This document shows, piece after piece, positions 1-64,000 of a stretch of DNA of 64,000 nt. The notes below the pieces were generated by a model. The model searched no databases. It was given only the letters and a program-made list of their open reading frames with translations, and had not been told where the DNA came from. The stretch is from the NCBI GenBank assembly GCA_021801025.1, contig JAJYYK010000003.1, positions 124,001 to 188,000 of the forward strand, written 5' to 3'. The position numbers and the translations under genes were made by a program. Source of the stretch: Pseudomonadota bacterium. Its GTDB lineage: Bacteria > Pseudomonadota > Gammaproteobacteria > Burkholderiales > Sulfuriferulaceae. Positions within the stretch are counted from its first letter, which is position 1. Each line of letters begins with the position of its first letter.

Positions 1-65
1 CCATATCATGAACAAATCGCATAACGCAGAACACCCAATTCAGATCAAATTCAGATCAATGAAGG

Positions 66-593
66 TTACGCGGAATAACGTGCCACACCGGCCATAATCT
101 CAGCGTGAGCTGCCTCAGTATCTTCCCATTCTTCAACTTTTACCCATTTCCCAGGCTCAAGATCCTTATAATGTTCGAAGAAGTGACTAATTTGCGCCAA
201 AGTTAACGGTGATAAATCACGCACGCTTTTTACGTTTTGATACAAAGGACTCAATTTATCGACTGGCACGGCAATCAGCTTGGCATCTACACCTGATTCA
301 TCACTCATTTTCAACATGCCGATGGTGCGACAACGCACCACTACACCCGGCATCAATGCAAAAGGGGTAATCACTAACACATCGACCGGATCACCATCTT
401 CCGACAATGTCTGGGGAATGTAACCATAATTGCACGGGTAATGCATAGCAGTGGACATAAAACGGTCGACAAAAATCGCGCCGCTCTCTTTATCCACTTC
501 ATATTTTATTGGCGCCCCATTCATCTGAATCTCAATAATGACATTAAAATCATAAGGTAAATCTTTACCTGCCGACACTAAATTCAAGCTCAT
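66..593 (-). CDS. ppa: Inorganic pyrophosphatase (family I)
   Basis: Hydrolyses pyrophosphate to two phosphates in the cytoplasm, pulling biosynthetic reactions forward. The 175-residue product has the normal bacterial family I length. It shows the signature D66-G-D-P-V-D71 plus the expected metal and substrate residues E21, D103 and K143. The ATG at 593 is preceded by a purine-rich GAAAGAGAC stretch that can serve as ribosome binding site. It is a single gene on the minus strand, with the repeat element at 661-915 just upstream of its start, so its promoter must lie in the short gap or in the repeat. Identity is very secure. Confidence 0.97.
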
Positions 594-660
594 TCGTCTC
601 TTTCAAAAAGAAATTTCAAAACAGTATTATAACGCATGCTTCACCTGATTTTTTGCCAGT

Positions 661-915
661 GGCTCGTAAATGAATAAATGGGCTTATGTTGTCGTGTATT
701 CTGGATGGATGCAAGACGCAAAGTGCGGCGCGTTCCATTCACAAGTTTTGCAACGTCGCAGACGCCAGAATACGAAGCAACCCGCCTGACTGGGGTCGCT
801 TTGTAATGCTGACCAGGGCGCGAGACGTACAGCAGTATTGTTGATAACAAGCGGCTTGCAACACAGGGATGCGTACAAAGCGACCCCAGCATAAGTCTAT
901 TTATTTACGAGCCCT
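661..915. repeat. Dispersed terminally inverted repeat element, copy 1
   Basis: A 255-bp non-coding element with a second copy at 13121-13389. The ends are inverted repeats (GGCTCGTAAATGAATAA at left, TTATTTACGAGCC at right). Inside lie two hairpins: one around 690-775 and one with 14-bp arms CTGGGGTCGCTTTG at 790-803 and 876-889. The 72-bp segment between the second arms runs in the opposite orientation to that of copy 2, while the rest is collinear. Short reading frames inside it look fortuitous. It resembles a non-autonomous mobile element or large palindromic intergenic repeat. No clear target duplication is seen for this copy. Confidence 0.85.
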
Positions 916-931
916 AATGCATCCACCAAAT

Positions 932-960
932 AAAAAACGGAGCACAGGGCTCCGTTTTTT
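932..960 (-). terminator. Rho-independent terminator of rhlE
   Basis: Perfect 12-bp stem AAAAAACGGAGC / GCTCCGTTTTTT with a 5-base loop, flanked by T runs on either strand. It lies 18 bp past the rhlE stop codon. The symmetrical A and T tracts mean it could also stop transcripts arriving on the plus strand. Confidence 0.85.
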
Positions 961-978
961 ATTCACAACAAAAGGGTA

Positions 979-2715
979 TTAACCCCAAGAACGACCAGTC
1001 CGTGCATTACCCGTTCGGTTTCCAGTCGCTGGACGTGCGGCACGCTCATCTGAAGAACGTCGTGGAGCAACCTCCACATTACCATTCACTTCACGCTCAT
1101 GTCCCGATGCACGGCCTTGACTTAAGCCCAGAGATTGACCGGCAGAGCGTTCCTGACTGGCAGGACGGCCCTGGCCCCATGATTGACCGGCTGAACGTTC
1201 CTGACCGGCAGGACGGCCCTGACCCCAAGACTGCCCACCTGAGCGTTCCTGACTGGCAGGACGGCCCTGACCCCATGATTGACCAGCTGAAGAACGATCC
1301 TGACCGGCAGGACGGCCCTGACCCCAAGACTGCCCACCCGAGCGATCCTGCCCAGCAGGGCGGCCCTGACCCATCGTTTCATTGCCAGCACGTTCCTGAT
1401 TGCCACGATTATCGTTGTATGAACGCGCTTCACGCGGGGCACCAAAATCACCCCCACCGCGCTGCTCGCGTTGTTGACCGTAACCCGAACGCGGCTGATC
1501 ATTGCGGCCATAACCACCACGGTGCTGGCCACCTTCCGGGCGACCACGTCCGCTTGGCGCACCGCTACGCGGCTTGAATTTGGGTTCCAAACCTTCAATC
1601 ACTTGTACAGGAATGTTTTGTCCCGTGAATCGCTCAATGCGTTTCAATTGCAAAGCATCACGTGGACTGGCCAATGACACAGCAATACCATGTGCACCTG
1701 CACGGCCCGTACGACCAATCCGGTGCACGTAATCTTCAGGATTTTTTGGTAAATCATAGTTAATCACATGCGTAACACCTGGCACATCCAGGCCGCGCGC
1801 AGCCACATCAGTGGCTACCAGCAAACGTAAATTGCCGTGCCGCATTTGGGTAATCGTGCGTGTCCGCGCGCTTTGATGCATATCACCGTGTAACGCGGCG
1901 ACTTTATGACCTGCCGCAGACAAATCATCAGCCAGGCTGTCTGCATCACGTTTCGTTGCTGTGAAGATAATCGCCTGATTAATATCAACATCATTAATCA
2001 AGTGCGTTAACACACGATTTTTATGCATCAGGTCATCAACATAGTGCATATGCTGCGCAATATTTTCGTGTTTTGCCTGCTGATGCGCAATTTCAATACG
2101 CTGGGGGTTTTTAAGCAACTCAGTCGCCAAACGTGCGATGTTACCTTCAAACGTCGCCGAAAACATGACCGTCTGGCGTGTCGTCGGCGTGGCATTGGCA
2201 ATTCGTTCTACATCCTCGAAGAAACCCATGTCCAACATTCGGTCGGCTTCGTCCAGCACCAACATTTCCAAACGTGAGAAATCAATACGACCACGATCCA
2301 AATGATCGATCAAACGACCTGGTGTGGCCACCAAAATGTCGTATGGTTGTGACAGCATACGATTTTGTACGGGATAAGGCATACCACCCAACACACTCAC
2401 CACTTTCACGCGATGCAGGCCACTGCTGTATTTTTCCGCAGCGGCAGTCACTTGCAATGCCAATTCACGGGTTGGTGTCAACACCAGAACACGCGGTCCA
2501 CGCGCTTGAATAGTACTGGGTGTACACAATTTTTCCAGAGCAGGCAGAATAAATGCCGCAGTTTTTCCGGTACCCGTTTGAGCCGATGCGAGCACATCAT
2601 GCCCTTTCAGTATCAACGGGATAGCAGACAGTTGAATAGGTGTGGCTTCTGTATAACCCAAGTCGGCAACAGATTTAAGAATAGCGGGGTTTAAGCCCAA
2701 GCTTTCGAAAGACAT
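979..2715 (-). CDS. rhlE: ATP-dependent DEAD-box RNA helicase, RhlE-like
   Basis: Unwinds RNA duplexes, usually in ribosome assembly, RNA decay and cold adaptation. The 578-residue product starts MSFESLGL as in RhlE. It then shows the Q motif (TPIQ), AQTGTGKT, PTRELA, TPGR, DEAD, SAT, ATDVAARGLD and HRIGRTGR in order. The ATG at 2715 is chosen because it is where RhlE homology begins and has AAGGAA 7 nt upstream; the frame stays open to 2802 without a better start. After about residue 390 the tail is low-complexity, Arg/Gly-rich and contains about five near-identical 16-17 residue units (GQGRPAGQDRSGGQSW type), probably RNA-binding. A terminator follows. Long antisense frames over the tail are shadows. 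Confidence 0.94.
   Translation of the reverse strand: MSFESLGLNPAILKSVADLGYTEATPIQLSAIPLILKGHDVLASAQTGTGKTAAFILPALEKLCTPSTIQARGPRVLVLTPTRELALQVTAAAEKYSSGLHRVKVVSVLGGMPYPVQNRMLSQPYDILVATPGRLIDHLDRGRIDFSRLEMLVLDEADRMLDMGFFEDVERIANATPTTRQTVMFSATFEGNIARLATELLKNPQRIEIAHQQAKHENIAQHMHYVDDLMHKNRVLTHLINDVDINQAIIFTATKRDADSLADDLSAAGHKVAALHGDMHQSARTRTITQMRHGNLRLLVATDVAARGLDVPGVTHVINYDLPKNPEDYVHRIGRTGRAGAHGIAVSLASPRDALQLKRIERFTGQNIPVQVIEGLEPKFKPRSGAPSGRGRPEGGQHRGGYGRNDQPRSGYGQQREQRGGGDFGAPREARSYNDNRGNQERAGNETMGQGRPAGQDRSGGQSWGQGRPAGQDRSSAGQSWGQGRPASQERSGGQSWGQGRPAGQERSAGQSWGQGRPASQERSAGQSLGLSQGRASGHEREVNGNVEVAPRRSSDERAARPATGNRTGNARTGRSWG
1128..1372 (-). repeat. In-frame tandem repeat in the rhlE tail
   Basis: About five imperfect units of 48-51 bp, each coding for a version of GQGRPA(G/S)Q(D/E)RS(A/G)GQSW. 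Unit length is always a multiple of three, so gain or loss of units keeps the frame. The units are so alike that copy number may vary between strains. Confidence 0.8.
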
Positions 2716-3303
2716 ACAATTTCCTTTTTTAAAAAACGCAAAGCAAAGCCGACCATAACAGGCTGTATAGTCACCTGAGTCGGCAAGAAACATCGTCGCC
2801 AACCAGGTTAAATTGCGTTTTCAAGAAAATTGCCGAAACGCGAAGGGTCAGGGATCGATGGTACATAACCCGGATACTTTTTCACCCAGTGCACGCAGAA
2901 CAACTCACGGGAACTTTGAATAAGGATTAATCCGGGATAAACAGTCACACTGTATCAATTTGCATACACAGTGACCGCATGACATTTGGTGTTGTCGCGT
3001 TTAGAAAAACAACGCAAGCGCCCAAACCGCCAAAATGTAGGGCACATTATACGGGTGTTTCAAAAAAACTCAAGTCAAATAACATGAAATTCAAATTATT
3101 TATTGACTATTTACTGAATTTTGTCTGATGTTTAATATTGCTGACATGATTAACGTGCTAAAATCTCACGTTTTTTATAATCCAACTGCAATCCAGTATC
3201 AAGCAGACACGTTCCCGTCACATTAACCCGTCACGAGCACTGCCCAAATTATTGATTATGGATACAACTTGATTTAACGCAGCATTTACTCACGGAATAA
3301 GAC
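2716..3303. other. Divergent intergenic region rhlE / bipA
   Basis: A 588-bp gap between two divergent genes with no credible coding frame. The right part (about 3080-3180) is AT-rich and probably holds the bipA promoter; a candidate is TTGCTG at 3138 and TAAAAT at 3159, with a short 15-bp spacer. The left part would form a long leader for rhlE, as is common for cold-induced helicases, but I recognise no known leader motif. Confidence 0.5.
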
Positions 3304-5109
3304 ATGTCTCGCCAACTCAGAAATATCGCCATCATTGCCCACGTTGACCACGGAAAAACCACTCTGGTTGACAAACTGCTGCAACAATCGGGCACCTTTG
3401 CCGCGCACCAGGCCGTCAGCGAACGCGTCATGGACAGCAACGACCTTGAAAAAGAACGCGGCATCACCATCACCGCAAAAAACACTGCGCTACAATATCG
3501 CGACCACCATATCAATGTGGTGGACACCCCAGGACACGCCGATTTTGGCGGTGAAGTTGAACGCGTTTTGTCGATGGTGGACGGAGTGTTATTGCTGGTT
3601 GATGCCGTAGAAGGTCCCATGCCCCAAACTCGCTTCGTCACACGCAAGGCGCTGGCGCTTGGACTGAAGCCCATTGTCGTGGTCAATAAAATTGACCGTC
3701 CGGGTGCTCGTCCAGACTTTGTAATCAGCGCCACATTCGATTTATTCGACAAACTCGGCGCAACGGAAGAACAGCTCGATTTTCCAGTGGTTTATGCCTC
3801 TGCACTGAATGGTTTTGCCAAGCTTGAACTTTCCGACACCAGTGACGACATGACCGCTTTATTTGAGACCATCCTCAAGCATGTTCCTGCCCCGGAAGGC
3901 GATCCCGATGCCCCGCTGCAATTACAAATTTCCGCGCTGGATTATTCCAGCTTTGTCGGTCGGATTGGCGTGGGCCGCATCACAAATGGCCGCATCAAGT
4001 CCGGCCAGGCAGTGGGTGTGGTGGCAGGATTGGATGCGCCCGTTAAATCGGGCCGGATTAACCAGATACTGGGCTTCAGGGGACTTAATCGCGTACTGCT
4101 TGACGAAGCGGAAGCCGGCGACATTGTACTGATTAATGGTATTGAAGAAATCGGTATTGGCGTGACCATCTGCGACAAGGAAAATCCTCATCCATTGCCC
4201 ATGCTGAAAGTGGACGAACCCACTTTAACCATGAATTTCCAGGTCAATGACTCACCTCTGGCTGGCACAGAGGGGAAATTTGTGACCAGTCGCCAGATTC
4301 GCGATCGACTGAACAAAGAACTGCTGACCAACGTAGCGCTACGGGTTGAAGACACTGAAGATGCTGACACCTTTCTGGTTTCCGGACGCGGTGAACTTCA
4401 CCTCACGATCTTACTGGAAAACATGCGCCGGGAAGGCTTTGAAATTGCCGTATCCAAACCGCGTGTCGTGATCAGGGAAATCAATGGCGAAAAGCAGGAA
4501 CCCTATGAAGCGCTCACCGTCGACGTAGAAGAAACCAATCAGGGCAGCGTCATGGAAGAGTTAGGCCGCCGTCGCGGCGACTTGCAAGACATGCAACCGG
4601 ATGGTCATGGCCGTGTGCGTTTGGAATACCGTATCCCGGCACGCGGCTTAATCGGATTTCAATCTGAATTCATGACGATGACCAGAGGAACCGGCATCAT
4701 GGCGCACGTATTCGATGAGTACGGCCCCATGAAAGCCGACATGCCCAGCCGCAGGAATGGTGTGCTGATCTCCCAGGAGCAGGGCGAAGCAGTGGCTTAT
4801 GCATTGTGGAAACTTGAAGACCGTGGCCGCATGTTTGTCACGCCAGGCGATAAATTGTATGAAGGCATGATCATCGGGGTACATAGCCGTGACAACGATT
4901 TGGTGGTCAACCCCATCAAAGGGAAACAATTGACCAACGTCCGGGCATCAGGCACTGACGAAGCCGTGCGCCTTACGCCTTCTGTGAAACTCACGCTGGA
5001 ATCAGCAGTAGAATTTATTGAAGATGATGAATTGGTGGAGATTACCCCTCAATCCATTCGTTTACGCAAGCGTTACTTGACGGAGAATGAACGTAAACGT
5101 AACCGTTGA
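3304..5109 (+). CDS. typA: Ribosome-associated GTPase TypA/BipA
   Basis: Translational GTPase of the EF-G family that acts on the ribosome during stress, low temperature and 50S assembly. The 601-residue length is typical (E. coli about 607). The N-terminus has G1 HVDHGKTT, switch region ERGITI, G3 DTPGHADF and G4 NKIDRPGA. EF-G-like domains II, III and V follow, then the BipA-specific C-terminal domain ending in basic residues. The ATG at 3304 has a GGA-containing sequence upstream and agrees with the family start. It appears to be a single-gene unit. No oddities. Confidence 0.97.
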   Translation: MSRQLRNIAIIAHVDHGKTTLVDKLLQQSGTFAAHQAVSERVMDSNDLEKERGITITAKNTALQYRDHHINVVDTPGHADFGGEVERVLSMVDGVLLLVDAVEGPMPQTRFVTRKALALGLKPIVVVNKIDRPGARPDFVISATFDLFDKLGATEEQLDFPVVYASALNGFAKLELSDTSDDMTALFETILKHVPAPEGDPDAPLQLQISALDYSSFVGRIGVGRITNGRIKSGQAVGVVAGLDAPVKSGRINQILGFRGLNRVLLDEAEAGDIVLINGIEEIGIGVTICDKENPHPLPMLKVDEPTLTMNFQVNDSPLAGTEGKFVTSRQIRDRLNKELLTNVALRVEDTEDADTFLVSGRGELHLTILLENMRREGFEIAVSKPRVVIREINGEKQEPYEALTVDVEETNQGSVMEELGRRRGDLQDMQPDGHGRVRLEYRIPARGLIGFQSEFMTMTRGTGIMAHVFDEYGPMKADMPSRRNGVLISQEQGEAVAYALWKLEDRGRMFVTPGDKLYEGMIIGVHSRDNDLVVNPIKGKQLTNVRASGTDEAVRLTPSVKLTLESAVEFIEDDELVEITPQSIRLRKRYLTENERKRNR

Positions 5110-5243
5110 TTCACACGCATTTATTTTGCTGTCAATTCGTGTTATTTTACTGAGAGAATGAATTAACCAGGCGTTGCACGATGCAAAAGACTCAATGATC
5201 GTGTAACGACCTCTAAAACCAGATTTTTAAATGGAGCATAAGC

Positions 5244-5669
5244 ATGACTGTTGAACACACCCTGTCGATTATTAAACCTGATGCGGTCGCAAAAAATGTA
5301 ATCGGTAAAATTTACCAGCGCTTTGAAGATGCCGGACTGCGCGTGATCGCCGCCCGCATGATGCATCTTTCACGTAAAGAGGCTGAAGGTTTTTATGCTG
5401 TGCACAGCGCCCGGCCATTCTTCAAGGATCTGGTTGATTTTATGATCTCCGGACCCGTGATGGTACAAGCGTTATGCGGCGATAATGCCGTACAAATTCA
5501 TCGCGATTTAATGGGTGCTACCGATCCGAAAAAAGCGGCAGCCGGTACCATCCGTGCCGATTTTGCGGACAGCATTGATGCCAATGCGGTACATGGGTCC
5601 GATTCACAGGAAAATGCTGCGATTGAAATTGCCTATTTTTTCCCGGCTTTGAATGTCTATCCCCGTTAA
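5244..5669 (+). CDS. ndk: Nucleoside diphosphate kinase
   Basis: Transfers the gamma-phosphate of ATP to nucleoside diphosphates through a phospho-histidine, balancing NTP pools. The 141 residues match the family. The start reads [10 protein letters not shown] and the active-site histidine sits in the motif NAVHGSDS near residue 117. The ATG is preceded by TGGAGC. It lies 21 bp upstream of rlmN, a common gammaproteobacterial neighbour order, and may be cotranscribed with it. Confidence 0.97.
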
Positions 5670-5690
5670 ATCGGAGCCCCGCGAACAGAC

Positions 5691-6773
5691 ATGACCATGC
5701 AAAATCTACTTGATTATGACTTGAAAGGGCTGACTGATTACTTCGCTCAACTCGGCGAAAAGCCCTTTCGCGCCAAACAGGTAGCGCGCTGGATTTACCA
5801 TTTTGGCGCCTCGGATTTTGCTGAAATGAGTGACCTTGCAAAATCCTTGCGTGAAAAACTGACGCACGAAGCAGCCATCATTCCGCCAACCTTGTTGACG
5901 GAGCAATCCGCCAACGATGGCACCCGAAAATGGCTGCTTGATGCAGGGGGCAAGAACGGTGTTGAAACCGTCTATATCCCTGAAGACAAACGCGGCACGC
6001 TGTGCATTTCATCGCAAGTTGGGTGCGCCCTCGCCTGCACGTTTTGTTCAACGGGTCGCCAGGGGTTCAACCGCAACTTAACAACCGCCGAAATCATCGG
6101 GCAGTTGTGGTGGGCGAATCGCGCCCTGGGACAAGCCCCCAATGGAGAAAGGCTGATTACCAATGTGGTAATGATGGGCATGGGTGAACCACTGGCCAAT
6201 TATGCCAATGTGCTGACTGCACTGAATTTGATGTTAGACGACCATGCTTATGGGCTTTCGCGCCGGCGTGTTACTGTCAGCACTTCCGGTATGGTTCCCG
6301 CTATTGACCAGCTACGGGAAGATTGCCCTGTGGCATTGGCCATTTCGCTGCACGCACCCAATGACACACTGCGCGACGAATTGGTGCCCATCAACAAAAA
6401 ATACCCGCTCAATGTCTTGATGGCAGCTTGCCAGCGCTACCTTGAGAAAGCACCCCGCGACTTCATCACTTTTGAATACATTATGCTTTCTGGTATCAAT
6501 GATCGACCAGAACATGCACAACAACTGATTAACCTGGTACGCGATGTACCCTGTAAATTTAACTTGATTCCCTTTAATCCATTTCCAAATTCGGGCTATC
6601 AACGCTCCAGCCCCGAATCCATCCATCGATTTCGAAGCACGCTTATGGCTGCCGGGCATGTGGTCACCACCCGAAAAACAAGAGGGGATGACATCGATGC
6701 GGCATGCGGGCAATTAGCTGGCCGTGTACAGGACAAAACTCGTCGCACCACTCACCGTATGGAGTTTGCATGA
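5691..6773 (+). CDS. rlmN: Dual-specificity 23S rRNA/tRNA adenine-C2 methyltransferase
   Basis: Radical SAM enzyme that methylates C2 of A2503 in 23S rRNA and A37 in some tRNAs. The 360-residue product has the cluster motif C112-x3-C116-x2-C119 ([12 protein letters not shown]), the SAM-binding MGMGEPL motif, and a cysteine near the C-terminus (DAACGQ) that acts in the methyl transfer mechanism. Two in-frame ATGs (5691 and 5697) are possible; the nearest GGAG is 15 nt before the first. Its stop overlaps the start of pilF as ATGA, so the two are translationally coupled. Confidence 0.96.
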
Positions 6774-7567
6774 TGAAATGGTCAACCTTTGCATTCCTTG
6801 CCTGTCTGTTTTTTGGCGGCCTGAGCGACGCGCTCATTGCACAAGCCGCTTCCGGTCAGTTTTCCCAAGTCTCCACAACAGACACGGGGACGGAAAGTAC
6901 CGCGCAGACACGGGCACGTATCCATACAGAACTGGGTGCGGGTTATTACAGCCGTGGCCAGTATAAAGTCGCGCTGGATGAGTTGCAACAGGCTCTGAAT
7001 GCCGATTCCAGTGACGCCCAGGCGTATGGTATATTGGGTTTGGTTTATATGGCACTTCATGAAGACCAACCCGCAGAAAAAAACTTCCAGCGCGCACTGG
7101 ATCTATCTCCCAATCAACCTGAAATTCACAATAATTATGGCTGGTATTTATGCAGCCGTCATCAATATGACGAAGCCATCAAACAATTCAACATCGCCAT
7201 CGCTAATCCCTTATACACTTCCCCGCAAAGTGCGCTCACCAATGCGGGTTTGTGTTCAGTCCAGGCCGGACAAATCGAACAGGGACAAGCTTATCTGGAA
7301 AAATCACTCAATCTTAACGGCGACCAGCCTCCTGCCCAAACTGAATTAGCACAACTGTACTACCAGGAAGGACGTTATACCGAAGCAAGCTCGCTCATCA
7401 GTACGCTGATTGACAAGCAGGCTGATGCAAAACTACTTTGGTTGGGATTGCGCATCGCGCGGAAAACAGGCGATCACAATGCTGAGTCTTCAGATGACTT
7501 GCTGCTACGCAATCAATTCCCCAATGCACCAGAGACAAAATTACTTTTGCAGGGAAAGTACAACTGA
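6770..7567 (+). CDS. pilF: Type IV pilus biogenesis TPR protein PilF/PilW
   Basis: Helps assemble the PilQ secretin in the outer membrane. The 265-residue product starts with a signal sequence (basic MMK, then a hydrophobic stretch to AQAAS). A short Leu-Ala-Cys could be a lipobox, as PilF is usually a lipoprotein, but that cysteine is very early. Tandem TPRs follow ([24 protein letters not shown] and similar). The position between rlmN and rodZ is the normal one. The start ATG overlaps the rlmN stop (ATGA), which decides it over an upstream in-frame start at 6704. The stop overlaps the rodZ start (TGATG). Confidence 0.9.
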
Positions 7568-8640
7568 TGGACGAAACAACTCCTCCACAGGCAGACCTTT
7601 CTATCGGATCTCGCCTCAATCAAGCCAGAATTCAAGCCGGTCTGAGCATCAGTGACATGTCTGAACGCATCAAATTCAGTGTTCGCCAAATCGAAGCACT
7701 GGAAAACAATGAATTTGAGCAGCTTGGTCTGGGCTTTAGCCGCAGTTTTTTACGCAGTTATGCGCGCGCACTCGATCTCGATGCCAATACGCTTATCGAC
7801 GATTTGCCGAACACAAGTGTTTCACAGACCTCCAAATTAAACATTCATGACGAACAAATTGCGCTGAATCAACGCAATTCGCTTTGGAAAATTGTTGTGG
7901 GGACAATCATCTTATTGATGATACTCATCGCGCCCTGGTTTATTTATCGCTGGCTGTCACAAAGCGACGCCATGCCCGCCACCGACTCAAAACCAGTATC
8001 TGCTGTCAGCGCACGGCCTTCTGCCCTACCGGTAACCTCCATTTCCCGGCCGAATGTTGTCAGCACAACGAATCCACGACCCAACAGCATTTCAGCACCC
8101 ATCCCAACCATCGCGCCTTTGAATCTTAAAGCGGGGCCAAATGTGGAGGCCCCCACAGCGACGACAAGCACTGAATCAAACACCGCTACGTCGAACACCA
8201 CAACTTCGGGGTCCACGTCATCCATGGCTGCCTCCCCAAAAACTGCGACGACGAATGCATCCGTTCCAAACCCCATTGCCACCACTCAGGCAGCGCCAAA
8301 TTCTGCAGCGTCGGGGCCCGCAACGCCAGCCTTGCCGTTGCCTGCGCCAACCAATAACGGCAATACCACATCCTCAGTCATCACTGTACAACCCATACAA
8401 AACTTGCAGTTACAGTTTAACGGCGATGCCTGGGTAAGAATTCGCGATAACCAACACCACACGCTGACATCACACCTGTATCAAACTGGTCAACACGCCA
8501 GTTTTTCTGCCCCGGCCCCACTGTCGTTAGTGATTGGTAACGCTGCGCAGGTTTCCCTCACTGACAACGGTCAGGTCATTGATTTAGTGGCTCACACAAA
8601 AAACAAAGTGGCCACCCTGACATTGGGAACCACAAAATAA
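7567..8640 (+). CDS. rodZ: Cytoskeletal bitopic protein RodZ
   Basis: Links the MreB cytoskeleton to the cell-wall elongation machinery. The 357-residue product has a cytoplasmic helix-turn-helix of the RodZ type at residues 10-75 (LNQARIQAGLSISDMSERI). A single membrane span follows at about 102-122 (VVGTIILLMILIAPWFIYR), then a Ser/Thr/Ala/Pro-rich periplasmic linker, then a C-terminal beta domain (DUF4115) from about 275. Start and stop positions agree with the pilF overlap. Long frames in the linker on the other strand are composition shadows. Confidence 0.93.
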   Translation: MDETTPPQADLSIGSRLNQARIQAGLSISDMSERIKFSVRQIEALENNEFEQLGLGFSRSFLRSYARALDLDANTLIDDLPNTSVSQTSKLNIHDEQIALNQRNSLWKIVVGTIILLMILIAPWFIYRWLSQSDAMPATDSKPVSAVSARPSALPVTSISRPNVVSTTNPRPNSISAPIPTIAPLNLKAGPNVEAPTATTSTESNTATSNTTTSGSTSSMAASPKTATTNASVPNPIATTQAAPNSAASGPATPALPLPAPTNNGNTTSSVITVQPIQNLQLQFNGDAWVRIRDNQHHTLTSHLYQTGQHASFSAPAPLSLVIGNAAQVSLTDNGQVIDLVAHTKNKVATLTLGTTK

Positions 8641-8741
8641 CAGGCCACGGAATCATCATGTGAATTGGTACAAAAACAAACCCTATATCGTCCGCATTAA
8701 TTTAAAAGACATCACACGATTAAACCCATTAGACCAAACAA

Positions 8742-10040
8742 ATGTTCAACACACCCATAACCCGTCATTTTACCCAAACCGTCATGGTGGGACACATCGC
8801 CGTAGGCGGTAATGCACCCGTTGTCGTGCAATCCATGACCAATACGGATACTGCGGACATCAGCGGCACCAGCGAACAGATCCATGACTTGTGGCGTGCC
8901 GGCTCAGAATTGGTGCGACTCACCGTCAACACCATCGAAGCAGCCGAAGCAGTACCTCATATTCGTGACGCACTGGATAAGCGGGGTTGCAATGTACCTT
9001 TAATCGGGGATTTTCATTTTAATGGCCACAAATTACTGTCCAGTGTCCCTGCCTGCGCTGAAGCCCTGGCAAAATACCGCATCAATCCAGGTAATATTGG
9101 TCGCGCCAGCAAACGTGATGAACAATTCGCCACCCTGATTGAAATCGCTTGTCGCTATCACAAACCCATACGTATCGGCGTAAACTGGGGCAGTCTGGAC
9201 CAGGAACACCTCGCTCGCATGATGGATGAAAATTCCCGCATGACAACACCGCGTGAAACGGAATGGGTCATGCGTGAAGCGCTGATCACTTCCGCCCTGG
9301 AATCCGCCGAAAAGGCAGAACAACTGGGGTTGCCTCGCGACAAGATCATTCTGTCCTGCAAACTGTCCGGCGTACAGGATTTAATCAGTACCTATCAGGA
9401 ACTGGCATCCCGTTGCCATTACCCCTTGCATCTCGGGCTGACTGAAGCTGGCATGGGTTCTAAAGGCATTGTCGCCTCCACTGCTGCATTATCTATTTTA
9501 TTGCAACAAGGGATTGGTGACACCCTCCGTATTTCGCTTACGCCTGAACCGGGCGGAGACCGTAGCCGGGAAGTGATTGTCGCCCAGGAAATATTACAAA
9601 CCATGGGTATACGTTCGTTTACGCCCATGGTCGTCGCTTGCCCAGGTTGTGGCCGCACCACCAGCACGGTGTTTCAACACCTGGCTCAGGACATTCAAAG
9701 TTATCTGCGGGAACAAATGCCTCACTGGCGTAAACACTATCCAGGGGTCGAGACCATGCGCGTCGCAGTAATGGGTTGCGTGGTCAATGGCCCCGGAGAA
9801 TCACGCCATGCCAACATTGGCATCAGTTTACCCGGCACAGGCGAAGTACCTGTCGCACCTGTTTACGTTGATGGCATTAAAACGGTGACGCTGAAAGGCG
9901 AGCGCATCGCGGAAGAATTCCAGTGCATCGTGGACGATTATGTGCGCACCCATTACACCACGACATCCCTGCTCAATGCATCGCAGCATCCTGTTACTCC
10001 CTTGCATCCGGTTACCCAAATAAAATCCAGACAAACATGA
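8742..10040 (+). CDS. ispG: 4-hydroxy-3-methylbut-2-enyl diphosphate synthase
   Basis: Iron-sulfur enzyme of the MEP isoprenoid pathway that opens the MEcPP ring to HMBPP. The 432-residue product begins with the typical [20 protein letters not shown] region. The [4Fe-4S] cysteines appear in ACPGCGRTT and GCVVNGPGE. The C-terminus carries about 40 residues beyond the usual short form. No strong ribosome binding site precedes ATG 8742, yet homology starts right there. A 101-bp gap separates it from rodZ and may contain a promoter. The stop overlaps the hisS start (ATGA). Confidence 0.96.
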
Positions 10041-11305
10041 GCACCCTTATTCAGGCAATACGCGGGATGAACGACATCCTGCCCGAAGAGACACCACGCT
10101 GGCAACAACTTGAAGCCACCTTGCGTGATTGGTTAATGGCTTACGGTTATCAGGAAATCCGCACGCCCATTATCGAGCAAGCCAGCCTGTTTTCACGAGC
10201 CATCGGCGAAGTGACCGACATTGTCGAAAAAGAAATGTATGCGTTTACCGATGCACTGAACGGCGAACAACTGGCTTTGCGCCCGGAAGGCACCGCCGCG
10301 TGCGTCCGCGCTGTGGTACAGCACAATCTGTTGTACCAGAGTGCGCGCAGGCTATGGTACACCGGACCGATGTTTCGCCACGAGCGCCCTCAAAAAGGTC
10401 GCTACCGGCAATTTCACCAGGTCGGCATTGAATCACTGGGCTATGCCGAACCCGAAATGGATGCCGAGCATATCGTGATGAGCGCGGACTTGTGGCAGCG
10501 CCTGGGTTTATCCGGAATTGCCCTGGAGCTCAACACACTGGGTGATAGCGAGGCGCGTGCGCGCCACCGCATTAAATTAATTGCCCATCTCGAAGCACAT
10601 GTTGACCAACTGGACGAAGAAGCGCACCGGCGGTTACACAGTAACCCACTGCGCATTCTCGACAGCAAAAATCCTGCTTTACAATCCATCATTGAAGCGG
10701 CGCCCAAGCTGTATAATGAACTTGATGACCGCGCTCTGCAGCATTTTGATACGGTACAACGCATCCTGAAAGCGCATCATATAGATTTTCGTGTCAATCC
10801 GCGTTTGGTCCGCGGCCTGGATTATTATAATTACACAGTATTTGAATGGGTCAGCGACCAACTGGGTGCACAGGGTACGATTTGTGCAGGCGGTCGCTAC
10901 GATACGCTCATTGAGCAAATCGGTGGCAAGCCAGCGCCAGCCTGCGGCTTCGCCATTGGTATTGAACGGCTCCTTTCGCTACTGGAGTCGGGTGGGCATC
11001 CCGTTGCCAATGCGGGCATTGATGTGTACATTGTGCACCAGGGCAGCGAAGCTGAAACCTATGCCTGGCGCGTAGCGCAACGCTTTCGTCAGGCAGGATT
11101 AAGCGTCATTCAGCACTGCGGTGCAAACAATTTTAAATCGCAAATGAAAAAAGCTGACGCCAGCGGTGCCCGATTTGCTTGTATCATCGGCGACCAGGAA
11201 GCGGCGATCCAGCAAATTACGCTCAAAGCACTTCGTACCACTGCGGCACAAATCCTGTGTCAACCTGAACAGGCTGTCACACTCATCACCAGTAAGGGCT
11301 TGTAA
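10037..11305 (+). CDS. hisS: Histidine-tRNA ligase
   Basis: Charges tRNA-His. The 422-residue class II synthetase shows motif 2 ([15 protein letters not shown]), the His-specific motifs [14 protein letters not shown], and motif 3 (GFAIGIERL), then the HGTP anticodon-binding domain. The frame is open upstream to 9923 inside ispG, but family homology begins with [16 protein letters not shown] at 10037. That ATG overlaps the ispG stop (ATGA). It is part of the ispG-hisS-yfgM-bamB run. Confidence 0.97.
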
Positions 11306-11962
11306 ATGAATAACATGACACACACACTTAACCACGAAGAGCAGGAAGAACTCGACAAACTGAAATCAATTTGGCAACGCTATGGCGGCCTCATGATTGT
11401 CATTCTTGTGCTTGCTGTCGGCACTGCCGCTGGCTTGCAATGGTGGCAACAACACCAACTGAGCAAGGCATCGCAGGCCGAAAGTCTGTACGCCGCACTA
11501 CAGGGAATGCAACAGTCCGGTCAAACACAAGCGGTCACCACTTTGGCTGATGCCTTGAGCACACGTTATCCTGACAGTGCCTACGCAGCACGTGGGCAAC
11601 TTGCTGCTGGTTCCAGCGATGTGGTAGCGCACCAAATCGCTCCGGCAATCAAAGCATTTCAATGGGTTATTGATCACAGTAAAGAACCCGGTGTCCGCGA
11701 CATCGCAAGCTTGCGCCTTGCCGGCTTACAGTTGGACCAACATCAGGCAGCACTTGCATTGACCATACTCAATACCCCACACGACGAGCAATACGCCAAT
11801 CTGTTCGATGAATTAAAAGGTGATGCTTACGTGATGCTTAATCAGCGCGAACAAGCGCGTGCGGCCTACCGGATTGCTCTGGAAAAATTACCTGCCGACA
11901 GCGCTTATCGCCAAGTTATCGAAATCAAGCTCAATGCCATCGCCGGAGTTGCCAACAAATGA
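11306..11962 (+). CDS. yfgM: Inner-membrane YfgM-like TPR protein
   Basis: YfgM is a SecYEG- and PpiD-associated periplasmic chaperone-like protein. The 218-residue product has a short cytoplasmic tail, a single membrane span at about 27-48 (YGGLMIVILVLAVGTAAGL) and a periplasmic TPR-like helical domain. The ATG at 11306 follows the hisS stop with no gap, and AAGGGC lies upstream. The stop overlaps the bamB start (ATGA). The place between hisS and bamB is the canonical one. Confidence 0.93.
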   Translation: MNNMTHTLNHEEQEELDKLKSIWQRYGGLMIVILVLAVGTAAGLQWWQQHQLSKASQAESLYAALQGMQQSGQTQAVTTLADALSTRYPDSAYAARGQLAAGSSDVVAHQIAPAIKAFQWVIDHSKEPGVRDIASLRLAGLQLDQHQAALALTILNTPHDEQYANLFDELKGDAYVMLNQREQARAAYRIALEKLPADSAYRQVIEIKLNAIAGVANK

Positions 11963-13116
11963 GTTTACGTCCCACCTTATTGTCCTTGCTGCTTGTCCTC
12001 ACGCTGGGTGGCTGCGCCAGCCTCAACCCAATGCACTGGTTTAAAAAAACCATCCCGATAGAAAAACCCGCTGAGCTCATCAATTTTCAACCTGCTATCA
12101 CACTTAAACTGGCGTGGCACAATGGATTAGGCAACAAACAGAACATGACTTTTAATCCTGTTGCGACCCTGGACGCGCTTTATGCCGCCACGGGTTCAAA
12201 CAAACTCTACAAACTCGATCTAAAGACCGGGAAAATCATATGGCAAATTTCCACCGGAAAAATACCCCTGTCTGCAGCTGTCGGCGCATCTGAGGACAGC
12301 GAATTCACCGGCACACTGAAAGGCGAACTGATTGCCTGGGACAATACGGGTAAACAGCGTTGGACCGCTCAACTCTCCAGCACGGTGGTTGGACAGCCGA
12401 AAGTGGCTGACGGGGTCGTCGTTGTACGAACTGAAGATGGTGACATCTACGGTCTGGACAGTGCGACAGGCGCACAAAAATGGCGGTATTTGCATGCACT
12501 GCCTGTACTCACTCTGTATGCACAGCCCAGTGTCGTCATTTATAAAGGCGCAGTATTTGCGGGATTTGCGGGTGGGAAACTGATCGCACTGGCATTGGAC
12601 ACCGGCAGTGTCGGCTGGGATGTTGATGTATCTGTCCCCCATGGCGCAACAGAAATTGAACGAATTAACGATGTGACCAGCACCCCCGTGGTAGACGATC
12701 ATGAAACCTGTGCCGTCAATTATCAGGGACATTTGGCCTGTTTCGACGTACACAGCGGCAAGTTGTTATGGGAAAAAGACATGTCCAGTACAGCGGGGTT
12801 AACCATGGATGATGACAACATCTATGTCAGCGATACCGAGGGAAATGTCTTTGCTTATGAAAAAGAGCATGGCGTAAACCTCTGGAAACAAGCCTCATTA
12901 CGTGACCGCCAATTGACTGCGCCCCGCCGTATTGGTGATTACGTCGTTGTAGGCGACTATCAGGGCTATGTCCATTTCATGTCCTTAAGTGATGGACATT
13001 TTGTGGCTCGCATGGCCACAGATGACTCTGCCATCACTGCCCAACCTATCGAATACCACCACAGTGTGATCGTACAAACCGCCAAAGGCGGTGTGTTTCG
13101 CATTGACTTACCATAA
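11959..13116 (+). CDS. bamB: Outer membrane assembly lipoprotein BamB
   Basis: Lipoprotein of the BAM complex that inserts beta-barrel proteins into the outer membrane. The 385-residue product has a lipoprotein signal with lipobox LGGC (Cys19), then an eight-bladed PQQ-type beta-propeller with repeats such as LYKLDLKTGKIIW, IYGLDSATGAQKW and LACFDVHSGKLLW. It overlaps yfgM by 4 nt (ATGA). In relatives der follows closely; here a 269-bp repeat element begins 5 bp after the bamB stop. Confidence 0.96.
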   Translation: MSLRPTLLSLLLVLTLGGCASLNPMHWFKKTIPIEKPAELINFQPAITLKLAWHNGLGNKQNMTFNPVATLDALYAATGSNKLYKLDLKTGKIIWQISTGKIPLSAAVGASEDSEFTGTLKGELIAWDNTGKQRWTAQLSSTVVGQPKVADGVVVVRTEDGDIYGLDSATGAQKWRYLHALPVLTLYAQPSVVIYKGAVFAGFAGGKLIALALDTGSVGWDVDVSVPHGATEIERINDVTSTPVVDDHETCAVNYQGHLACFDVHSGKLLWEKDMSSTAGLTMDDDNIYVSDTEGNVFAYEKEHGVNLWKQASLRDRQLTAPRRIGDYVVVGDYQGYVHFMSLSDGHFVARMATDDSAITAQPIEYHHSVIVQTAKGGVFRIDLP

Positions 13117-13120
13117 GCTA

Positions 13121-13389
13121 AGGGCTCGTAAATGAATAACTTGAACTTATGTTGTCGTGTATTCGGGATGGATGCAAGGCGCGAAGTGCGGCGAATGGTT
13201 GTTCCATTCGCAAGCTTTGCAACGCCGCAGACGCCCGAATACACGGCAACCCTCCGGGCTGGGGTCGCTTTGGGCGCATCCCCGCGTTGCAAGCCGCTTG
13301 TTGTGAACGACACAACGGTACGTCTCGCGCCTTGGGCTGCATCCCAAAGCGACCCCAGCATAAGCCCAAGTTATTCATTTACGAGCCCT
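13121..13389. repeat. Dispersed terminally inverted repeat element, copy 2
   Basis: A 269-bp element between bamB and der, related to 661-915. The ends are GGGCTCGTAAATGAATAA and its inverted match TTATTCATTTACGAGCCC, flanked by TAA on both sides, a possible 3-bp target duplication. Hairpin A has arms CGTGTATTCGGG / CCCGAATACACG. Hairpin B has 16-bp arms at 13259-13274 and 13343-13358. The whole can fold as a three-way junction. The 68-bp segment inside hairpin B is inverted relative to copy 1. It ends 16 bp before the der start codon, so der must be transcribed through it or from it. Confidence 0.85.
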
Positions 13390-13405
13390 AAGGTCATTTA
13401 AAATA

Positions 13406-14887
13406 ATGAAACCCACAGTTGTACTGGTCGGCCGACCGAACGTCGGCAAATCCACACTTTTTAACCAGTTAACCAAAACCCGCAATGCGCTGGTCGCTGA
13501 TATCCCGGGTTTAACCCGCGACCGTCACTTCGGGCATGGAAAAATCGGCCAAAAACCTTACCTGGTGGTCGATACAGGCGGATTGGAGCCCGTGGTAAAA
13601 GAGGGCATTATGCACGAAATGGCGCGTCAAACTTTACAGGCCATTGACGAAGCCGATGTCATCCTGTTCATGGTGGATGCCCGCACCGGTTGCACCGCAC
13701 AAGACAAAATTATTGCCGATCGCTTGCGACAAGCGGGATGCCCAGTTCATTTGGTGGTCAACAAAGCTGAAGGTATGTTACGTGATGTTGCAAGCGCGGA
13801 ATTTTACGAACTGGGACTGGGTACACCGGTTGCCATATCCGCCAGCCACAATGAAGGCTTGAATGAACTGATCGAGATTGCCCTGGCTCATGTGCCTTTG
13901 GTGGAGGAACCGCCAGAAGCCCGTCACCCAAAAATCGCCTTGATCGGACGGCCTAATGTCGGAAAATCCACTTTAGTCAACAGCTTGCTTGGCGAAGAAC
14001 GTGTGATTGCATTTGACCAGCCGGGCACCACACGCGACAGCATTTATATTGATTTCGTGCGCAATGATCAACCCTACACCCTGATTGACACAGCGGGCGT
14101 GCGGCGGCGCGGGAAGGTATTCGAAACCATAGAAAAATTTTCCGTCATCAAAACCTTACAAGCCATTTCCGATTCAAACGTCGTTGTTTTAGTACTGGAC
14201 GCACATTTGGACATTTCGGAACAGGATGCTCACCTGGCCGGATTTGTACTTGAATCTGGTCGTGCACTGGTCCTTGCCGTCAACAAATGGGATGGCATGA
14301 CCGATTACCAACGCGATCACATCAAACGTGAAATCAGTCGCAAACTGCAATTTCTCGACTTTGCCCGCTTTCATTATATTTCCGCCTTGCATGGCATCGG
14401 ACTCGACGCTCTCTTGCGCTCGGTCGATGAAGCCTATAAGGCCGCAATGGCCAAACTTTCTACCCCACAATTAACCCGTGTGTTGATCGATGCCGTCAGT
14501 GCTCACCAACCGCCCAAAATGGGGCCATTCCGACCCAAATTACGTTACGCCCACCAGGGCGGTATGAATCCGCCGCTTATTGTCATCCACGGCAATGCAC
14601 TGGATCAAATCGCTGACAGCTATCGTCGTTATTTGGAAGGTGTATTTTTGCGCGCATTTAAACTGCACGGCACTCCATTGCGCATCCAGTTCAATGTCAG
14701 CACTAACCCTTATGCTGACAAGAAAGTTTTGCCTGACACCGTGTCGGAGGCCCGAGCCAAATTACGACCACAAAATCGCAAACCCGTGCCCAAATTTGCG
14801 ACAAAATTTGGGCCAAAACCGGCACTCAAACCAGTACCGAAAACCACCCGGAAATCGGGCTTTAAAGCGAGGCCGAGTTCCAAATAA
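13406..14887 (+). CDS. der: Ribosome biogenesis GTPase Der (EngA)
   Basis: Double-GTPase needed for 50S subunit maturation. The 493-residue product has two G domains, each with [10 protein letters not shown] (first at residue 9, second near 187), DTGG and DTAG switch II motifs, NKAE and NKWD G4 motifs, then the KH-like domain. A basic, proline-rich tail of about 50 residues ([15 protein letters not shown] type) extends beyond the family core. The start ATG has AAGG upstream, at the very edge of the repeat element. The stretch from 14888 to 15156 shows only a weak imperfect hairpin near 14894-14927. Confidence 0.96.
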
Positions 14888-15156
14888 ACATGATTCAAAC
14901 ATGATTCTGCACAGGGGATCATGTTGAACACTGGTAATATAAAGTGCATCTTCCAGACAACCCATTTCGGGAACTTGGATGCGGTCCGGTTTTCAACGGG
15001 CTGGTGGATCGCGCACCCGAAAAGGACTACTTCGTCCTGAATGACCCACCCTGTTCTGCACTGGAACAGCTTCTCGTAACACTTTGTTTAACGACTGACC
15101 ATAACAAGGGATAAATAGAACGCGTATCAATCATACTGTTGGTTAACGGAGGCATC

Positions 15157-16233
15157 ATGAGCAAATTAGCTAATGTCAAAACTTGGGGTCAATCCATCTG
15201 GCTGGACAACCTTTCACGCACATTAATCCAACAGGGGGATTTAGCGAGATTGGTGGCGGAAGATGGTATTTCCGGGGTGACGTCCAACCCGGCAATTTTT
15301 CGCAAAGCACTGGCTGAGAGTCCCTATTATCAGGCGGACATGTCCCGTCTCAAAAATGAATTAAGTGATGCAGAGGCGCGTTACGAGGCCTTGGTGATCC
15401 CTGATATCCAGGCCGCTTGTGATCTCCTCATGCCTACATGGCAAGCCACCCAGGGCAATGATGGTTATGTCAGCCTTGAAGTGTCGCCAGCGTTGGCCAA
15501 TGACACAGAGGGCACCATTTTAGCTGCACGGCGCTTGCATGCTCGCGTAAACAAACCCAATGTACTGATTAAAATCCCTGCTACTGCAGCGGGGATTACT
15601 GCCTTTGAACAAGTAATCAGTGAAGGTATCTCAATCAATATTACTTTGATATTTTCGTTGCGGCAAACTGATGCAGTATTTGCTGCCTATGTACGCGGCT
15701 TGCAACGACTGGTGGCTCAGGGTGGAAAAGGAGATGGGGTCAAAGCGGTAGCCAGTTTGTTCTTGTCCCGAATCGACAGCCATGTTGACCCCCGTTTAGC
15801 CAAACTGGAAAATAAAGCCGCATCGGCACTGCAAGGACATGCCGCGCTGGCTGTGGCCAAACTGGCCTACCAGCATTACAAAATGCTGTTTCACGGCGAG
15901 GGATTTGCCGAACTGGCGAACGCAGGTTGTCGCCCGCAGTATTTGTTGTGGGCCAGCACAGGCACCAAGAATTCAGCTTATTCTGACGTTCAATATCTGG
16001 ACAACCTCATTGGTCCGGAAACCATCAATACTGTACCGGATGCCACGCTGAACGCATTTCGCGACCATGGGCATGTCGCCAGCACCGTTGATCAGCACCT
16101 TGAGGTCGCTCATTCCGATTATCAAACCATAGAATCTCTGGGCATCGACTTGAATCAAGTCGGTGAAACATTACAACAAGAAGGATTAGTGTTGTTCGAT
16201 GAAGCCTATCGACAAATGGTTGCAAGCTGTTAA
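15157..16233 (+). CDS. tal: Transaldolase
   Basis: Transfers a dihydroxyacetone unit between sugar phosphates in the non-oxidative pentose phosphate pathway. The 358-residue product belongs to the longer transaldolase type related to actinobacterial and cyanobacterial Tal. The motif GVTSNPAIF lies near the N-terminus, and the Schiff-base lysine sits in VLIKIPAT. A GGAGG 6 nt before ATG 15157 fixes the start, although the frame is open six codons further upstream. Single gene with its own upstream region. Confidence 0.93.
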   Translation: MSKLANVKTWGQSIWLDNLSRTLIQQGDLARLVAEDGISGVTSNPAIFRKALAESPYYQADMSRLKNELSDAEARYEALVIPDIQAACDLLMPTWQATQGNDGYVSLEVSPALANDTEGTILAARRLHARVNKPNVLIKIPATAAGITAFEQVISEGISINITLIFSLRQTDAVFAAYVRGLQRLVAQGGKGDGVKAVASLFLSRIDSHVDPRLAKLENKAASALQGHAALAVAKLAYQHYKMLFHGEGFAELANAGCRPQYLLWASTGTKNSAYSDVQYLDNLIGPETINTVPDATLNAFRDHGHVASTVDQHLEVAHSDYQTIESLGIDLNQVGETLQQEGLVLFDEAYRQMVASC

Positions 16234-16431
16234 TTCAAAATCTGAAGAAACCTGTCCTGGATAAAAATTGGCACGGCATGCAGAGGGATACACTGACTTC
16301 ACCTTACATTTCGTTTGACAAGCAAGGGTGATGGGGGTATTTTTGCAAAATTCTGCCCCGACGTTAATGAGTACTTGCCTAAGGACAGGATTTTTATCAT
16401 AACAACGAATATTCTTTAGGAGACACACAGC

Positions 16432-16968
16432 ATGACAAATCAATTGAAACTTGCCGCAATATCTGGCGCATTGTTGACAGTACTGAGTAACTTCGCGATG
16501 GCTGATACGTCAACCGCTCCGGCATTAATGTCCTCGCAATGGGCAGCGCAAGCCTGCGACGCATGGAATAAGACACCAGAACTTACAAATGGTTTGGGCG
16601 GCAAATGGATGGCCAATAACCTGAATCGTGGTTATAAAATTATTCACATGTACCGCAGTGATTGCGATGACAAATTTCAGGTTGAGCTACGCCTCGAGCC
16701 TAAAGATGGCAAAGCCATCTGTACCTATGGCGGCAAGGTGGTTACCCAGAAACTGAATCCCGGAGCGGATTATTTGATGTATGCCACCACAGAACGCTGG
16801 CACCAAATGGGCGCGGGTGAATACGGCCCAATGAAAGCCATGATGTTTGGTCGTCTGGAATTTGTGGGTCCGAAATGGGAAGCCATGACCGTGATGGGGC
16901 CTTTTGCACAGTTTCTTTTACTGGCAGGGAAAGTGCCTTCCAATGAATCAGTTTGCCCAACCAAATAA
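16432..16968 (+). CDS. Secreted SCP2-like sterol/lipid-binding protein
   Basis: Function unknown. The 178-residue product has a clear signal peptide (MTNQLKLAAISGALLTVLSN, cleavage after FAMA-DT). A mature domain follows whose second half (YATTERWHQMGAGEYGPMKA, then GRLEFVGPKWEAM and a final FLLLAGKVP) resembles the SCP2 lipid-binding fold. Cysteines at about positions 43, 82, 104 and 175 could pair in the periplasm. A strong TAGGAG precedes the ATG. A good terminator follows, so it is probably monocistronic. SCP2 assignment is from pattern only; a lipid or hydrophobic-substrate carrier role is inferred. Confidence 0.65.
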   Translation: MTNQLKLAAISGALLTVLSNFAMADTSTAPALMSSQWAAQACDAWNKTPELTNGLGGKWMANNLNRGYKIIHMYRSDCDDKFQVELRLEPKDGKAICTYGGKVVTQKLNPGADYLMYATTERWHQMGAGEYGPMKAMMFGRLEFVGPKWEAMTVMGPFAQFLLLAGKVPSNESVCPTK

Positions 16969-16992
16969 ATATTCCTCCCTTTTTGCCTGATT

Positions 16993-17028
16993 CATGCAAG
17001 ACATCTCTCAATCCGGATGTCTTGCATG
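16993..17028 (+). terminator. Hairpin terminator after the SCP2-like gene
   Basis: A perfect 13-bp stem CATGCAAGACATC / GATGTCTTGCATG with a 10-base loop, 25 bp past the stop codon, followed by a T-rich stretch. It separates this gene from mfd. Confidence 0.75.
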
Positions 17029-17107
17029 CAGTTTCTTCCTGTTTTTTCCTCCCTGTTTCGGGTTACAATCTGACTTTTTCTGATCGAAACCGGATCACGG
17101 TCAACTG

Positions 17108-20100
17108 ATGTTAATTCCTGTTTCTTTGCCACAACCTGGCCAACGACTGCAACAACCCGCTTGGACTGGTTCTGCTGATGCACTGGCTCTGGCCGAACTC
17201 GCCAAACTGAAACGACCTCTGATTGTATTGGCTGAGCACACCACGGATGCGCGTCGTTTACTGGATGAAATTCGCTGGTTCTCTCCGCAACTGAACGTGC
17301 AGTTTTTGCCTGATTGGGAAACCCTGCCCTACGATCAATTCTCTCCCCATCAAGATTTGATTTCTGAGCGACTGGCTACGCTGTATCTCATTTCCGCAGG
17401 CCAATGCGATGTCGCCATCGTGCCATTGTCTAGCGCAATGGGGCGTTTGCCGCCGCGTGACTACCTTGGTGCCTATACTTTTTTTCTGCAACAGGGACAA
17501 CACCTGGATGTTGAGGCTTTGCGCCAGCAATTGGTGTCCGCAGGTTACCAGGCAGTGAGTCAGGTGTTATCTCCTGGCGAATACAGTGTAAGGGGGGGCT
17601 TGCTGGATTTATTCCCTATGGGCAGCGCACTGCCCTACCGAATTGATTTGTTTGACGACATGATTGAGAGCTTGCGCACTTTCGACGTGGATACCCAGCG
17701 TAGCGTCTATCCAGTCAACGAAATCCGGCTGTTGCCAGCACGCGAATTTCCGCTCGACGAAGCGGGTATCGCACGCTTTCGCCAACAATTTCGTGAAACA
17801 TTTGAAGGCGATCCCACGCGGCGACAATTGTACAAGGATGTCAGCAATGGCTTGGCTCCGGCGGGCATAGAATATTACCTGCCTCTGTTTTTTGAACACA
17901 CTGCGGATCTGTTTGATTACCTGCCGCAAGACGCCCTGTTGTGTTTGCACGGCAATATCGAAGCGGCCGCACAATCCTTTTGGCGAGATGCCCAAAGCCG
18001 TTACCGCACGCAAAATACGGACACTCAACGTCCTGTCTTGCCGCCCACGGATTTGTTCCTTCCTGTTGACGAGCTGTTTGGCCGAATAAAGCCTTACGCG
18101 CGTATCGACTTTCACGCACATTCTCCCGACAGCACCACAACGCTGGCTTTGCCTAATCTGGCCGTGGACAGACGCGCTGAAGACCCGCTGTACAAGCTGC
18201 GCCAATTTTGTGCGCAATTTCCAGGTCCAGTATGGGTACTGGCAGAAAGCTTGGGACGACGCGAAACCATTGTGCAATACTTTTCTGAGCACGGTTTATC
18301 CATGCAAGTGTGCGACGACTATGCTGCCTGCCTGACACAATCCGCCGACTTGCAAATCGCCGTATCACCTTTGGCACAAGGCTTTATTTTAAATAGCACA
18401 ACGCCACTGGCACTGGTCACCGAAGCGGAATTGTATGCGGGCACGGTGCGCGTGCGCCAACGTCAACGCACGCGCCCAAATCAACTGGATAACCTGTTGC
18501 GTGACCTGTCTGAAGTCAAGGCGGGCGATCCTGTGGTGCACATCGATCACGGCGTAGGCCGTTATTTGGGTTTGTGCAACATGGATCTGGGTGAAGGTGA
18601 ACGAGAATTTCTGTTACTGGAATACGCTGGTGGCGATAAACTGTACGTGCCTGTCGCGCAACTACATTGTATTGGTCGCTACTCCGGGGTAGCCAGTGAA
18701 TCGGTACATTTGTCCAAACTGGGCAGTGGCCAATGGGAAAAAGCCAAGCGGCGCGCCATGGAACAAGCGCGGGATACTGCAGCCGAATTACTTGACCTGT
18801 ATGCGCGTCGGGCTGCAAGGGTAGGCCATGCCTTTTCCTTCAAGCAATCGGACTATGACGCATTTGTTGAAGGATTTGGCTTTGAAGAAACCCCGGATCA
18901 AGCCACCGCCATCGAAGCCGTGATTCAAGATTTACGCTCCGACCGTCCCATGGACAGATTGGTGTGCGGCGACGTGGGGTTTGGTAAAACGGAAGTCGCT
19001 TTGCGTGCAGCCTTTATTGCCTTGATGGGAGGCAAACAAGTGGTGGTGCTGGTGCCTACCACTTTGCTGGCAGAACAACACACCCAAACTTTCATGGATC
19101 GCTTTGCGAACTGGCCTGTACGCATTGCCGAATTGTCGCGTTTTCGTAGCGCAAAAGAACAAGTGCAAAGCTTGAAGGAACTGGCTGAGGGCAAAGTAGA
19201 TATCGTCATTGGCACCCATCGCCTGCTACAAAAAGACGTGGTTTTCAAACAACTTGGTCTTGTGGTAATTGACGAGGAACACCGCTTCGGAGTGCGACAG
19301 AAGGAGCAAATGAAACGCATGCGCGCCGAAGTAGATGTTCTCACACTGACTGCCACGCCGATACCGCGCACTTTGGGCATGGCACTGGAAGGTATCCGTG
19401 ATTTTTCTACCATTGGCACACCACCACAAAAACGTTTGTCGATCAAAACCTTTGTCGCGCCTTATTCGGCCAGTACCATCCGTGAGGCCGTATTGCGCGA
19501 ACTCAAACGCGGGGGACAAATTTATTTTCTGCACAATTCAGTGCAAACCATTAACAACATGGAAAGTGTACTCGCAGAACTGTTACCCGAAGCACGTATT
19601 CGCGTTGCACATGGACAAATGCACGAACGCGAACTGGAACAGGTCATGCGCCTGTTCCACCAGCAACAGGTCAATGTACTGCTGTGCACCACCATCATTG
19701 AAACGGGTATCGATATTCCCACCGCCAACACCATCATCATCAATCGCGCAGACCATTTTGGTTTGGCGCAATTACACCAATTGCGCGGGCGCGTAGGACG
19801 TTCACATCATCAAGCCTATGCCTATCTGTTAACACCGGACGACGAAGCGCTCACCCCAGCAGCAAAAAAACGGCTGGAAGCCTTGCAACTGATGGAAGAT
19901 TTAGGTGCCGGGTTCCATTTGGCGATGCATGATCTGGAAATTCGCGGCGCAGGTGAAATTTTGGGTGAATCACAAAGCGGCAGCATGCAGGAAATTGGCT
20001 TTAATCTTTACAACGACATGCTTAACCATGCCGTTAATGCATTAAAACGTGGCGAAATCCCCAATCTTGACCAGCCATTAGAAATCGTTACCGACATTAA

Positions 20101-20515
20101 CTTGCACGCCCCCACTTTTTTGCCTGACAGTTACTGCGGCGATGTGCATGAGCGTCTGGTGTTGTACAAACGCCTGGCCAATTGCACAGAGTTGGGTGTG
20201 CTGGATGAATTGCATGAGGAATTGGTCGATCGCTTTGGTTTATTGCCCGACCAGGGTGCCGCTTTGTTTGAAACACATCGTCTCAGACTCCTGGCCAAGC
20301 CCCTGGGCGTGCTCAAACTGGACGCCACCAGCGAATCCATCACCGTGCAATTTGTGCCCAAACCGCCCATTGATCCCATACACTTGATGAAACTGATACA
20401 GAACCATACCCATTACCAACTGGCCGGGCCGGACAAATTACGCATCAAATCAGCCCATGCCTCATGGCAAGAACGCGTCAAACAGGTGAAGCATTTATTT
20501 AAGGAGCTGGTTTAA
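17108..20515 (+). CDS. mfd: Transcription-repair coupling factor
   Basis: Displaces RNA polymerase stalled at DNA lesions and recruits UvrA. The 1135-residue product is full length. It has a UvrB-like N-terminal region with FLPDWETLPYDQFSPHQDL, the RNA polymerase interaction domain beginning GDPVVHIDHGVGRYLG near residue 470, then superfamily 2 translocase motifs: CGDVGFGKTEVALRAAF, DEEHRFG, TATPIPRTL and the RGRVGRSHHQAYAYLL region. A C-terminal TRCF domain closes it. ATG 17108 is the start supported by homology; no strong ribosome binding site is visible. serB starts 1 nt after its stop. Confidence 0.97.
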   Translation: MLIPVSLPQPGQRLQQPAWTGSADALALAELAKLKRPLIVLAEHTTDARRLLDEIRWFSPQLNVQFLPDWETLPYDQFSPHQDLISERLATLYLISAGQCDVAIVPLSSAMGRLPPRDYLGAYTFFLQQGQHLDVEALRQQLVSAGYQAVSQVLSPGEYSVRGGLLDLFPMGSALPYRIDLFDDMIESLRTFDVDTQRSVYPVNEIRLLPAREFPLDEAGIARFRQQFRETFEGDPTRRQLYKDVSNGLAPAGIEYYLPLFFEHTADLFDYLPQDALLCLHGNIEAAAQSFWRDAQSRYRTQNTDTQRPVLPPTDLFLPVDELFGRIKPYARIDFHAHSPDSTTTLALPNLAVDRRAEDPLYKLRQFCAQFPGPVWVLAESLGRRETIVQYFSEHGLSMQVCDDYAACLTQSADLQIAVSPLAQGFILNSTTPLALVTEAELYAGTVRVRQRQRTRPNQLDNLLRDLSEVKAGDPVVHIDHGVGRYLGLCNMDLGEGEREFLLLEYAGGDKLYVPVAQLHCIGRYSGVASESVHLSKLGSGQWEKAKRRAMEQARDTAAELLDLYARRAARVGHAFSFKQSDYDAFVEGFGFEETPDQATAIEAVIQDLRSDRPMDRLVCGDVGFGKTEVALRAAFIALMGGKQVVVLVPTTLLAEQHTQTFMDRFANWPVRIAELSRFRSAKEQVQSLKELAEGKVDIVIGTHRLLQKDVVFKQLGLVVIDEEHRFGVRQKEQMKRMRAEVDVLTLTATPIPRTLGMALEGIRDFSTIGTPPQKRLSIKTFVAPYSASTIREAVLRELKRGGQIYFLHNSVQTINNMESVLAELLPEARIRVAHGQMHERELEQVMRLFHQQQVNVLLCTTIIETGIDIPTANTIIINRADHFGLAQLHQLRGRVGRSHHQAYAYLLTPDDEALTPAAKKRLEALQLMEDLGAGFHLAMHDLEIRGAGEILGESQSGSMQEIGFNLYNDMLNHAVNALKRGEIPNLDQPLEIVTDINLHAPTFLPDSYCGDVHERLVLYKRLANCTELGVLDELHEELVDRFGLLPDQGAALFETHRLRLLAKPLGVLKLDATSESITVQFVPKPPIDPIHLMKLIQNHTHYQLAGPDKLRIKSAHASWQERVKQVKHLFKELV

Positions 20516-20516
20516 A

Positions 20517-21386
20517 ATGCGTACCCATTTAATCCTTCAGGGCCAATGCATCAATAATGATGCGCTCGAGTATCTGGCAGAACTCACCGGTGCGCGAGAA
20601 ATCGAAACTTTGGCAAAAACAATATGGCGTTTGCAAGACGTGCAACCTGAACAAGTGACAAGCCACCCAACCGCACTCGCTGCCTTCTGCGCCGCACAAC
20701 GCCTGGATTATGGATTCATCCCTGCAGAACGGCGCATCGATCAATTCAAGCTGCTTGTCATGGATATGGATTCAACCCTGATCGCGATTGAATGTATTGA
20801 TGAAATCGGCGAGATGCTGGGCATTAAACCGCAAATTTCCGCCATTACCGAATCGGCCATGCGCGGTGAAATAGAATTCGCAGAAAGTCTGACTCGCCGC
20901 GTGGCTTTGCTAGCTGGTTTGGATGCCTTATTGCTTGAACAGGTGTATACCCAGCGCGTGCGACTGAATCCGGGTGCAGAACAACTGATCTCTCACGCGT
21001 GCGCATCCGGTATCAAAACGCTGCTGGTGTCTGGTGGTTTCACCTTCTTTACTGAACGCCTGCAAGCGCAACTGAATTTGGATTACAGTGCAGCCAATAC
21101 ACTGGAAATCATCAATGGCAAACTTACCGGTCGCGTGTCAGGCACCATACTTGATGCGCAAGCCAAAGCGGATTGGCTCACTCGCACCGCAGCTGAATTA
21201 AATATCGCGCCCGAGCAAACCATCGCCATAGGTGATGGCGCCAATGATTTACGCATGATGGCGCGTGCGGGCATTTCAGTGGCCTATCACGCCAAACCTG
21301 TCGTACAACAACAAGCCACCTACGCATTGAATTTCAATGGACTGGATGGCGTACTCGCTTTATTGGGTGATCGTTTGGAGGTTTGA
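20517..21386 (+). CDS. serB: Phosphoserine phosphatase
   Basis: Last step of serine biosynthesis. The 289-residue HAD-family protein has an N-terminal region of about 75 residues, then nucleophile motif D83-M-D85-STL, the SGGFTFF motif II region and the DGANDLRMM motif IV. It is probably cotranscribed with mfd, since the gap is 1 nt. A GGAGG near its 3' end serves a tiny downstream frame (21388). Confidence 0.95.
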   Translation: MRTHLILQGQCINNDALEYLAELTGAREIETLAKTIWRLQDVQPEQVTSHPTALAAFCAAQRLDYGFIPAERRIDQFKLLVMDMDSTLIAIECIDEIGEMLGIKPQISAITESAMRGEIEFAESLTRRVALLAGLDALLLEQVYTQRVRLNPGAEQLISHACASGIKTLLVSGGFTFFTERLQAQLNLDYSAANTLEIINGKLTGRVSGTILDAQAKADWLTRTAAELNIAPEQTIAIGDGANDLRMMARAGISVAYHAKPVVQQQATYALNFNGLDGVLALLGDRLEV

Positions 21387-21387
21387 A

Positions 21388-21465
21388 ATGGAAACAATCG
21401 TTTTGTCCGTATCCGACATGACCTGTGGTGGCGTCAACAGCGTACATTGGGTATTAAATGGATAA
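21388..21465 (+). pseudogene. Remnant of a heavy-metal-associated (CopZ-type) domain gene
   Basis: A 25-codon frame with a good GGAGG at 21377-21381 starts one base after the serB stop and encodes METIVLSVSDMTCGGVNSVH plus a few residues. This is the beginning of an HMA copper-chaperone domain, but the metal motif MTCxxC has lost its second cysteine (MTCGGVNSV) and the frame stops after 25 codons instead of about 65. I read it as a decayed copZ-like gene. No recognisable continuation was found downstream in the other frames. Confidence 0.55.
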
Positions 21466-21856
21466 CTGATACGGCTACAGGGATATGCCCTATTTCAGCC
21501 GTGGTTGGGTATAACAATCTTTTTTCGCACCATAATAGTGCGTGTCGCTGCACATTAAATGTGCTTCGGGATAATACCGAACATCATGAAGACATGACCC
21601 ACTTACAGAATCAGTTCATACAAAAGGCGTATGGGTCATTGTAAACTCGCATCCCGGGAATATTGTAATGGGACAGGCGTTTTTTGACACTTTCCACCGT
21701 AACCACATGCTTACTGCCATGTTTACCGCCTATAGATGCGTCATACAGATGAACTTAATGCCGTCCGCACACTGGCGCAACGAAGGCAGTGCTATCTGGC
21801 CCAATAATTGCTAACGATAAGGTTTCAATACTCCGTTAACATAAAGGTTGCCAAAC
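21466..21856. other. Non-coding stretch with a run of small hairpins
   Basis: About 390 bp without a credible gene. Between 21472 and 21639 several short inverted repeats follow one another: CGGCT/AGCCG (21472-21501) enclosing GGG/CCC, a perfect GCACAT/ATGTGC (21550-21564), CGG/CCG (21567-21579) and ATGACCCA/TGGGTCAT (21594-21639). The run could be decayed DNA or a structured leader or small RNA. AAGG at 21844 is the ribosome binding site of the next gene. Confidence 0.35.
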
Positions 21857-24430
21857 ATGACTAACGCCACCACACTTCAAAATGATCTCTTCCTGCCTTA
21901 TATGCGTGATGTGATTCGCAGTGAACAATCGTTACGCGAACTAAATCTCATGTGGCGCATGATTGAATCTTCCGCAAGAATGAATTGCCTGGCAGAAACA
22001 AAGCCGATCCTGCAAACCATGGCTGCGACACGAGCTGGATTTGACCGGTTGGAGCACGAACTGGTTTCAAGCCTGGTACATGAAAAAGTGGCTAACGTGA
22101 TGACTCAAATCGGCACCAAGGCTCATTATGTCATTGATATTGTGGTACGTAATCTTTATGAACGAACTGCCGACATTGGGTTTCTTGCTACGGATCAGGC
22201 ATTGTGCAAATTCGTTGCAGGCCTGCAGCGCGATCAGGCGGCCATCCGTGCACGGCTATTGGCCTATCGCAGCAAATACACGGTATATGATGAAATCATA
22301 CTGCTCGACAAGGAAGGCAATGTTTTAGTCCAGATTGACGAGCATTCTGAAGTTGAAGGCAGTGTTGACCCGCTGATTGCACAAACGCTGGCATCCAAAA
22401 CCTATGTTGAAACTTTTCGGGCCACCGATTTGCGTCCTGGCAAGCAAAAATCATTGATTTACTCGCAACGGATTTTGCATCCGGAAACCAAAGCCGTTGT
22501 CGGCATACTGTGTCTGTGCTTTGATTTTGAGAAAGAAATGCTCGGTATTTTTAATTCCCACCGGGACCCGGAAGAACGCTCAAACATGCTGCTGCTCGAT
22601 GGCGAGAATCGTGTCATTGCCAGCGCTGATACGATGTGGATACCATTAGACGTGGTTGTCCCCGTGAACCGTGGTGACAGCGCACGTCTAATGATGTTTG
22701 GTGGTCGTAAATATTTGATACAGACTTTTGTCGCTGAAGGTTATCAGGATTACATGGGGCCGCCTGGATGGCAAGGCCAGGTGATGACACCCGTTGACGT
22801 TGCCTTTCTGGAAGACGGCGGAAAAACCTCATTAACGCTGAATACATCGATCACGGAAGGATTGTTGTCACACGCACAGACTTTTTCACCGCCGCTTTAT
22901 AAAATCATGCAGGCTGCAGAAACCATTCAGCGTGTGGTCTGGAATGGGCAAGTCATGACGGCGGGGCATAACGAAAATTTACTACAATTAAAATCGATAC
23001 TGGAACAGATCAGCGAAACCGGAAATCGCAGTAATGAACTTTTTTCACAATCAATCAGTAATTTGTATAAAACAGTGCTTGGCTCCAGTTTACGCGGTAC
23101 GGAATTCATGTCGCATCTGCTGGTGGACTTGCTCGACCGCAATTTGTATGAACGTTCCGACGATTGCCGGTGGTGGGCATTGACGCCGGTTCTGCGTGAT
23201 ACGTTGGCCGCACCCTCATACACCAAAGAAATGATTCAGGAAATCACAGACATTCTGCTCTATATCAATAGCCTGTACACCGTTTATACCCGGATTTTCG
23301 TTTATGACACAAACGGTCAGATCATTGCAAGCACCGATTCGGGGCGCACGGAGGCGAACAATGCCAGTTCAAATTCATCAATCGACCCTAAAACGCTCGA
23401 GTCTGTCCTTTCTTTACGTACGGAACAAGATTACCACGTGACGCCATTCATGCCGACTTCGTTATACAACAATGCGTCGACCTATGTGTATCACGCTGCA
23501 ATTCGACATCCGGATAACCCGCAGCGGATTGTTGGCGGGATAGGCATTGTATTTGATTCGACCCCGGAATTTTCTGCGATGTTGCACGGAGGCCTGAATG
23601 GAAAAAAGGACACCACGGCATTTTTTATCAATCGCGAGGGACGCATCATTGCCACGACCGACCCATCCCGCGCTGTTGGTACCACTTTGGATATCCAGGC
23701 AACTGTGCTGGAACAGAAAAACGGCACCAGTACATCAAGTATCGTGATTCATGACGGCCATTATGCAAGCATGGGATGCACTGTATCCAGTGGGTATCGC
23801 GAATTTAAAGTCAGCGATGGTTATCAAGAAGATGTGATCGCCGTTGTATTCGAATCTTTTGGCGCAGTACGGGAACGCAACCTCATGGGAAATAAAAATT
23901 TACCCCCCCTGATTTATCATGCCACAGGGACGACAAGACATCAATTTGCAACATTTTTCATTGAAAAAAATCTGTTTGCCATTCCCGCCGAATCGGTACT
24001 TGAAGCCCTGCCGGGATCAGAGATATTGCCCATGTCTATGGGTAGCCACGCTTCGCGGGTTGGGATGCTTTCAGTCAAGCATAAACAAGGGGGAAGCCAA
24101 TTGATTTGGGTCTTCGATTTGGGATACAGAATTCGCGGTACAACATCAGAAATCGGCACTGGTTGCCAGGTTGTTGTTGTCCAGCATGTACAAGGGGATA
24201 TTATCGGTTTACTCGTTGATGAACTACATGGTGTGCCTGAATTCAGTGATGAGCAGATTACCTCCACACCCTTCGGTAAAAATACTGGGAGCGCACTGGT
24301 AACAAAAGTAATTAAAGGTAATCACGGCAATTTATTGATTCAAGTACTGGATGTGAATTACCTGTACCACACGCTAAAAGACGGCGAAATGCCCAGCACC
24401 CCGGAATGGGGGCTGGAAGAAGCCGCATAA
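21857..24430 (+). CDS. Soluble double-Cache-like sensor protein with C-terminal CheW domain
   Basis: The 857-residue protein lacks a signal peptide or membrane span. It contains two related sensor-like halves, each with an NLYERxxDxxFLATD-type motif (near 97-115 and 420-440), and a Cache-like strand pattern (VYDEIILLDKEGNVLVQID; VYDTNGQIIASTDSG). The last ~170 residues (from ATFFIEKNLFAIPAESVLEAL to GLLVDELHGV) are a CheW-like domain, which would dock on CheA or receptors. ATG 21857 has AAGG at the right distance; a TTG at 21848 is in frame but less likely. It lies directly upstream of an EAL gene. The role is probably cytoplasmic ligand sensing feeding chemotaxis-type signalling; the ligand is unknown. 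Confidence 0.7.
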   Translation: MTNATTLQNDLFLPYMRDVIRSEQSLRELNLMWRMIESSARMNCLAETKPILQTMAATRAGFDRLEHELVSSLVHEKVANVMTQIGTKAHYVIDIVVRNLYERTADIGFLATDQALCKFVAGLQRDQAAIRARLLAYRSKYTVYDEIILLDKEGNVLVQIDEHSEVEGSVDPLIAQTLASKTYVETFRATDLRPGKQKSLIYSQRILHPETKAVVGILCLCFDFEKEMLGIFNSHRDPEERSNMLLLDGENRVIASADTMWIPLDVVVPVNRGDSARLMMFGGRKYLIQTFVAEGYQDYMGPPGWQGQVMTPVDVAFLEDGGKTSLTLNTSITEGLLSHAQTFSPPLYKIMQAAETIQRVVWNGQVMTAGHNENLLQLKSILEQISETGNRSNELFSQSISNLYKTVLGSSLRGTEFMSHLLVDLLDRNLYERSDDCRWWALTPVLRDTLAAPSYTKEMIQEITDILLYINSLYTVYTRIFVYDTNGQIIASTDSGRTEANNASSNSSIDPKTLESVLSLRTEQDYHVTPFMPTSLYNNASTYVYHAAIRHPDNPQRIVGGIGIVFDSTPEFSAMLHGGLNGKKDTTAFFINREGRIIATTDPSRAVGTTLDIQATVLEQKNGTSTSSIVIHDGHYASMGCTVSSGYREFKVSDGYQEDVIAVVFESFGAVRERNLMGNKNLPPLIYHATGTTRHQFATFFIEKNLFAIPAESVLEALPGSEILPMSMGSHASRVGMLSVKHKQGGSQLIWVFDLGYRIRGTTSEIGTGCQVVVVQHVQGDIIGLLVDELHGVPEFSDEQITSTPFGKNTGSALVTKVIKGNHGNLLIQVLDVNYLYHTLKDGEMPSTPEWGLEEAA

Positions 24431-24524
24431 AGCGACGACCCCAATTTAAACCGGCCCGCAAATATGGGTAAAGCCATCCAGCACGGATTTTACATAAAAT
24501 TTCTTATATGAAACAATATTGACT

Positions 24525-25800
24525 ATGAGTTTTTGCTTTCAATCCAATACAACCCACCCTCAACTTCACCTTGACATGATCGAGTCCCTGGTAACCCAGG
24601 AAGGCGCCAAAGTAAACGGGCAATATAATGGGCTGCGGTTAACCAGCGCCTTCCAGCCAATATTCAGCATCCCACATCGCAGACAAGTCGGATACGAGGG
24701 TTTGTTGCGGGCATTCAACCCTGACGGCACAGCCGTCTCGCCGCTCGAGGTATTTCGTACCCCCCGCACCGAGCCTGATGCCATTTTGCTGGATCGGCTC
24801 TGCAGAAATTTGCATCTCCGTAATTTTATGACGATGGCAGACGATATCCACTGGATTTTTATTAATGTTAGCCCGCAAGTCATCGTTAATGGCAAACATT
24901 ATGGGGCATATTTTTCCGAGCTGCTTCAGCGCTATGACATACCGCCCCATCGTGTGGTCATAGAAATTCTCGAAGGGGAAATTCATGATGAAGATTTATT
25001 GGCAGACGCGGCAGGTTACTACAAAAAATTGGGTTGTCTGATCGCCATTGACGATTTTGGTGCCGGGCACTCCAATTTTGAACGGATCTGGCGCATAGGT
25101 CCCGATATTGTCAAACTGGATCGTTCAGTCATCACCCAAGCGGCCCAAAACCGTTCTGTCGCACGTGTCTTGCCGAATCTGGTGAATTTAATTCATGAGT
25201 CTGGAAGTTTGGCACTTATTGAGGGAGTTGAAACAGAAAATGAGGCGCTTGTCGCCATGAACTCAGGAAGTGATTTTGTTCAAGGTTTTTATTTTGGCAA
25301 GCCATCAGGGCAGCTGATTCCGCCGGTCACCGAAAATCATCGCATTATTGAGCTTTGCGGAAAATTTAAAACATACTCAGATGATCTGGAAACCCGGCAG
25401 AAAAATGAACTTGTCCAATATATGGAAACCTTTATGCGCTCAGCAGGGCTGATACAGTCCGGTTTTTCCATCGAACACGCTTGTGCAGGGTTTCTGGACC
25501 AGGAAAGGGACACGATGTTTCCTCCTGAACAGGGACGGTATCCAGTCAGGAAAAAACATCGTTTCCCTTTCTCATGAAAAAAAGGATCTCCGCTTTCTGC
25601 CCGTATCCGATGCGGAAGGTGGCAACTGGTCAAAACGCCATTACTTTCAGCATGCGCTGAACAACCCCGGAGAAGTTCAAACCACGCAGCCTTATCTTTC
25701 CGTCGTGGAAGCACATCTGTGCATCACGCTATCCATTGCCATTCAGACCGACAATGACACCAGTGTGCTTTGCTGCGACCTGAACTGGAAGGACATATGA
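24525..25800 (+). pseudogene. Cyclic-di-GMP phosphodiesterase (EAL) gene with C-terminal Cache-like domain, frameshifted
   Basis: The first frame (24525-25577, 350 residues) is a complete EAL domain: YEGLLR, INVSP, IEILEGE, IDDFGAGHSN, KLD, EGVETE and QGFYFGKPS, so the catalytic acidic and lysine residues look intact. It should degrade c-di-GMP. The continuation is in another frame, about 25540-25800 (GKNIVSLSHEKKDLRF, WSKRHYFQHALNNPGEVQTT, then LSVVEAHLCITLSIA), typical of the small Cache-like domain that follows EAL in related proteins. A single-base change around 25530-25560 explains the break. It may be a real mutation, leaving a shortened EAL protein, or a sequencing error. No clear ribosome binding site is seen before ATG 24525. 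Confidence 0.75.
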
Positions 25801-25940
25801 CTGGCAAGGAATGATCGTCAACGCTGGTTACAGCTCGTTGACATCACCCCACGGCCAATATGAGGCGCTGGTTCACATCCATCACAACATGAATCTTGTG
25901 TGTCATGACTAAAACCATATTGCCAGCGCACATAATCTGA

Positions 25941-25968
25941 TTTACAGCCTCTAAAAAACTGTTATGAT
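25941..25968 (+). promoter_or_regulatory. Candidate sigma70 promoter of the Lpp-like gene
   Basis: TTTACA at 25941-25946 and TATGAT at 25963-25968 with a 16-bp spacer, about 100 bp before the lipoprotein start codon. Very close to consensus, as expected for an abundant lipoprotein. Confidence 0.55.
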
Positions 25969-26070
25969 AAGGCAGTAATTGGGTGGAAGCGCAAAAAATC
26001 GGGCCAGACCTAATTACGGCATATGATTTTCAATATGTGAAATTTTTTATATAACTTTTGGAGTAATTTC

Positions 26071-26388
26071 ATGACTAAGATATCTTCATACAAAAAGTTC
26101 TCCCTTCTTGGCGCCGCACTGCTTGGCGTTGCTTTGCTGGGAGGTTGCGCAACCACCGATGAAATGAACAAAGCCCAATCCAGTGCCGACCAGGCTGCCC
26201 AGAAGGCTGATCAGGCCAATACTGCAGCTGCTGCAGCCAAAACCGAAGCCGACCAAGCCAACACCACTGCCGACCAAGCTAAATCTACCGCTGATTCGGC
26301 AAAGGCTGAAGCTGACAAGGCGATGCAGGAAGTGGATGCTCTGTCTGAGAAAATTGACCGCATGTTCAAGAAAACGATGCAAAAATAA
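26071..26388 (+). CDS. Lpp-like alanine-zipper murein lipoprotein
   Basis: The 105-residue product has a lipoprotein signal with lipobox LGGC. A long Ala-rich coiled coil with repeating ADQA/ADKA units follows, then a basic C-terminus RMFKKTMQK. This is the layout of Lpp/OprI trimers that span from the outer membrane to peptidoglycan. The terminal lysine could be the residue coupled to peptidoglycan by L,D-transpeptidases, two of which lie next door. TTGGAG precedes the ATG and a hairpin terminator follows. The gene is similar in kind, not demonstrably orthologous, to lpp. Confidence 0.8.
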   Translation: MTKISSYKKFSLLGAALLGVALLGGCATTDEMNKAQSSADQAAQKADQANTAAAAAKTEADQANTTADQAKSTADSAKAEADKAMQEVDALSEKIDRMFKKTMQK

Positions 26389-26403
26389 GCTGACGCTTCA
26401 TGA

Positions 26404-26439
26404 TGACAGGCGGGGAAATGTCTACACCACCGCCTGTCA
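26404..26439 (+). terminator. Hairpin terminator after the Lpp-like gene
   Basis: A 10-bp stem TGACAGGCGG / CCGCCTGTCA about 15 bp after the stop codon, without a long T run. It also lies beyond the 3' end of the convergent L,D-transpeptidase gene and could act in both directions. Confidence 0.55.
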
Positions 26440-26505
26440 GTTACCCACAACGTTTGAAATATTGTTGTCACCTGCTGTGGGTAAAATCAGATGATCAGAC
26501 CGAAT

Positions 26506-27072
26506 TTAACGGATGACCACCCTGGTACCCACATGCACCCAGAGTGAAAGGGTCTTGATCTCGCGATTAGTGATGGCCACGCACCCATCAGTCCAGTCAA
26601 CAGACTGTTGGACTCGCAGGTTCCCGCTGCCAAGCCCGTGGATACCCAATTGCCCCCCAAGTGATGTATTCTGGGGTGGTATCCGGTGCCGACGAAAAGC
26701 ATCAATGATCGCATCAAATTCCGCTCCCGTGATGTTCCCTTTGGCATAAGCGCGGATAGCCATGCCTGATGAGGGATAATCAAAACCGAAAAAAGTACCA
26801 AAACGGCTGTGGTGGTTAATCCATGCCACATGAAAGGTACCCAATGGGGTGGTGTCATCGCCTTTACGATGTACCTCTGCCGTGCCGCCGCTGCCAATGG
26901 CAATGTTGTGGAAACGAATAATAACGTGATCAGCAGCAGAAAAAACCGTTAGAACGTCGTTTTGAGTGTCCACCAGAACCCAGGGTTGTTGACTTGCCGC
27001 ATAAGAAAACACGGATGAACACTGAATGACCAATGCAAAAAGGGTATAAAAAACAGATCTCAATATAATCAT
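26506..27072 (-). CDS. L,D-transpeptidase family protein (YkuD domain, YafK-like)
   Basis: A 188-residue exported protein with signal peptide MIILRSVFYTLFALVIQCSS and cleavage near SYAA-SQ. A YkuD catalytic domain follows with IHGLG and the active-site motif WTDGCVAITN. L,D-transpeptidases of this type cross-link peptidoglycan, anchor Lpp, or remove it. The YkuD consensus S/T-x-G-C-R is relaxed here (T-D-G-C-V), as in the YafK-type branch. ATG 27072 is preferred because it gives a normal signal peptide; an in-frame ATG at 27111 would add 13 residues. Convergent with the Lpp-like gene. Confidence 0.82.
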   Translation of the reverse strand: MIILRSVFYTLFALVIQCSSVFSYAASQQPWVLVDTQNDVLTVFSAADHVIIRFHNIAIGSGGTAEVHRKGDDTTPLGTFHVAWINHHSRFGTFFGFDYPSSGMAIRAYAKGNITGAEFDAIIDAFRRHRIPPQNTSLGGQLGIHGLGSGNLRVQQSVDWTDGCVAITNREIKTLSLWVHVGTRVVIR

Positions 27073-27278
27073 ACTCGAAACGACAATTAAACAGGTTATT
27101 AATATATTCATCGCGGCACAGGGTCAGAGCGGCCACTCAAAACACCCATTCTGTAGTGAACGGGTGTCCATACCAGGTGTCTCAGCGAATGTGCGACTCA
27201 ATCTGCCACATTCTTGGCTCCATATTGTAAATTATTAAGCAGTTGGTCAACTGCCTTTTTCAGGATCATGCACCAGTT

Positions 27279-28355
27279 ATGAAACAAACACATTCACAAG
27301 CCCCCGCCAACACGGCGCCGCTCATATCGAGATTCCGGATATTTTTACTGTTGTTTCTGGGTTGGTCCGCCTCCAGTTGGGGAGCCACCTACCCACTCCC
27401 TGCCAACGGCAGCAACATTGTTGGACAAATACAGGTGGTAACCATCGATGCCCATAACACTTTACTGGACATCGCCAGACATTATGACCTCGGCTACAAT
27501 GAAATCACCGCCGCAAATCCAAAGGTTTCAATCTGGCTTCCCGGCGAGGGCACCAAAATTGTTGTGCCCACCGAGTTCATCCTCCCACCGCGCCCCTGGA
27601 CAGGTATCATCATCAATATTGCGCAGCGCCGACTATACTATTTTCCCCAGACAAAAGCACACAATCGGGCAACAGTGGTCACCTTTCCTATCGGTATTTC
27701 ACGTCACAACTGGTCCACACCTTTGGGCAAGACGCGTATCATTGCCAAATTTAAAGACCCTTCCTGGATTGTACCCAAAGATATTTGGGAAGAACATCAT
27801 AGTCAGGGTAACGCGAATTTTCCCAAGTATTTCCCCCCTGGGCCGGACAATCCCATGGGAATGTTAGCACTAGAAACCGGCTTTCCGGAAATTTTCATTC
27901 ATGGCACCAACCACCCGTGGGGTGTCGGCATGCGTGTCAGCCACGGGTGTCTTCATTTATACCCGGAGAATGCCGCCTACCTGTTCCCAAACGTTCCTGT
28001 GGGCACACCGGTGCGCATCATTAACCAGCCATTTCTGGTAGGGGAACGCGGCCACACGCTCTACCTGAGTGTTTCCCGACCTGTGGACGAACCCGATATT
28101 CAGAAGAATCTGTCAAACCGGGCCACGGAAGCGGTAATTCTCTATATGGTACAGTATGAAGGTCCCTTACCAAAAGTAGACTGGAACAGGATAAAACAAA
28201 TTGCCGAAACCCAAAATCTGATTCCCACGCCCATCAGCGCCGGGGCTCTGACTATCGAACAAATCATTGCCTCCATTGCGCCGGAGGAGTACAAATATGC
28301 GCCCTATGACATTGATGCCAATAATGCGGCAACCCCCATGATCACACCGCCTTGA
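27279..28355 (+). CDS. LysM-containing L,D-transpeptidase (ErfK/YbiS family)
   Basis: The 358-residue exported protein has an N-terminal hydrophobic signal (residues ~18-38, ending SSWGA). A LysM-like peptidoglycan-binding segment follows (IDAHNTLLDIARHYDLGYNE and IWLPGEGTKIVVP), then the YkuD catalytic domain with HGT and the nucleophile motif SHGCLHLYPENA near residue 218. The C-terminal ~100 residues are of the ErfK type. It probably attaches Lpp-like lipoprotein to, or cross-links, peptidoglycan. ATG 27279 is preferred to a TTG at 27243. Divergent from the other transpeptidase gene. Confidence 0.88.
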   Translation: MKQTHSQAPANTAPLISRFRIFLLLFLGWSASSWGATYPLPANGSNIVGQIQVVTIDAHNTLLDIARHYDLGYNEITAANPKVSIWLPGEGTKIVVPTEFILPPRPWTGIIINIAQRRLYYFPQTKAHNRATVVTFPIGISRHNWSTPLGKTRIIAKFKDPSWIVPKDIWEEHHSQGNANFPKYFPPGPDNPMGMLALETGFPEIFIHGTNHPWGVGMRVSHGCLHLYPENAAYLFPNVPVGTPVRIINQPFLVGERGHTLYLSVSRPVDEPDIQKNLSNRATEAVILYMVQYEGPLPKVDWNRIKQIAETQNLIPTPISAGALTIEQIIASIAPEEYKYAPYDIDANNAATPMITPP

Positions 28356-28972
28356 TCCCATTGCGGTTTTCTGTGGTGCCAGATGATGTTGTTTAAATCC
28401 GCCTGCGCCGCCACAGGACATACTGGGCGTGCGCAAGCGCCTACCCTTTTTGCAGTAAACAATTGTTGAAATGTGATGGTCTTGCGTGGTGATTATTGCT
28501 CAGTTGTATGGTGCACCATGGTGCGTGAACCTGTAAACCGGATAGTGTAAATAACCGCTGCCGCACTGATCTCAAGTGCTGCGGTCACTCCATCCTTCCA
28601 CTAAACTGTTCGTCAACGTCTGTCAAACAGCACGCAAAAATTTCCACTTTATGACAAAAGCAGTACGCTGTAAAAATTCGTTAACTGCATATTCCATATA
28701 TAATTTTTGAACTCGCCATCTGGATACACACGCGGCTTCATGGCAAAAATTAGACATTGATTCACGGTCAGCAACCATTCATTCAAATTTTTAGTTGAGT
28801 ATTGACGGGTCAGAAACAGGGGGGATTTGAAACAGACAGATCGCCCATTAAAATTAATAACGATTTGATTAAGTGATGAGGCACCGGCCTTCAGAGCGGG
28901 GCTCCGCGCTCATGCCGGCCTAAAGGCAGGGGTTTTAACCAGATGGAGAAAGAGTAAAAAATGTTTGTTTCG
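28356..28972. other. Intergenic region without recognised gene
   Basis: A 617-bp gap between the transpeptidase gene and tRNA-Thr. No reading frame here looks coding. A GC-rich imperfect hairpin at about 28880-28915 lies downstream of the tRNA on the minus strand and could process or stop its transcript, but it has no T run. Otherwise AT-rich and featureless. Confidence 0.5.
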
Positions 28973-29048
<76 letters not shown>

Positions 29049-29083
29049 GAAGGTGCGCATTATGCCATGATGTGCGCACGAGG

Positions 29084-29503
29084 TCAAAAAAGATCAGGCT
29101 GTTTTTTGATGCGCCCCCAACGCAACCAAACGCGCAAGCGTCGATAGGCCTCTGCATCGACATTGTCGCGCAATAGCACAGCATCCACTCGCCGCCCTGC
29201 GCACCTGAAATTGGCTACGGTCAATGGTGCGGTAACAAGCGCTTCCTGTAAAACGGCTTCATGCCATACGCCGCGCCAGTGCAAACGGTATCCTTCACCA
29301 CTTGCCTCAATAGTCGTCAGTTGCAATACACGTTGTTTGCGATCATGCCAAATGGCGCTACCAAGCAACATCCCTGCACCCAACATGCGCAACCACCACA
29401 ACTTGATGGCAACGACCCACGCCACACATGCCATCCCATGCGCCAACCACAGGAAGATGCGCAGGCGCCGGGACACGCCCACATTCACATACAGCGGAAT
29501 CAC
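29084..29503 (-). CDS. YgfX/CptA-like inner membrane protein
   Basis: The 139-residue product has two adjacent membrane spans (about 12-30 and 33-50), then a soluble domain with WRGVWHEAVLQ and a final RRLRVWLRWGR, the usual pattern of the YgfX (CptA) family. In E. coli YgfX pairs with SdhE (YgfY) and affects cytoskeletal proteins; no sdhE is seen here. GTG 29503 overlaps the stop of the preceding receiver-like gene (GTGA), which favours it over a TTG at 29521. Confidence 0.6.
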   Translation of the reverse strand: MIPLYVNVGVSRRLRIFLWLAHGMACVAWVVAIKLWWLRMLGAGMLLGSAIWHDRKQRVLQLTTIEASGEGYRLHWRGVWHEAVLQEALVTAPLTVANFRCAGRRVDAVLLRDNVDAEAYRRLRVWLRWGRIKKQPDLF

Positions 29504-29892
29504 CAGCGGAATTGGTGACAAAACTGAATTAAACGTTCAGCGATTTCTTCACGCTCAAAGAAACGGTCTGCACGATTGAGCCGTGCCTCGTCGCGCTCAT
29601 CAGCGCTACCGCCAAAGCAAAAAATCGGCACATTCAACATCCATTCCCTGCGCACTTTGCGAATAGCTTCTTGTGGGTCGAAATCATCTGTCAAACTATC
29701 GAGATCGAGAAAAATAAAACGATAGAGCAACAACTGATCAAAACTGCCCAGACTGTCCAGGTCTGTAGTGCAACGAAGCTGCCAGCCTTCGGGCAAAGTT
29801 TGCTGTACAGTATTTTGCAAGTCAACATCGTGACTCATCAAGATCATTTTGTGTTGTAATCGCGCTGCGACGGTGGGTTCAGTGACGGTCAT
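29500..29892 (-). CDS. Receiver-like domain protein (degenerate response regulator)
   Basis: The 130-residue product looks like a stand-alone CheY-like fold: KMILMSHDVDLQNTVQQTL at strand 1, FIFLDLDSL at strand 3, and VPIFCFGGSADERDEA at strand 4. The usual acidic pair after strand 1 and the phospho-aspartate context are not standard (MSHDVD, FLDLDS), so phosphorylation is uncertain. It is translationally coupled to the ygfX-like gene and follows the lipoate-ligase-like gene. Function unknown. Confidence 0.5.
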   Translation of the reverse strand: MTVTEPTVAARLQHKMILMSHDVDLQNTVQQTLPEGWQLRCTTDLDSLGSFDQLLLYRFIFLDLDSLTDDFDPQEAIRKVRREWMLNVPIFCFGGSADERDEARLNRADRFFEREEIAERLIQFCHQFRW

Positions 29893-29919
29893 AGGTTTAA
29901 TCTCGAATTCACATTATTT

Positions 29920-30909
29920 TTAATCGGAAAAACAGGCTGTGGCCATCACCTGCTCTGCGTACTGTTGAGCCAAATCTGCGGGCTGCCATTGTGCTAAAAC
30001 TTCAGCCACCTCTCCGGGTAACGCAGCACAGTTTTGCAAGGCGGTTTCCGGCAGATGCAATACAGCAGACAGCCATACCCGTTCAAAATGTCCGTCGCGG
30101 GTCAGCACACGTACTTTCTGTCCATCCCACACACGTTCCGTCAAAAAGCAGGCTGAACGCACCTTGATGCCATACGGCACCGTCTTCTTGGTGCCAAATT
30201 CTTCGGGCACCAATTCTTCATGCCAGGTGGCGCAGGCGGCACGTTCGTCATCACGCAGCACGGACTGTTCCCAACGCCAGCCAAACTGGCCTACCGCTGC
30301 GCGACGGTACATCATGGACAGCCAATCCCAATCCGGCAGGCTGGCATGGTCCGCCCAGCAGGTGATATTTTGTCGTAGTGCGGCTTGCAACCATTCAGAA
30401 AACCCTTGCGAGGGTGAGGAAATCAGACGCGCAAATTCATCAAACGGAAATTTCAGCAGAAAACTGCTGCCGACCAAACCGGCATGCCCGATACTGGCCG
30501 CACCACTGCCAGCGAGTTTGCGACCCGCCAACCACAAATCCTGTTCAACTTGATTGACGGCCAAAGCCTGTTCCTGATACACACAAACAACAGGGGCCAA
30601 AGCGTGCGCATACCAGTCTCTGGTGCGGTGGGGAAACCACTCGCGTGGGGCAACCAGCACCACACAGGCTTGCTGGCTATCCAGCCACACACCGCCGCCG
30701 CCCAAAGGCCGTCGCAATACAGGCACATGCGGCGCAGCAACTAACTCAGCTTGCGCGGATTGGTGCTGCCCCAAACAGAAATGCGCCGCTGGCCTGCCCC
30801 ATACCACAACCGGGGTGTCTCCGGGTTGCATACTGTCTGCAATGCCAGCGTAAGTGGCATGATAATCACTGGCCTCACAGATCCCCAGATCTATCCAGCG
30901 CGCCTTCAG
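29920..30909 (-). CDS. Lipoate-protein ligase A-like / BPL_LplA family protein
   Basis: About 329 residues of the biotin/lipoate ligase fold: RRPLGGGGVW (substrate-binding loop) and DLWLAGRKLAGSGA with the catalytic-type lysine. It may attach lipoate or octanoate to E2 or GcvH proteins, or bind a related substrate. The first ATG in frame (30831) lies after conserved family sequence, because the frame upstream encodes KARWIDLGICEASDYHATYA without a stop. No ATG, GTG or TTG is available there. I place the start at CTG 30909, which overlaps the preceding stop as CTGA, with GGAGAGG 13 nt upstream; ATC at 30918 is an alternative. Confidence 0.75.
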   Translation of the reverse strand: MKARWIDLGICEASDYHATYAGIADSMQPGDTPVVVWGRPAAHFCLGQHQSAQAELVAAPHVPVLRRPLGGGGVWLDSQQACVVLVAPREWFPHRTRDWYAHALAPVVCVYQEQALAVNQVEQDLWLAGRKLAGSGAASIGHAGLVGSSFLLKFPFDEFARLISSPSQGFSEWLQAALRQNITCWADHASLPDWDWLSMMYRRAAVGQFGWRWEQSVLRDDERAACATWHEELVPEEFGTKKTVPYGIKVRSACFLTERVWDGQKVRVLTRDGHFERVWLSAVLHLPETALQNCAALPGEVAEVLAQWQPADLAQQYAEQVMATACFSD

Positions 30910-31322
30910 TTGGCGGATGGTGCCTCTCCAGCTGATGTCTGGTTTGCATCCTGTTTAAAAAATTTGCCAAAATAAAAGTCGCGCTGATTCAAAATTTCCA
31001 GCTCATGTGCGCGCTGAGTCAAGCCGTCACGCATGATTTCTGCAAGGTATTGGCCCTGTTCTGCATCCACGATGTGAATCTGTGAAAGCAATTCTTCGTC
31101 CGTTTCGATAAAACTGGCAGGCAAGCCTTCCAAAGGCTGGACGTGCAACAACCAGGCGAGGTTTTGGTTATCTTCCGGATCAAGTGGGCTCATAACAATT
31201 TTTCCCATCCAGGCCAAACGTGCCACCTGATTGAACTGGCCAATACCAAATTTTTTGCCTTTTTTGTACTTGTTCAATTCATTTTTGATTGTGCCGACAT
31301 CGGTCACTTTAATTGATTTCAT
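30906..31322 (-). CDS. Conserved hypothetical protein
   Basis: A 138-residue soluble protein I do not recognise. It begins MKSIKVTDVGTIKNELNKY and ends with a hydrophilic tail. No signal, membrane span or catalytic motif stands out; several W/F residues (VARLAWMGKIVMSPLDPED, QNLAWLLHVQPL) suggest a compact fold. AAGAGG before ATG 31322 supports this start over a GTG at 31355. Its stop overlaps the presumed start of the lipoate-ligase-like gene, so the two may act together. Confidence 0.6.
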   Translation of the reverse strand: MKSIKVTDVGTIKNELNKYKKGKKFGIGQFNQVARLAWMGKIVMSPLDPEDNQNLAWLLHVQPLEGLPASFIETDEELLSQIHIVDAEQGQYLAEIMRDGLTQRAHELEILNQRDFYFGKFFKQDANQTSAGEAPSAN

Positions 31323-31344
31323 GCGCTTAACCTCTTGTGAAAAT

Positions 31345-32163
31345 CTACTCGCCACCAGTGCGATGCAAAATAACTTCCATAACGAAATGGGTGCCCAAAT
31401 AGGCCAACAACAACATTACAAATCCTAACCATGTCCAGCGCACTGCCACCCGACCGCGCCATCCCCACAATTTGCGTCCGCTGAGCAACAGGGCATACAC
31501 CAACCAGGACAACACAGCAAAAACAGTTTTGTGATTCAACTCGACTGGCTTGTGAAAAAGCTGCTCCGAGAACAGTACGCCCGTCACCAAAGTCAAAGTC
31601 AGCAAGGCAAAACCCGCTCCAACCAGTCGAAATAACACATTTTCCAAAGTCAGCAGGGGAGGAAAATTCAGCCCAGCCTGCTGCGGATCGATATGGTGCA
31701 AGCGTTTCTCCACTACCGACATTAAAGAGGCGTGCAAGGCGGCGATGGTAAACAGACTATATGCCAGCAACGCGATCAATAAATGCAGGCGAAAGATAAG
31801 CGTGCCCGAGTCCGCCACCAGATGTTCGGCAGGCAATAACCAGGAGAAACCGACCGCGAGCGCAGCGATCAGGGCCAAAGGCGCGTGTAACGCTTCCATG
31901 CGCATATGGAAACTGGCCAACCAGTACACCACCACCGTCAATCCCACGACCATTGATGTGGCATTCCCTACCCCTAATTCCAGACCTTCCGGCGTAGAAA
32001 TAGTGAGGCGCAACAGCAGCAAATGCAGCAATAACGGCAACAGCAACGCATAAGGCTCCCAGGCGGCAACTTTCGCTACACCATGCCAGCGTGTACGCCA
32101 GAAGTGCCAGGCAACAAGAAGATACAAGACTCCGGTCAGAGGATAAAGCCAATCAATAGACAT
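31345..32163 (-). CDS. Cytochrome c assembly protein, CcsA/YpjD type
   Basis: A 272-residue membrane protein with about eight spans of the CcsA/HemX (YpjD, CorE-like) family, which handle haem or support cytochrome c maturation. Histidines in spans such as ...FRLHLLIALLAYSLF and the ELNHKTVFAVLSW segment match the haem-ligand pattern. In many gammaproteobacteria this gene stands divergent to ffh, as here (79 bp apart). ATG 32163 is chosen; a GTG at 32184 would add seven residues. Confidence 0.8.
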   Translation of the reverse strand: MSIDWLYPLTGVLYLLVAWHFWRTRWHGVAKVAAWEPYALLLPLLLHLLLLRLTISTPEGLELGVGNATSMVVGLTVVVYWLASFHMRMEALHAPLALIAALAVGFSWLLPAEHLVADSGTLIFRLHLLIALLAYSLFTIAALHASLMSVVEKRLHHIDPQQAGLNFPPLLTLENVLFRLVGAGFALLTLTLVTGVLFSEQLFHKPVELNHKTVFAVLSWLVYALLLSGRKLWGWRGRVAVRWTWLGFVMLLLAYLGTHFVMEVILHRTGGE

Positions 32164-32242
32164 CTGAGGTAAAATGAGTGTCACAACAAAATCGAAGTGT
32201 ACAACAACTTTACCCTAATTTGGGGGAACTGGACTTCTAATC

Positions 32243-33586
32243 ATGCTAGAGAACCTCACCACGCGGCTGTCATCCGTCATCAAAACCCTGCGCGGACAAG
32301 CACGCCTGACCGAAACCAATATTCAAGAAGCTTTGCGCGAGGTGCGTATGGCCCTGCTCGAAGCCGATGTGGCTTTGCCTGTGGTCAAAGATTTCATCAA
32401 CGATGTCAAACAACGCGCCATCGGTGAGGAAGTGTTGTCCAGCCTCACACCCGGACAAGCGCTCATCGGCGTAGTACATACCGAGTTGACCCGCTTAATG
32501 GGGACTGAAACCAGCGACATCAATCTGGCCACCACCCCGCCAGCCATTATCCTGATGGTCGGCCTGCAAGGCTCAGGCAAAACCACCAGCACCGGCAAAC
32601 TGGCGCTGTTACTCAAAGAGCAGATGAAGAAAAAAGTGCTGCTTGTCAGTTGCGACATCTACCGCCCTGCCGCCATCGAACAGCTTAAAACTCTGGCTGG
32701 ACGGCTGGATGTGGACTGGTTTCCTTCAGATATTTCACAACGCCCGGTTGACATTGCACTGGCCGCGCGTGAATGGGCCAAAACCCATTACCATGATGTG
32801 CTCATTGTGGACACTGCCGGACGCTTGGGTATCGACCAAATGATGATGGACGAAGTGCGCGCCCTGCATGACGCCATCAAACCGGTAGAAACCCTGTTTA
32901 CCGTCGATGCCATGCAGGGGCAAGATGCCATCAACACTGCCCGTGCATTCAATGACACCCTGCCACTCACCGGTATTATTTTAACCAAATTGGACGGCGA
33001 TTCGCGTGGCGGTGCAGCCCTGTCCGTGCGTCACATTACCGGCAAGCCAATTAAATTTGTCGGCGTAGGCGAAAAACTCAGCGGGCTTGAGCGTTTCCAC
33101 CCCGAACGCATGGCCTCACGCATTCTGGGCATGGGCGATGTGCTGTCCCTCATTGAAGACGCGCAACGACACGTTGACCAGGACGAAGCGGCCCGTTTCG
33201 CTGAGAAAATGCGCAAGGGGAAAGGTTTTGATCTCAATGATTTTAAATCACAAATCCAGCAAATGCGTAAAATGGGCGGCATGGCGGCTTTAATGGAAAA
33301 ATTACCGGGCACGGCGGGCATGTCACTGCCTGCAGGTGCCGATGAAAAAGCCGTGAACCGTGTGGAAGGCATCATCAATGCCATGACCCCACTGGAACGT
33401 CGCAAGCCAGAGATCCTCAAAGCATCGCGCAAACGCCGTATTGCCGCAGGCTCGGGCGTCACCGTTCAAGAAGTCAACCGCTTGCTCACCCAATTTGAAC
33501 AGGCGCAAAAAATGATGAAAATGATGTCCAAAGGCGGTTTGGCCAAGATGATGCGCGGCATGAAGGGCATGATGCCGGGAATGTAA
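32243..33586 (+). CDS. ffh: Signal recognition particle protein Ffh
   Basis: Binds 4.5S RNA and signal sequences of nascent inner-membrane proteins. The 447-residue product has an N domain, G domain (GLQGSGKTTSTGKLA, DTAGRL, TKLDGDSRGG) and methionine-rich M domain ending with MMKMMSKGG and MMPGM. A GGGGGAACTGGA stretch precedes ATG 32243. A small DUF4936 gene follows immediately and probably shares its mRNA. Confidence 0.97.
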   Translation: MLENLTTRLSSVIKTLRGQARLTETNIQEALREVRMALLEADVALPVVKDFINDVKQRAIGEEVLSSLTPGQALIGVVHTELTRLMGTETSDINLATTPPAIILMVGLQGSGKTTSTGKLALLLKEQMKKKVLLVSCDIYRPAAIEQLKTLAGRLDVDWFPSDISQRPVDIALAAREWAKTHYHDVLIVDTAGRLGIDQMMMDEVRALHDAIKPVETLFTVDAMQGQDAINTARAFNDTLPLTGIILTKLDGDSRGGAALSVRHITGKPIKFVGVGEKLSGLERFHPERMASRILGMGDVLSLIEDAQRHVDQDEAARFAEKMRKGKGFDLNDFKSQIQQMRKMGGMAALMEKLPGTAGMSLPAGADEKAVNRVEGIINAMTPLERRKPEILKASRKRRIAAGSGVTVQEVNRLLTQFEQAQKMMKMMSKGGLAKMMRGMKGMMPGM

Positions 33587-33589
33587 GTG

Positions 33590-33853
33590 ATGGAAGTGTA
33601 CGTTTATTACAGGGTAAAAACTGGCGGCCCTGAAACCACCGCCCTGGTGCGCGGCATTCAGGCACGTCTGGCGTGCCGCACCGGGATACAGGGCCAATTG
33701 CTCAAGCGTTGCGACGACCCGTTGACCTGGATGGAAATTTACAACGACGTCACCGATCTCAACATGCTCAAAAGGCAGCTACAACAACTCACCGATGAAT
33801 TCGACCTCACCCCGTTTCTGGATGGCGACCGCCATCTGGAGTGCTTTGTTTGA
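33590..33853 (+). CDS. DUF4936 family protein
   Basis: An 87-residue protein (MEVYVYYRVKTGGP, then a central LLKRCDDPLTWMEIY) that looks like a small ferredoxin-fold dimeric barrel of the DUF4936 family, known from beta- and gammaproteobacteria. Function unknown. The start is ATG 33590, or GTG 33587 directly after the ffh stop. Convergent with hemH, 66 bp away. Confidence 0.65.
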   Translation: MEVYVYYRVKTGGPETTALVRGIQARLACRTGIQGQLLKRCDDPLTWMEIYNDVTDLNMLKRQLQQLTDEFDLTPFLDGDRHLECFV

Positions 33854-33919
33854 CACAGGGGAAAACTATCTAAAAGTCACCTTGTTCAACAAGATGTTTT
33901 GGATTGATGCACCCGGGAA

Positions 33920-35029
33920 TTACTGTTTGGCCCCCAGCGCCGTGGCTCGCTGCCTGCTCGCAGCACCCAACTGTTTTTCAACAGCTTTATCCCAATCCGA
34001 ACTCACCCATCCATTGAGATGTTTCAACGCCAACTCACCAAGCGCTTGAATCCAGGCCGAGTTTTCATTAAGCGCAGGGATATAATGAAATTCGCCGCCG
34101 CCAGCCGTGATGAATTCATTTTTGACTTCGATGGCAATTTCTTCCAAAGTCTCAAGGCAGTCCGCCACAAATCCCGGACACACCACATCGACTCTGCGGG
34201 TTTTGGCATGACCGAGCTCAGCCAGTGTCCCCGCTGTATAGGGTTTAATCCATTCCGCACGACCAAAACGTGATTGAAAGGTGATGCGGTATTCATCTGC
34301 AGACAGATCCAGCGCTTCAGCCAGCAAACGCCCCGTTTTATGGCATTCGCAGTGGTAAGGATCACCTTTGTCCAGGGTATAACGTGGCACACCGTGGAAA
34401 CTCATCACGAGGATGTCAGGCCTCCCCGTTTGCTGCCAATGTTTTTTAATATGTTTGGTCAGTGCAGAGAGATAACCGGGGTCATCGTGAAAGTGCTTAA
34501 TGGTTCGCAGCTCAGGCTGGTTACGTTTCGTCATGAAATAACGGTACACATCATCCATCGCGGAAGCAGTGCTGCTGGCGGCGTATTGGGGGTACAGGGG
34601 CAAACAGAGAATACGTTCGCAGCCCTGTTCGCTCATACGGTTTAAAACGCTGTCGATGGACGGATTGCCATAGCGCATGGCGTAATCCACCACAAAAGGA
34701 GAATTGATATGACCGCTTAACCAGCCCTGCAGCAATTTGGCCTGTTTTTCTGTATGAAAGCGCAAGGGAGAACCCTCGTGCGCATCCCAGATGCTGGCAT
34801 ATTTTTCAGCAGATTTTTTGGGGCGTGTTTGTAAAATGATGCCATTCAGTATCAGCCACCACAGCACTCGCGGAATTTCAACCACACGCGGGTCAGACAG
34901 GAATTGCTTGAGATAAAATTTCACAGCCTGCGGCGTTGGCGCATCAGGCGTGCCGAGGTTGATTAACAATATGCCAGTTTTGGCCACATTGCCATGCGTA
35001 TAGTCGGGTTCTTTGCAATAGTGGCTCAT
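33920..35029 (-). CDS. hemH: Ferrochelatase
   Basis: Inserts ferrous iron into protoporphyrin IX, the last step of haem synthesis. The 369-residue product shows [13 protein letters not shown] near the N-terminus, the histidine motif MSFHGVPRY, and the acidic motif [16 protein letters not shown]. The ATG overlaps the stop of the upstream thioredoxin-like gene (ATGA), so they form an operon. Its C-terminal tail is short and ends in basic residues. Confidence 0.96.
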
Positions 35030-35610
35030 GGTGTGATCGAAGGTAAGGTGGATGGCAAAGAATCGGGTTTGCCTGACGCCGCCGACCCTGTCAGGGCAGC
35101 CAAATCTTTCAGCACCTCATTCGCGTGGCGCTGTGCATCAACCCCGGTATAAACCCTGGCGATTTTCCCCTGGGGATTAATGATGAATGTGTTGCGTTGG
35201 GCAAATCGAACCAGAAACAGATTGGTCAGCGAACCATAACGTGCCGCCACAACGCCGCCCTGATCCGCTAACAGCGGAAAAGACAAATGATGTTTCTGGG
35301 CAAATTGCGCATGGCTGTCGGCATCGTCCACGCTCACCCCTAATACCACAGCGCCCATGGCGTGAATCTGCGCCATGTCATCACGGAAAGCACATGCTTC
35401 GGTGGTGCAATGCGGGGTATTGTCTTTGGGATAAAAATACAACACCACCCACTTCCCGCGATAATTAGCAAGCCGCTGAAGCTTGCCATGCTGGTCTGTC
35501 AAAGAAAAATCCGGTGCATCCTGTCCCACCTTGGGCAGGTCTGCCGCATGGCTGCTTCGTAACCACATCAAGCCAAGCAATAAACCAACCACAATTAAAT
35601 AAATTTTCAA
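35026..35610 (-). CDS. Exported peroxiredoxin (Bcp/AhpC-TSA family)
   Basis: The 194-residue product starts with a signal or anchor ([22 protein letters not shown]). A thioredoxin-like peroxidase domain follows with [20 protein letters not shown]; the peroxidatic cysteine is in TPHC and a second, possibly resolving, cysteine lies five residues later (TEAC), as in Bcp. It would reduce peroxides in the periplasm or at the membrane, a plausible partner for haem synthesis encoded next in the operon. It starts at TTG 35610 with AAGGGATACAGG upstream; no ATG fits. Confidence 0.85.
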
Positions 35611-36184
35611 AACCTGTATCCCTTCATTTTTTATCGGCTCAGCACTGGGGTAAAAACCGGTATCACGCGCTTAAAACAGGATATGCGCTGGGCAAATCGA
35701 CCATCACAAAGTCAGCAGCTTTCTGTCAGCCCTTTATGTCACCACACAGCACGTAACAAAAAAGCCAAGAATTAATCTTGACCTTTTTAATTGCGTGGCG
35801 CCTATTAAATACATATTCTAACTTATTGTTTTATATTTAATTTATTAAAAACGCCATTCGGAACCTTACGAAAATCACCCCGATAAAAACGATGTAACAA
35901 CTTTTTTGATGATGCGCAAGATTAGATCGGAATTATATACACGTTGCACTCATTCATGCTTGATATTTTCCTGGCATCACAACGGCCTTGTTATCCAGGC
36001 GCAGGGTGTAAAAATGGTTATTCAGCCAGACACGACGCTACCAAACAGCGCATTTTGAGTACAAAACATTATTTAACAGCCATATCGCAACATTGATGCG
36101 AGCGGTAATTACCACATTCAAACTGATGATGGCATAATGCCAGCAGTGCCTGGCACTCATTACTTACTTAACAAGGATGAAGAC
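35611..36184. other. AT-rich divergent regulatory region upstream of HU
   Basis: A 574-bp gap between two divergent units. The part 35770-35850 is strikingly AT-rich with runs of T and A. No reading frame is convincing. AAGGATGAAG just before 36185 is the HU ribosome binding site. Promoters for both sides must lie here, but I could not pick one with confidence. Confidence 0.45.
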
Positions 36185-36457
36185 ATGAACAAATCAGAAC
36201 TGATTAGCATTTTAGCCACAGAAGCCGATGTCACCAAAGCGGTCGCAGAAAAAGCATTGAATGCCATCACCCAAGGCATTACAGGGGCACTTAAAAACGG
36301 TGAGGATGTCACTTTAGTCGGCTTCGGTACGTTCAAAGTCAGTAAGCGTGCGGCACGTACGGGTCGCAATCCTAAAACAGGCGAGCCGCTGGAAATTGCT
36401 GCGTGTAACAGCCCCAGTTTTAGTGCAGGCAAAACATTAAAAGAAGCCGTCAATTAA
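36185..36457 (+). CDS. HU family DNA-binding protein
   Basis: A 90-residue histone-like nucleoid protein ([20 protein letters not shown]), with the DNA-binding arm [21 protein letters not shown]. It bends and compacts DNA as a dimer. The normal HU length and the strong AAGGATGAAG show that ATG 36185 is right, not the upstream frame extension to 36137. A palindromic terminator follows. Confidence 0.95.
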
Positions 36458-36478
36458 TCACTTTTGTTTACAAATGTG

Positions 36479-36508
36479 ACCATGGCGGTGAAATTTCACC
36501 GCCATGGT
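36479..36508 (+). terminator. Perfect palindromic terminator of HU
   Basis: A perfect 30-bp palindrome with arms ACCATGGCGGTGAAA and TTTCACCGCCATGGT, 22 bp after the HU stop, followed by a short T-rich tract. Confidence 0.75.
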
Positions 36509-36717
36509 TTGTTGGTGCAATCAATTGGTTTTGCAGGGGCGGGCCTGTCAGGAATTTACCGCTCAGACTTATTTCTCAGCAGGTTGCTGTGCGGTACACA
36601 GCAATAAATCCGTATTGAACATCCCTTAACCAGTCCCCTTATCTTTGACAATACGGCACAGAATGCCGTGCCGGTAACACAAAGATGAGGATCATGAATT
36701 GTCTAAAGTTGAGTTAG

Positions 36718-36906
36718 ATGGATGAAAAACAGAATATTTCACACTATAGTCTCATAGTGTTGATTGCTGCTTGCAGTGTCTTGCCAGGGTGTGCCGTGGT
36801 TGCCGTGGCCGATGCAGGTGTCAGTATCGTCGCAACAGGCGTATCCACCGCCGTATCACTGACTGGCGATGTCGTTAAGGGCGTTGCAAAAACCGTGACC
36901 CCTTAA
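36718..36906 (+). CDS. Small lipoprotein (NF038104-like)
   Basis: A 62-residue protein with a lipoprotein signal and lipobox LPGC (Cys25), then a small apolar mature part of V/A-rich repeats (CAVVAVADAGVSIVATGVST). It looks like the family of tiny lipoproteins seen in many proteobacteria; function unknown. The leader has a nested inverted repeat (36641-36686). Followed by a strong terminator. It is the last apparently chromosomal gene before the island. Confidence 0.7.
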   Translation: MDEKQNISHYSLIVLIAACSVLPGCAVVAVADAGVSIVATGVSTAVSLTGDVVKGVAKTVTP

Positions 36907-36930
36907 CCTTAACATAGATAAACAAACAAT

Positions 36931-36958
36931 AAAAAACCCGCACTCAGGCGGGTTTTTT
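36931..36958 (+). terminator. Rho-independent terminator
   Basis: Perfect stem AAAAAACCCGC / GCGGGTTTTTT with a 6-base loop, 25 bp after the small lipoprotein gene. Strong in both directions. Confidence 0.9.
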
Positions 36959-37062
36959 GGGTGTTACTAAACGGTGTTAAACGATTAATTGGTGGGGCGG
37001 CGTCTACCGAATAGCCTATGTAACCTATTATAACTGCTGAGTTTTTAATAAAACAATTATCA

Positions 37063-37072
37063 AGTTGCCCCC
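37063..37072. repeat. Candidate left attachment repeat of the island
   Basis: The 10-mer AGTTGCCCCC recurs at 48017-48026, beside the integrase remnant. A second, imperfect shared motif AATTGGTGG(T)GG occurs near 36991 and near 48138. Either could be the att core; neither is long enough to be sure. Confidence 0.25.
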
Positions 37073-37102
37073 GCGTTTATTGGTTGGCCAAATCAGCGTT
37101 GG

Positions 37103-37282
37103 ATGAAACAAGAACCATTTTACGTTTATTGTCCTTCGTCTTCAGAAAATGATAAAAAATTCGTGTGCCACACATGCAGTGAGGTGCGGTGTCAGCACAT
37201 TTATGACTTGCGCCCAGCCTTATACCCTTTGCCTGGCTTCTGTGGGAATTCGCGTATCAAATCGTTTATACTCTCGCATTGA
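37103..37282 (+). CDS. Small cysteine-rich protein, possible zinc finger
   Basis: A 59-codon frame (MKQEPFYVYCPSSSEND start) ending 38 bp before hsdM. It contains Cys10, then CHTCSEVRCQH (Cys22, Cys25, Cys30, His32) and Cys47. C-x2-C-x4-C-x-H looks like a metal-binding site, reminiscent of a SWIM-type finger. No strong ribosome binding site is seen, so expression is uncertain. It could be an island-encoded regulator or accessory factor, or a fragment. Unknown function. Confidence 0.4.
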   Translation: MKQEPFYVYCPSSSENDKKFVCHTCSEVRCQHIYDLRPALYPLPGFCGNSRIKSFILSH

Positions 37283-37320
37283 ATTAAACTGTTAGTCACA
37301 TTCAGGGAATCCCGTATTTT

Positions 37321-39690
37321 ATGGCAATCAAGAAATCCGAACTGTATGGCTCACTCTGGAAGGGTTGCGATGAACTGCGTGGCGGCATGGATGCCAGCCA
37401 GTATAAGGATTATGTATTGGTATTGTTGTTTGTCAAATACGTGTCCGACAAGTATGCAGGTCAGCCGGATGCGCTGATCGAGGTTCCCGAGGGCGGCAGT
37501 TTCAGCGATATGCTGGCCATGAAGGGTAACAAGGATATTGGCGAGCAGTTCAATATCATCATAGCCCGTCTTGCCGAGGCGAATGATCTCAAGGGCGTGA
37601 TTGACGTTGCGGATTTCAATGATGCCGACAAACTGGGCAAGGGCAAGGAGATGGTGGATCGGCTGTCCAATCTGGTCAGCATCTTTGATTCGCCCGGCCT
37701 GAATTTCAGCGGCAACCGCGCGGATGGCGATGATATTCTCGGTGATGCCTATGAATACCTGATGCGTCACTTTGCCACTGAGTCAGGCAAATCCAAAGGC
37801 CAGTTCTACACCCCGGCAGAAGTGTCGCGCATTATGGCGAAAGTGATCGGGGTCAGTGCCGCGACCAGTCCAAGCCAGACCATTTATGACCCAACATGCG
37901 GCTCGGGTTCGCTGCTGCTGAAAGCGGCGGACGAATCCACAACCGGGCTCACCATTTATGGTCAGGAAATGGACAACGCCACGGCAGCGTTGGCGAAGAT
38001 GAACATGATTCTGCACAATAATCCGAGTGCAGAGATCTGGCAGGACAATACATTGTCCAGCCCGCATTTCAAGGAGAAGGACGGTAGCCTCAAGCTGCAT
38101 GATTTTGTCGTCGCCAATCCGCCGTTTTCTACCAAGGCATGGAGCAATGGCTTTGATCCGGTCAATGATCCGTATCAACGTTTTGCCGATGGTATTCCGC
38201 CAGCCAAGAACGGCGATTATGCTTTTTTGCTGCACATCATCCGTTCGCTCAAGAGTACCGGTAAAGGCGCGGTGATCTTGCCGCACGGGGTGCTGTTTCG
38301 CGGTAATGCCGAAGGGACTATTCGCAAGAACATCCTGCGCAAGGGCTATATCAAGGGCATCATCGGTCTGCCCGCCAATCTGTTTTATGGCACCGGTATT
38401 CCGGCCTGCATCATCGTGCTCGACAAGGAAAACGCAGCCGGGCGGACGGGAATATTCATGATCGACGCCAGCAAAGGCTTTGTCAAAGACGGTAACAAAA
38501 ACCGTCTGCGTCATCAGGACATTCACAAAATTGTGGATGTCTTCAACAAGCAGATTGGTATTTCCGGCTACTCGCGCATGGTCAGCCTGACCGATATCGA
38601 AGCCAACGATTACAACCTGAATATTCCGCGTTATATCGACAGCAGCGCGGTGGAAGACCTGCAAGACATTGATGCCCATTTGCATGGCGGCATTCCCGAT
38701 GCGGATATTGCCGGGTTGTCGGCTTACTGGCAGGTGTTTCCACATTTGCAAACGGTGTTGTTCGAGCGTGGCACGCGTCCAGGCTACAGCCAGATGAAAG
38801 TGTCGGCCGGTGCGGTCAAATCCACCATCTTTGCGCAGCAAGAATTTGTTGCTTATACCCAAGCAGTCAGCGATTTGTTTCAACAGTGGCGTGAACACCA
38901 TATCGCCAGCCTGAAAGGTCTGGCCCAAGGCAGCCACCCCAAGGCAATGATCGAGCAATTGGCGGAAGATTTGCTGCAAGCATTTGCCGATGTGCGCCTG
39001 ATCGACCAATACGATGTGTATCAACACCTGATGAGTTACTGGTCGGATACCATGCAGGATGATGCGTATTTGATCGCTGCCGGGGGTTGGCTGGCAGGCA
39101 GGGATGCCAGTAATGGGCTTATTCCGCAGGCTTTGATCGTTGCGCGTTATTTCGTTGCCGAACAGGAGCATATTCAGCAACTGGAAAATGAACGCGACGC
39201 CATCACCCGGCAAATGGAAGAACTGGACGAAGAACACGGTGGTGAAGAAGGTTTGCTGGCAGAAGCCAAAAACGACAAGGGCAAGCTCACCAAAGTCAGT
39301 GTCGGTGCCCGTCTCAAGGAGATCAAGCACGAGGTGGATGCCGCCGATGAACGCGCTTTACTGAATACCTGCCTCACCCTCATCGAACGGGAAGCCGCTG
39401 CCAACAAGCAGGTGAAAGACACACAAAAGCTAATGGATAAGCAAGTGGCGGCGCAATACGGCAAACTGAGCGAAGTCGAGATCAAGCGGTTGATCGTGGA
39501 AGACAAATGGCTGACCACGCTCGCTGCGGATGTGCAAACCGAGCTGAATCGTGTGTCGCAAGCCTTGACCGGGCGCATCAAACAACTGGCTGAACGCTAT
39601 GCAGAACCACTGCCGCAACTCGCTGCACAAGTGGCCGCCCTCAATGCAAAGGTTGAGGCACACCTGCTCAGGATGGGGTTTCAGCTATGA
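37321..39690 (+). CDS. hsdM: Type I restriction-modification methyltransferase subunit HsdM
   Basis: Methylates adenine N6 in the sequence chosen by HsdS; also needed for restriction. The 789-residue product has an N-terminal HsdM helical domain and the methyltransferase core with motif I DPTCGSGSL (190-198) and catalytic NPPF (266-269). Usual HsdM is about 500 residues; here about 300 extra residues follow the core, with long charged helices (residues ~620-750) that look like a coiled coil. Its stop overlaps the rhuM start (ATGA). First gene of the island operon hsdM-rhuM-hsdS-hsdR-metallopeptidase. Confidence 0.95.
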   Translation: MAIKKSELYGSLWKGCDELRGGMDASQYKDYVLVLLFVKYVSDKYAGQPDALIEVPEGGSFSDMLAMKGNKDIGEQFNIIIARLAEANDLKGVIDVADFNDADKLGKGKEMVDRLSNLVSIFDSPGLNFSGNRADGDDILGDAYEYLMRHFATESGKSKGQFYTPAEVSRIMAKVIGVSAATSPSQTIYDPTCGSGSLLLKAADESTTGLTIYGQEMDNATAALAKMNMILHNNPSAEIWQDNTLSSPHFKEKDGSLKLHDFVVANPPFSTKAWSNGFDPVNDPYQRFADGIPPAKNGDYAFLLHIIRSLKSTGKGAVILPHGVLFRGNAEGTIRKNILRKGYIKGIIGLPANLFYGTGIPACIIVLDKENAAGRTGIFMIDASKGFVKDGNKNRLRHQDIHKIVDVFNKQIGISGYSRMVSLTDIEANDYNLNIPRYIDSSAVEDLQDIDAHLHGGIPDADIAGLSAYWQVFPHLQTVLFERGTRPGYSQMKVSAGAVKSTIFAQQEFVAYTQAVSDLFQQWREHHIASLKGLAQGSHPKAMIEQLAEDLLQAFADVRLIDQYDVYQHLMSYWSDTMQDDAYLIAAGGWLAGRDASNGLIPQALIVARYFVAEQEHIQQLENERDAITRQMEELDEEHGGEEGLLAEAKNDKGKLTKVSVGARLKEIKHEVDAADERALLNTCLTLIEREAAANKQVKDTQKLMDKQVAAQYGKLSEVEIKRLIVEDKWLTTLAADVQTELNRVSQALTGRIKQLAERYAEPLPQLAAQVAALNAKVEAHLLRMGFQL

Positions 39691-40721
39691 CCAGGTTAAT
39701 CCGCAACTCAACCGCCGAATTTTTGATGTTCACCAGCCAGGCGGGTGAAGACAGCATCGAAGTACGCGTTGAAAATGAGACGGTTTGGCTCACGCAAAAG
39801 ATGATGGCGAAATTGTTCGGTGTTGAAGTACCCGCCATTATCAAGCACATAGCCAACATCTTGGCGGAAGCCGAGCTGACTGAGGCAACTACTTCCAAAA
39901 TGGAAGTAGTTCAACAAGAGGGCACACGGTCAGTTCGTCGCACAGTGGATTTTTATAATCTGGATATGATTATTGCCGTTGGCTATCGCGTCAATTCCAA
40001 ACGCGCCACCCAGTTCCGCCAATGGGCAACGCAAGTGCTCAAGCAGTTTGCCATCAAAGGCTTTGTGCTGGACAGGAAACGGCTGGAAAACGGCACGTAT
40101 TTAGGTGCGGATTACTTCGAACAACTGCTGGCTGAAATTCGGGAAATACGCCTGAGCGAGCGTAAATTTTACCAAAAAATCACCGACATTTACGCCACCA
40201 GCCTCGATTACAACAAAGACGCAATCACCACTAAAGAATTCTTTGCCAAGGTGCAGAACAAGCTGCATTTTGCCATTCATGGCCACACCGCTGCCGAACT
40301 GATAGTGGAACGCGCCGATAGCAAGCAACCGTACATGGGGCTGAGTACCTGGGCAAAAGCGCCTGAAGGCAAAATCCTCAAAACCGATGTCGTCGTCGCC
40401 AAGAATTACTTAATGCAAGCAGGGATGGAATCGTTGGGACGCATCGTCAACGCCTATCTGGATTTAGCCGAGGAACGTGCCAAGCGCAACATCCCCATGA
40501 CGATGGAAGACTGGGCTAAGCGGCTGGACAGTTTTCTGGCGTTTGATGAGCGCGACATATTGCAGGACGCCGGAAAAATCACCGCTGAAATCGCCAAAGC
40601 CCATGCGGAAAGCGAGTTTGAACAATACCGTATTGTACAAGACAGGCTGTTCGCATCGGATTTTGATAAATTGCTGAACTTGCCGCAAGCCGGCGATGTA
40701 AGTGACGACAATCATGAGTGA
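39687..40721 (+). CDS. RhuM family protein
   Basis: A 344-residue protein of the RhuM type, named after a Salmonella pathogenicity-island gene and often found in restriction operons. Visible elements are VWLTQKMMAKLFGVEVPAI (DNA-binding-like helices), RRTVDFYNLDMIIAVGYRVN, QFRQWATQVLKQFAIKGFV and a C-terminal helical domain. Biochemical role unknown; association with type I systems suggests an accessory or toxin-like function. Coupled to hsdM by ATGA. A 175-bp gap without a gene separates it from hsdS. Confidence 0.85.
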   Translation: MTRLIRNSTAEFLMFTSQAGEDSIEVRVENETVWLTQKMMAKLFGVEVPAIIKHIANILAEAELTEATTSKMEVVQQEGTRSVRRTVDFYNLDMIIAVGYRVNSKRATQFRQWATQVLKQFAIKGFVLDRKRLENGTYLGADYFEQLLAEIREIRLSERKFYQKITDIYATSLDYNKDAITTKEFFAKVQNKLHFAIHGHTAAELIVERADSKQPYMGLSTWAKAPEGKILKTDVVVAKNYLMQAGMESLGRIVNAYLDLAEERAKRNIPMTMEDWAKRLDSFLAFDERDILQDAGKITAEIAKAHAESEFEQYRIVQDRLFASDFDKLLNLPQAGDVSDDNHE

Positions 40722-40896
40722 ACGCACATGAGCCTATCCCTTACTCATGACATGACCTGCGTGGGGAATAACGCAAATTATTTACCCGTGATGGGCGGAA
40801 CGTGTATACGAAACGCCAGTTTTCTATGCACGTCTGACGACACACGCACACAAAGAGGCGCTTTTCTGTGCATGGCCTCTGTCGAGGGCGGTAGCC

Positions 40897-42228
40897 ATGA
40901 ATAAGCCGCTAACCGTTCAGGAAGTTCCGGCAAGCTACCAAGTGGTGATGGACTCGCTACCCCTTAGAGTGGGTTACAAGCAGACTGAGGTGGGAGTGAT
41001 ACCGGAGGATTGGCATGCAAGAAAACTCGGAGACCTAGCATCCTTCCGCACAGGGCCTTTTGGTAGCGCCTTGCATAAATCTGACTATACACATGACGGA
41101 GTACCTGTCATAAATCCCATGCACATGAATGATGGTCAAATTGTGCCAAGTCGCAGTATGACTGTTACAGAATCAGCGGCTGCTGGCTTTTCCGAATTCA
41201 GACTCAAACCGAACGAGGTAATAATCGGCAGGCGTGGCGACATGGGGCGATGTGCGGTAGTTCAGCATGAGCATCTTGGCTGGCTTTGTGGGACGGGGTC
41301 AATGATTGTTCGACCTTCATCGGGTGTTGATGCTGAGTTTCTACAGCGCATTCTTTCGAGCGCATCGGTCATATCCGCCATTGAGGAAACATCTGTCGGT
41401 TCAACAATGATTAACCTTAATCAGGGGACTTTGAGTGGATTGGTCATTCAAGCACCACCTCTCCCCGAACAACGCGCCATCGCTACCGCCCTGTCCGATG
41501 TCGATGCCCTGCTGGCAGCACAAGACAAACTCATCGCCAAGAAACGCGACATTAAGCAAGCCACCATGCAACAACTCCTAACCGGCAAAACCCGATTGCC
41601 GGGGTTTAGTGGGGAGTGGGAGGTGAAGCGGTTGGGGGATGTTTGCTGGTATCAAGAAGGGCCAGGTGTGAGAAATACCCAATTCACCAAACAAGGCGTG
41701 AAACTCCTCAATGGAACGAATATTGCTGGCGGGACAATTGTATTAGAGACGACTAATCGATACATCTCGGAAAAAGAAGCATTTGGGAGCTACAAACATT
41801 TTTTGGTCGATGATGGTGATATTTTAATTGCATCTTCAGGTGTAACCATAGATCGATTTCATGAAAAGGTGGCGTTTGCCTTGTTAGAGAATTTACCACT
41901 TTGCATGAATACCAGCACGATTAGATTTAAGGTGAATGAGACAGAGCTTCTTGATAAGTTTTTATATTTTTTCTTGCAGTCTGACTTATTCAAAGAACAA
42001 ATAGGTAAACAAGCAACAGGATCCGCCCAACTTAATTTTGGGCCAGCTCACTTAACAAAAATTAATATAAATCTTCCACTAATAACTGATGAACAAACCG
42101 CCATCGCCACTATCCTCTCCGACATGGATGTCGAAATCACCGCGCTGGAACAGCAGCGCGAGAAAACCCGTGCCCTCAAGCAAGGCATGATGCAGGAACT
42201 ACTGACTGGAAGGATACGTCTCGTATGA
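40897..42228 (+). CDS. hsdS: Type I restriction-modification specificity subunit HsdS
   Basis: Determines the bipartite DNA target of the methylase and nuclease. The 443-residue product has two target-recognition domains (about 35-195 and 235-395), each followed by a conserved helical repeat: PPLPEQRAIATALSDVDALL and TDEQTAIATILSDMDVEITA, each then leading to MQQLLTGKTRL or MQELLTGRIRL. GAGGGCGG precedes ATG 40897. The stop overlaps hsdR (ATGA). The second recognition domain is visibly more AT-rich than the rest, as expected when such domains are exchanged. Confidence 0.95.
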   Translation: MNKPLTVQEVPASYQVVMDSLPLRVGYKQTEVGVIPEDWHARKLGDLASFRTGPFGSALHKSDYTHDGVPVINPMHMNDGQIVPSRSMTVTESAAAGFSEFRLKPNEVIIGRRGDMGRCAVVQHEHLGWLCGTGSMIVRPSSGVDAEFLQRILSSASVISAIEETSVGSTMINLNQGTLSGLVIQAPPLPEQRAIATALSDVDALLAAQDKLIAKKRDIKQATMQQLLTGKTRLPGFSGEWEVKRLGDVCWYQEGPGVRNTQFTKQGVKLLNGTNIAGGTIVLETTNRYISEKEAFGSYKHFLVDDGDILIASSGVTIDRFHEKVAFALLENLPLCMNTSTIRFKVNETELLDKFLYFFLQSDLFKEQIGKQATGSAQLNFGPAHLTKININLPLITDEQTAIATILSDMDVEITALEQQREKTRALKQGMMQELLTGRIRLV

Positions 42229-45200
42229 GCACTGTCGGCCAAATTGAACGTGCCACCCAGCAGCGGGTGGTGAAGCTGTTCCGCGATGCGCTGGGCTACG
42301 ACTATCTGGGCAAATGGATCGACCGGGCAGGCAATCGTAACATTGAAGATGAGTTAGCGCGGCAGTTTCTCAAGAAACAGGGTTATAACGATGCGCTGAT
42401 CACCAAAGCCTTGCACCAGCTCAACAAGGTGGCGGGCGATCAGACCAAAAGCCTGTATGACAGCAACCAGGCGGTGTATGGCTTGCTACGTTATGGCGTG
42501 AAGATCAAGGCTGATGTGGGCGAAAACACGCAGACGGTGTGGCTGATCGACTGGAACAACCCACTGAACAACCACTTTGCCATTGCCGAAGAAGTGACTG
42601 TCAAAGCTGCGGATGCCAAAGCCAACACCAAACGCCCGGATGTGGTGCTGTATGTGAACGGCATTGCGCTGGGTGTGCTGGAGCTGAAGCGCTCGACCGT
42701 ATCGGTATCCGAAGGCATACGCCAGAATCTGGACAACCAGAAAAAAGTGTTTATCCAGCCGTTTTTTACCACCCTGCAATGGGTCATGGCGGGTAATGAT
42801 ACCGAAGGCGTGCGTTACGGTACGATAGCAACCCCGGAGAAGTATTACCTGACGTGGAAAGAACCGGGCGAGATAGAAAACCTGCTGGATCGCCATCTGA
42901 GCCAGTTATGCGACAAGACGCGTTTTCTCGAATTGATCCACGATTATGTGGTGTTCGATGCAGGGGTGAAAAAGCTCTGCCGTCACAATCAGTATTTTGG
43001 TGTTAAGGCTGCGCAAGACCATATCCGGCGGCGGGAAGGCGGCATCATCTGGCACACCCAGGGCAGCGGCAAGAGCCTGACCATGGTGTGGCTGGCGAAG
43101 TGGATACGCGAGCATGTGCAGGATGCGCGGGTGGTGGTGATTACTGACCGCACCGAGCTCGATGCGCAAATCGAGAAGGTGTTTACAGGCGTGAATGAAG
43201 CCATCCACCGTACCACCAGCGGCGCTGACCTGATCGAAAAGCTCAATGCGCCTTTGCCCTGGCTGATGGCCTCGCTGATCCACAAATTCGTCGGCAAGGA
43301 AGATGACGAGCAGATTGGCGATATCGATGGCTTTATCAATGAGATGAAGCGCAATTTGCCCGCCGATTTCAAAGCGCGCGGCGATATTTACGTGTTTGTG
43401 GACGAATGCCATCGCACCCAGAGTGGCGATCTGCACAAGGCGATGAAGGCATTGCTGCCTAATGCCATGTTCATTGGTTTTACCGGCACGCCACTGCTGA
43501 AAGCAGACAAGCAAAAAAGCATCGAGATTTTTGGCAGCTATATCCACACCTACAAATTTGATGAAGCGGTGAGCGACAAAGTGGTGCTGGACTTGCGCTA
43601 TGAGGCGCGCGATATCGACCAGGACATTTCCTCACCGGCCAAAATCGACCAATGGTTCAACGCTAAAACCAAGGGTCTGAACGATGTGGCATTGGCGCAG
43701 TTGAAGCAGAAATGGGGCAGCATGCAAAAGCTGCTCAGCTCCCGTTCGCGGCTGGAAAAAATCGTTGCCGATATCTTGATGGACATGGCAGAGAAAGACC
43801 GTCTGATGAGCGGTCGTGGTAACGCCATGCTGGTGACCAGCAGCATTTATGAGGCGTGCAAATGCTATGAGCTGTTCGACAAAACCGAACTGGCGGGCAA
43901 ATGCGCCATTGTGACCTCGTATGCGCCATCTCCTGCGGATATCAAGGGCGAGGAAACCGGTGAAGGTTTGACCGAGCGGCTGCGTAAATACGAGATTTAC
44001 AACCAGATGCTGGCGGGGCAATCGGCAGAAGTGTTCGAAACCGAGGTCAAGAAAAAATTCATCGAGCAACCCGGTCAGATGAAATTGCTGATTGTGGTGG
44101 ATAAGTTATTGACCGGTTTCGATGCGCCACCCGCCACGTATTTGTATATCGACAAACAGATGCGCGACCATGGCCTGTTTCAGGCGATTTGTCGCGTCAA
44201 CCGGCTGGATGGCGATGACAAGGAATACGGTTACATCGTCGATTATAAAGACCTGTTCAACAGCCTGGGCACGGCGATCCGCGATTACACCTCGGGTGCT
44301 TTGGATGGCTACGACAAGGAAGATGTAGCCGGGTTGCTGGGCGACCGGCTGAAAATGGCGCGGGAACGTTTGGAAGAAGCACGCGAAACCATCAAGGCAC
44401 TGTGTGAACCGGTGGCCGCGCCACGAGACACCGCCGCCTATTTGCGTTATTTTTGTGCGGCGGATACCGCCGACAAGAACCAGCTCAAGGAAAACGAAGG
44501 CAAACGCATTCTGTTGTACAAGCTGACCGTGTCGCTGATTCGCGCCTATGCTGACATTGCCGGTGAAATGGCTGAAGCGGGCTACAGCGCAGACCAGACG
44601 GTAACGATTCAGCAGGAAGTGGATCATTTTGAGAAGGTTCGCACCGAAGTCAAAATGGCCAGTGGGGACTATATTGACTTGAAACTGTACGAACCCGCGA
44701 TGCGCCATCTGATCGATACCTATTTGCGTGCCGAGGACAGCGAAAAGATCTCCGCCTTTGACAACATGAGTCTGGTGCAGATGATCGTCGAGCGGGGGTT
44801 GGATGCCATCAACGACTTACCCGAGGGGATACGTGATAATCATGAAGCTGTGGCGGAAACCATCGAGAACAATCTGCGCCGCGTTATCATCGATGAACAA
44901 CCGATCAACCCAAAGTACTACGAAAAAATGTCCGAATTGCTGGATGGCCTGATACAGCAACGTCGGGATGCTGCAATAGCGTATGAACAATATCTGGCTG
45001 AATTGATGGCACTGGCCGGACAAATACAACAGCCCGCCAGTTCAACCGCCTACCCGTCGTCATTGCACACGGGCGCCCAACGCGCTTTGTACGATAATCT
45101 CGACAAGGATGTGGAAATGGCGATGGCAGTGGATTATGCCGTGATGAACAGCAAAAGAGACGAATGGCGTGGTCACAAAGTGAAGGAAAAAGAAGTACGC

Positions 45201-45281
45201 TATGCCGTCAAGCAAGTCTTGCACGACGAACAGCTGACCGACCATGTGTTTGAATTGGTCAAGAACCAAAGTGATTACTGA
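42225..45281 (+). CDS. hsdR: Type I restriction enzyme endonuclease/translocase subunit HsdR
   Basis: ATP-driven DNA translocase and nuclease of the type I complex. The 1018-residue product has the N-terminal nuclease motif RPDV (Asp139) and ELK (153-155), Walker A TQGSGKS (278-284), Walker B DECH, FTGTPLL, and TGFDAP of superfamily 2, then a helical C-terminus that contacts the methylase core. All motifs appear intact. It overlaps hsdS by 4 nt and the next gene by a few codons. Confidence 0.96.
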   Translation: MSTVGQIERATQQRVVKLFRDALGYDYLGKWIDRAGNRNIEDELARQFLKKQGYNDALITKALHQLNKVAGDQTKSLYDSNQAVYGLLRYGVKIKADVGENTQTVWLIDWNNPLNNHFAIAEEVTVKAADAKANTKRPDVVLYVNGIALGVLELKRSTVSVSEGIRQNLDNQKKVFIQPFFTTLQWVMAGNDTEGVRYGTIATPEKYYLTWKEPGEIENLLDRHLSQLCDKTRFLELIHDYVVFDAGVKKLCRHNQYFGVKAAQDHIRRREGGIIWHTQGSGKSLTMVWLAKWIREHVQDARVVVITDRTELDAQIEKVFTGVNEAIHRTTSGADLIEKLNAPLPWLMASLIHKFVGKEDDEQIGDIDGFINEMKRNLPADFKARGDIYVFVDECHRTQSGDLHKAMKALLPNAMFIGFTGTPLLKADKQKSIEIFGSYIHTYKFDEAVSDKVVLDLRYEARDIDQDISSPAKIDQWFNAKTKGLNDVALAQLKQKWGSMQKLLSSRSRLEKIVADILMDMAEKDRLMSGRGNAMLVTSSIYEACKCYELFDKTELAGKCAIVTSYAPSPADIKGEETGEGLTERLRKYEIYNQMLAGQSAEVFETEVKKKFIEQPGQMKLLIVVDKLLTGFDAPPATYLYIDKQMRDHGLFQAICRVNRLDGDDKEYGYIVDYKDLFNSLGTAIRDYTSGALDGYDKEDVAGLLGDRLKMARERLEEARETIKALCEPVAAPRDTAAYLRYFCAADTADKNQLKENEGKRILLYKLTVSLIRAYADIAGEMAEAGYSADQTVTIQQEVDHFEKVRTEVKMASGDYIDLKLYEPAMRHLIDTYLRAEDSEKISAFDNMSLVQMIVERGLDAINDLPEGIRDNHEAVAETIENNLRRVIIDEQPINPKYYEKMSELLDGLIQQRRDAAIAYEQYLAELMALAGQIQQPASSTAYPSSLHTGAQRALYDNLDKDVEMAMAVDYAVMNSKRDEWRGHKVKEKEVRYAVKQVLHDEQLTDHVFELVKNQSDY

Positions 45282-45999
45282 GAACCACCAAATCAGGGTA
45301 AGCGGACTGACTGTGGATGTCGTGCGCAAGAATATTAAAAACCTGCATTTGGCAGTTTATCCGCCCATGGGTAGGGTGCGTGTGGCCGCACCCTTATTGG
45401 TTAGCGATGAGGCCGTGCGCTTGGCGGTGATCTCCAGACTGCCATGGATCAAGCGGCAAAAAAACCGTTTTCAACGCCAGGCCAGGCAGTCTGAACGCCA
45501 GTTTGTAACCGGCGAATGCCACTATTTTCAGGGGCGACGTTACCGCCTGAATGTCATTTATCAGCATAGCCGATCGCAGGTCGTCATTCGGAATAAATCA
45601 ACCATCGACCTGATTGTGCAGGAAGACGCAGATCAAACCTACCGGCAAAAAATCATGCTGGCATGGTATCGTCAACAATTGAAACAGATGATCCCGGAAT
45701 TGATACAAAAATGGGAACCTGTTATCGGCGTTAAAGTGACTGACTGGCGTATCAAACACATGAAAACCAAATGGGGCACCTGTAATATCGAAGCGCGGCG
45801 CATCTGGTTGAATTTGGAACTGGTGAAGAAATCACCTCAGTGCCTGGAATACATTGTGGTGCATGAAATGGTGCATTTGCTGGAGCGCCACCACAATGAG
45901 CGATTCACAGAAATGATGAATCAGTTCTTGCCTTTGTGGCGATTGCGTCGAGATGAACTGAATGATTCAGCATTGGGACATGAGGAATGGGATTATTGA
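45271..45999 (+). CDS. YgjP-like zinc metallopeptidase (M48/SprT-like)
   Basis: A 242-residue protein with the zinc signature HEMVHLLERHHNERF near the C-terminus and WRIKHMKTKWGTCN upstream, the pattern of the YgjP/DUF45 metallopeptidases. Members are common neighbours of hsdMSR genes; their substrate is unknown, but processing or quality control of the restriction complex has been suggested by context only. I take GTG 45271, which overlaps the hsdR stop; an ATG at 45244 is also in frame. Confidence 0.85.
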   Translation: MITENHQIRVSGLTVDVVRKNIKNLHLAVYPPMGRVRVAAPLLVSDEAVRLAVISRLPWIKRQKNRFQRQARQSERQFVTGECHYFQGRRYRLNVIYQHSRSQVVIRNKSTIDLIVQEDADQTYRQKIMLAWYRQQLKQMIPELIQKWEPVIGVKVTDWRIKHMKTKWGTCNIEARRIWLNLELVKKSPQCLEYIVVHEMVHLLERHHNERFTEMMNQFLPLWRLRRDELNDSALGHEEWDY

Positions 46000-46310
46000 T
46001 TAATTAATTGTTGCTGATTCATGGTATGCGACCTGTTTGTCCGTTGTTCGGCCTTATGGAGCGCGCTCCATAAGGCCGAGTAGTGTGCATTCGACACACC
46101 ATCTCCGACTGGTTGAATCCGCAGTTGCAAGCGGTCAGACTTTGCATCGAGATCAACTGCTGCTATGCCAACCACGGCGTTTTTCAGTATGGCTGTCGCA
46201 TCAACCATTCTTCTGGCTGCCATTAAAACCGATTTTCCAGATTCGAATCGACCGCACTCTCGGCTGTAATTCGTGTTTTTTCTTGACGAGTGCTACGGGT
46301 ATCGGCGTAT
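46000..46310. other. Intergenic region with a perfect 30-bp palindrome
   Basis: Between the convergent metallopeptidase and CopZ/MerB-like genes. At 46049-46078 lies a perfect palindrome with arms CGGCCTTATGGAGCG / CGCTCCATAAGGCCG. It probably ends transcription from one or both sides, although a T run is lacking. Weak frames on both strands were not accepted as genes. Confidence 0.55.
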
Positions 46311-47357
46311 TCATAACCTTATCAATTCGGTCTGGAAATAAAAAAATTCACGTCCTACAGCAATCACATCTTCAAGAGATATCGTATCATCTTGATTATT
46401 TGCCGTTTCACAGCATGATCCGCACAAAAAACCAATGCCCGGGCACAGGTCACTACAACAGCTTTGATGTTCATTAGCCAATTGGCGGTATTCCACACAA
46501 ATACCGGGAGAACTGGTCTCTGTGATGGTACCGTTTTCATTTATTTTTACAGTCAGCGGCGCGTTACAACTGCTGCAATGTGAATGAATAACAACGTCGG
46601 ATCGTGCAAGAAATGGAACGGCTAACGCATCAATAGCGCACATTGCTGATACACGATGCGCCCCAAATTCTACCTCTGTTCCAGTATTCAAAGCGCTAAA
46701 AGGATAACATCCCAAACCTGACTCAGTCACAACCACTGCATCCAGCGCGACAAGTTGATCTCTTTCAGGTTGGGAGATTATGTCAAGTTGTGGCGGTATG
46801 CCGTTCTGCAACCAAGCCGAAAGGATACTGGCATACGCATTGCGGGTCGCTATATCAGCAGCCTCGATTCTTGTTTGCAAAGGAAACTCAGTTCGTAATC
46901 TGTTCAAATGTCTGGTGACATTACCATGACTAATGTCACGTGGAAAATCCTTTAAACAACAACGTCCAGACGGATTGCTGGTATCGCACGAGCATAGACC
47001 AAGCTTTGTTTGCGCGACCACATAGTCCCTGATAGATGAATCGTTCAACGCATCGGTTTTAGTTACCCCAAAACAGTAGCAAAGCATGGCATCATCACCT
47101 GCCTCCTTCTTTCCCACCTTGGTTCGAAGCTGCGACTTCAAAATTGTTGAGTCGTCGCCAGCAAAATAAACGACGTCGCAATCGGGATCATCACAAAAAA
47201 AATACTGCTGATTTTTGTCTGTCCATTGCCAGGAATGCTTTATGTGATGTGCAATGGTTTTTGCAGAAACCGCTGCGTATTCGATCCCATTAACCGGGCA
47301 CCGATGCTTATTTGGATGCACAGTTTTTTGTTTTGAAGATGAACAGCAATCAGCCAT
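46311..47357 (-). CDS. CopZ-like iron-sulfur/zinc domain fused to alkylmercury lyase (MerB)-like domain
   Basis: The 348-residue protein has two parts. Residues 15-140 resemble the N-terminal domain of archaeal/bacterial CopZ: Cys20 (CPVNG), Cys55/Cys60 (FFCDDPDCDVVYF), then a BFD-like [2Fe-2S] set Cys93-x-Cys95 and Cys122/Cys124/Cys133/Cys134. Residues ~160-348 resemble MerB: SAMC240-AID243-AL matches the catalytic Cys96/Asp99 pair, HSHCSSC and Cys305 or neighbours may replace Cys159, and the end ISLEDVIAVGREFFYF fits MerB. It may cleave carbon-mercury (or other carbon-metal) bonds and hold the metal. No merR, merA or merT is nearby. Confidence 0.7.
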   Translation of the reverse strand: MADCCSSSKQKTVHPNKHRCPVNGIEYAAVSAKTIAHHIKHSWQWTDKNQQYFFCDDPDCDVVYFAGDDSTILKSQLRTKVGKKEAGDDAMLCYCFGVTKTDALNDSSIRDYVVAQTKLGLCSCDTSNPSGRCCLKDFPRDISHGNVTRHLNRLRTEFPLQTRIEAADIATRNAYASILSAWLQNGIPPQLDIISQPERDQLVALDAVVVTESGLGCYPFSALNTGTEVEFGAHRVSAMCAIDALAVPFLARSDVVIHSHCSSCNAPLTVKINENGTITETSSPGICVEYRQLANEHQSCCSDLCPGIGFLCGSCCETANNQDDTISLEDVIAVGREFFYFQTELIRL

Positions 47358-47551
47358 TTTGTTTTATCCTCAGATTATTTGCCAACAATTTAAAAAAACA
47401 TCCATTTTCCTTGACGCGATGGATGTTGAACACCTGTGTTGTCAATCAGCGTCTAATTTTTTCCATGAATCAGCGCGTGTTTTCCAGTAACCAGTTTAAA
47501 AAATTGCTTATGATACAAGCCATCCAAGAGCTTTACAGCGTGCTGATTTTG

Positions 47552-47989
47552 TCACAAAGTGGAAAAGTTTGCGCGCTGTTTGACAATCCATGGGAAAACA
47601 TCGCGCTCCAGTCGCCGAATAATCCGACTACCATGGTCGTCAGTCCATGTGACGGAGTTTTTTGCAAACCACTCGCGAGCAATGACTTCAAAGCTGTTTG
47701 CAGCCCGATCAGCCTTCGAGGCTTTTGTGGCTTTACGGTTCTCGGCGGGATCTACGCTGTTAGTCAGGAGTTTTCGAGCATCGTCACGACGCTGTCGGGC
47801 TTCTTTTAAGCTTACGTCTGGATATACACCGAGTGACAATCGTTTTTCCTTGTCGTCGTATCGGTATTTAAATCGCCACCACTTTCCCCCGCTGGGGGAA
47901 ACTTCCAGATAAAGACCACTGCCATCAAATAGACGAATGGACTTGTCGCCGGGCTTTGCATTCTTTATAGCGACATCGGTTAAGGGCAT
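47552..47989 (-). pseudogene. Truncated tyrosine integrase (DUF4102 type)
   Basis: The 145-residue frame is the N-terminal third of a P4-type integrase: MPLTDVAIKNAKPGDKSIRL, LYLEVSPSGGKWWRFKYRYD, then a DDKEKRLSLGVYPD stretch and part of the core-binding domain. The catalytic R-H-R-Y domain is absent: the frame stops after RANFSTL and nothing resembling the rest follows before the CopZ/MerB-like gene. AAAGGAG lies before the ATG. Its direction (away from 48 kb, into the island) fits an element whose att site lies to its right. The island is probably no longer self-mobile. Confidence 0.85.
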
Positions 47990-48026
47990 GGGGGCAACTC
48001 CTTTCAGTTACTTGTCAGTTGCCCCC
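47990..48026 (-). promoter_or_regulatory. Hairpin over the integrase ribosome binding site
   Basis: A perfect 10-bp inverted repeat (GGGGGCAACT at 47990-47999, AGTTGCCCCC at 48017-48026) directly upstream of the integrase ATG. The AAAGGAG sequence falls in its loop and arm, so folding could reduce translation. The right arm also matches 37063-37072, so it may instead be part of the att site. Confidence 0.45.
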
Positions 48027-48075
48027 AGTAGCCCTAGGTTGCCAATGTATCAATTAGGATGCTATGGACATAAAA

Positions 48076-48106
48076 AAACCCGCAAAGCCTTTAGCTGTGC
48101 GGGTTT
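48076..48106. terminator. Rho-independent terminator beside the integrase
   Basis: Stem AAACCCGCA / TGCGGGTTT with extra pairing AGC/GCT inside, and an A run on the left that gives a T run when transcribed on the minus strand. It resembles the terminator at 36931-36958 at the other end of the island. Confidence 0.65.
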
Positions 48107-48601
48107 ATGTGCTTCTTTGGGCGTATTAAAACAAAAAATTGGTGGTGGGGTCGCCACTCGTTTCAAACCGCGTCTGTAATGCGACTGCGGAAACGTGCGG
48201 GTCGGTGCGGAACACTGCGGAATCAGAATGTTACCGTTGGTCAACCTCCCGGTTTTCGTCCTGGATTTGGCACTGCCGACGTGTTCCGCTCGGTCATCAG
48301 TTCGATTCCCATTTTCTCAATCGAACCCGCGTCCATAATATCGATTACTTTTACTCCGGAGATCGCCAAACGGTCTGCGCCGGTTCCTGTATGAGCGACG
48401 AATCCAGCTATTAGCCTACCGATTTTGGGCGAATTTTTCAACGATCGCCGGATGTTGGCGGCTGTCTCGCACACTTGGACGTCTAGTGAAATAGATCTCG
48501 TTAAATATTGTTGTTCCTGCGTTGTTCGGAAAATGCTTGACATCAAGTTCTAGTGCATCTAGCATCCGCTTAAGAACAACACCAGAACAACGGAGGAAAG
48601 T
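48107..48601. other. Non-coding region between integrase remnant and GTPase gene, with phased TGCGG array
   Basis: A 495-bp gap without a credible gene. At 48181-48220 the motif TGCGG occurs four times with exact 10-bp spacing (48186, 48196, 48206, 48216), so all copies face the same side of the helix. This could be integrase arm-type sites or a regulator array. A minus-strand frame across 48241-48546 has no recognisable content. GGAGG at the right edge is the ribosome binding site of the GTPase gene. Confidence 0.45.
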
Positions 48602-50869
48602 ATGGAAAAGCGTTTTTCGGCAACACTTAGTCGGTCGCAGGGCAGGAGTGCATGGGCAGTAATCTTCCGCCATCCAGTTCGAGTTGACCTGAATACTGGC
48701 AAACCAGGTTTGCGAGTCCGTCAAGGGCTCGGAACGCCCGATGAAGCCGAAGCCAACGAGTTGAAAGATCAACTCAACCAGTTGCTGGCGGACGAGACAT
48801 TCTGGAGCCTGCCGGCAAAAGCCGAAGCCGAGAGGCGTTTTCATCGTCGGGTTACGGAGATCTTTTATCACGGTATGGAGCCGGAGGAGAGTGATTTCGG
48901 CGCGATTCGCGAGTCGATCATTCCACTGCCGATTTCTAAGAACTCCGATTATCGGCGCGCTCTACTACTTGGGACCACTGGTGCTGGTAAAACGACGCTG
49001 CTACGGCAACTGATCGGCACAGACCCAGAGACCGAACGCTTTCCCTCGACATCGACGGCGAAGACCACGGTGCATGAAACCGAGGTGGTTCTTGCGCCCG
49101 GCTCTTACAAGGCCGTGGTCACCTTTTTTCCCATCGATGAAGTTCGGGAACACCTGAATGAATGCATTTCGGAGGCAGTGCTGTCAGCCTATAGAGGCGA
49201 TGATGACGGCGACGTACTTCGCAAGTTACTCATGCACGTGAATCAGCGCTTTCGCTTCAACTATGTCTTGGGAAATGGACCCAAGGCATCGGTTTTGGAC
49301 AACGACGAGGATGACGAGGACGATGAGTTCGTGCCAGATGATGAAACTGCAGCCGACAGCATAATAGATATCGACGGCACCAATGCCTTGCTGACGAAGA
49401 CCCTAGCCGCGCTGCGTACTATAGCGGCGCGTCATGGCAATCAACTCAAGAGCGAGCTTGGTGAGATTGACGAGAAGGATCAGCGGGTCGTCGACGAATT
49501 GTTCGAGGAGGAACTTGATCGCAGTCTGCGAGAGGACGATGAATTCCACCGCATCAGTGACGAACTCATGGACGAGATCGAGCTTCGCTTCTCGTTGCTC
49601 ACTGACGGTACGGTGCGTCGTAAGCAAGGCTGGCCGCAATCATGGTCTTGGGAGACTGAGGATCGGACATCGTTCATCAAAACGGTTACCCGATTTTCCA
49701 GTAATCACTCCCCTCGCTTCGGGTGGCTTCTGACTCCGCTGGTGAACGGGGTTCGGGTGTCAGGTGAATTCCTGCCCGATTGGAACAACGGACAGCAACC
49801 AAAGCTGGTGCTGCTGGATGGCGAGGGATTGGGTCACACTCCCAAATCGGTAGCATCTCTCTCCACATCCTTGAGCCGGCGAATCGAGGCTACTGATGCC
49901 ATCGTGCTCGTCGACAACGCTGTTCAACCGATGCAAGCCGCCCCGGTTGCAGCCATGAAAGAAATGATCACGTCCGGCAGTGCCAGCAAGTTGCTTCTTG
50001 TATTCACGCACTTCGATGAGGTCAAGGGAGACAACTTGCCGAACGCTTTAGCCAAAGAGCAGCACGTACTCGCTTCCGCTGAGAATGTCCTAGCTTCGAT
50101 TGGGGAGGAGTTAGGGCCGTTCGCAGAGCGATCTCTTCGCAACCGTTTAAAAAAGGAGGCTCGCTTCTTCGTCGGTGGAATCGATGAGGACCTGGATGTC
50201 ACGAAGAAGACTCACAGGCGGACCATCGACCAATTGCAAGCGCTGTTGGCTGCCATCAATGCCATAGTTGAGAAGCCCGCGCCCGTCCTCGCGAAGCCGG
50301 TTTATGACCGCATGAATCTTGTCTTGGCCGTAAAGAATGCCGCCGAAAGTTTCCACGATGCTTGGTGGCCACGGTTAGGTCTCGACTATAAGCCCGGGGT
50401 GGGTAAGGAGCACTGGAAACGCATTTGGGCATTGAGCCGACGACTCAGCACGCCGGGGCGCGGTGACGAGTATGATAATCTCAAGCCAGTCGCGGATTTA
50501 CGTAAGCAGCTTCAAGATCGGCTGTATGTGCTGCTTCAAAACCCGATCCGCTGGGACCCCGCCGAGCCGATTGATGACGCGCACAAGCAGCAGGTTTTTG
50601 ACGAGATTGCCAACGCGCTGTCCGTCAAGACCCTAGACCTCGCCACCCGACGCGTTAGGGCCGAACGGATGCCTGAATGGCAGTCGGCGTTTAACCAGTC
50701 AGGGCGTGGATCTAGCTACGCACGCGCCTCAATCATCGGCGAGCGCATTTACGAGCGAGCGGCACCGATTCCTGACGTCACTCCGTCGCCGGACCGCAAT
50801 TCCTTCTTGCACGAAGTGGCGGCGATGGTGGAGAGCGTCTGCGAAGATGTCGGCGCCAAGCTAGCATAG
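48602..50869 (+). CDS. Large GTPase-like P-loop protein of unknown function
   Basis: The 755-residue product is not a family I can name. Residues 1-90 (AWAVIFRHPVRVDLNTG, LRVRQGLGTPDEAEANELK) resemble the small N-terminal DNA-binding domains of integrases. G1 is GTTGAGKT (124-131), a threonine-rich G2-like stretch STSTAKTT follows (149-156), G3 is DGEG (406-409) and a G4-like THFD lies at 469-472. About 250 residues separate G2 and G3, including a very acidic run (233-248) and charged helices. The C-terminal 250 residues are helical. This layout suggests a dynamin-like or defence-type GTPase. GGAGG precedes ATG 48602. It faces an HNH nuclease gene, 292 bp away, with no gene in the gap. Confidence 0.6.
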   Translation: MEKRFSATLSRSQGRSAWAVIFRHPVRVDLNTGKPGLRVRQGLGTPDEAEANELKDQLNQLLADETFWSLPAKAEAERRFHRRVTEIFYHGMEPEESDFGAIRESIIPLPISKNSDYRRALLLGTTGAGKTTLLRQLIGTDPETERFPSTSTAKTTVHETEVVLAPGSYKAVVTFFPIDEVREHLNECISEAVLSAYRGDDDGDVLRKLLMHVNQRFRFNYVLGNGPKASVLDNDEDDEDDEFVPDDETAADSIIDIDGTNALLTKTLAALRTIAARHGNQLKSELGEIDEKDQRVVDELFEEELDRSLREDDEFHRISDELMDEIELRFSLLTDGTVRRKQGWPQSWSWETEDRTSFIKTVTRFSSNHSPRFGWLLTPLVNGVRVSGEFLPDWNNGQQPKLVLLDGEGLGHTPKSVASLSTSLSRRIEATDAIVLVDNAVQPMQAAPVAAMKEMITSGSASKLLLVFTHFDEVKGDNLPNALAKEQHVLASAENVLASIGEELGPFAERSLRNRLKKEARFFVGGIDEDLDVTKKTHRRTIDQLQALLAAINAIVEKPAPVLAKPVYDRMNLVLAVKNAAESFHDAWWPRLGLDYKPGVGKEHWKRIWALSRRLSTPGRGDEYDNLKPVADLRKQLQDRLYVLLQNPIRWDPAEPIDDAHKQQVFDEIANALSVKTLDLATRRVRAERMPEWQSAFNQSGRGSSYARASIIGERIYERAAPIPDVTPSPDRNSFLHEVAAMVESVCEDVGAKLA

Positions 50870-51161
50870 TGGACGGTCGCAGGCATTCGAGAAGGGACTC
50901 GCCCCGGAGCGGGGCTAGATGCGCGCTTGCCAGACGTTTCGTTCTGGAGCCATCGGTGCGATCAGGCGCGGAACTTGGTGTTGCCGCGCGATGCGACATG
51001 CGGGGGTAAATTAGACCTTCTTGCTGCTGAACTGCTCAATCTGTGGGATCAACGGCCGCGGAGGATCCAGCGGCTACGTGAGTGCGTCCTAAGACACCCT
51101 GCCGTCTGCAGGAATGAACCGGTCGAGGAACGCGGCCATCTAGTACAGTTTGGTGTTGTGG

Positions 51162-52217
51162 TCACAGCCCCGCAAAGATCCTATGCAGCCGAAGCGCCTC
51201 ACTGCTGGGACAAATGACGCCATGGCCAAGGCGCAAGGACTGACCTCGCAGCGCTTCGTACTCGGTTCCATTCAGGCGTAAGTCAACTAGTACCCTAAGT
51301 GTTTCATGATCGACAGATAGAAGCCCCATGTCGAACAGTGTGTGGAAATCTGCCCGGAGCAGGAGCCCGTTGAGCAAGTGGTTTGTGCCTGGCCCTTGAT
51401 ATGGCACGATATGCGCAGCCTCAAGCGTTTCAATCACCGTACTGCCTGACATTGCACAACTTCCATAGGCGTTAATCAATTGCCGACGAAAAGCTGATTG
51501 TCCACGACGAATTGCGATTTCTCGGGCTACCCGCTCGCGGCCATCTTCGATCATTCCGGGGTCGAATGCTGGCAGGGCCGTTTCAAACTCATCCCGAGGT
51601 GCTGCTTCTTCCCGTTCAGCCTCGGTAATTAGTTCATCCATTGAGCGACCTGTCGCTATTTGCCCTGGAGTGGCGGCGCCAGCGGTGTGATATCTCGGCT
51701 TGTACGTCACGATGTAATCCATGAAGCGAGACGGCCTCATAGCAACAACATATTCACCATGTTGGTTAGAGCCAACTGCTAAGCCCACGGTATACGCATT
51801 GTCGAGTAACGCCTGCCGAAATTGTTGGCTGTCCGATGCTCTTGCATCAAGAATACCTGCGGCAACCTTACGCTCGATTTTTCCATTTACCCGCCGCGCA
51901 ACGCTGTATGGGTTGAAAGCAATGATCAATGGTTCCGGCCCGAAGCTATCGCTCCACCCCAGTACAACCGTTTCTGGATCTGGGGTTGCATCAATCAGTT
52001 GAGTGCTACTACCAATTGCCTGAATGCGGCGTTCATCGGCAGGCCGTACCGTTCCCGTTGCCTGTCCGTTGTCTGTCACTTGCCACGCGTAAAATTTCAA
52101 TGCCCGCGGATATCCTGCAATGTTAGCGACACATCCTTGATTTGCTCGTGCACCGGACAAGATCACCCCGACTCCAGCCGACTGCAACGCAGCAACGATT
52201 TCAGTCATTGCAGACAT
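51162..52217 (-). CDS. HNH endonuclease, putative restriction nuclease
   Basis: The 351-residue product has an unrecognised N-terminal domain of about 200 residues (IIAFNPYSVARRVNGK, ILDARASDSQQFRQALLDNA), a linker with GQIATGRSMDELITEAE, and an HNH domain near 265-315 (SCAMSGSTVIETLEAAHIVP, then NGLLLRADFHTLFDMGLL). The N-terminus could recognise modified DNA or a phage feature; this is inference. ATG 52217 is chosen because GGAG lies 9 nt upstream; the frame is open to 52376. It stands divergent to the methyltransferase gene and convergent to the GTPase gene. Confidence 0.75.
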   Translation of the reverse strand: MSAMTEIVAALQSAGVGVILSGARANQGCVANIAGYPRALKFYAWQVTDNGQATGTVRPADERRIQAIGSSTQLIDATPDPETVVLGWSDSFGPEPLIIAFNPYSVARRVNGKIERKVAAGILDARASDSQQFRQALLDNAYTVGLAVGSNQHGEYVVAMRPSRFMDYIVTYKPRYHTAGAATPGQIATGRSMDELITEAEREEAAPRDEFETALPAFDPGMIEDGRERVAREIAIRRGQSAFRRQLINAYGSCAMSGSTVIETLEAAHIVPYQGPGTNHLLNGLLLRADFHTLFDMGLLSVDHETLRVLVDLRLNGTEYEALRGQSLRLGHGVICPSSEALRLHRIFAGL

Positions 52218-52302
52218 GAATTGACGCTCCATAATAATGAATCGAAGTATTTTATCTGTAAAATGGTAATGGAAGATAGTGCGGCAGTTGAGGAACAGGG
52301 CT

Positions 52303-52434
52303 ATGAATGATTCACTGATACCGCTCCGCGAGATTGCAAGCGCGCTAAAAATTACCGAAAAGGCAGTGGCGATCAAAGGCCATTGTTCATGCGTTCAAGA
52401 TTTCCGGGAAATGGCGTGTAATAAGAAGAAATGA
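52303..52434 (+). CDS. Short frame with helix-turn-helix-like start, probably a gene remnant
   Basis: A 43-codon frame with GAGGA 9 nt before its ATG. The first 25 residues (DSLIPLREIASALKITEKAV) look like the beginning of a winged-helix or helix-turn-helix domain, such as that at the start of Mu-type transposases; the rest is not conserved-looking. It is most likely the 5' stub of a lost gene. Low confidence. Confidence 0.3.
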   Translation: MNDSLIPLREIASALKITEKAVAIKGHCSCVQDFREMACNKKK

Positions 52435-52754
52435 CTTGAGCCTTGGTCTTGGTCTGTTTTTTGGGGGGCTGGGGTATCAGGTTTTTGGTGTGCAAGGCCC
52501 TCGTAGACTTTTCCACGGCGCCGCTCGCCGCTCCCTTATTAAGAGCAAGAGCGTGCGGCGGGGTGGTAAAGTCGGACTACATTTTACCGCATTACTTTCG
52601 TAAAGCGCTCTTCGTAAAGAATGGTGGATTGATTCATCGCCGTTTCCCATCGAACGCGCATTGACACCGGACAACTAAGTTTCTTGTCACACGAAAACTT
52701 TTCAGTTAGTATAGTTTCCGTGTAACAAAAACCATTCTGGATAAAAATAAACTT
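52435..52754. other. Upstream region of the methyltransferase gene
   Basis: A 320-bp stretch without a gene. The right end contains the promoter and operator-like repeat listed separately; the TTCGTAAAG motif occurs twice near 52598-52620. Nothing else recognised. Confidence 0.45.
52684..52728 (+). promoter_or_regulatory. Promoter with overlapping operator-like inverted repeat
   Basis: The -35 is TTGTCA (52684-52689), the -10 is TAGTAT (52707-52712), spacer 17 bp. Superimposed is an inverted repeat with half-sites TTGTCACACGAAAAC (52684-52698) and GTTTCCGTGTAACAA (52714-52728), matching at 13 of 15 positions, with the -10 in between. A dimer bound here would block the polymerase. The methyltransferase it drives starts with a ribbon-helix-helix-like domain, so autoregulation is plausible. 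Confidence 0.6.
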
Positions 52755-54059
52755 ATGGGCCGCCCTAAATCTTCTTCACCTCGAGATAGCTTTGCAAACG
52801 TACGCTTAACGAGCCAGGAACGAGAGGAGATCGAGGCTACTGCTCGTGCGCTTGGCCTCAGGTCGATTAGTGAGTATCTGCGACACCTTCACAAGCTACA
52901 CAACCAACCCGAAGGTCAAGTAGAAACAAGTACTGCAGATGAGACGCAACGGCCGTCATACAATGGTGACCGATTAAAATCGTTCTTCAAAACCCAACAG
53001 GGGCAAATGTACCAAGGCAACAGCCTGGACTTCCTGCATTCAAAAGCCAAAGAACAGTCCGTTGACTTGATTATGACCTCACCTCCATTCGGTCTCGTAC
53101 GCAAGAAAAGCTATGGCAACGAGGACGCAGATGAGTACTGTAATTGGTTTCGCCCATTTGCCGAGGGATTCAAGCGAGTTCTGAAAAACACCGGCTCATT
53201 AGTAATTGACATTGGTGGGGCATGGAAGCCTGGCATGCCTACCCGATCCCTTTATCACTTTGAACTGCTAATGATGCTTTGTCGAGAATATGGCTTTCAT
53301 CTGTGCCAAGAACATTTTTGGTGGAACCCATCGAAGCTCCCAACGCCAGCTGAGTGGGTCAATGTTCGACGCGTCCGCGTAAAGGATGCTGTAAATTGTA
53401 TTTGGTGGCTATCCCCAACCCCCTGGCCCAAGGCGAACAATCGGCGCATCTTGGCTCCATATAGCGAGTCAATGCGTCATCTCCTGAAGAATGGCTATAC
53501 GGCAAAGATGCGTCCATCAGGGCATGACATTTCCGATAAATTCCAGAGAGACAACGGTGGTGCCGTTCCGCCAAATTTACTTGCGGTCGCCAACACAGAG
53601 TCAAATGGACGTTATCAAGACTTCTGCCGCCTAAACAACTTAGAAATTCACCCAGCACGTTTCCCGTCTCAATTGCCGGAATACTTCATCCGGATGCTTA
53701 CCGATCCAGGCGATATAGTGGTGGATCCATTTGGTGGCTCATGCGTGACCGGCATGGTTGCGGACGATCTGAAACGTCGTTGGGTATGCATTGAGATGTC
53801 GGAGTCTTATTTGCAGGGGGCTGTCGGGCGATTCAAGGGCGCAGCACCTTCAACGTGCGCGAACAAGCGAGTGCAGTATACTATTAACCCACCTTGCTCG
53901 TTGCCTGTTGATGATGCGGCCACACCATTACCCCCCGATGGAGGACAGTCTCGGCCTCCTATTGTCAAGCAGCCAAAGGGGACAGAGCGGGTGAAGGTAT
54001 CGAAGCTAAGTTCAAGGCGCGTGACCACTGATCCAGTGCTTGCGACTGAATCGAATTGA
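52755..54059 (+). CDS. DNA N4-cytosine methyltransferase, M.PvuII-like, with ribbon-helix-helix N-terminus
   Basis: The 434-residue product begins with a ribbon-helix-helix-like DNA-binding domain (VRLTSQEREEIEATARALGL, residues 16-46). A beta-class amino-methyltransferase follows: catalytic TSPPFGL (108-114), NPSKLPTPAEWVN, RVKDAVNCIWW, RPSGHDIS, HPARFPSQLPEYFIRMLTDP, and SAM motif I DPFGGS (324-329). These stretches match what I remember of M.PvuII closely, so it probably makes N4-methylcytosine; the target may be CAGCTG-like but is not proven. The last ~75 residues are disordered. Its 3' end overlaps the convergent nuclease gene by 95 bp. Confidence 0.85.
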   Translation: MGRPKSSSPRDSFANVRLTSQEREEIEATARALGLRSISEYLRHLHKLHNQPEGQVETSTADETQRPSYNGDRLKSFFKTQQGQMYQGNSLDFLHSKAKEQSVDLIMTSPPFGLVRKKSYGNEDADEYCNWFRPFAEGFKRVLKNTGSLVIDIGGAWKPGMPTRSLYHFELLMMLCREYGFHLCQEHFWWNPSKLPTPAEWVNVRRVRVKDAVNCIWWLSPTPWPKANNRRILAPYSESMRHLLKNGYTAKMRPSGHDISDKFQRDNGGAVPPNLLAVANTESNGRYQDFCRLNNLEIHPARFPSQLPEYFIRMLTDPGDIVVDPFGGSCVTGMVADDLKRRWVCIEMSESYLQGAVGRFKGAAPSTCANKRVQYTINPPCSLPVDDAATPLPPDGGQSRPPIVKQPKGTERVKVSKLSSRRVTTDPVLATESN

Positions 54060-55233
54060 AATCGAAAACCCAGGGCACGCCGAATGTTCTAGGTTCAGCC
54101 GCGAAATCGCAGAGAACTGGCACTGCAAGTGAATGGCCTAGCAAGCCGTCCCAGTCCATTTCCCTGCGGTATCCACGAGCGTAGCGCACCAGTTGATCAA
54201 TGGCTGCGCGAAGAGCAGCACGTCCATCATTACTTTCACCAGTGAAGTACTTCACTTCGGCGATTGCTACAACCTGTTGTGCGGCAGAATTTACGACAAT
54301 TACGTCAGGACGATCCCATCCTGAGCCCATACCGAGCGCCATCAGGATATCTCTGACCTTGTTCTCAGAAGGCTCCAATTCCGGCGTAGTAAAGTACTCG
54401 GTTTGTGCCTGCCAATAAATTCTGTAATCTCCGATGCTGATCAGCATTCCGTCCTGATCGAAGGATGGCGACAAATTGCATGGAACGCCAAGCACTCTGG
54501 CTAGTGATTCACCCATGGCGACCGCGACATACAGTTCAAAGCGCTTCCAGATTTCAAGTGGCCCGAGTAGGTTCTCTTGCAGAACTGCGCAGATTTGTGC
54601 TTCATCACCTTGCTCAATGGCAAGCAGACTGAGGTATGCATCTGCAGCCAATTGATATAGTCGCGCCCGTGCTCGTTTTGCTTGGCTAATCGTAGGCGAC
54701 GATGGTCGCCGCGTCGTTTCAATTTGCATTGTGGCAATGCGGATTCCCTCCAAGCGCCCGGCATCCTCGAGCAACCGAGTAACTTGACCAAAACGCTCAG
54801 AGTATTTTGATTCCTGGCTAGATGTTCGCAATATTTCCCGACCCAAGCGTCGGGCTTCTTCTAGCACCCATATGACTAAATGGTTTGGCCCAGTGGCGTA
54901 GCTTCGCACAGCTTCCAGAGATACAAACAGTGTCGGATTACCTGAGGTAATTTGGCGTATCGCCGTTTCTCTCGCATTTAGACGTCCACGAATCATGCCT
55001 GTATCGGATCTGCGCTCAAACTGCAGTACAGCCGAAGCTTCGTGAGGATTACGGATTAAGTACTCAGCAAGCGCTTGCACTTTCGACGAACAAGCCCAGA
55101 AGATACGCAGAAAGGGGAGGTCGCTATGTTTTTGCAGGCGCGGTGTTCTGAGTGAAACTTGCGCTCCGAAGCGGCGCATTCGAATAAGTAGCGCAACGAT
55201 TGCATCATCAATTTCGCTGCCAACGAGATTCAT
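53965..55233 (-). CDS. McrC-like PD-(D/E)XK nuclease subunit
   Basis: The 422-residue product has a helical N-terminal two thirds that I do not recognise and a C-terminal restriction-nuclease-like core: RPDVIVV (Asp310) and AIAEVKYF (Glu326, Lys328), the PD-(D/E)XK pattern, with QTEY and helices after it. In McrBC and LlaJI/BsuMI-type systems such a subunit cuts DNA on command of the McrB motor. The ATG overlaps the stop of the AAA+ gene (ATGA). The 3' end runs 95 bp into the methyltransferase gene on the other strand. Confidence 0.8.
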   Translation of the reverse strand: MNLVGSEIDDAIVALLIRMRRFGAQVSLRTPRLQKHSDLPFLRIFWACSSKVQALAEYLIRNPHEASAVLQFERRSDTGMIRGRLNARETAIRQITSGNPTLFVSLEAVRSYATGPNHLVIWVLEEARRLGREILRTSSQESKYSERFGQVTRLLEDAGRLEGIRIATMQIETTRRPSSPTISQAKRARARLYQLAADAYLSLLAIEQGDEAQICAVLQENLLGPLEIWKRFELYVAVAMGESLARVLGVPCNLSPSFDQDGMLISIGDYRIYWQAQTEYFTTPELEPSENKVRDILMALGMGSGWDRPDVIVVNSAAQQVVAIAEVKYFTGESNDGRAALRAAIDQLVRYARGYRREMDWDGLLGHSLAVPVLCDFAAEPRTFGVPWVFDFNSIQSQALDQWSRALNLASIPSPALSPLAA

Positions 55234-56357
55234 ACGGACACGCTACGCAGGCGTTGCTCCACTCGGTGCCGTAATGCAGACTCGGCGTGCAACTTCAATC
55301 CCTCGCATATTCCCTGTGTCATGGCTTGGGCACCGTCCCGAAATATTCCGTCAAGCATTGGCAAAATGAACATATCAAAACCATCGAGATAAATTGCAGC
55401 CTGATCTTCGGTGGGGTCAGCCGAAAAGCTCAAGCCGCTGTCCATCTCTCGTATGACCTTAATCATATCGATCACAGGAGCCGGACCAATCAAACGTACA
55501 GCATTGACTGACTGCCAGATTCTTGCGAGAGGAAGAACGACTTGGCTTCCCATTTCCTGGATTTGCTCACGCGTCAAATACTGCTGTAGAAAATCATTCA
55601 GGTCAGTTGGAACATCCAAATAAATCCAAGCGAACCGCCTGGTGAGGGCATAGCTCATTTGATAAAGCGATGCTTTGTCAATTGAGTTAATCGTCGCAAC
55701 GATACGCCATGCTGCACCGGGAGCGAATTCAATGTCTTTTCGTGCGCTGGGATTAGGTTTGGGGAGGATCTCAAAAAAATCGCTATCCCGCTGCTCGACT
55801 TGAACGCGGTATGGGAGCGTTGTTTTTTGCCCTGATAATACGGTGAACAAGGGGCCTATTACCTTGTCAATGTCACAGCGATTTAATTCATCAATGATCA
55901 ACGGACGGTCAAAATGACGGAGCAGTATTCCCGGGACAAACTCGATTCGACCATTGCCAATTGGTTGGTATCCGCCGATCACATCTTGAGATGTCCAGTC
56001 CGATGAACCGGTGATCAATGTATGCTTACTGGCTAAAGAGCGAGCGCAGTGCTGAGCCATAGTGGTTTTACCGGTGCCAGGAGGACCGTAAAACATCAGG
56101 TGCTGTTTTCCGCTCCGAATAGCAGAATTGATCTGGCGGTAGACTGTGGGATCTATGCCCAACAGGTCGGGCACAGCAGGAACTTCTCTTCCAATCACTA
56201 CCTGAACATCGACAACCGAGGACTCATCCTCATCACTGTTTTCGATGCCGGCTGGCTGATGTGCAGACGCTTTGGCATAGGTCTGAGAAATATCTGATGA
56301 GAGGCGCTCAATCTCTTCATCACTTAATCCATGGTATACGGGCACATTATTCAGCAT
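55230..56357 (-). CDS. McrB-like AAA+ NTPase
   Basis: The 375-residue product is nearly all motor: Walker A GPPGTGKTT (91-99), Walker B LIIDELNR (153-160), and INSID (223-227) followed by ALTRRF (237-242). These correspond to the McrB motifs with the MNTxD signature and the arginine finger, where McrB prefers GTP. The N-terminal ~60 residues are short and acidic, so no DNA-recognition domain is attached. ATG 56357 has GGAGG 6 nt upstream; an in-frame ATG at 56375 is less likely. It overlaps the end of the preceding gene. Confidence 0.88.
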   Translation of the reverse strand: MLNNVPVYHGLSDEEIERLSSDISQTYAKASAHQPAGIENSDEDESSVVDVQVVIGREVPAVPDLLGIDPTVYRQINSAIRSGKQHLMFYGPPGTGKTTMAQHCARSLASKHTLITGSSDWTSQDVIGGYQPIGNGRIEFVPGILLRHFDRPLIIDELNRCDIDKVIGPLFTVLSGQKTTLPYRVQVEQRDSDFFEILPKPNPSARKDIEFAPGAAWRIVATINSIDKASLYQMSYALTRRFAWIYLDVPTDLNDFLQQYLTREQIQEMGSQVVLPLARIWQSVNAVRLIGPAPVIDMIKVIREMDSGLSFSADPTEDQAAIYLDGFDMFILPMLDGIFRDGAQAMTQGICEGLKLHAESALRHRVEQRLRSVSV

Positions 56358-57861
56358 TCGCCGCCTCCGCTTCATCCAAAAACATAGGGCGAACGTGAAT
56401 CATGCGTGTCAATGCAATTGTGGCCTCCTGGTAGCTTAATTTCTTAGTTGCGTCTCCAGCGACGGTACTGAATTGGGCATCTTCGACGTTTAGCGTAATC
56501 AGTGCCGAAAAGACATAAGGCTGATCTTTTCCCATGTAAATGAGCAAGCCATTTTCCGGGTTGAAATCATCGAGCAACTGACCAGATGAACCCTTTGGAA
56601 GTGCTGGAAAAAAGCACAGCAAGAAAAGCCATTCCCACTCCTCATGAAACACAAATTGGTCGGCAGAAATTTTTATTGCCGGAACGATTCGTACCGTTAT
56701 TGCCCCGCTTTTTTGCTGTGCGTTATTTGAAAATGCAATGCGGCGATTGCCATGTAAGGGCACCCCATCTTTGTCTGCAATTCGTGCGACTGGTGAATCA
56801 CCGGTTATATCGAGGTGAACAATCCAACGCAGTGGTTTATTGGTAGCTTCGGCTGGGTCTTTCCAGAATCCAGTGGTTGTATCAATTTCCTTGTTGCAAC
56901 CCGCCAAGTTCGATTTCTTAGACCCGCACTGACGCAACTCCAAGCCATAAGGTTCGATAGAACGTTCGATTACTCCGGCAATCGTGCGTCGCGCTTGTTG
57001 CATGCTAACGGATGACCATTGTTCCTGAAGCGGGCTATTGTAGAAATCAAGTTTGTTTGTCCCGAACTCGGCTTCTAGCTTCCCACGGATGCTCGATATA
57101 GCTTTATCCATTTCGAGCAAACTAGGATTGGAGGATTTGGGAATACTGTCGGTGGCAAGTTTTGATTTGAAAGCGGCGAGGATGAGTCTGCGATGATCGT
57201 TACTAACGATCCGCTCAATCTGGTCAGGGAAAATGAAGTACAGTAGTGCATTGCGGATCGGTCGATGGGCCGCGTTCGGAATCGCATCCAGCCACTCAAC
57301 AAAGTCCCAAGGACTATTGTTGGAGATTAGGTCTGATCGTTGTCCATCCGTCAGTCCTTTCCAAGTACTCAAAGCCTGCAAGAAGAACCATAACTGATCG
57401 GGGCGCCGGGTCAGATATGCGACGCCAACCCCACCGACCCCAACAAGATGAGGGGAGTCAAGTAGTCGATCATTTGGAATGGGATCTTCCGACCACCCCC
57501 ATATATCACGAACTTGGGCGGCTTTAGTTTCAGGATTGTAACCAGATTTATGGGGGAAAAGCAGGTAGAACCAAAAAATCTCTGCGGCGAGTTTCTTCAC
57601 ACCCTTGGGTGCGGAAGCAATCTGTTCTTTCAGTTTGTCGAAGAAGTCTCTATTGCCTTCAATAGGGTTGCCTTCAAAAAGCCGGCGAAGCTCGTCGAAA
57701 TTCGATTTTGACCATATCGGTTCGTCAGAAAACACCGAGCCATCGCGCAAAAGGCAATTGGCACGCCACGCGTCTGCCGCCTCAAGTACAGCAGCCACCT
57801 CCATCTCGCCCGTGTATCTTGACATACCACCCCATTTTGTTATTTTTAAACCATATGGCAT
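56347..57861 (-). CDS. Stand-alone McrB N-terminal-type recognition protein
   Basis: A 504-residue protein without nucleotide-binding motifs. Its first half contains FPDQIERIVSNDHRRLILAA and similar blocks that I associate with the region preceding AAA+ domains in long McrB-type proteins. The middle (~290-400; RRTIAGVIERSIEPYGLELR, PLRWIVHLDITGDSPVARI) may be a second DNA- or base-reading domain. It is probably the target-recognition part of the restriction machine, separated from its motor. The start is uncertain: ATG 57861, or ATG 57825 (MSRYTGEMEV) with GGGGTGG close by. It is the first gene of the three-gene operon. Confidence 0.6.
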   Translation of the reverse strand: MPYGLKITKWGGMSRYTGEMEVAAVLEAADAWRANCLLRDGSVFSDEPIWSKSNFDELRRLFEGNPIEGNRDFFDKLKEQIASAPKGVKKLAAEIFWFYLLFPHKSGYNPETKAAQVRDIWGWSEDPIPNDRLLDSPHLVGVGGVGVAYLTRRPDQLWFFLQALSTWKGLTDGQRSDLISNNSPWDFVEWLDAIPNAAHRPIRNALLYFIFPDQIERIVSNDHRRLILAAFKSKLATDSIPKSSNPSLLEMDKAISSIRGKLEAEFGTNKLDFYNSPLQEQWSSVSMQQARRTIAGVIERSIEPYGLELRQCGSKKSNLAGCNKEIDTTTGFWKDPAEATNKPLRWIVHLDITGDSPVARIADKDGVPLHGNRRIAFSNNAQQKSGAITVRIVPAIKISADQFVFHEEWEWLFLLCFFPALPKGSSGQLLDDFNPENGLLIYMGKDQPYVFSALITLNVEDAQFSTVAGDATKKLSYQEATIALTRMIHVRPMFLDEAEAANAE

Positions 57862-57961
57862 TCTATCAGTGAAGTGCGGGTTATTCCAGAAGCAAGGCTG
57901 CTTCAGCCTCGTCCCATGGTTCGATGGTTAGATCAGGGCAGTAACGCTGCATGATGAGATC

Positions 57962-58483
57962 TCAATCAGCGGTCTTACCAAAGGCTCCGACCTGCTCCCG
58001 ATACCACCGCTGAAACTCCACCACCATCAGCGTCGTCTGCGCCGCATCCTCGGCTAATTGGTTGCAGGTGGCAGCGGCGTCTTGCTGTCCGGCAGCAGAT
58101 ACAGCGTCGGCGGGGGCTGCATCAGTTCCGGCGGTAACGACGGGAACTTCGGGCACTGGGCCGGAATTGGTTGTGGCATGGTGGCGCACGCGCCGAGGAA
58201 CACGGGCAAGCAGAAGGTGGCGATCAGCGACAATCTTGGCTTTCTCGGTTTCAAATTCATTCGAAATCTCCTGATCGATGGTGGATTGATGGGTGGTGAC
58301 GGCGGCGACTTGTGCGGCCTGCTTGGCTACAACCTGGGCTTGCCTGGCCTTTTCGGCATCCCATCGGGTCGTGACGCGCTGCTCGCCACACCGGTAGCCG
58401 CTCACGAACACCGCCAGCACGAGGGAAGCCACGCCGATCAGCCGCCACGGCAACAGCTTCAGAATGTCGACGATCGGCAACAT
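57962..58483 (-). CDS. Rz: Phage i-spanin (Rz)
   Basis: Inner-membrane spanin subunit for the last step of lysis. The 173-residue product has one N-terminal membrane span (LIGVASLVLAVFVSGYRCG), a long coiled-coil-forming middle and a soluble end, as in Rz. ATG 58483 overlaps the stop of the holin-candidate gene; a GTG one codon upstream is also possible. An Rz1 gene is embedded in another frame. Confidence 0.8.
   Translation of the reverse strand: MLPIVDILKLLPWRLIGVASLVLAVFVSGYRCGEQRVTTRWDAEKARQAQVVAKQAAQVAAVTTHQSTIDQEISNEFETEKAKIVADRHLLLARVPRRVRHHATTNSGPVPEVPVVTAGTDAAPADAVSAAGQQDAAATCNQLAEDAAQTTLMVVEFQRWYREQVGAFGKTAD
58054..58260 (-). CDS. Rz1: Phage o-spanin lipoprotein (Rz1), embedded in Rz
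   Basis: The 68-residue product lies entirely within the Rz gene in a different frame. It has a lipoprotein signal with lipobox FLGAC, then a very proline-rich mature part (MPQPIPAQCPKFPSLPPELM), the hallmark of Rz1. It pairs with Rz to fuse inner and outer membranes at lysis. Confidence 0.85.
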   Translation of the reverse strand: MNLKPRKPRLSLIATFCLPVFLGACATMPQPIPAQCPKFPSLPPELMQPPPTLYLLPDSKTPLPPATN

Positions 58484-58719
58484 CACGCACCTCCGCCCGG
58501 CTCGGTCTTGGCCTTGAATCCAAGTGCAGCACCCCCAGCGGCAAGGGTCGCACCCAGTCCAATACCGAAACCCTGCATGTCAAAAGGATGGCCTTGCCCC
58601 ACCACGCTGTAGATGGCGAGCCCCAGGAACACCATCACCCCCTGAGCCCAGAGCACGCGCCCGATGTCGAAGCTCTCGCCGTCGGAGGTGGTGAAGCAGT
58701 CTTTCAGCAACTTCATCAT
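58483..58719 (-). CDS. Candidate holin / small phage membrane protein
   Basis: A 78-residue protein with two apolar stretches (VLWAQGVMVFLGLAIYSVV and GFGIGLGATLAAGGAALGF), between endolysin and Rz, where holins usually lie. ATG 58719 overlaps the endolysin stop. It starts with MMKLLKDCFTTSDGESFDIG, a form I have seen in prophage lysis cassettes. Permeabilising activity is inferred from place and shape only. Confidence 0.6.
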   Translation of the reverse strand: MMKLLKDCFTTSDGESFDIGRVLWAQGVMVFLGLAIYSVVGQGHPFDMQGFGIGLGATLAAGGAALGFKAKTEPGGGA

Positions 58720-59165
58720 GCTGGCGTCCCTGCGTTGAATTCCGCATCTTCCGCCAGCCGCCGGTGCAGGAGTCCGGCCAGAACCCGCCCCGCATCCCGG
58801 TCCCACAGCGGAAACTGCAGGGCGGCGGCCGCGAGATTCCCTGCATTGATGTCTTTCAGCATCGTCGAGCGGGCGAAGGCGCCCACCCCGAGGTTGAAGA
58901 CGAAATCCACCAGGGCATCGAACTCGGATTGCTTCAAGGGGATGCTCACCAGATGATTCACGGCATCGGTGGCGCTCCGGGTATCCTCGATCAGCCAGGC
59001 TTGGGCCTGGTCCTGCGTGCAGGTCATGCCCTCGTGAACACCGTAGGTGTGGCCATAGCCGATCGTCCACACGCCGCCGGTGTCGGGATAGGCGGTGAGC
59101 CGGCAACCTTCGAATCGTTCGGTGAGGGTCAGGCCCGCCTTGCTGTAGGTCATGAGTGAGTTCAT
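58716..59165 (-). CDS. Phage endolysin, T4-type lysozyme (glycoside hydrolase family 24)
   Basis: The 149-residue muramidase shows the catalytic region ERFEGCRLTAYPDTGG and VWTIGYGHT (Glu-Asp-Thr triad) and VDFVFNLGVGAFARSTML. No signal peptide, so it needs a holin. GGAGGAT precedes ATG 59165, which overlaps the stop of the PLD-like gene (ATGA). Confidence 0.92.
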   Translation of the reverse strand: MNSLMTYSKAGLTLTERFEGCRLTAYPDTGGVWTIGYGHTYGVHEGMTCTQDQAQAWLIEDTRSATDAVNHLVSIPLKQSEFDALVDFVFNLGVGAFARSTMLKDINAGNLAAAALQFPLWDRDAGRVLAGLLHRRLAEDAEFNAGTPA

Positions 59166-59728
59166 TTTTCATCCTCCACGATGGATTTTTGGTACTGCGG
59201 TTCGTTGGCTCTCACCCAATCCCACAGTCGGTCGAAGGCCTGCTCGTAATAGCGGGCAAGTCCCTCGGATTCGGTGAAACAGAGGTCATTCAACTGCTGG
59301 CTGGCGCTCACCGAGTAATTCCATGAGCCATCCTCGACCATAGCCTTGCCGTCCGGCGTGCGGATTACCGTGGCTTTGAGATGCACGATCTGGTGGTGTA
59401 TGGGCGAAGTGCCGATGAGGAAGTGCTCCCCGTCGACCAGTCCCGCAGCCATGAGCCGCTCGATCTGCGGCGCCTCGGCGCGTCCTGCTGCCTGGGTGTG
59501 GTCGAAGATCACCCGCACGTCGCACCCTGCCGTGTGCGCCGCGATCACTGCATCGAAGAAGGGTTGCAGGGTGCAGCCGTAGATCATGGTACGAAGCTTG
59601 GCGCCGGACTGCGCTGAACTTATAAGATACGCCTCGAAGGCTGCAAGCCCGTCGGCATACGGCGTGATGAGTCGGGTCTGCTCGGCGGTTTCATGCAGGA
59701 TGCCGAGAGAGGAGAGGATGGCATTCAT
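59162..59728 (-). CDS. Phospholipase D-like (HKD) protein in the lysis cassette
   Basis: A 188-residue protein with one HKD-type motif: HLKATVIRTPDGKAMVEDGS followed by WNYSVSASQQLND, as in small Nuc/Zuc-type PLD enzymes that work as dimers and act on phosphodiesters (DNA, RNA or lipids). Earlier parts (VRVIFDHTQAAGR) fit the fold. No signal peptide. ATG 59728 overlaps the preceding gene's stop (ATGA). Its position among lysis genes is unusual; a role in DNA degradation, exclusion or membrane damage is guesswork. Confidence 0.75.
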   Translation of the reverse strand: MNAILSSLGILHETAEQTRLITPYADGLAAFEAYLISSAQSGAKLRTMIYGCTLQPFFDAVIAAHTAGCDVRVIFDHTQAAGRAEAPQIERLMAAGLVDGEHFLIGTSPIHHQIVHLKATVIRTPDGKAMVEDGSWNYSVSASQQLNDLCFTESEGLARYYEQAFDRLWDWVRANEPQYQKSIVEDEK

Positions 59729-59973
59729 TTGATCACCCCGTGTCCATGAATGACCGCCCAGATCACGGCGATACCGCTGCCGACCGCCGACAGCCACATG
59801 ACGGCACGCGCCCCGAACTTGGCGGCGAGGAAGGTCTGTTTCATCTCGTTCATCTCCTCCGAGTGTTTCTGGTGGAAGGTTTCGATGTAGTGGGCGAGCA
59901 GCCGGAATTCCGGCGACTCGATCTTGTCGATTTCGGCGCGCAGGGTTTCCAGTGTTTGCTGGGTTTCGGTCAT
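59725..59973 (-). CDS. Small phage membrane protein
   Basis: An 82-residue protein: hydrophilic helix (TLETLRAEIDKIESPEF), then a C-terminal membrane span (ARAVMWLSAVGSGIAVIWAV). GAGGAGA lies 7 nt before ATG 59973, which is preferred to an ATG two codons earlier. It could be a holin, antiholin or other lysis accessory. First gene after a strong terminator, so lysis genes may have their own promoter or depend on antitermination. Confidence 0.6.
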   Translation of the reverse strand: MTETQQTLETLRAEIDKIESPEFRLLAHYIETFHQKHSEEMNEMKQTFLAAKFGARAVMWLSAVGSGIAVIWAVIHGHGVIK

Positions 59974-59995
59974 GGTCATTTCTCCTCGTTGACGT

Positions 59996-60017
59996 AAAAA
60001 AACCGCCCGAAGGCGGT
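59996..60017 (-). terminator. Rho-independent terminator between tail and lysis genes
   Basis: Read on the minus strand: stem ACCGCC / GGCGGT closed by a TTCG tetraloop, followed by a T run. It sits between the tail fibre-like gene and the lysis cassette. Confidence 0.88.
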
Positions 60018-60043
60018 CGATGGGGGTGCTGCGGTAAGACTTG

Positions 60044-61141
60044 TCAATAATTCGCACGAATCACGTACCCTTCCAGGGTGATCAGTTCGTTGGCGACCGC
60101 CGCCTGCGCCCGCAGCGTGAGCGTCTGGTTCTGCGAGAAATCCACCGCAATTCCCCCGGAAATGTAGGTATTGTTGAGTGAGTACATCTGGCCGTTGATC
60201 GTCCCTCGGTTGAGGAGCCACCAGTGGTAAGGCTGCGGACCGGTCGTGAATGGCTGTGAATCGATGCGGATCGTGCCGACATACCAGGATGTGGTCTTGC
60301 TGTTGGCGGATGCGGTGCCATCGAAAAACGTATGGCACTCGAGCGATCCATCGATGGACAGGGACCCGGCCGGAATCGGGATGCTCGCCATCACGACGTC
60401 GGTGGTCACTGGCGTCACTGTTGGTGTTCCGAGCCCGGTGGCATAGGGAAGCTGGATGGTAAACGCCGTGGTGCTGTCGACCGACAAGACCTTGTAGAAG
60501 CCGGAGACGCCGGTGCCGCCCGACCAGGAGAGATACACGCTGGCGCCGACGGTCGGCGTGGCAGTCAATCCGTGTGCCCCGGAACTCGACACCTGCACAT
60601 TGCCGGCGTTCGATGCGTAGGAAGCACTCGTGAAGGTCGATGCCACCGCAACGAACGAAAGCGGCACAGCACTTTGCGCGATGATTTTCGTGGCATTTCC
60701 GCTGTTTGGCTGCAGGTTCCCAACAATGCGCTCGTCCATGATCATGGTGTTGGTGATCGCGGTGGAGGTAGTCTGCAACAGCACCTGAGCGAGCGGGTAG
60801 TAGCCGGATGGTATCGCAGGCGGTGATGGGGAGGCGGATTCTGTTCCGGTGACCGTCAGGATTGCGCCATTCGCGGGATTGATCACGATCCGGTCGATAC
60901 GCGGATTCGACACCGGTGCTGTCACCGTGCCGGTCGACTGCGCGGCAACCGGAGTGAGCACACCACCACCGAACACTGTGCCGACATCGACCGCCACCGT
61001 CATGTTGGGTGTCGCCTGCGCGTGTGGCGCGAAGGGCGCTGCGAGTTTGGCCATGACGGAGACATCCCCATCGATGGCCGCCTTATAACTCGTGGCGTCC
61101 TGTGTCGTGAAATCGGTTTGCAGGAAGGTTGCAACGGTCAT
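60044..61141 (-). CDS. Phage tail fibre / receptor-binding-like protein
   Basis: A 365-residue Ser/Thr/Ala/Gly-rich protein (MTVATFLQTDFTTQDATSYK start; YYPLAQVLLQTTSTAITNTM and DERIVGNL in the middle) with a beta-rich C-terminus (WWLLNRGTINGQMYSLNNTY). It follows the tail tip gene by 10 bp. GAGGA precedes ATG 61141. Probably part of the host-recognition tip. Confidence 0.7.
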   Translation of the reverse strand: MTVATFLQTDFTTQDATSYKAAIDGDVSVMAKLAAPFAPHAQATPNMTVAVDVGTVFGGGVLTPVAAQSTGTVTAPVSNPRIDRIVINPANGAILTVTGTESASPSPPAIPSGYYPLAQVLLQTTSTAITNTMIMDERIVGNLQPNSGNATKIIAQSAVPLSFVAVASTFTSASYASNAGNVQVSSSGAHGLTATPTVGASVYLSWSGGTGVSGFYKVLSVDSTTAFTIQLPYATGLGTPTVTPVTTDVVMASIPIPAGSLSIDGSLECHTFFDGTASANSKTTSWYVGTIRIDSQPFTTGPQPYHWWLLNRGTINGQMYSLNNTYISGGIAVDFSQNQTLTLRAQAAVANELITLEGYVIRANY

Positions 61142-61151
61142 GGATTTTTCC

Positions 61152-63818
61152 TCACATGTCGAGAGTGACGTTGAATTCGGCCAGGCACGGCGTACCGATC
61201 GATGTGTCAATGATGGTTTTTACCTTGATGAATCTTGCTGTCACGGTGCCGTTGCTCCACTGGCTGTAACCTGTGTATGTCACACCATCGAGACTCGTGT
61301 TGATCCAGAGTTGCGGCTGCGACACGCCGCCTGGGATCGGCAGCGTGCCGGCAAACGCGGCCCAGGCACGCACGGTCTTGACTGATCCCAGATCGAGAGT
61401 TTGTCCAGACTCGAACGCGCAGATGGGGAATGGGTTGGAAACTTGCGCATCGAAGGTGTCCCAAACATCGTCGACCGTCGGATTTTGCCCTTGCGGGATG
61501 ATCTTGCCCGTCCAATGCTCGACCACGCCACTTAAGGTGCCACGCCACTCTGGCGCGCAGTCGAGTGCTATCTGCACGGTCTGGGTGTTGGTGACGGTAA
61601 AATCCAGGACCGCTGGTGTCGAGTAATTTCCTCCTGAATCCTGCGCCGCCAGCAGGAAGACCCATGAACCAGGCACCACCTGCGATGACGCATAGGATAT
61701 CTGAGTGATGGAGGTTGCAATCAGCATACCGTCGTCCCATTCGGCGGCATTGCCCTGCGGCACGTAGCGCAACTCATACCGAGCGCCTGTCATGCTGGAT
61801 CCGATCCAGCTAAAGTTCACCGTCATACCACTTTGCGCGATGGTAAGACCAGATGGTGCGGGCGGTACGCTCAATTGCCCGCCGACGGTAAACGTCACCG
61901 CCGGTACCTGGGCGATGTCCTGAACGGCGACAGCCCCCGCATTGAACGCCACGAACTTGAAATACAGCGTTTTGCCCTGCAATGCCGGGTCATACGGATA
62001 GCGAAACAGCGTTTTGTCACACAGGATGAAGCGTGAACCAATGGGGAGCGTGCTCTGGTCTGCGCTGTAGTACAGCCCGCGCAGCAAGGTATCGAGCGTG
62101 TATTGCGAGGTCGCTGTGAGCGTGGCATCCCGCCAGGCGATGAATTCATTACCCACCAGACTGAGCGTGCCATAAGTCAGCAAGGTGGCTTGATTGACGC
62201 TGGCAAGTGTGCCATTGCTGGCTCGCAGATCGACACTGAGCGTATTGCCGGTATCGAGCACACCCGGTGCAGCAGATGGCGCTTCCCCCAGATTTGTCGT
62301 GATGACACCACTTGTTGTGCTGCCATAAATGACGCCGATCGACTGGTATGTCACATCGTCATAGCTGAGATAAATCTGCGTCCCGGCATAAACCGGATCA
62401 AGATTGCTTACCGCCATCCAGATTTCGTTGCCACTTGCTGTGGCGGCAGGCGGCGCCAGAAATAGCACGGCCGACGACATGATCGTGGGTGCCGTGCCCA
62501 GATTCGGGATGTAACCGGATCCGGACTGCACAGCGGAACTGACCGCACCACCATAAAACGCGGCGTTGTATTCTTCGGCAGTGATGGTCAGTAGCCCCCC
62601 GGCATCTTCCTCGATGGTCGTGATCAGAACTGGCGTCTGGTTCAGGCCAAGCATCGAATCCGTGATTGTCACCACGTCCATCGGTTCTAGCAGGCAGAAC
62701 TGCTGTGAGAGTTTGAACTGAAAGGTATTAAGGATATACAGTTCGCGCATCAGGATGTTTTGCGCGACCTGCTGCGCGAGTGCCGGCAGACAGATCGCGT
62801 GCAATGTCACCGTGGGTTTTGATCGCACGCCGTAAGTCTCGATGGCCGACTGGTCTGTCACGCGCGCGGGTGTTGGCGTATATTCGTTGGCTCGATCAAG
62901 ATATTCGACCGACACGTCGTTGTAAGCATCGGATCTGCGTTTGCGCGTGACGATGACGGGGTCTTCCGTTCCTGTCACGATGAAATCGTCATCGGTAAGG
63001 TTATAAACGGGTGGCGCTACCATGCCATACGGCATGATTTTTAGCATGCCCTCAGACCAAAATCCGACTGCATTTGCTATCGTCAACCAGTCAGTGATCC
63101 AGTCGTGTGCCGCGCGCTGTGTGTCCACCACGGGGCTGATATAGATGCCGTTATTGGCACACCAGGATCCCAAAGCGGCAGGTCTGACCAAAAACGTGGT
63201 CGGATACCAGGCGTTTGGATAGACTGCCAGCACGCCGTAATGCTGGTTATTCAAAAAATCGTTGATGACATCCGCCGGATTGGCATCTGATCCATTGCCT
63301 GGTATCGCACCTTCGACCTCAAACAGGTGGTTGCCCAACGACCCGTTGCTGCCCAGATCGTAATTGGCGAACGCGGCATACGCGCTGCCGGAATATCCCA
63401 GTGCCTCGGTCGGATGCGCCGAGGTGAGGTATCCCCACGGTGCCTGCGGATAGGTGCCGTTGAAGATGGTGAATCCTACCGCCGCCGGATTGGCGTAGGT
63501 CACATTGTTGCGCCAGATGCGCAATACACCGGGTAGCGACCCCTCGGCCAGCATGAAACAGACCGTGGCCGAATAGGTGTAGGTGGTGTTCGTGACCGAG
63601 CCGCCTCCGCCGCCACCCTTACCGCCCGTGCTTTGAGACGTCGTGTGCGCAATGGTTTTCCAGTCGGTGTAATACATGAGGGTGGGTGACACGCGCCCGG
63701 TGCCGTAAACAATTGGCACTGGCTGACTGTACCCGGACTGCTGTATTTGCAGACCGGCCAGGGTGGGCGTTTGCCACGCCGAAGGCTTGGGGCTGCTGCT
63801 ACCGAATAATCCACTCAT
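61152..63818 (-). CDS. Phage tail tip / host specificity protein (gpJ/GTA-like)
   Basis: An 888-residue protein of the siphophage tail hub. The N-terminal part has GLQIQQSGYSQPVPIVYGTG and a Gly run (GKGGGGGG). A Phage-tail_3-like middle follows (residues ~250-430, LNTFQFKLSQQFCLLEPMDV), then a fibronectin-III-like segment near 660-750 (PPAPSGLTIAQSGMTVNFSW) and a carbohydrate-binding-like C-terminus. ATG 63818 overlaps the stop of the NlpC/P60 gene (ATGA), so the upstream in-frame ATG at 63830 is rejected. Confidence 0.85.
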   Translation of the reverse strand: MSGLFGSSSPKPSAWQTPTLAGLQIQQSGYSQPVPIVYGTGRVSPTLMYYTDWKTIAHTTSQSTGGKGGGGGGSVTNTTYTYSATVCFMLAEGSLPGVLRIWRNNVTYANPAAVGFTIFNGTYPQAPWGYLTSAHPTEALGYSGSAYAAFANYDLGSNGSLGNHLFEVEGAIPGNGSDANPADVINDFLNNQHYGVLAVYPNAWYPTTFLVRPAALGSWCANNGIYISPVVDTQRAAHDWITDWLTIANAVGFWSEGMLKIMPYGMVAPPVYNLTDDDFIVTGTEDPVIVTRKRRSDAYNDVSVEYLDRANEYTPTPARVTDQSAIETYGVRSKPTVTLHAICLPALAQQVAQNILMRELYILNTFQFKLSQQFCLLEPMDVVTITDSMLGLNQTPVLITTIEEDAGGLLTITAEEYNAAFYGGAVSSAVQSGSGYIPNLGTAPTIMSSAVLFLAPPAATASGNEIWMAVSNLDPVYAGTQIYLSYDDVTYQSIGVIYGSTTSGVITTNLGEAPSAAPGVLDTGNTLSVDLRASNGTLASVNQATLLTYGTLSLVGNEFIAWRDATLTATSQYTLDTLLRGLYYSADQSTLPIGSRFILCDKTLFRYPYDPALQGKTLYFKFVAFNAGAVAVQDIAQVPAVTFTVGGQLSVPPAPSGLTIAQSGMTVNFSWIGSSMTGARYELRYVPQGNAAEWDDGMLIATSITQISYASSQVVPGSWVFLLAAQDSGGNYSTPAVLDFTVTNTQTVQIALDCAPEWRGTLSGVVEHWTGKIIPQGQNPTVDDVWDTFDAQVSNPFPICAFESGQTLDLGSVKTVRAWAAFAGTLPIPGGVSQPQLWINTSLDGVTYTGYSQWSNGTVTARFIKVKTIIDTSIGTPCLAEFNVTLDM

Positions 63819-64000
63819 CGTGCACCCCATGGATCAAAGAAGCGCACCGGACGCTCTGCCAGCAAACTCTGCGTGGCGCAGCCTGTCACGACCATTTTTT
63901 CGGGCGCATAGGCGTGAATGATGTGGGGCCAGTTGGTGATGATCGCTGCATGGCTGTAAATTCTGCCGAACTTCCACAACGCTATATTGCCGGTGTCATG
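63815..64000 (-). CDS. Phage NlpC/P60-type tail assembly protein (C-terminal part)
   Basis: The last 61 codons of a gene that continues beyond the window. The visible part (NIALWKFGRIYSHAAIITNW, PHIIHAYAPEKMVV, ERPVRFFDPWGAR) fits the C-terminal half of the phage cell-wall peptidase that precedes gpJ-type genes; the histidine in SHAAI is the expected catalytic histidine. The cysteine half lies outside. Confidence 0.8.
   Translation of the reverse strand, partial: HDTGNIALWKFGRIYSHAAIITNWPHIIHAYAPEKMVVTGCATQSLLAERPVRFFDPWGAR

Follow-up and report, generated by a model that had tools for sequence, protein, structure and literature searches.

A mobile one-gene unit: a putative dynamin-like large GTPase and the operator around its promoter

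In a 64,000-nucleotide stretch of bacterial DNA (the window), a gene for a large GTPase and a gene for an HNH nuclease lie side by side in the typical setting of defence genes. The question raised by this locus is whether the two genes form one defence module, as the original prediction proposed, or belong to different units. The setting itself was correctly recognized, with a type I restriction-modification (R-M) system on one side and a weakly McrB-like operon on the other:

37321-45281, within the window: type I R-M system
48602..50869, plus strand: unnamed large GTPase of 755 residues, soluble (ORF, alignment, structure model, no predicted membrane span)
53965-57861, within the window: AAA_5 operon, McrB-like, weak

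The analysis separates the two genes, which would otherwise be wrongly cloned together as one module, and points to a GTPase gene that travels with an operator of its own.

The open reading frame (ORF) of the GTPase is real, with some 45 relatives that are 38-92% identical, in most cases over the full length, and no membrane or hydrophobic span is predicted in its product. The GTPase-type motifs, described beforehand as split by about 250 residues, are located as follows:

48971..48997, plus strand: G1 (Walker A) GTTGAGKTT, invariant save for the last residue in the alignment; GTTGAGKT is residues 124-131
49040..49069, plus strand: switch-I-like FPSTSTAKTT of the G2 region, residues 147-156, invariant save for one Ala in the alignment
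49127..49741, plus strand: G2-G3 insert (alignment and model) of helices, an acidic disordered linker (residues 229-251) and a beta hairpin with an invariant WPxxW
49817..49828, plus strand: G3 DGEG of the DxxG type (alignment), residues 406-409; DGEG or DGQG across the family
50006..50017, plus strand: G4 THFD, N/TKxD-like with H in place of K, residues 469-472, invariant in the alignment
50294..50866, plus strand: helical C-terminal domain; its HW.R and W...G..S..R motifs are invariant (alignment and model)

The G2 and G3 regions are indeed about 250 residues apart, and the TRAFAC-type G1, G2, G3 and G4 motifs are all present in the family. Among 22 aligned sequences, with relatives 39-90% identical to the protein of the window, the G1, switch-I-like, G3 and G4 motifs are nearly or fully invariant, as are WPxxW and HW.R. 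No Pfam, NCBIfam or PADLOC model covers the protein over its length, in agreement with the earlier view that it belongs to no named family; a search for a solved relative by sequence found none (best E 0.083), and phage records gave no match. The family is rare. In the same class, 369 genomes yield four with any match, two of these by short stretches only, and among 61 searched genomes of close relatives it is found in its own genome only. Copies at three loci (L018, L019 and L022) are without the N-terminal third and look like remnants because the missing third is found nowhere in those genomes.

The structure prediction proposed as a check gave a confident AlphaFold2 model from 24 sequences (mean pLDDT 82.7, pTM 0.81), and all top 10 Foldseek matches in the PDB are bacterial dynamin-like proteins. 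The order is SynDLP (best E 8.0e-7), an oligomerised bacterial dynamin pair, IniA and BDLP, followed by mitofusins and EHD2. The TM-scores of the dynamin-like matches are low (0.20-0.25); therefore, the ranking supports but does not prove a dynamin-like large GTPase. In the model, the strand-strand-helix after switch I and the strand pair leading into G3 appear to resemble the G2-G3 region of dynamin, to which an extra helical and hairpin insert of about 170 residues would be added. C-terminal helices are present; neither the canonical stalk of dynamins nor their membrane paddle is apparent. Profile-profile comparison aligned only the P-loop region, where dynamins scored no better than the Era or Der controls. 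Weak PADLOC matches are noted to LeoA in 14 of 24 members and to LeoBC in 11 of 24. The protein is, from the model, inferred to be a dynamin-like large GTPase.

An element that encloses the GTPase promoter came to light when the upstream regions of relatives were aligned. It has the form GTTGTTC-n4-GTTGTTC ... GAACAAC-n4-GAACAAC, is a new observation, and in the window consists of:

48510..48527, plus strand: operator left arm, direct heptamers GTTGTTC-CTGC-GTTGTTC with period 11 (0.00 expected in shuffles; conserved upstream of relatives)
48537..48565, plus strand: sigma-70-like promoter TTGACA-17-TAGCAT between both arms, the best of eight candidates
48574..48591, minus strand: operator right arm, repeating the left-arm heptamer pair in inverted orientation (GAACAAC-ACCA-GAACAAC when read on the plus strand), between the -10 and the start codon

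The start codon at 48602 lies downstream of the right arm, and the -35 is placed 9 nt after the left arm in almost all relatives. The heptamer pair, for which window shuffles give an expectation of 0.00, occurs nowhere else within the window, and its only two exact copies in the 2.38 Mb of its own genome are both at this promoter. The operator was also considered as the end of a mobile element and rejected, as there is no second copy downstream of the GTPase gene. An exact scan of 2.9 million viral contigs for the full operator gave nine matches (two with period 11 and seven with period 10), all of which carry a GTPase family gene that starts about 10 bp after the element. The half element with the -35 matched 12 viral contigs: 11 are family members, and the other (L305) matches by chance, with neither right arm nor gene. 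A search of 349 bacterial genomes for the left arm with the -35 (periods 9-10) gave one match, directly upstream of a family member (G510) that was found independently by protein search. In Azospirillum (L026), a perfect copy is displaced upstream by one gene and precedes a DUF4258 gene that runs in the same direction. Comparison across loci shows that the operator belongs specifically to the GTPase gene. The period is 11 in both arms in the close clade and 10 in both arms in the prophage clade.

The candidate binder of this operator is found in the GTPase itself:

48602..48901, plus strand: N-terminal domain of about 100 residues, predicted to bind the heptamer repeats; three strands, three helices, first 45 residues basic; absent in Rhodococcus members

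The domain is predicted to fold as three strands and three helices. Its description as integrase-like finds a hint in DUF6538, an integrase N-terminal family to which it has a profile match that is weak but co-linear (score 22.7, compared to 12.0 for the reversed control), with an hhalign value of 7e-4 (pairwise) and sub-threshold DUF6538 matches in three of seven members; by contrast, the N-terminus has no Pfam match above cut-off, and Foldseek with the isolated domain found no relative. The resemblance is suggestive only. The domain was found in no other architecture among 399 genomes and viral contigs. The operator scores 23-28 of 28 in 37 of the 38 members that bear the domain, the remaining one (L024) being marginal with a score of 19, and the shuffle null has a mean of 15.7 and a maximum of 20. 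Four Rhodococcus members lack the domain in the alignment and have operator scores of 15-18. By this comparison, operator and N-terminal domain occur together (Fisher p 4.5e-5, with the Rhodococcus contrast representing one clade and one evolutionary event). The domain is the natural candidate for the operator-binding function, since so many different hosts are unlikely all to encode such a regulator elsewhere.

The shared DNA forms a sharply delimited unit. In blastn comparisons of the window with relatives in unrelated genomes, similarity mostly starts at 48510-48574, in most close relatives at 48510 or at 48574, and ends at 50842-51148. This DNA comprises the GTPase gene with about 90 bp ahead of it and as much as 280 bp past its end; the left boundary is the first heptamer in several loci, and the downstream ends vary. 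The mobile unit, as shown by this comparison, is the GTPase gene and its operator, which travels on its own in prophages, plasmids and defence islands. Plasmid copies are noted in Rhizobiales, Caballeronia, Azospirillum and Rhodococcus. Several source records are short metagenome contigs, for which the stated taxonomy is to be taken cautiously. In alphaproteobacterial-type prophages, whose recurrent neighbours are tail genes, the GTPase gene stands alone and reversed within the tail operon at two different positions: (i) flanked by a phrog_6367 gene and the tail terminator, a general cargo slot that holds more than 400 bp in 74 of 133 phages, with mixed content including transporters and enzymes, and (ii) between the tail terminator and the minor tail protein, a position that is closed in 97 of 141 related phages, leaving about 20-40 bp, and occupied by the GTPase gene in three.

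Aside from type I restriction genes, no recurrent protein partner is found near more than three chromosomal copies. The neighbours, named from their start sequences and a pooled Pfam tally, include type VI secretion genes, which adjoin one copy (L010), and type I restriction, GmrSD, WYL and Vsr-like genes near others; Abi, BrxL and toxin-antitoxin-type genes also occur among the neighbours of the family. Some chromosomal copies lie between housekeeping genes, such as serA-like and purA-like genes (L016), or near selB-like and apaH-like genes (L002). Type I restriction genes are found within about 10 kb of 7 of the 31 non-prophage loci (the window, L009, L015, L018/L019 counted once, L022, L029 and L032). 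The expected frequency is about 0.4-0.8% of 20-kb neighbourhoods, as estimated from HsdR density in genomes of about 2.8 Mb (about 150 HSDR_N matches listed in 143 genomes of the same class, roughly half of which are strong), and the binomial p is <1e-8. The family is next to known defence genes more often than chance, and both defence islands and mobile elements harbour its members above chance, an enrichment of the kind that the neighbourhood check suggested at the outset was to look for.

On balance, these features probably describe a solitary, mobile, defence-type gene for a soluble dynamin-like GTPase that is autoregulated via its N-terminal domain and blocks phage or plasmid without a partner. 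The most likely role of the protein is as a single-gene anti-phage factor, the defence role being inferred, and autoregulation is the most likely mode of control suggested by comparison of the loci. Between challenges, the N-terminal domain would sit on the GTTGTTC repeats around its own promoter and repress it. Upon infection or related stress, a phage- or plasmid-derived trigger may shift the GTP-bound or oligomeric state, which would free the promoter and allow the GTPase to accumulate and assemble in a dynamin-like manner. The assembled GTPase would then block phage or plasmid propagation, with no partner protein needed, perhaps as in DynA, which delays lysis after phage infection, protecting the membrane (PMC8844932). 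In a more ambitious and doubtful form of this proposal, the dynamin-like GTPase would be its own repressor in a one-protein immune switch, in which infection sensing, induction and effector function are coupled through its release from arm-type repeats, driven by GTP or by assembly.

The alternative with which the locus was introduced is a module in which the GTPase senses or drives and the HNH protein cuts. The adjacency of the two genes in the window speaks for it; the identity and company of the nuclease do not:

51162..52232, minus strand: MTaX1 and HNH_2 nuclease (Pfam), outside the GTPase unit; longest ORF to 52376; no HNH of this kind in other family loci; methylase pairing
52755..54059, plus strand: N4/N6 DNA methylase (profile matches), divergent partner of the HNH gene, outside the GTPase unit; similar pair in L054

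The HNH stop is at 51162. A TTG at 52376 opens the longest ORF, and the first ATG gives about 356 residues (51162-52232), the end given earlier, 52217, being a Met a few residues further into the ORF. The HNH assignment is borne out by HNH_2 (PF13391, 6.6e-12) on this minus-strand ORF, but its supposedly novel N-terminus is Pfam MTaX1 (PF20296, 3.9e-14), a domain for which discrimination of modified DNA is discussed as a potential role and which is found in several R-M systems (PMC10853773). A search of 229 genomes for MTaX1 found three besides its own. In one independent genome (L054), a methylase 63% identical to that of the window is followed directly by a protein that matches HNH residues 43-365 at 27% identity. 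As read from these sequences, the HNH protein and methylase are a separate restriction-modification-like pair. This kind of HNH is found in none of 44 other loci of the GTPase family (flanks up to 10 kb, often shorter), the HNH gene is convergent to the GTPase gene and divergent from the methylase, and DNA similarity to relatives ends before the HNH coding region. A joint module is thus scarcely credible and was rejected on the absence of this HNH from the other family loci, the methylase pairing and the unit boundaries.

The remaining alternatives accept the one-gene unit and differ in its purpose or its regulator. The N-terminal domain and repeats might be recombination machinery of a mobile element and the protein a GTP-dependent transposition or integration factor, not a defence protein; the weak likeness to integrase N-termini, the mobility of the unit and the coincidence of its left boundary with the first heptamer in several loci are in line with this. 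Such a role is very unlikely, as both repeat pairs lie on one side of the gene and enclose the promoter at fixed spacing, the pair recurs nowhere else in the window, the downstream ends vary, no recombinase or nuclease family is matched, and the Rhodococcus members do without both domain and repeats. That a host regulator, and not the N-terminal domain, binds the operator is quite unlikely: the operator travels with the gene across many unrelated hosts whose loci have no neighbouring regulator in common, the genome of the window has the exact pair at no other site, the operator is missing where the domain is missing, and its spacing differs between protein clades. An autoregulated GTPase may instead confer a non-defence benefit on mobile elements, such as stress tolerance, lysogen maintenance or superinfection control of the carrying phage. 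The solitary occurrence in prophages and plasmids and the mixed cargo of other phages in the same slot fit this possibility, which is nonetheless unlikely given the type I restriction genes in the vicinity of 7 of the 31 non-prophage loci and the GmrSD, Abi, BrxL and toxin-antitoxin-type neighbours.

Dynamin-like GTPases are widely used in cell-autonomous immunity; to our knowledge, DNA-sequence-specific control is known in no dynamin. If the preferred reading of a solitary, autoregulated defence gene is true, one travelling gene combines sensor, regulator and effector, and dynamin-like GTPases are linked to DNA-sequence-specific control. The specificity of the operator makes regulation directly testable, and the operator can be used as a search tag for further members.

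Among the profile libraries and open-access literature searched, no named system fits a dynamin-like GTPase that is self-regulated and bears a DNA-binding-like domain. The neighbouring pair of the window has the same PF20296 and PF13391 beside an N4/N6 methylase as other MTaX1-HNH and methylase pairs, with nothing that sets it apart. Similarly to the DUF6538 and arm-type N-terminal domains of tyrosine recombinases, the N-terminal domain has a predicted layout of strands then helix, and the tandem direct repeats of the operator resemble arm-type sites; by contrast, the domain is fused to a GTPase and not to a recombinase, and lacks a significant Pfam or Foldseek match. Eleos (LeoA, LeoBC) is described as a dynamin-like defence system (PMC11811056), and its dynamin-like, defensive GTPases are echoed by the weak LeoA/LeoBC matches of family members. 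Unlike Eleos, the GTPase is solitary without a second gene and has its own operator and N-terminal domain; its best match to a Leo model spans residues 426-562 only (9e-5), too weak and partial for membership, which was rejected on this partial match and the lack of a two-gene operon. The best whole-chain structural matches are the bacterial dynamin-like proteins (SynDLP, BDLP, DynA), which are likewise large and soluble. Compared to these, the GTPase is without an obvious paddle or long stalk and has an extra N-terminal DNA-binding-like domain, an insert of about 200 residues before G3 and a G4 of THFD, and it is a solitary and apparently autoregulated protein.

Several other genes share the window with the large GTPase gene:

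39687-40721, RhuM-family gene, PADLOC candidate PDC-S05
46311-47357 (-), CopZ-like zinc/iron-sulfur domain fused to a MerB-like organomercurial lyase domain
53965-57861 (-), three-gene operon for an AAA_5 ATPase and two other proteins
59162-59797, PLD-type nuclease gene, after the three-gene operon
61152-63830 (-), phage tail/gene-transfer-agent (GTA) megatron-like protein, at the end of the window

The RhuM-family gene lies within the type I restriction operon, flanked by hsdM and hsdS. The AAA_5 ATPase is weakly McrB-like, and the 422- and 504-residue proteins of its operon have no Pfam match. The DNA methylase at 52755-54059 (+) carries an N-terminal segment similar to the mobilisation protein NikA (E 1.4e-5, slightly under the Pfam cut-off). 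Since the megatron-like gene closes the window, a prophage or GTA cluster may lie next to the island.

In alphaproteobacterial-type prophages (viral contigs L157-L236), the interval from the phrog_6367 gene to the tail terminator gene, one position of the GTPase gene, is a cargo slot. It is filled by variable genes (0.4-3.4 kb) in 74 of the 133 phages measured, including those for a pAgo-associated nuclease, Schlafen AlbA_2, ParE, RES and RelA/SpoT-like proteins, as well as transporters.

Three GTPase-family copies from other genomes are without the N-terminal third, which was sought across these genomes and not found:

L018 10001-11536, adjoined by a serine recombinase
L019 10001-11537, adjoined by a serine recombinase, reading frame also disrupted
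L022 9979-11447, reading frame also disrupted

On an Azospirillum plasmid (L026), a small DUF4258 gene (7674-7952) sits between the operator (the paired heptamer repeats at the GTPase promoter) and the GTPase gene, which suggests a two-gene variant.
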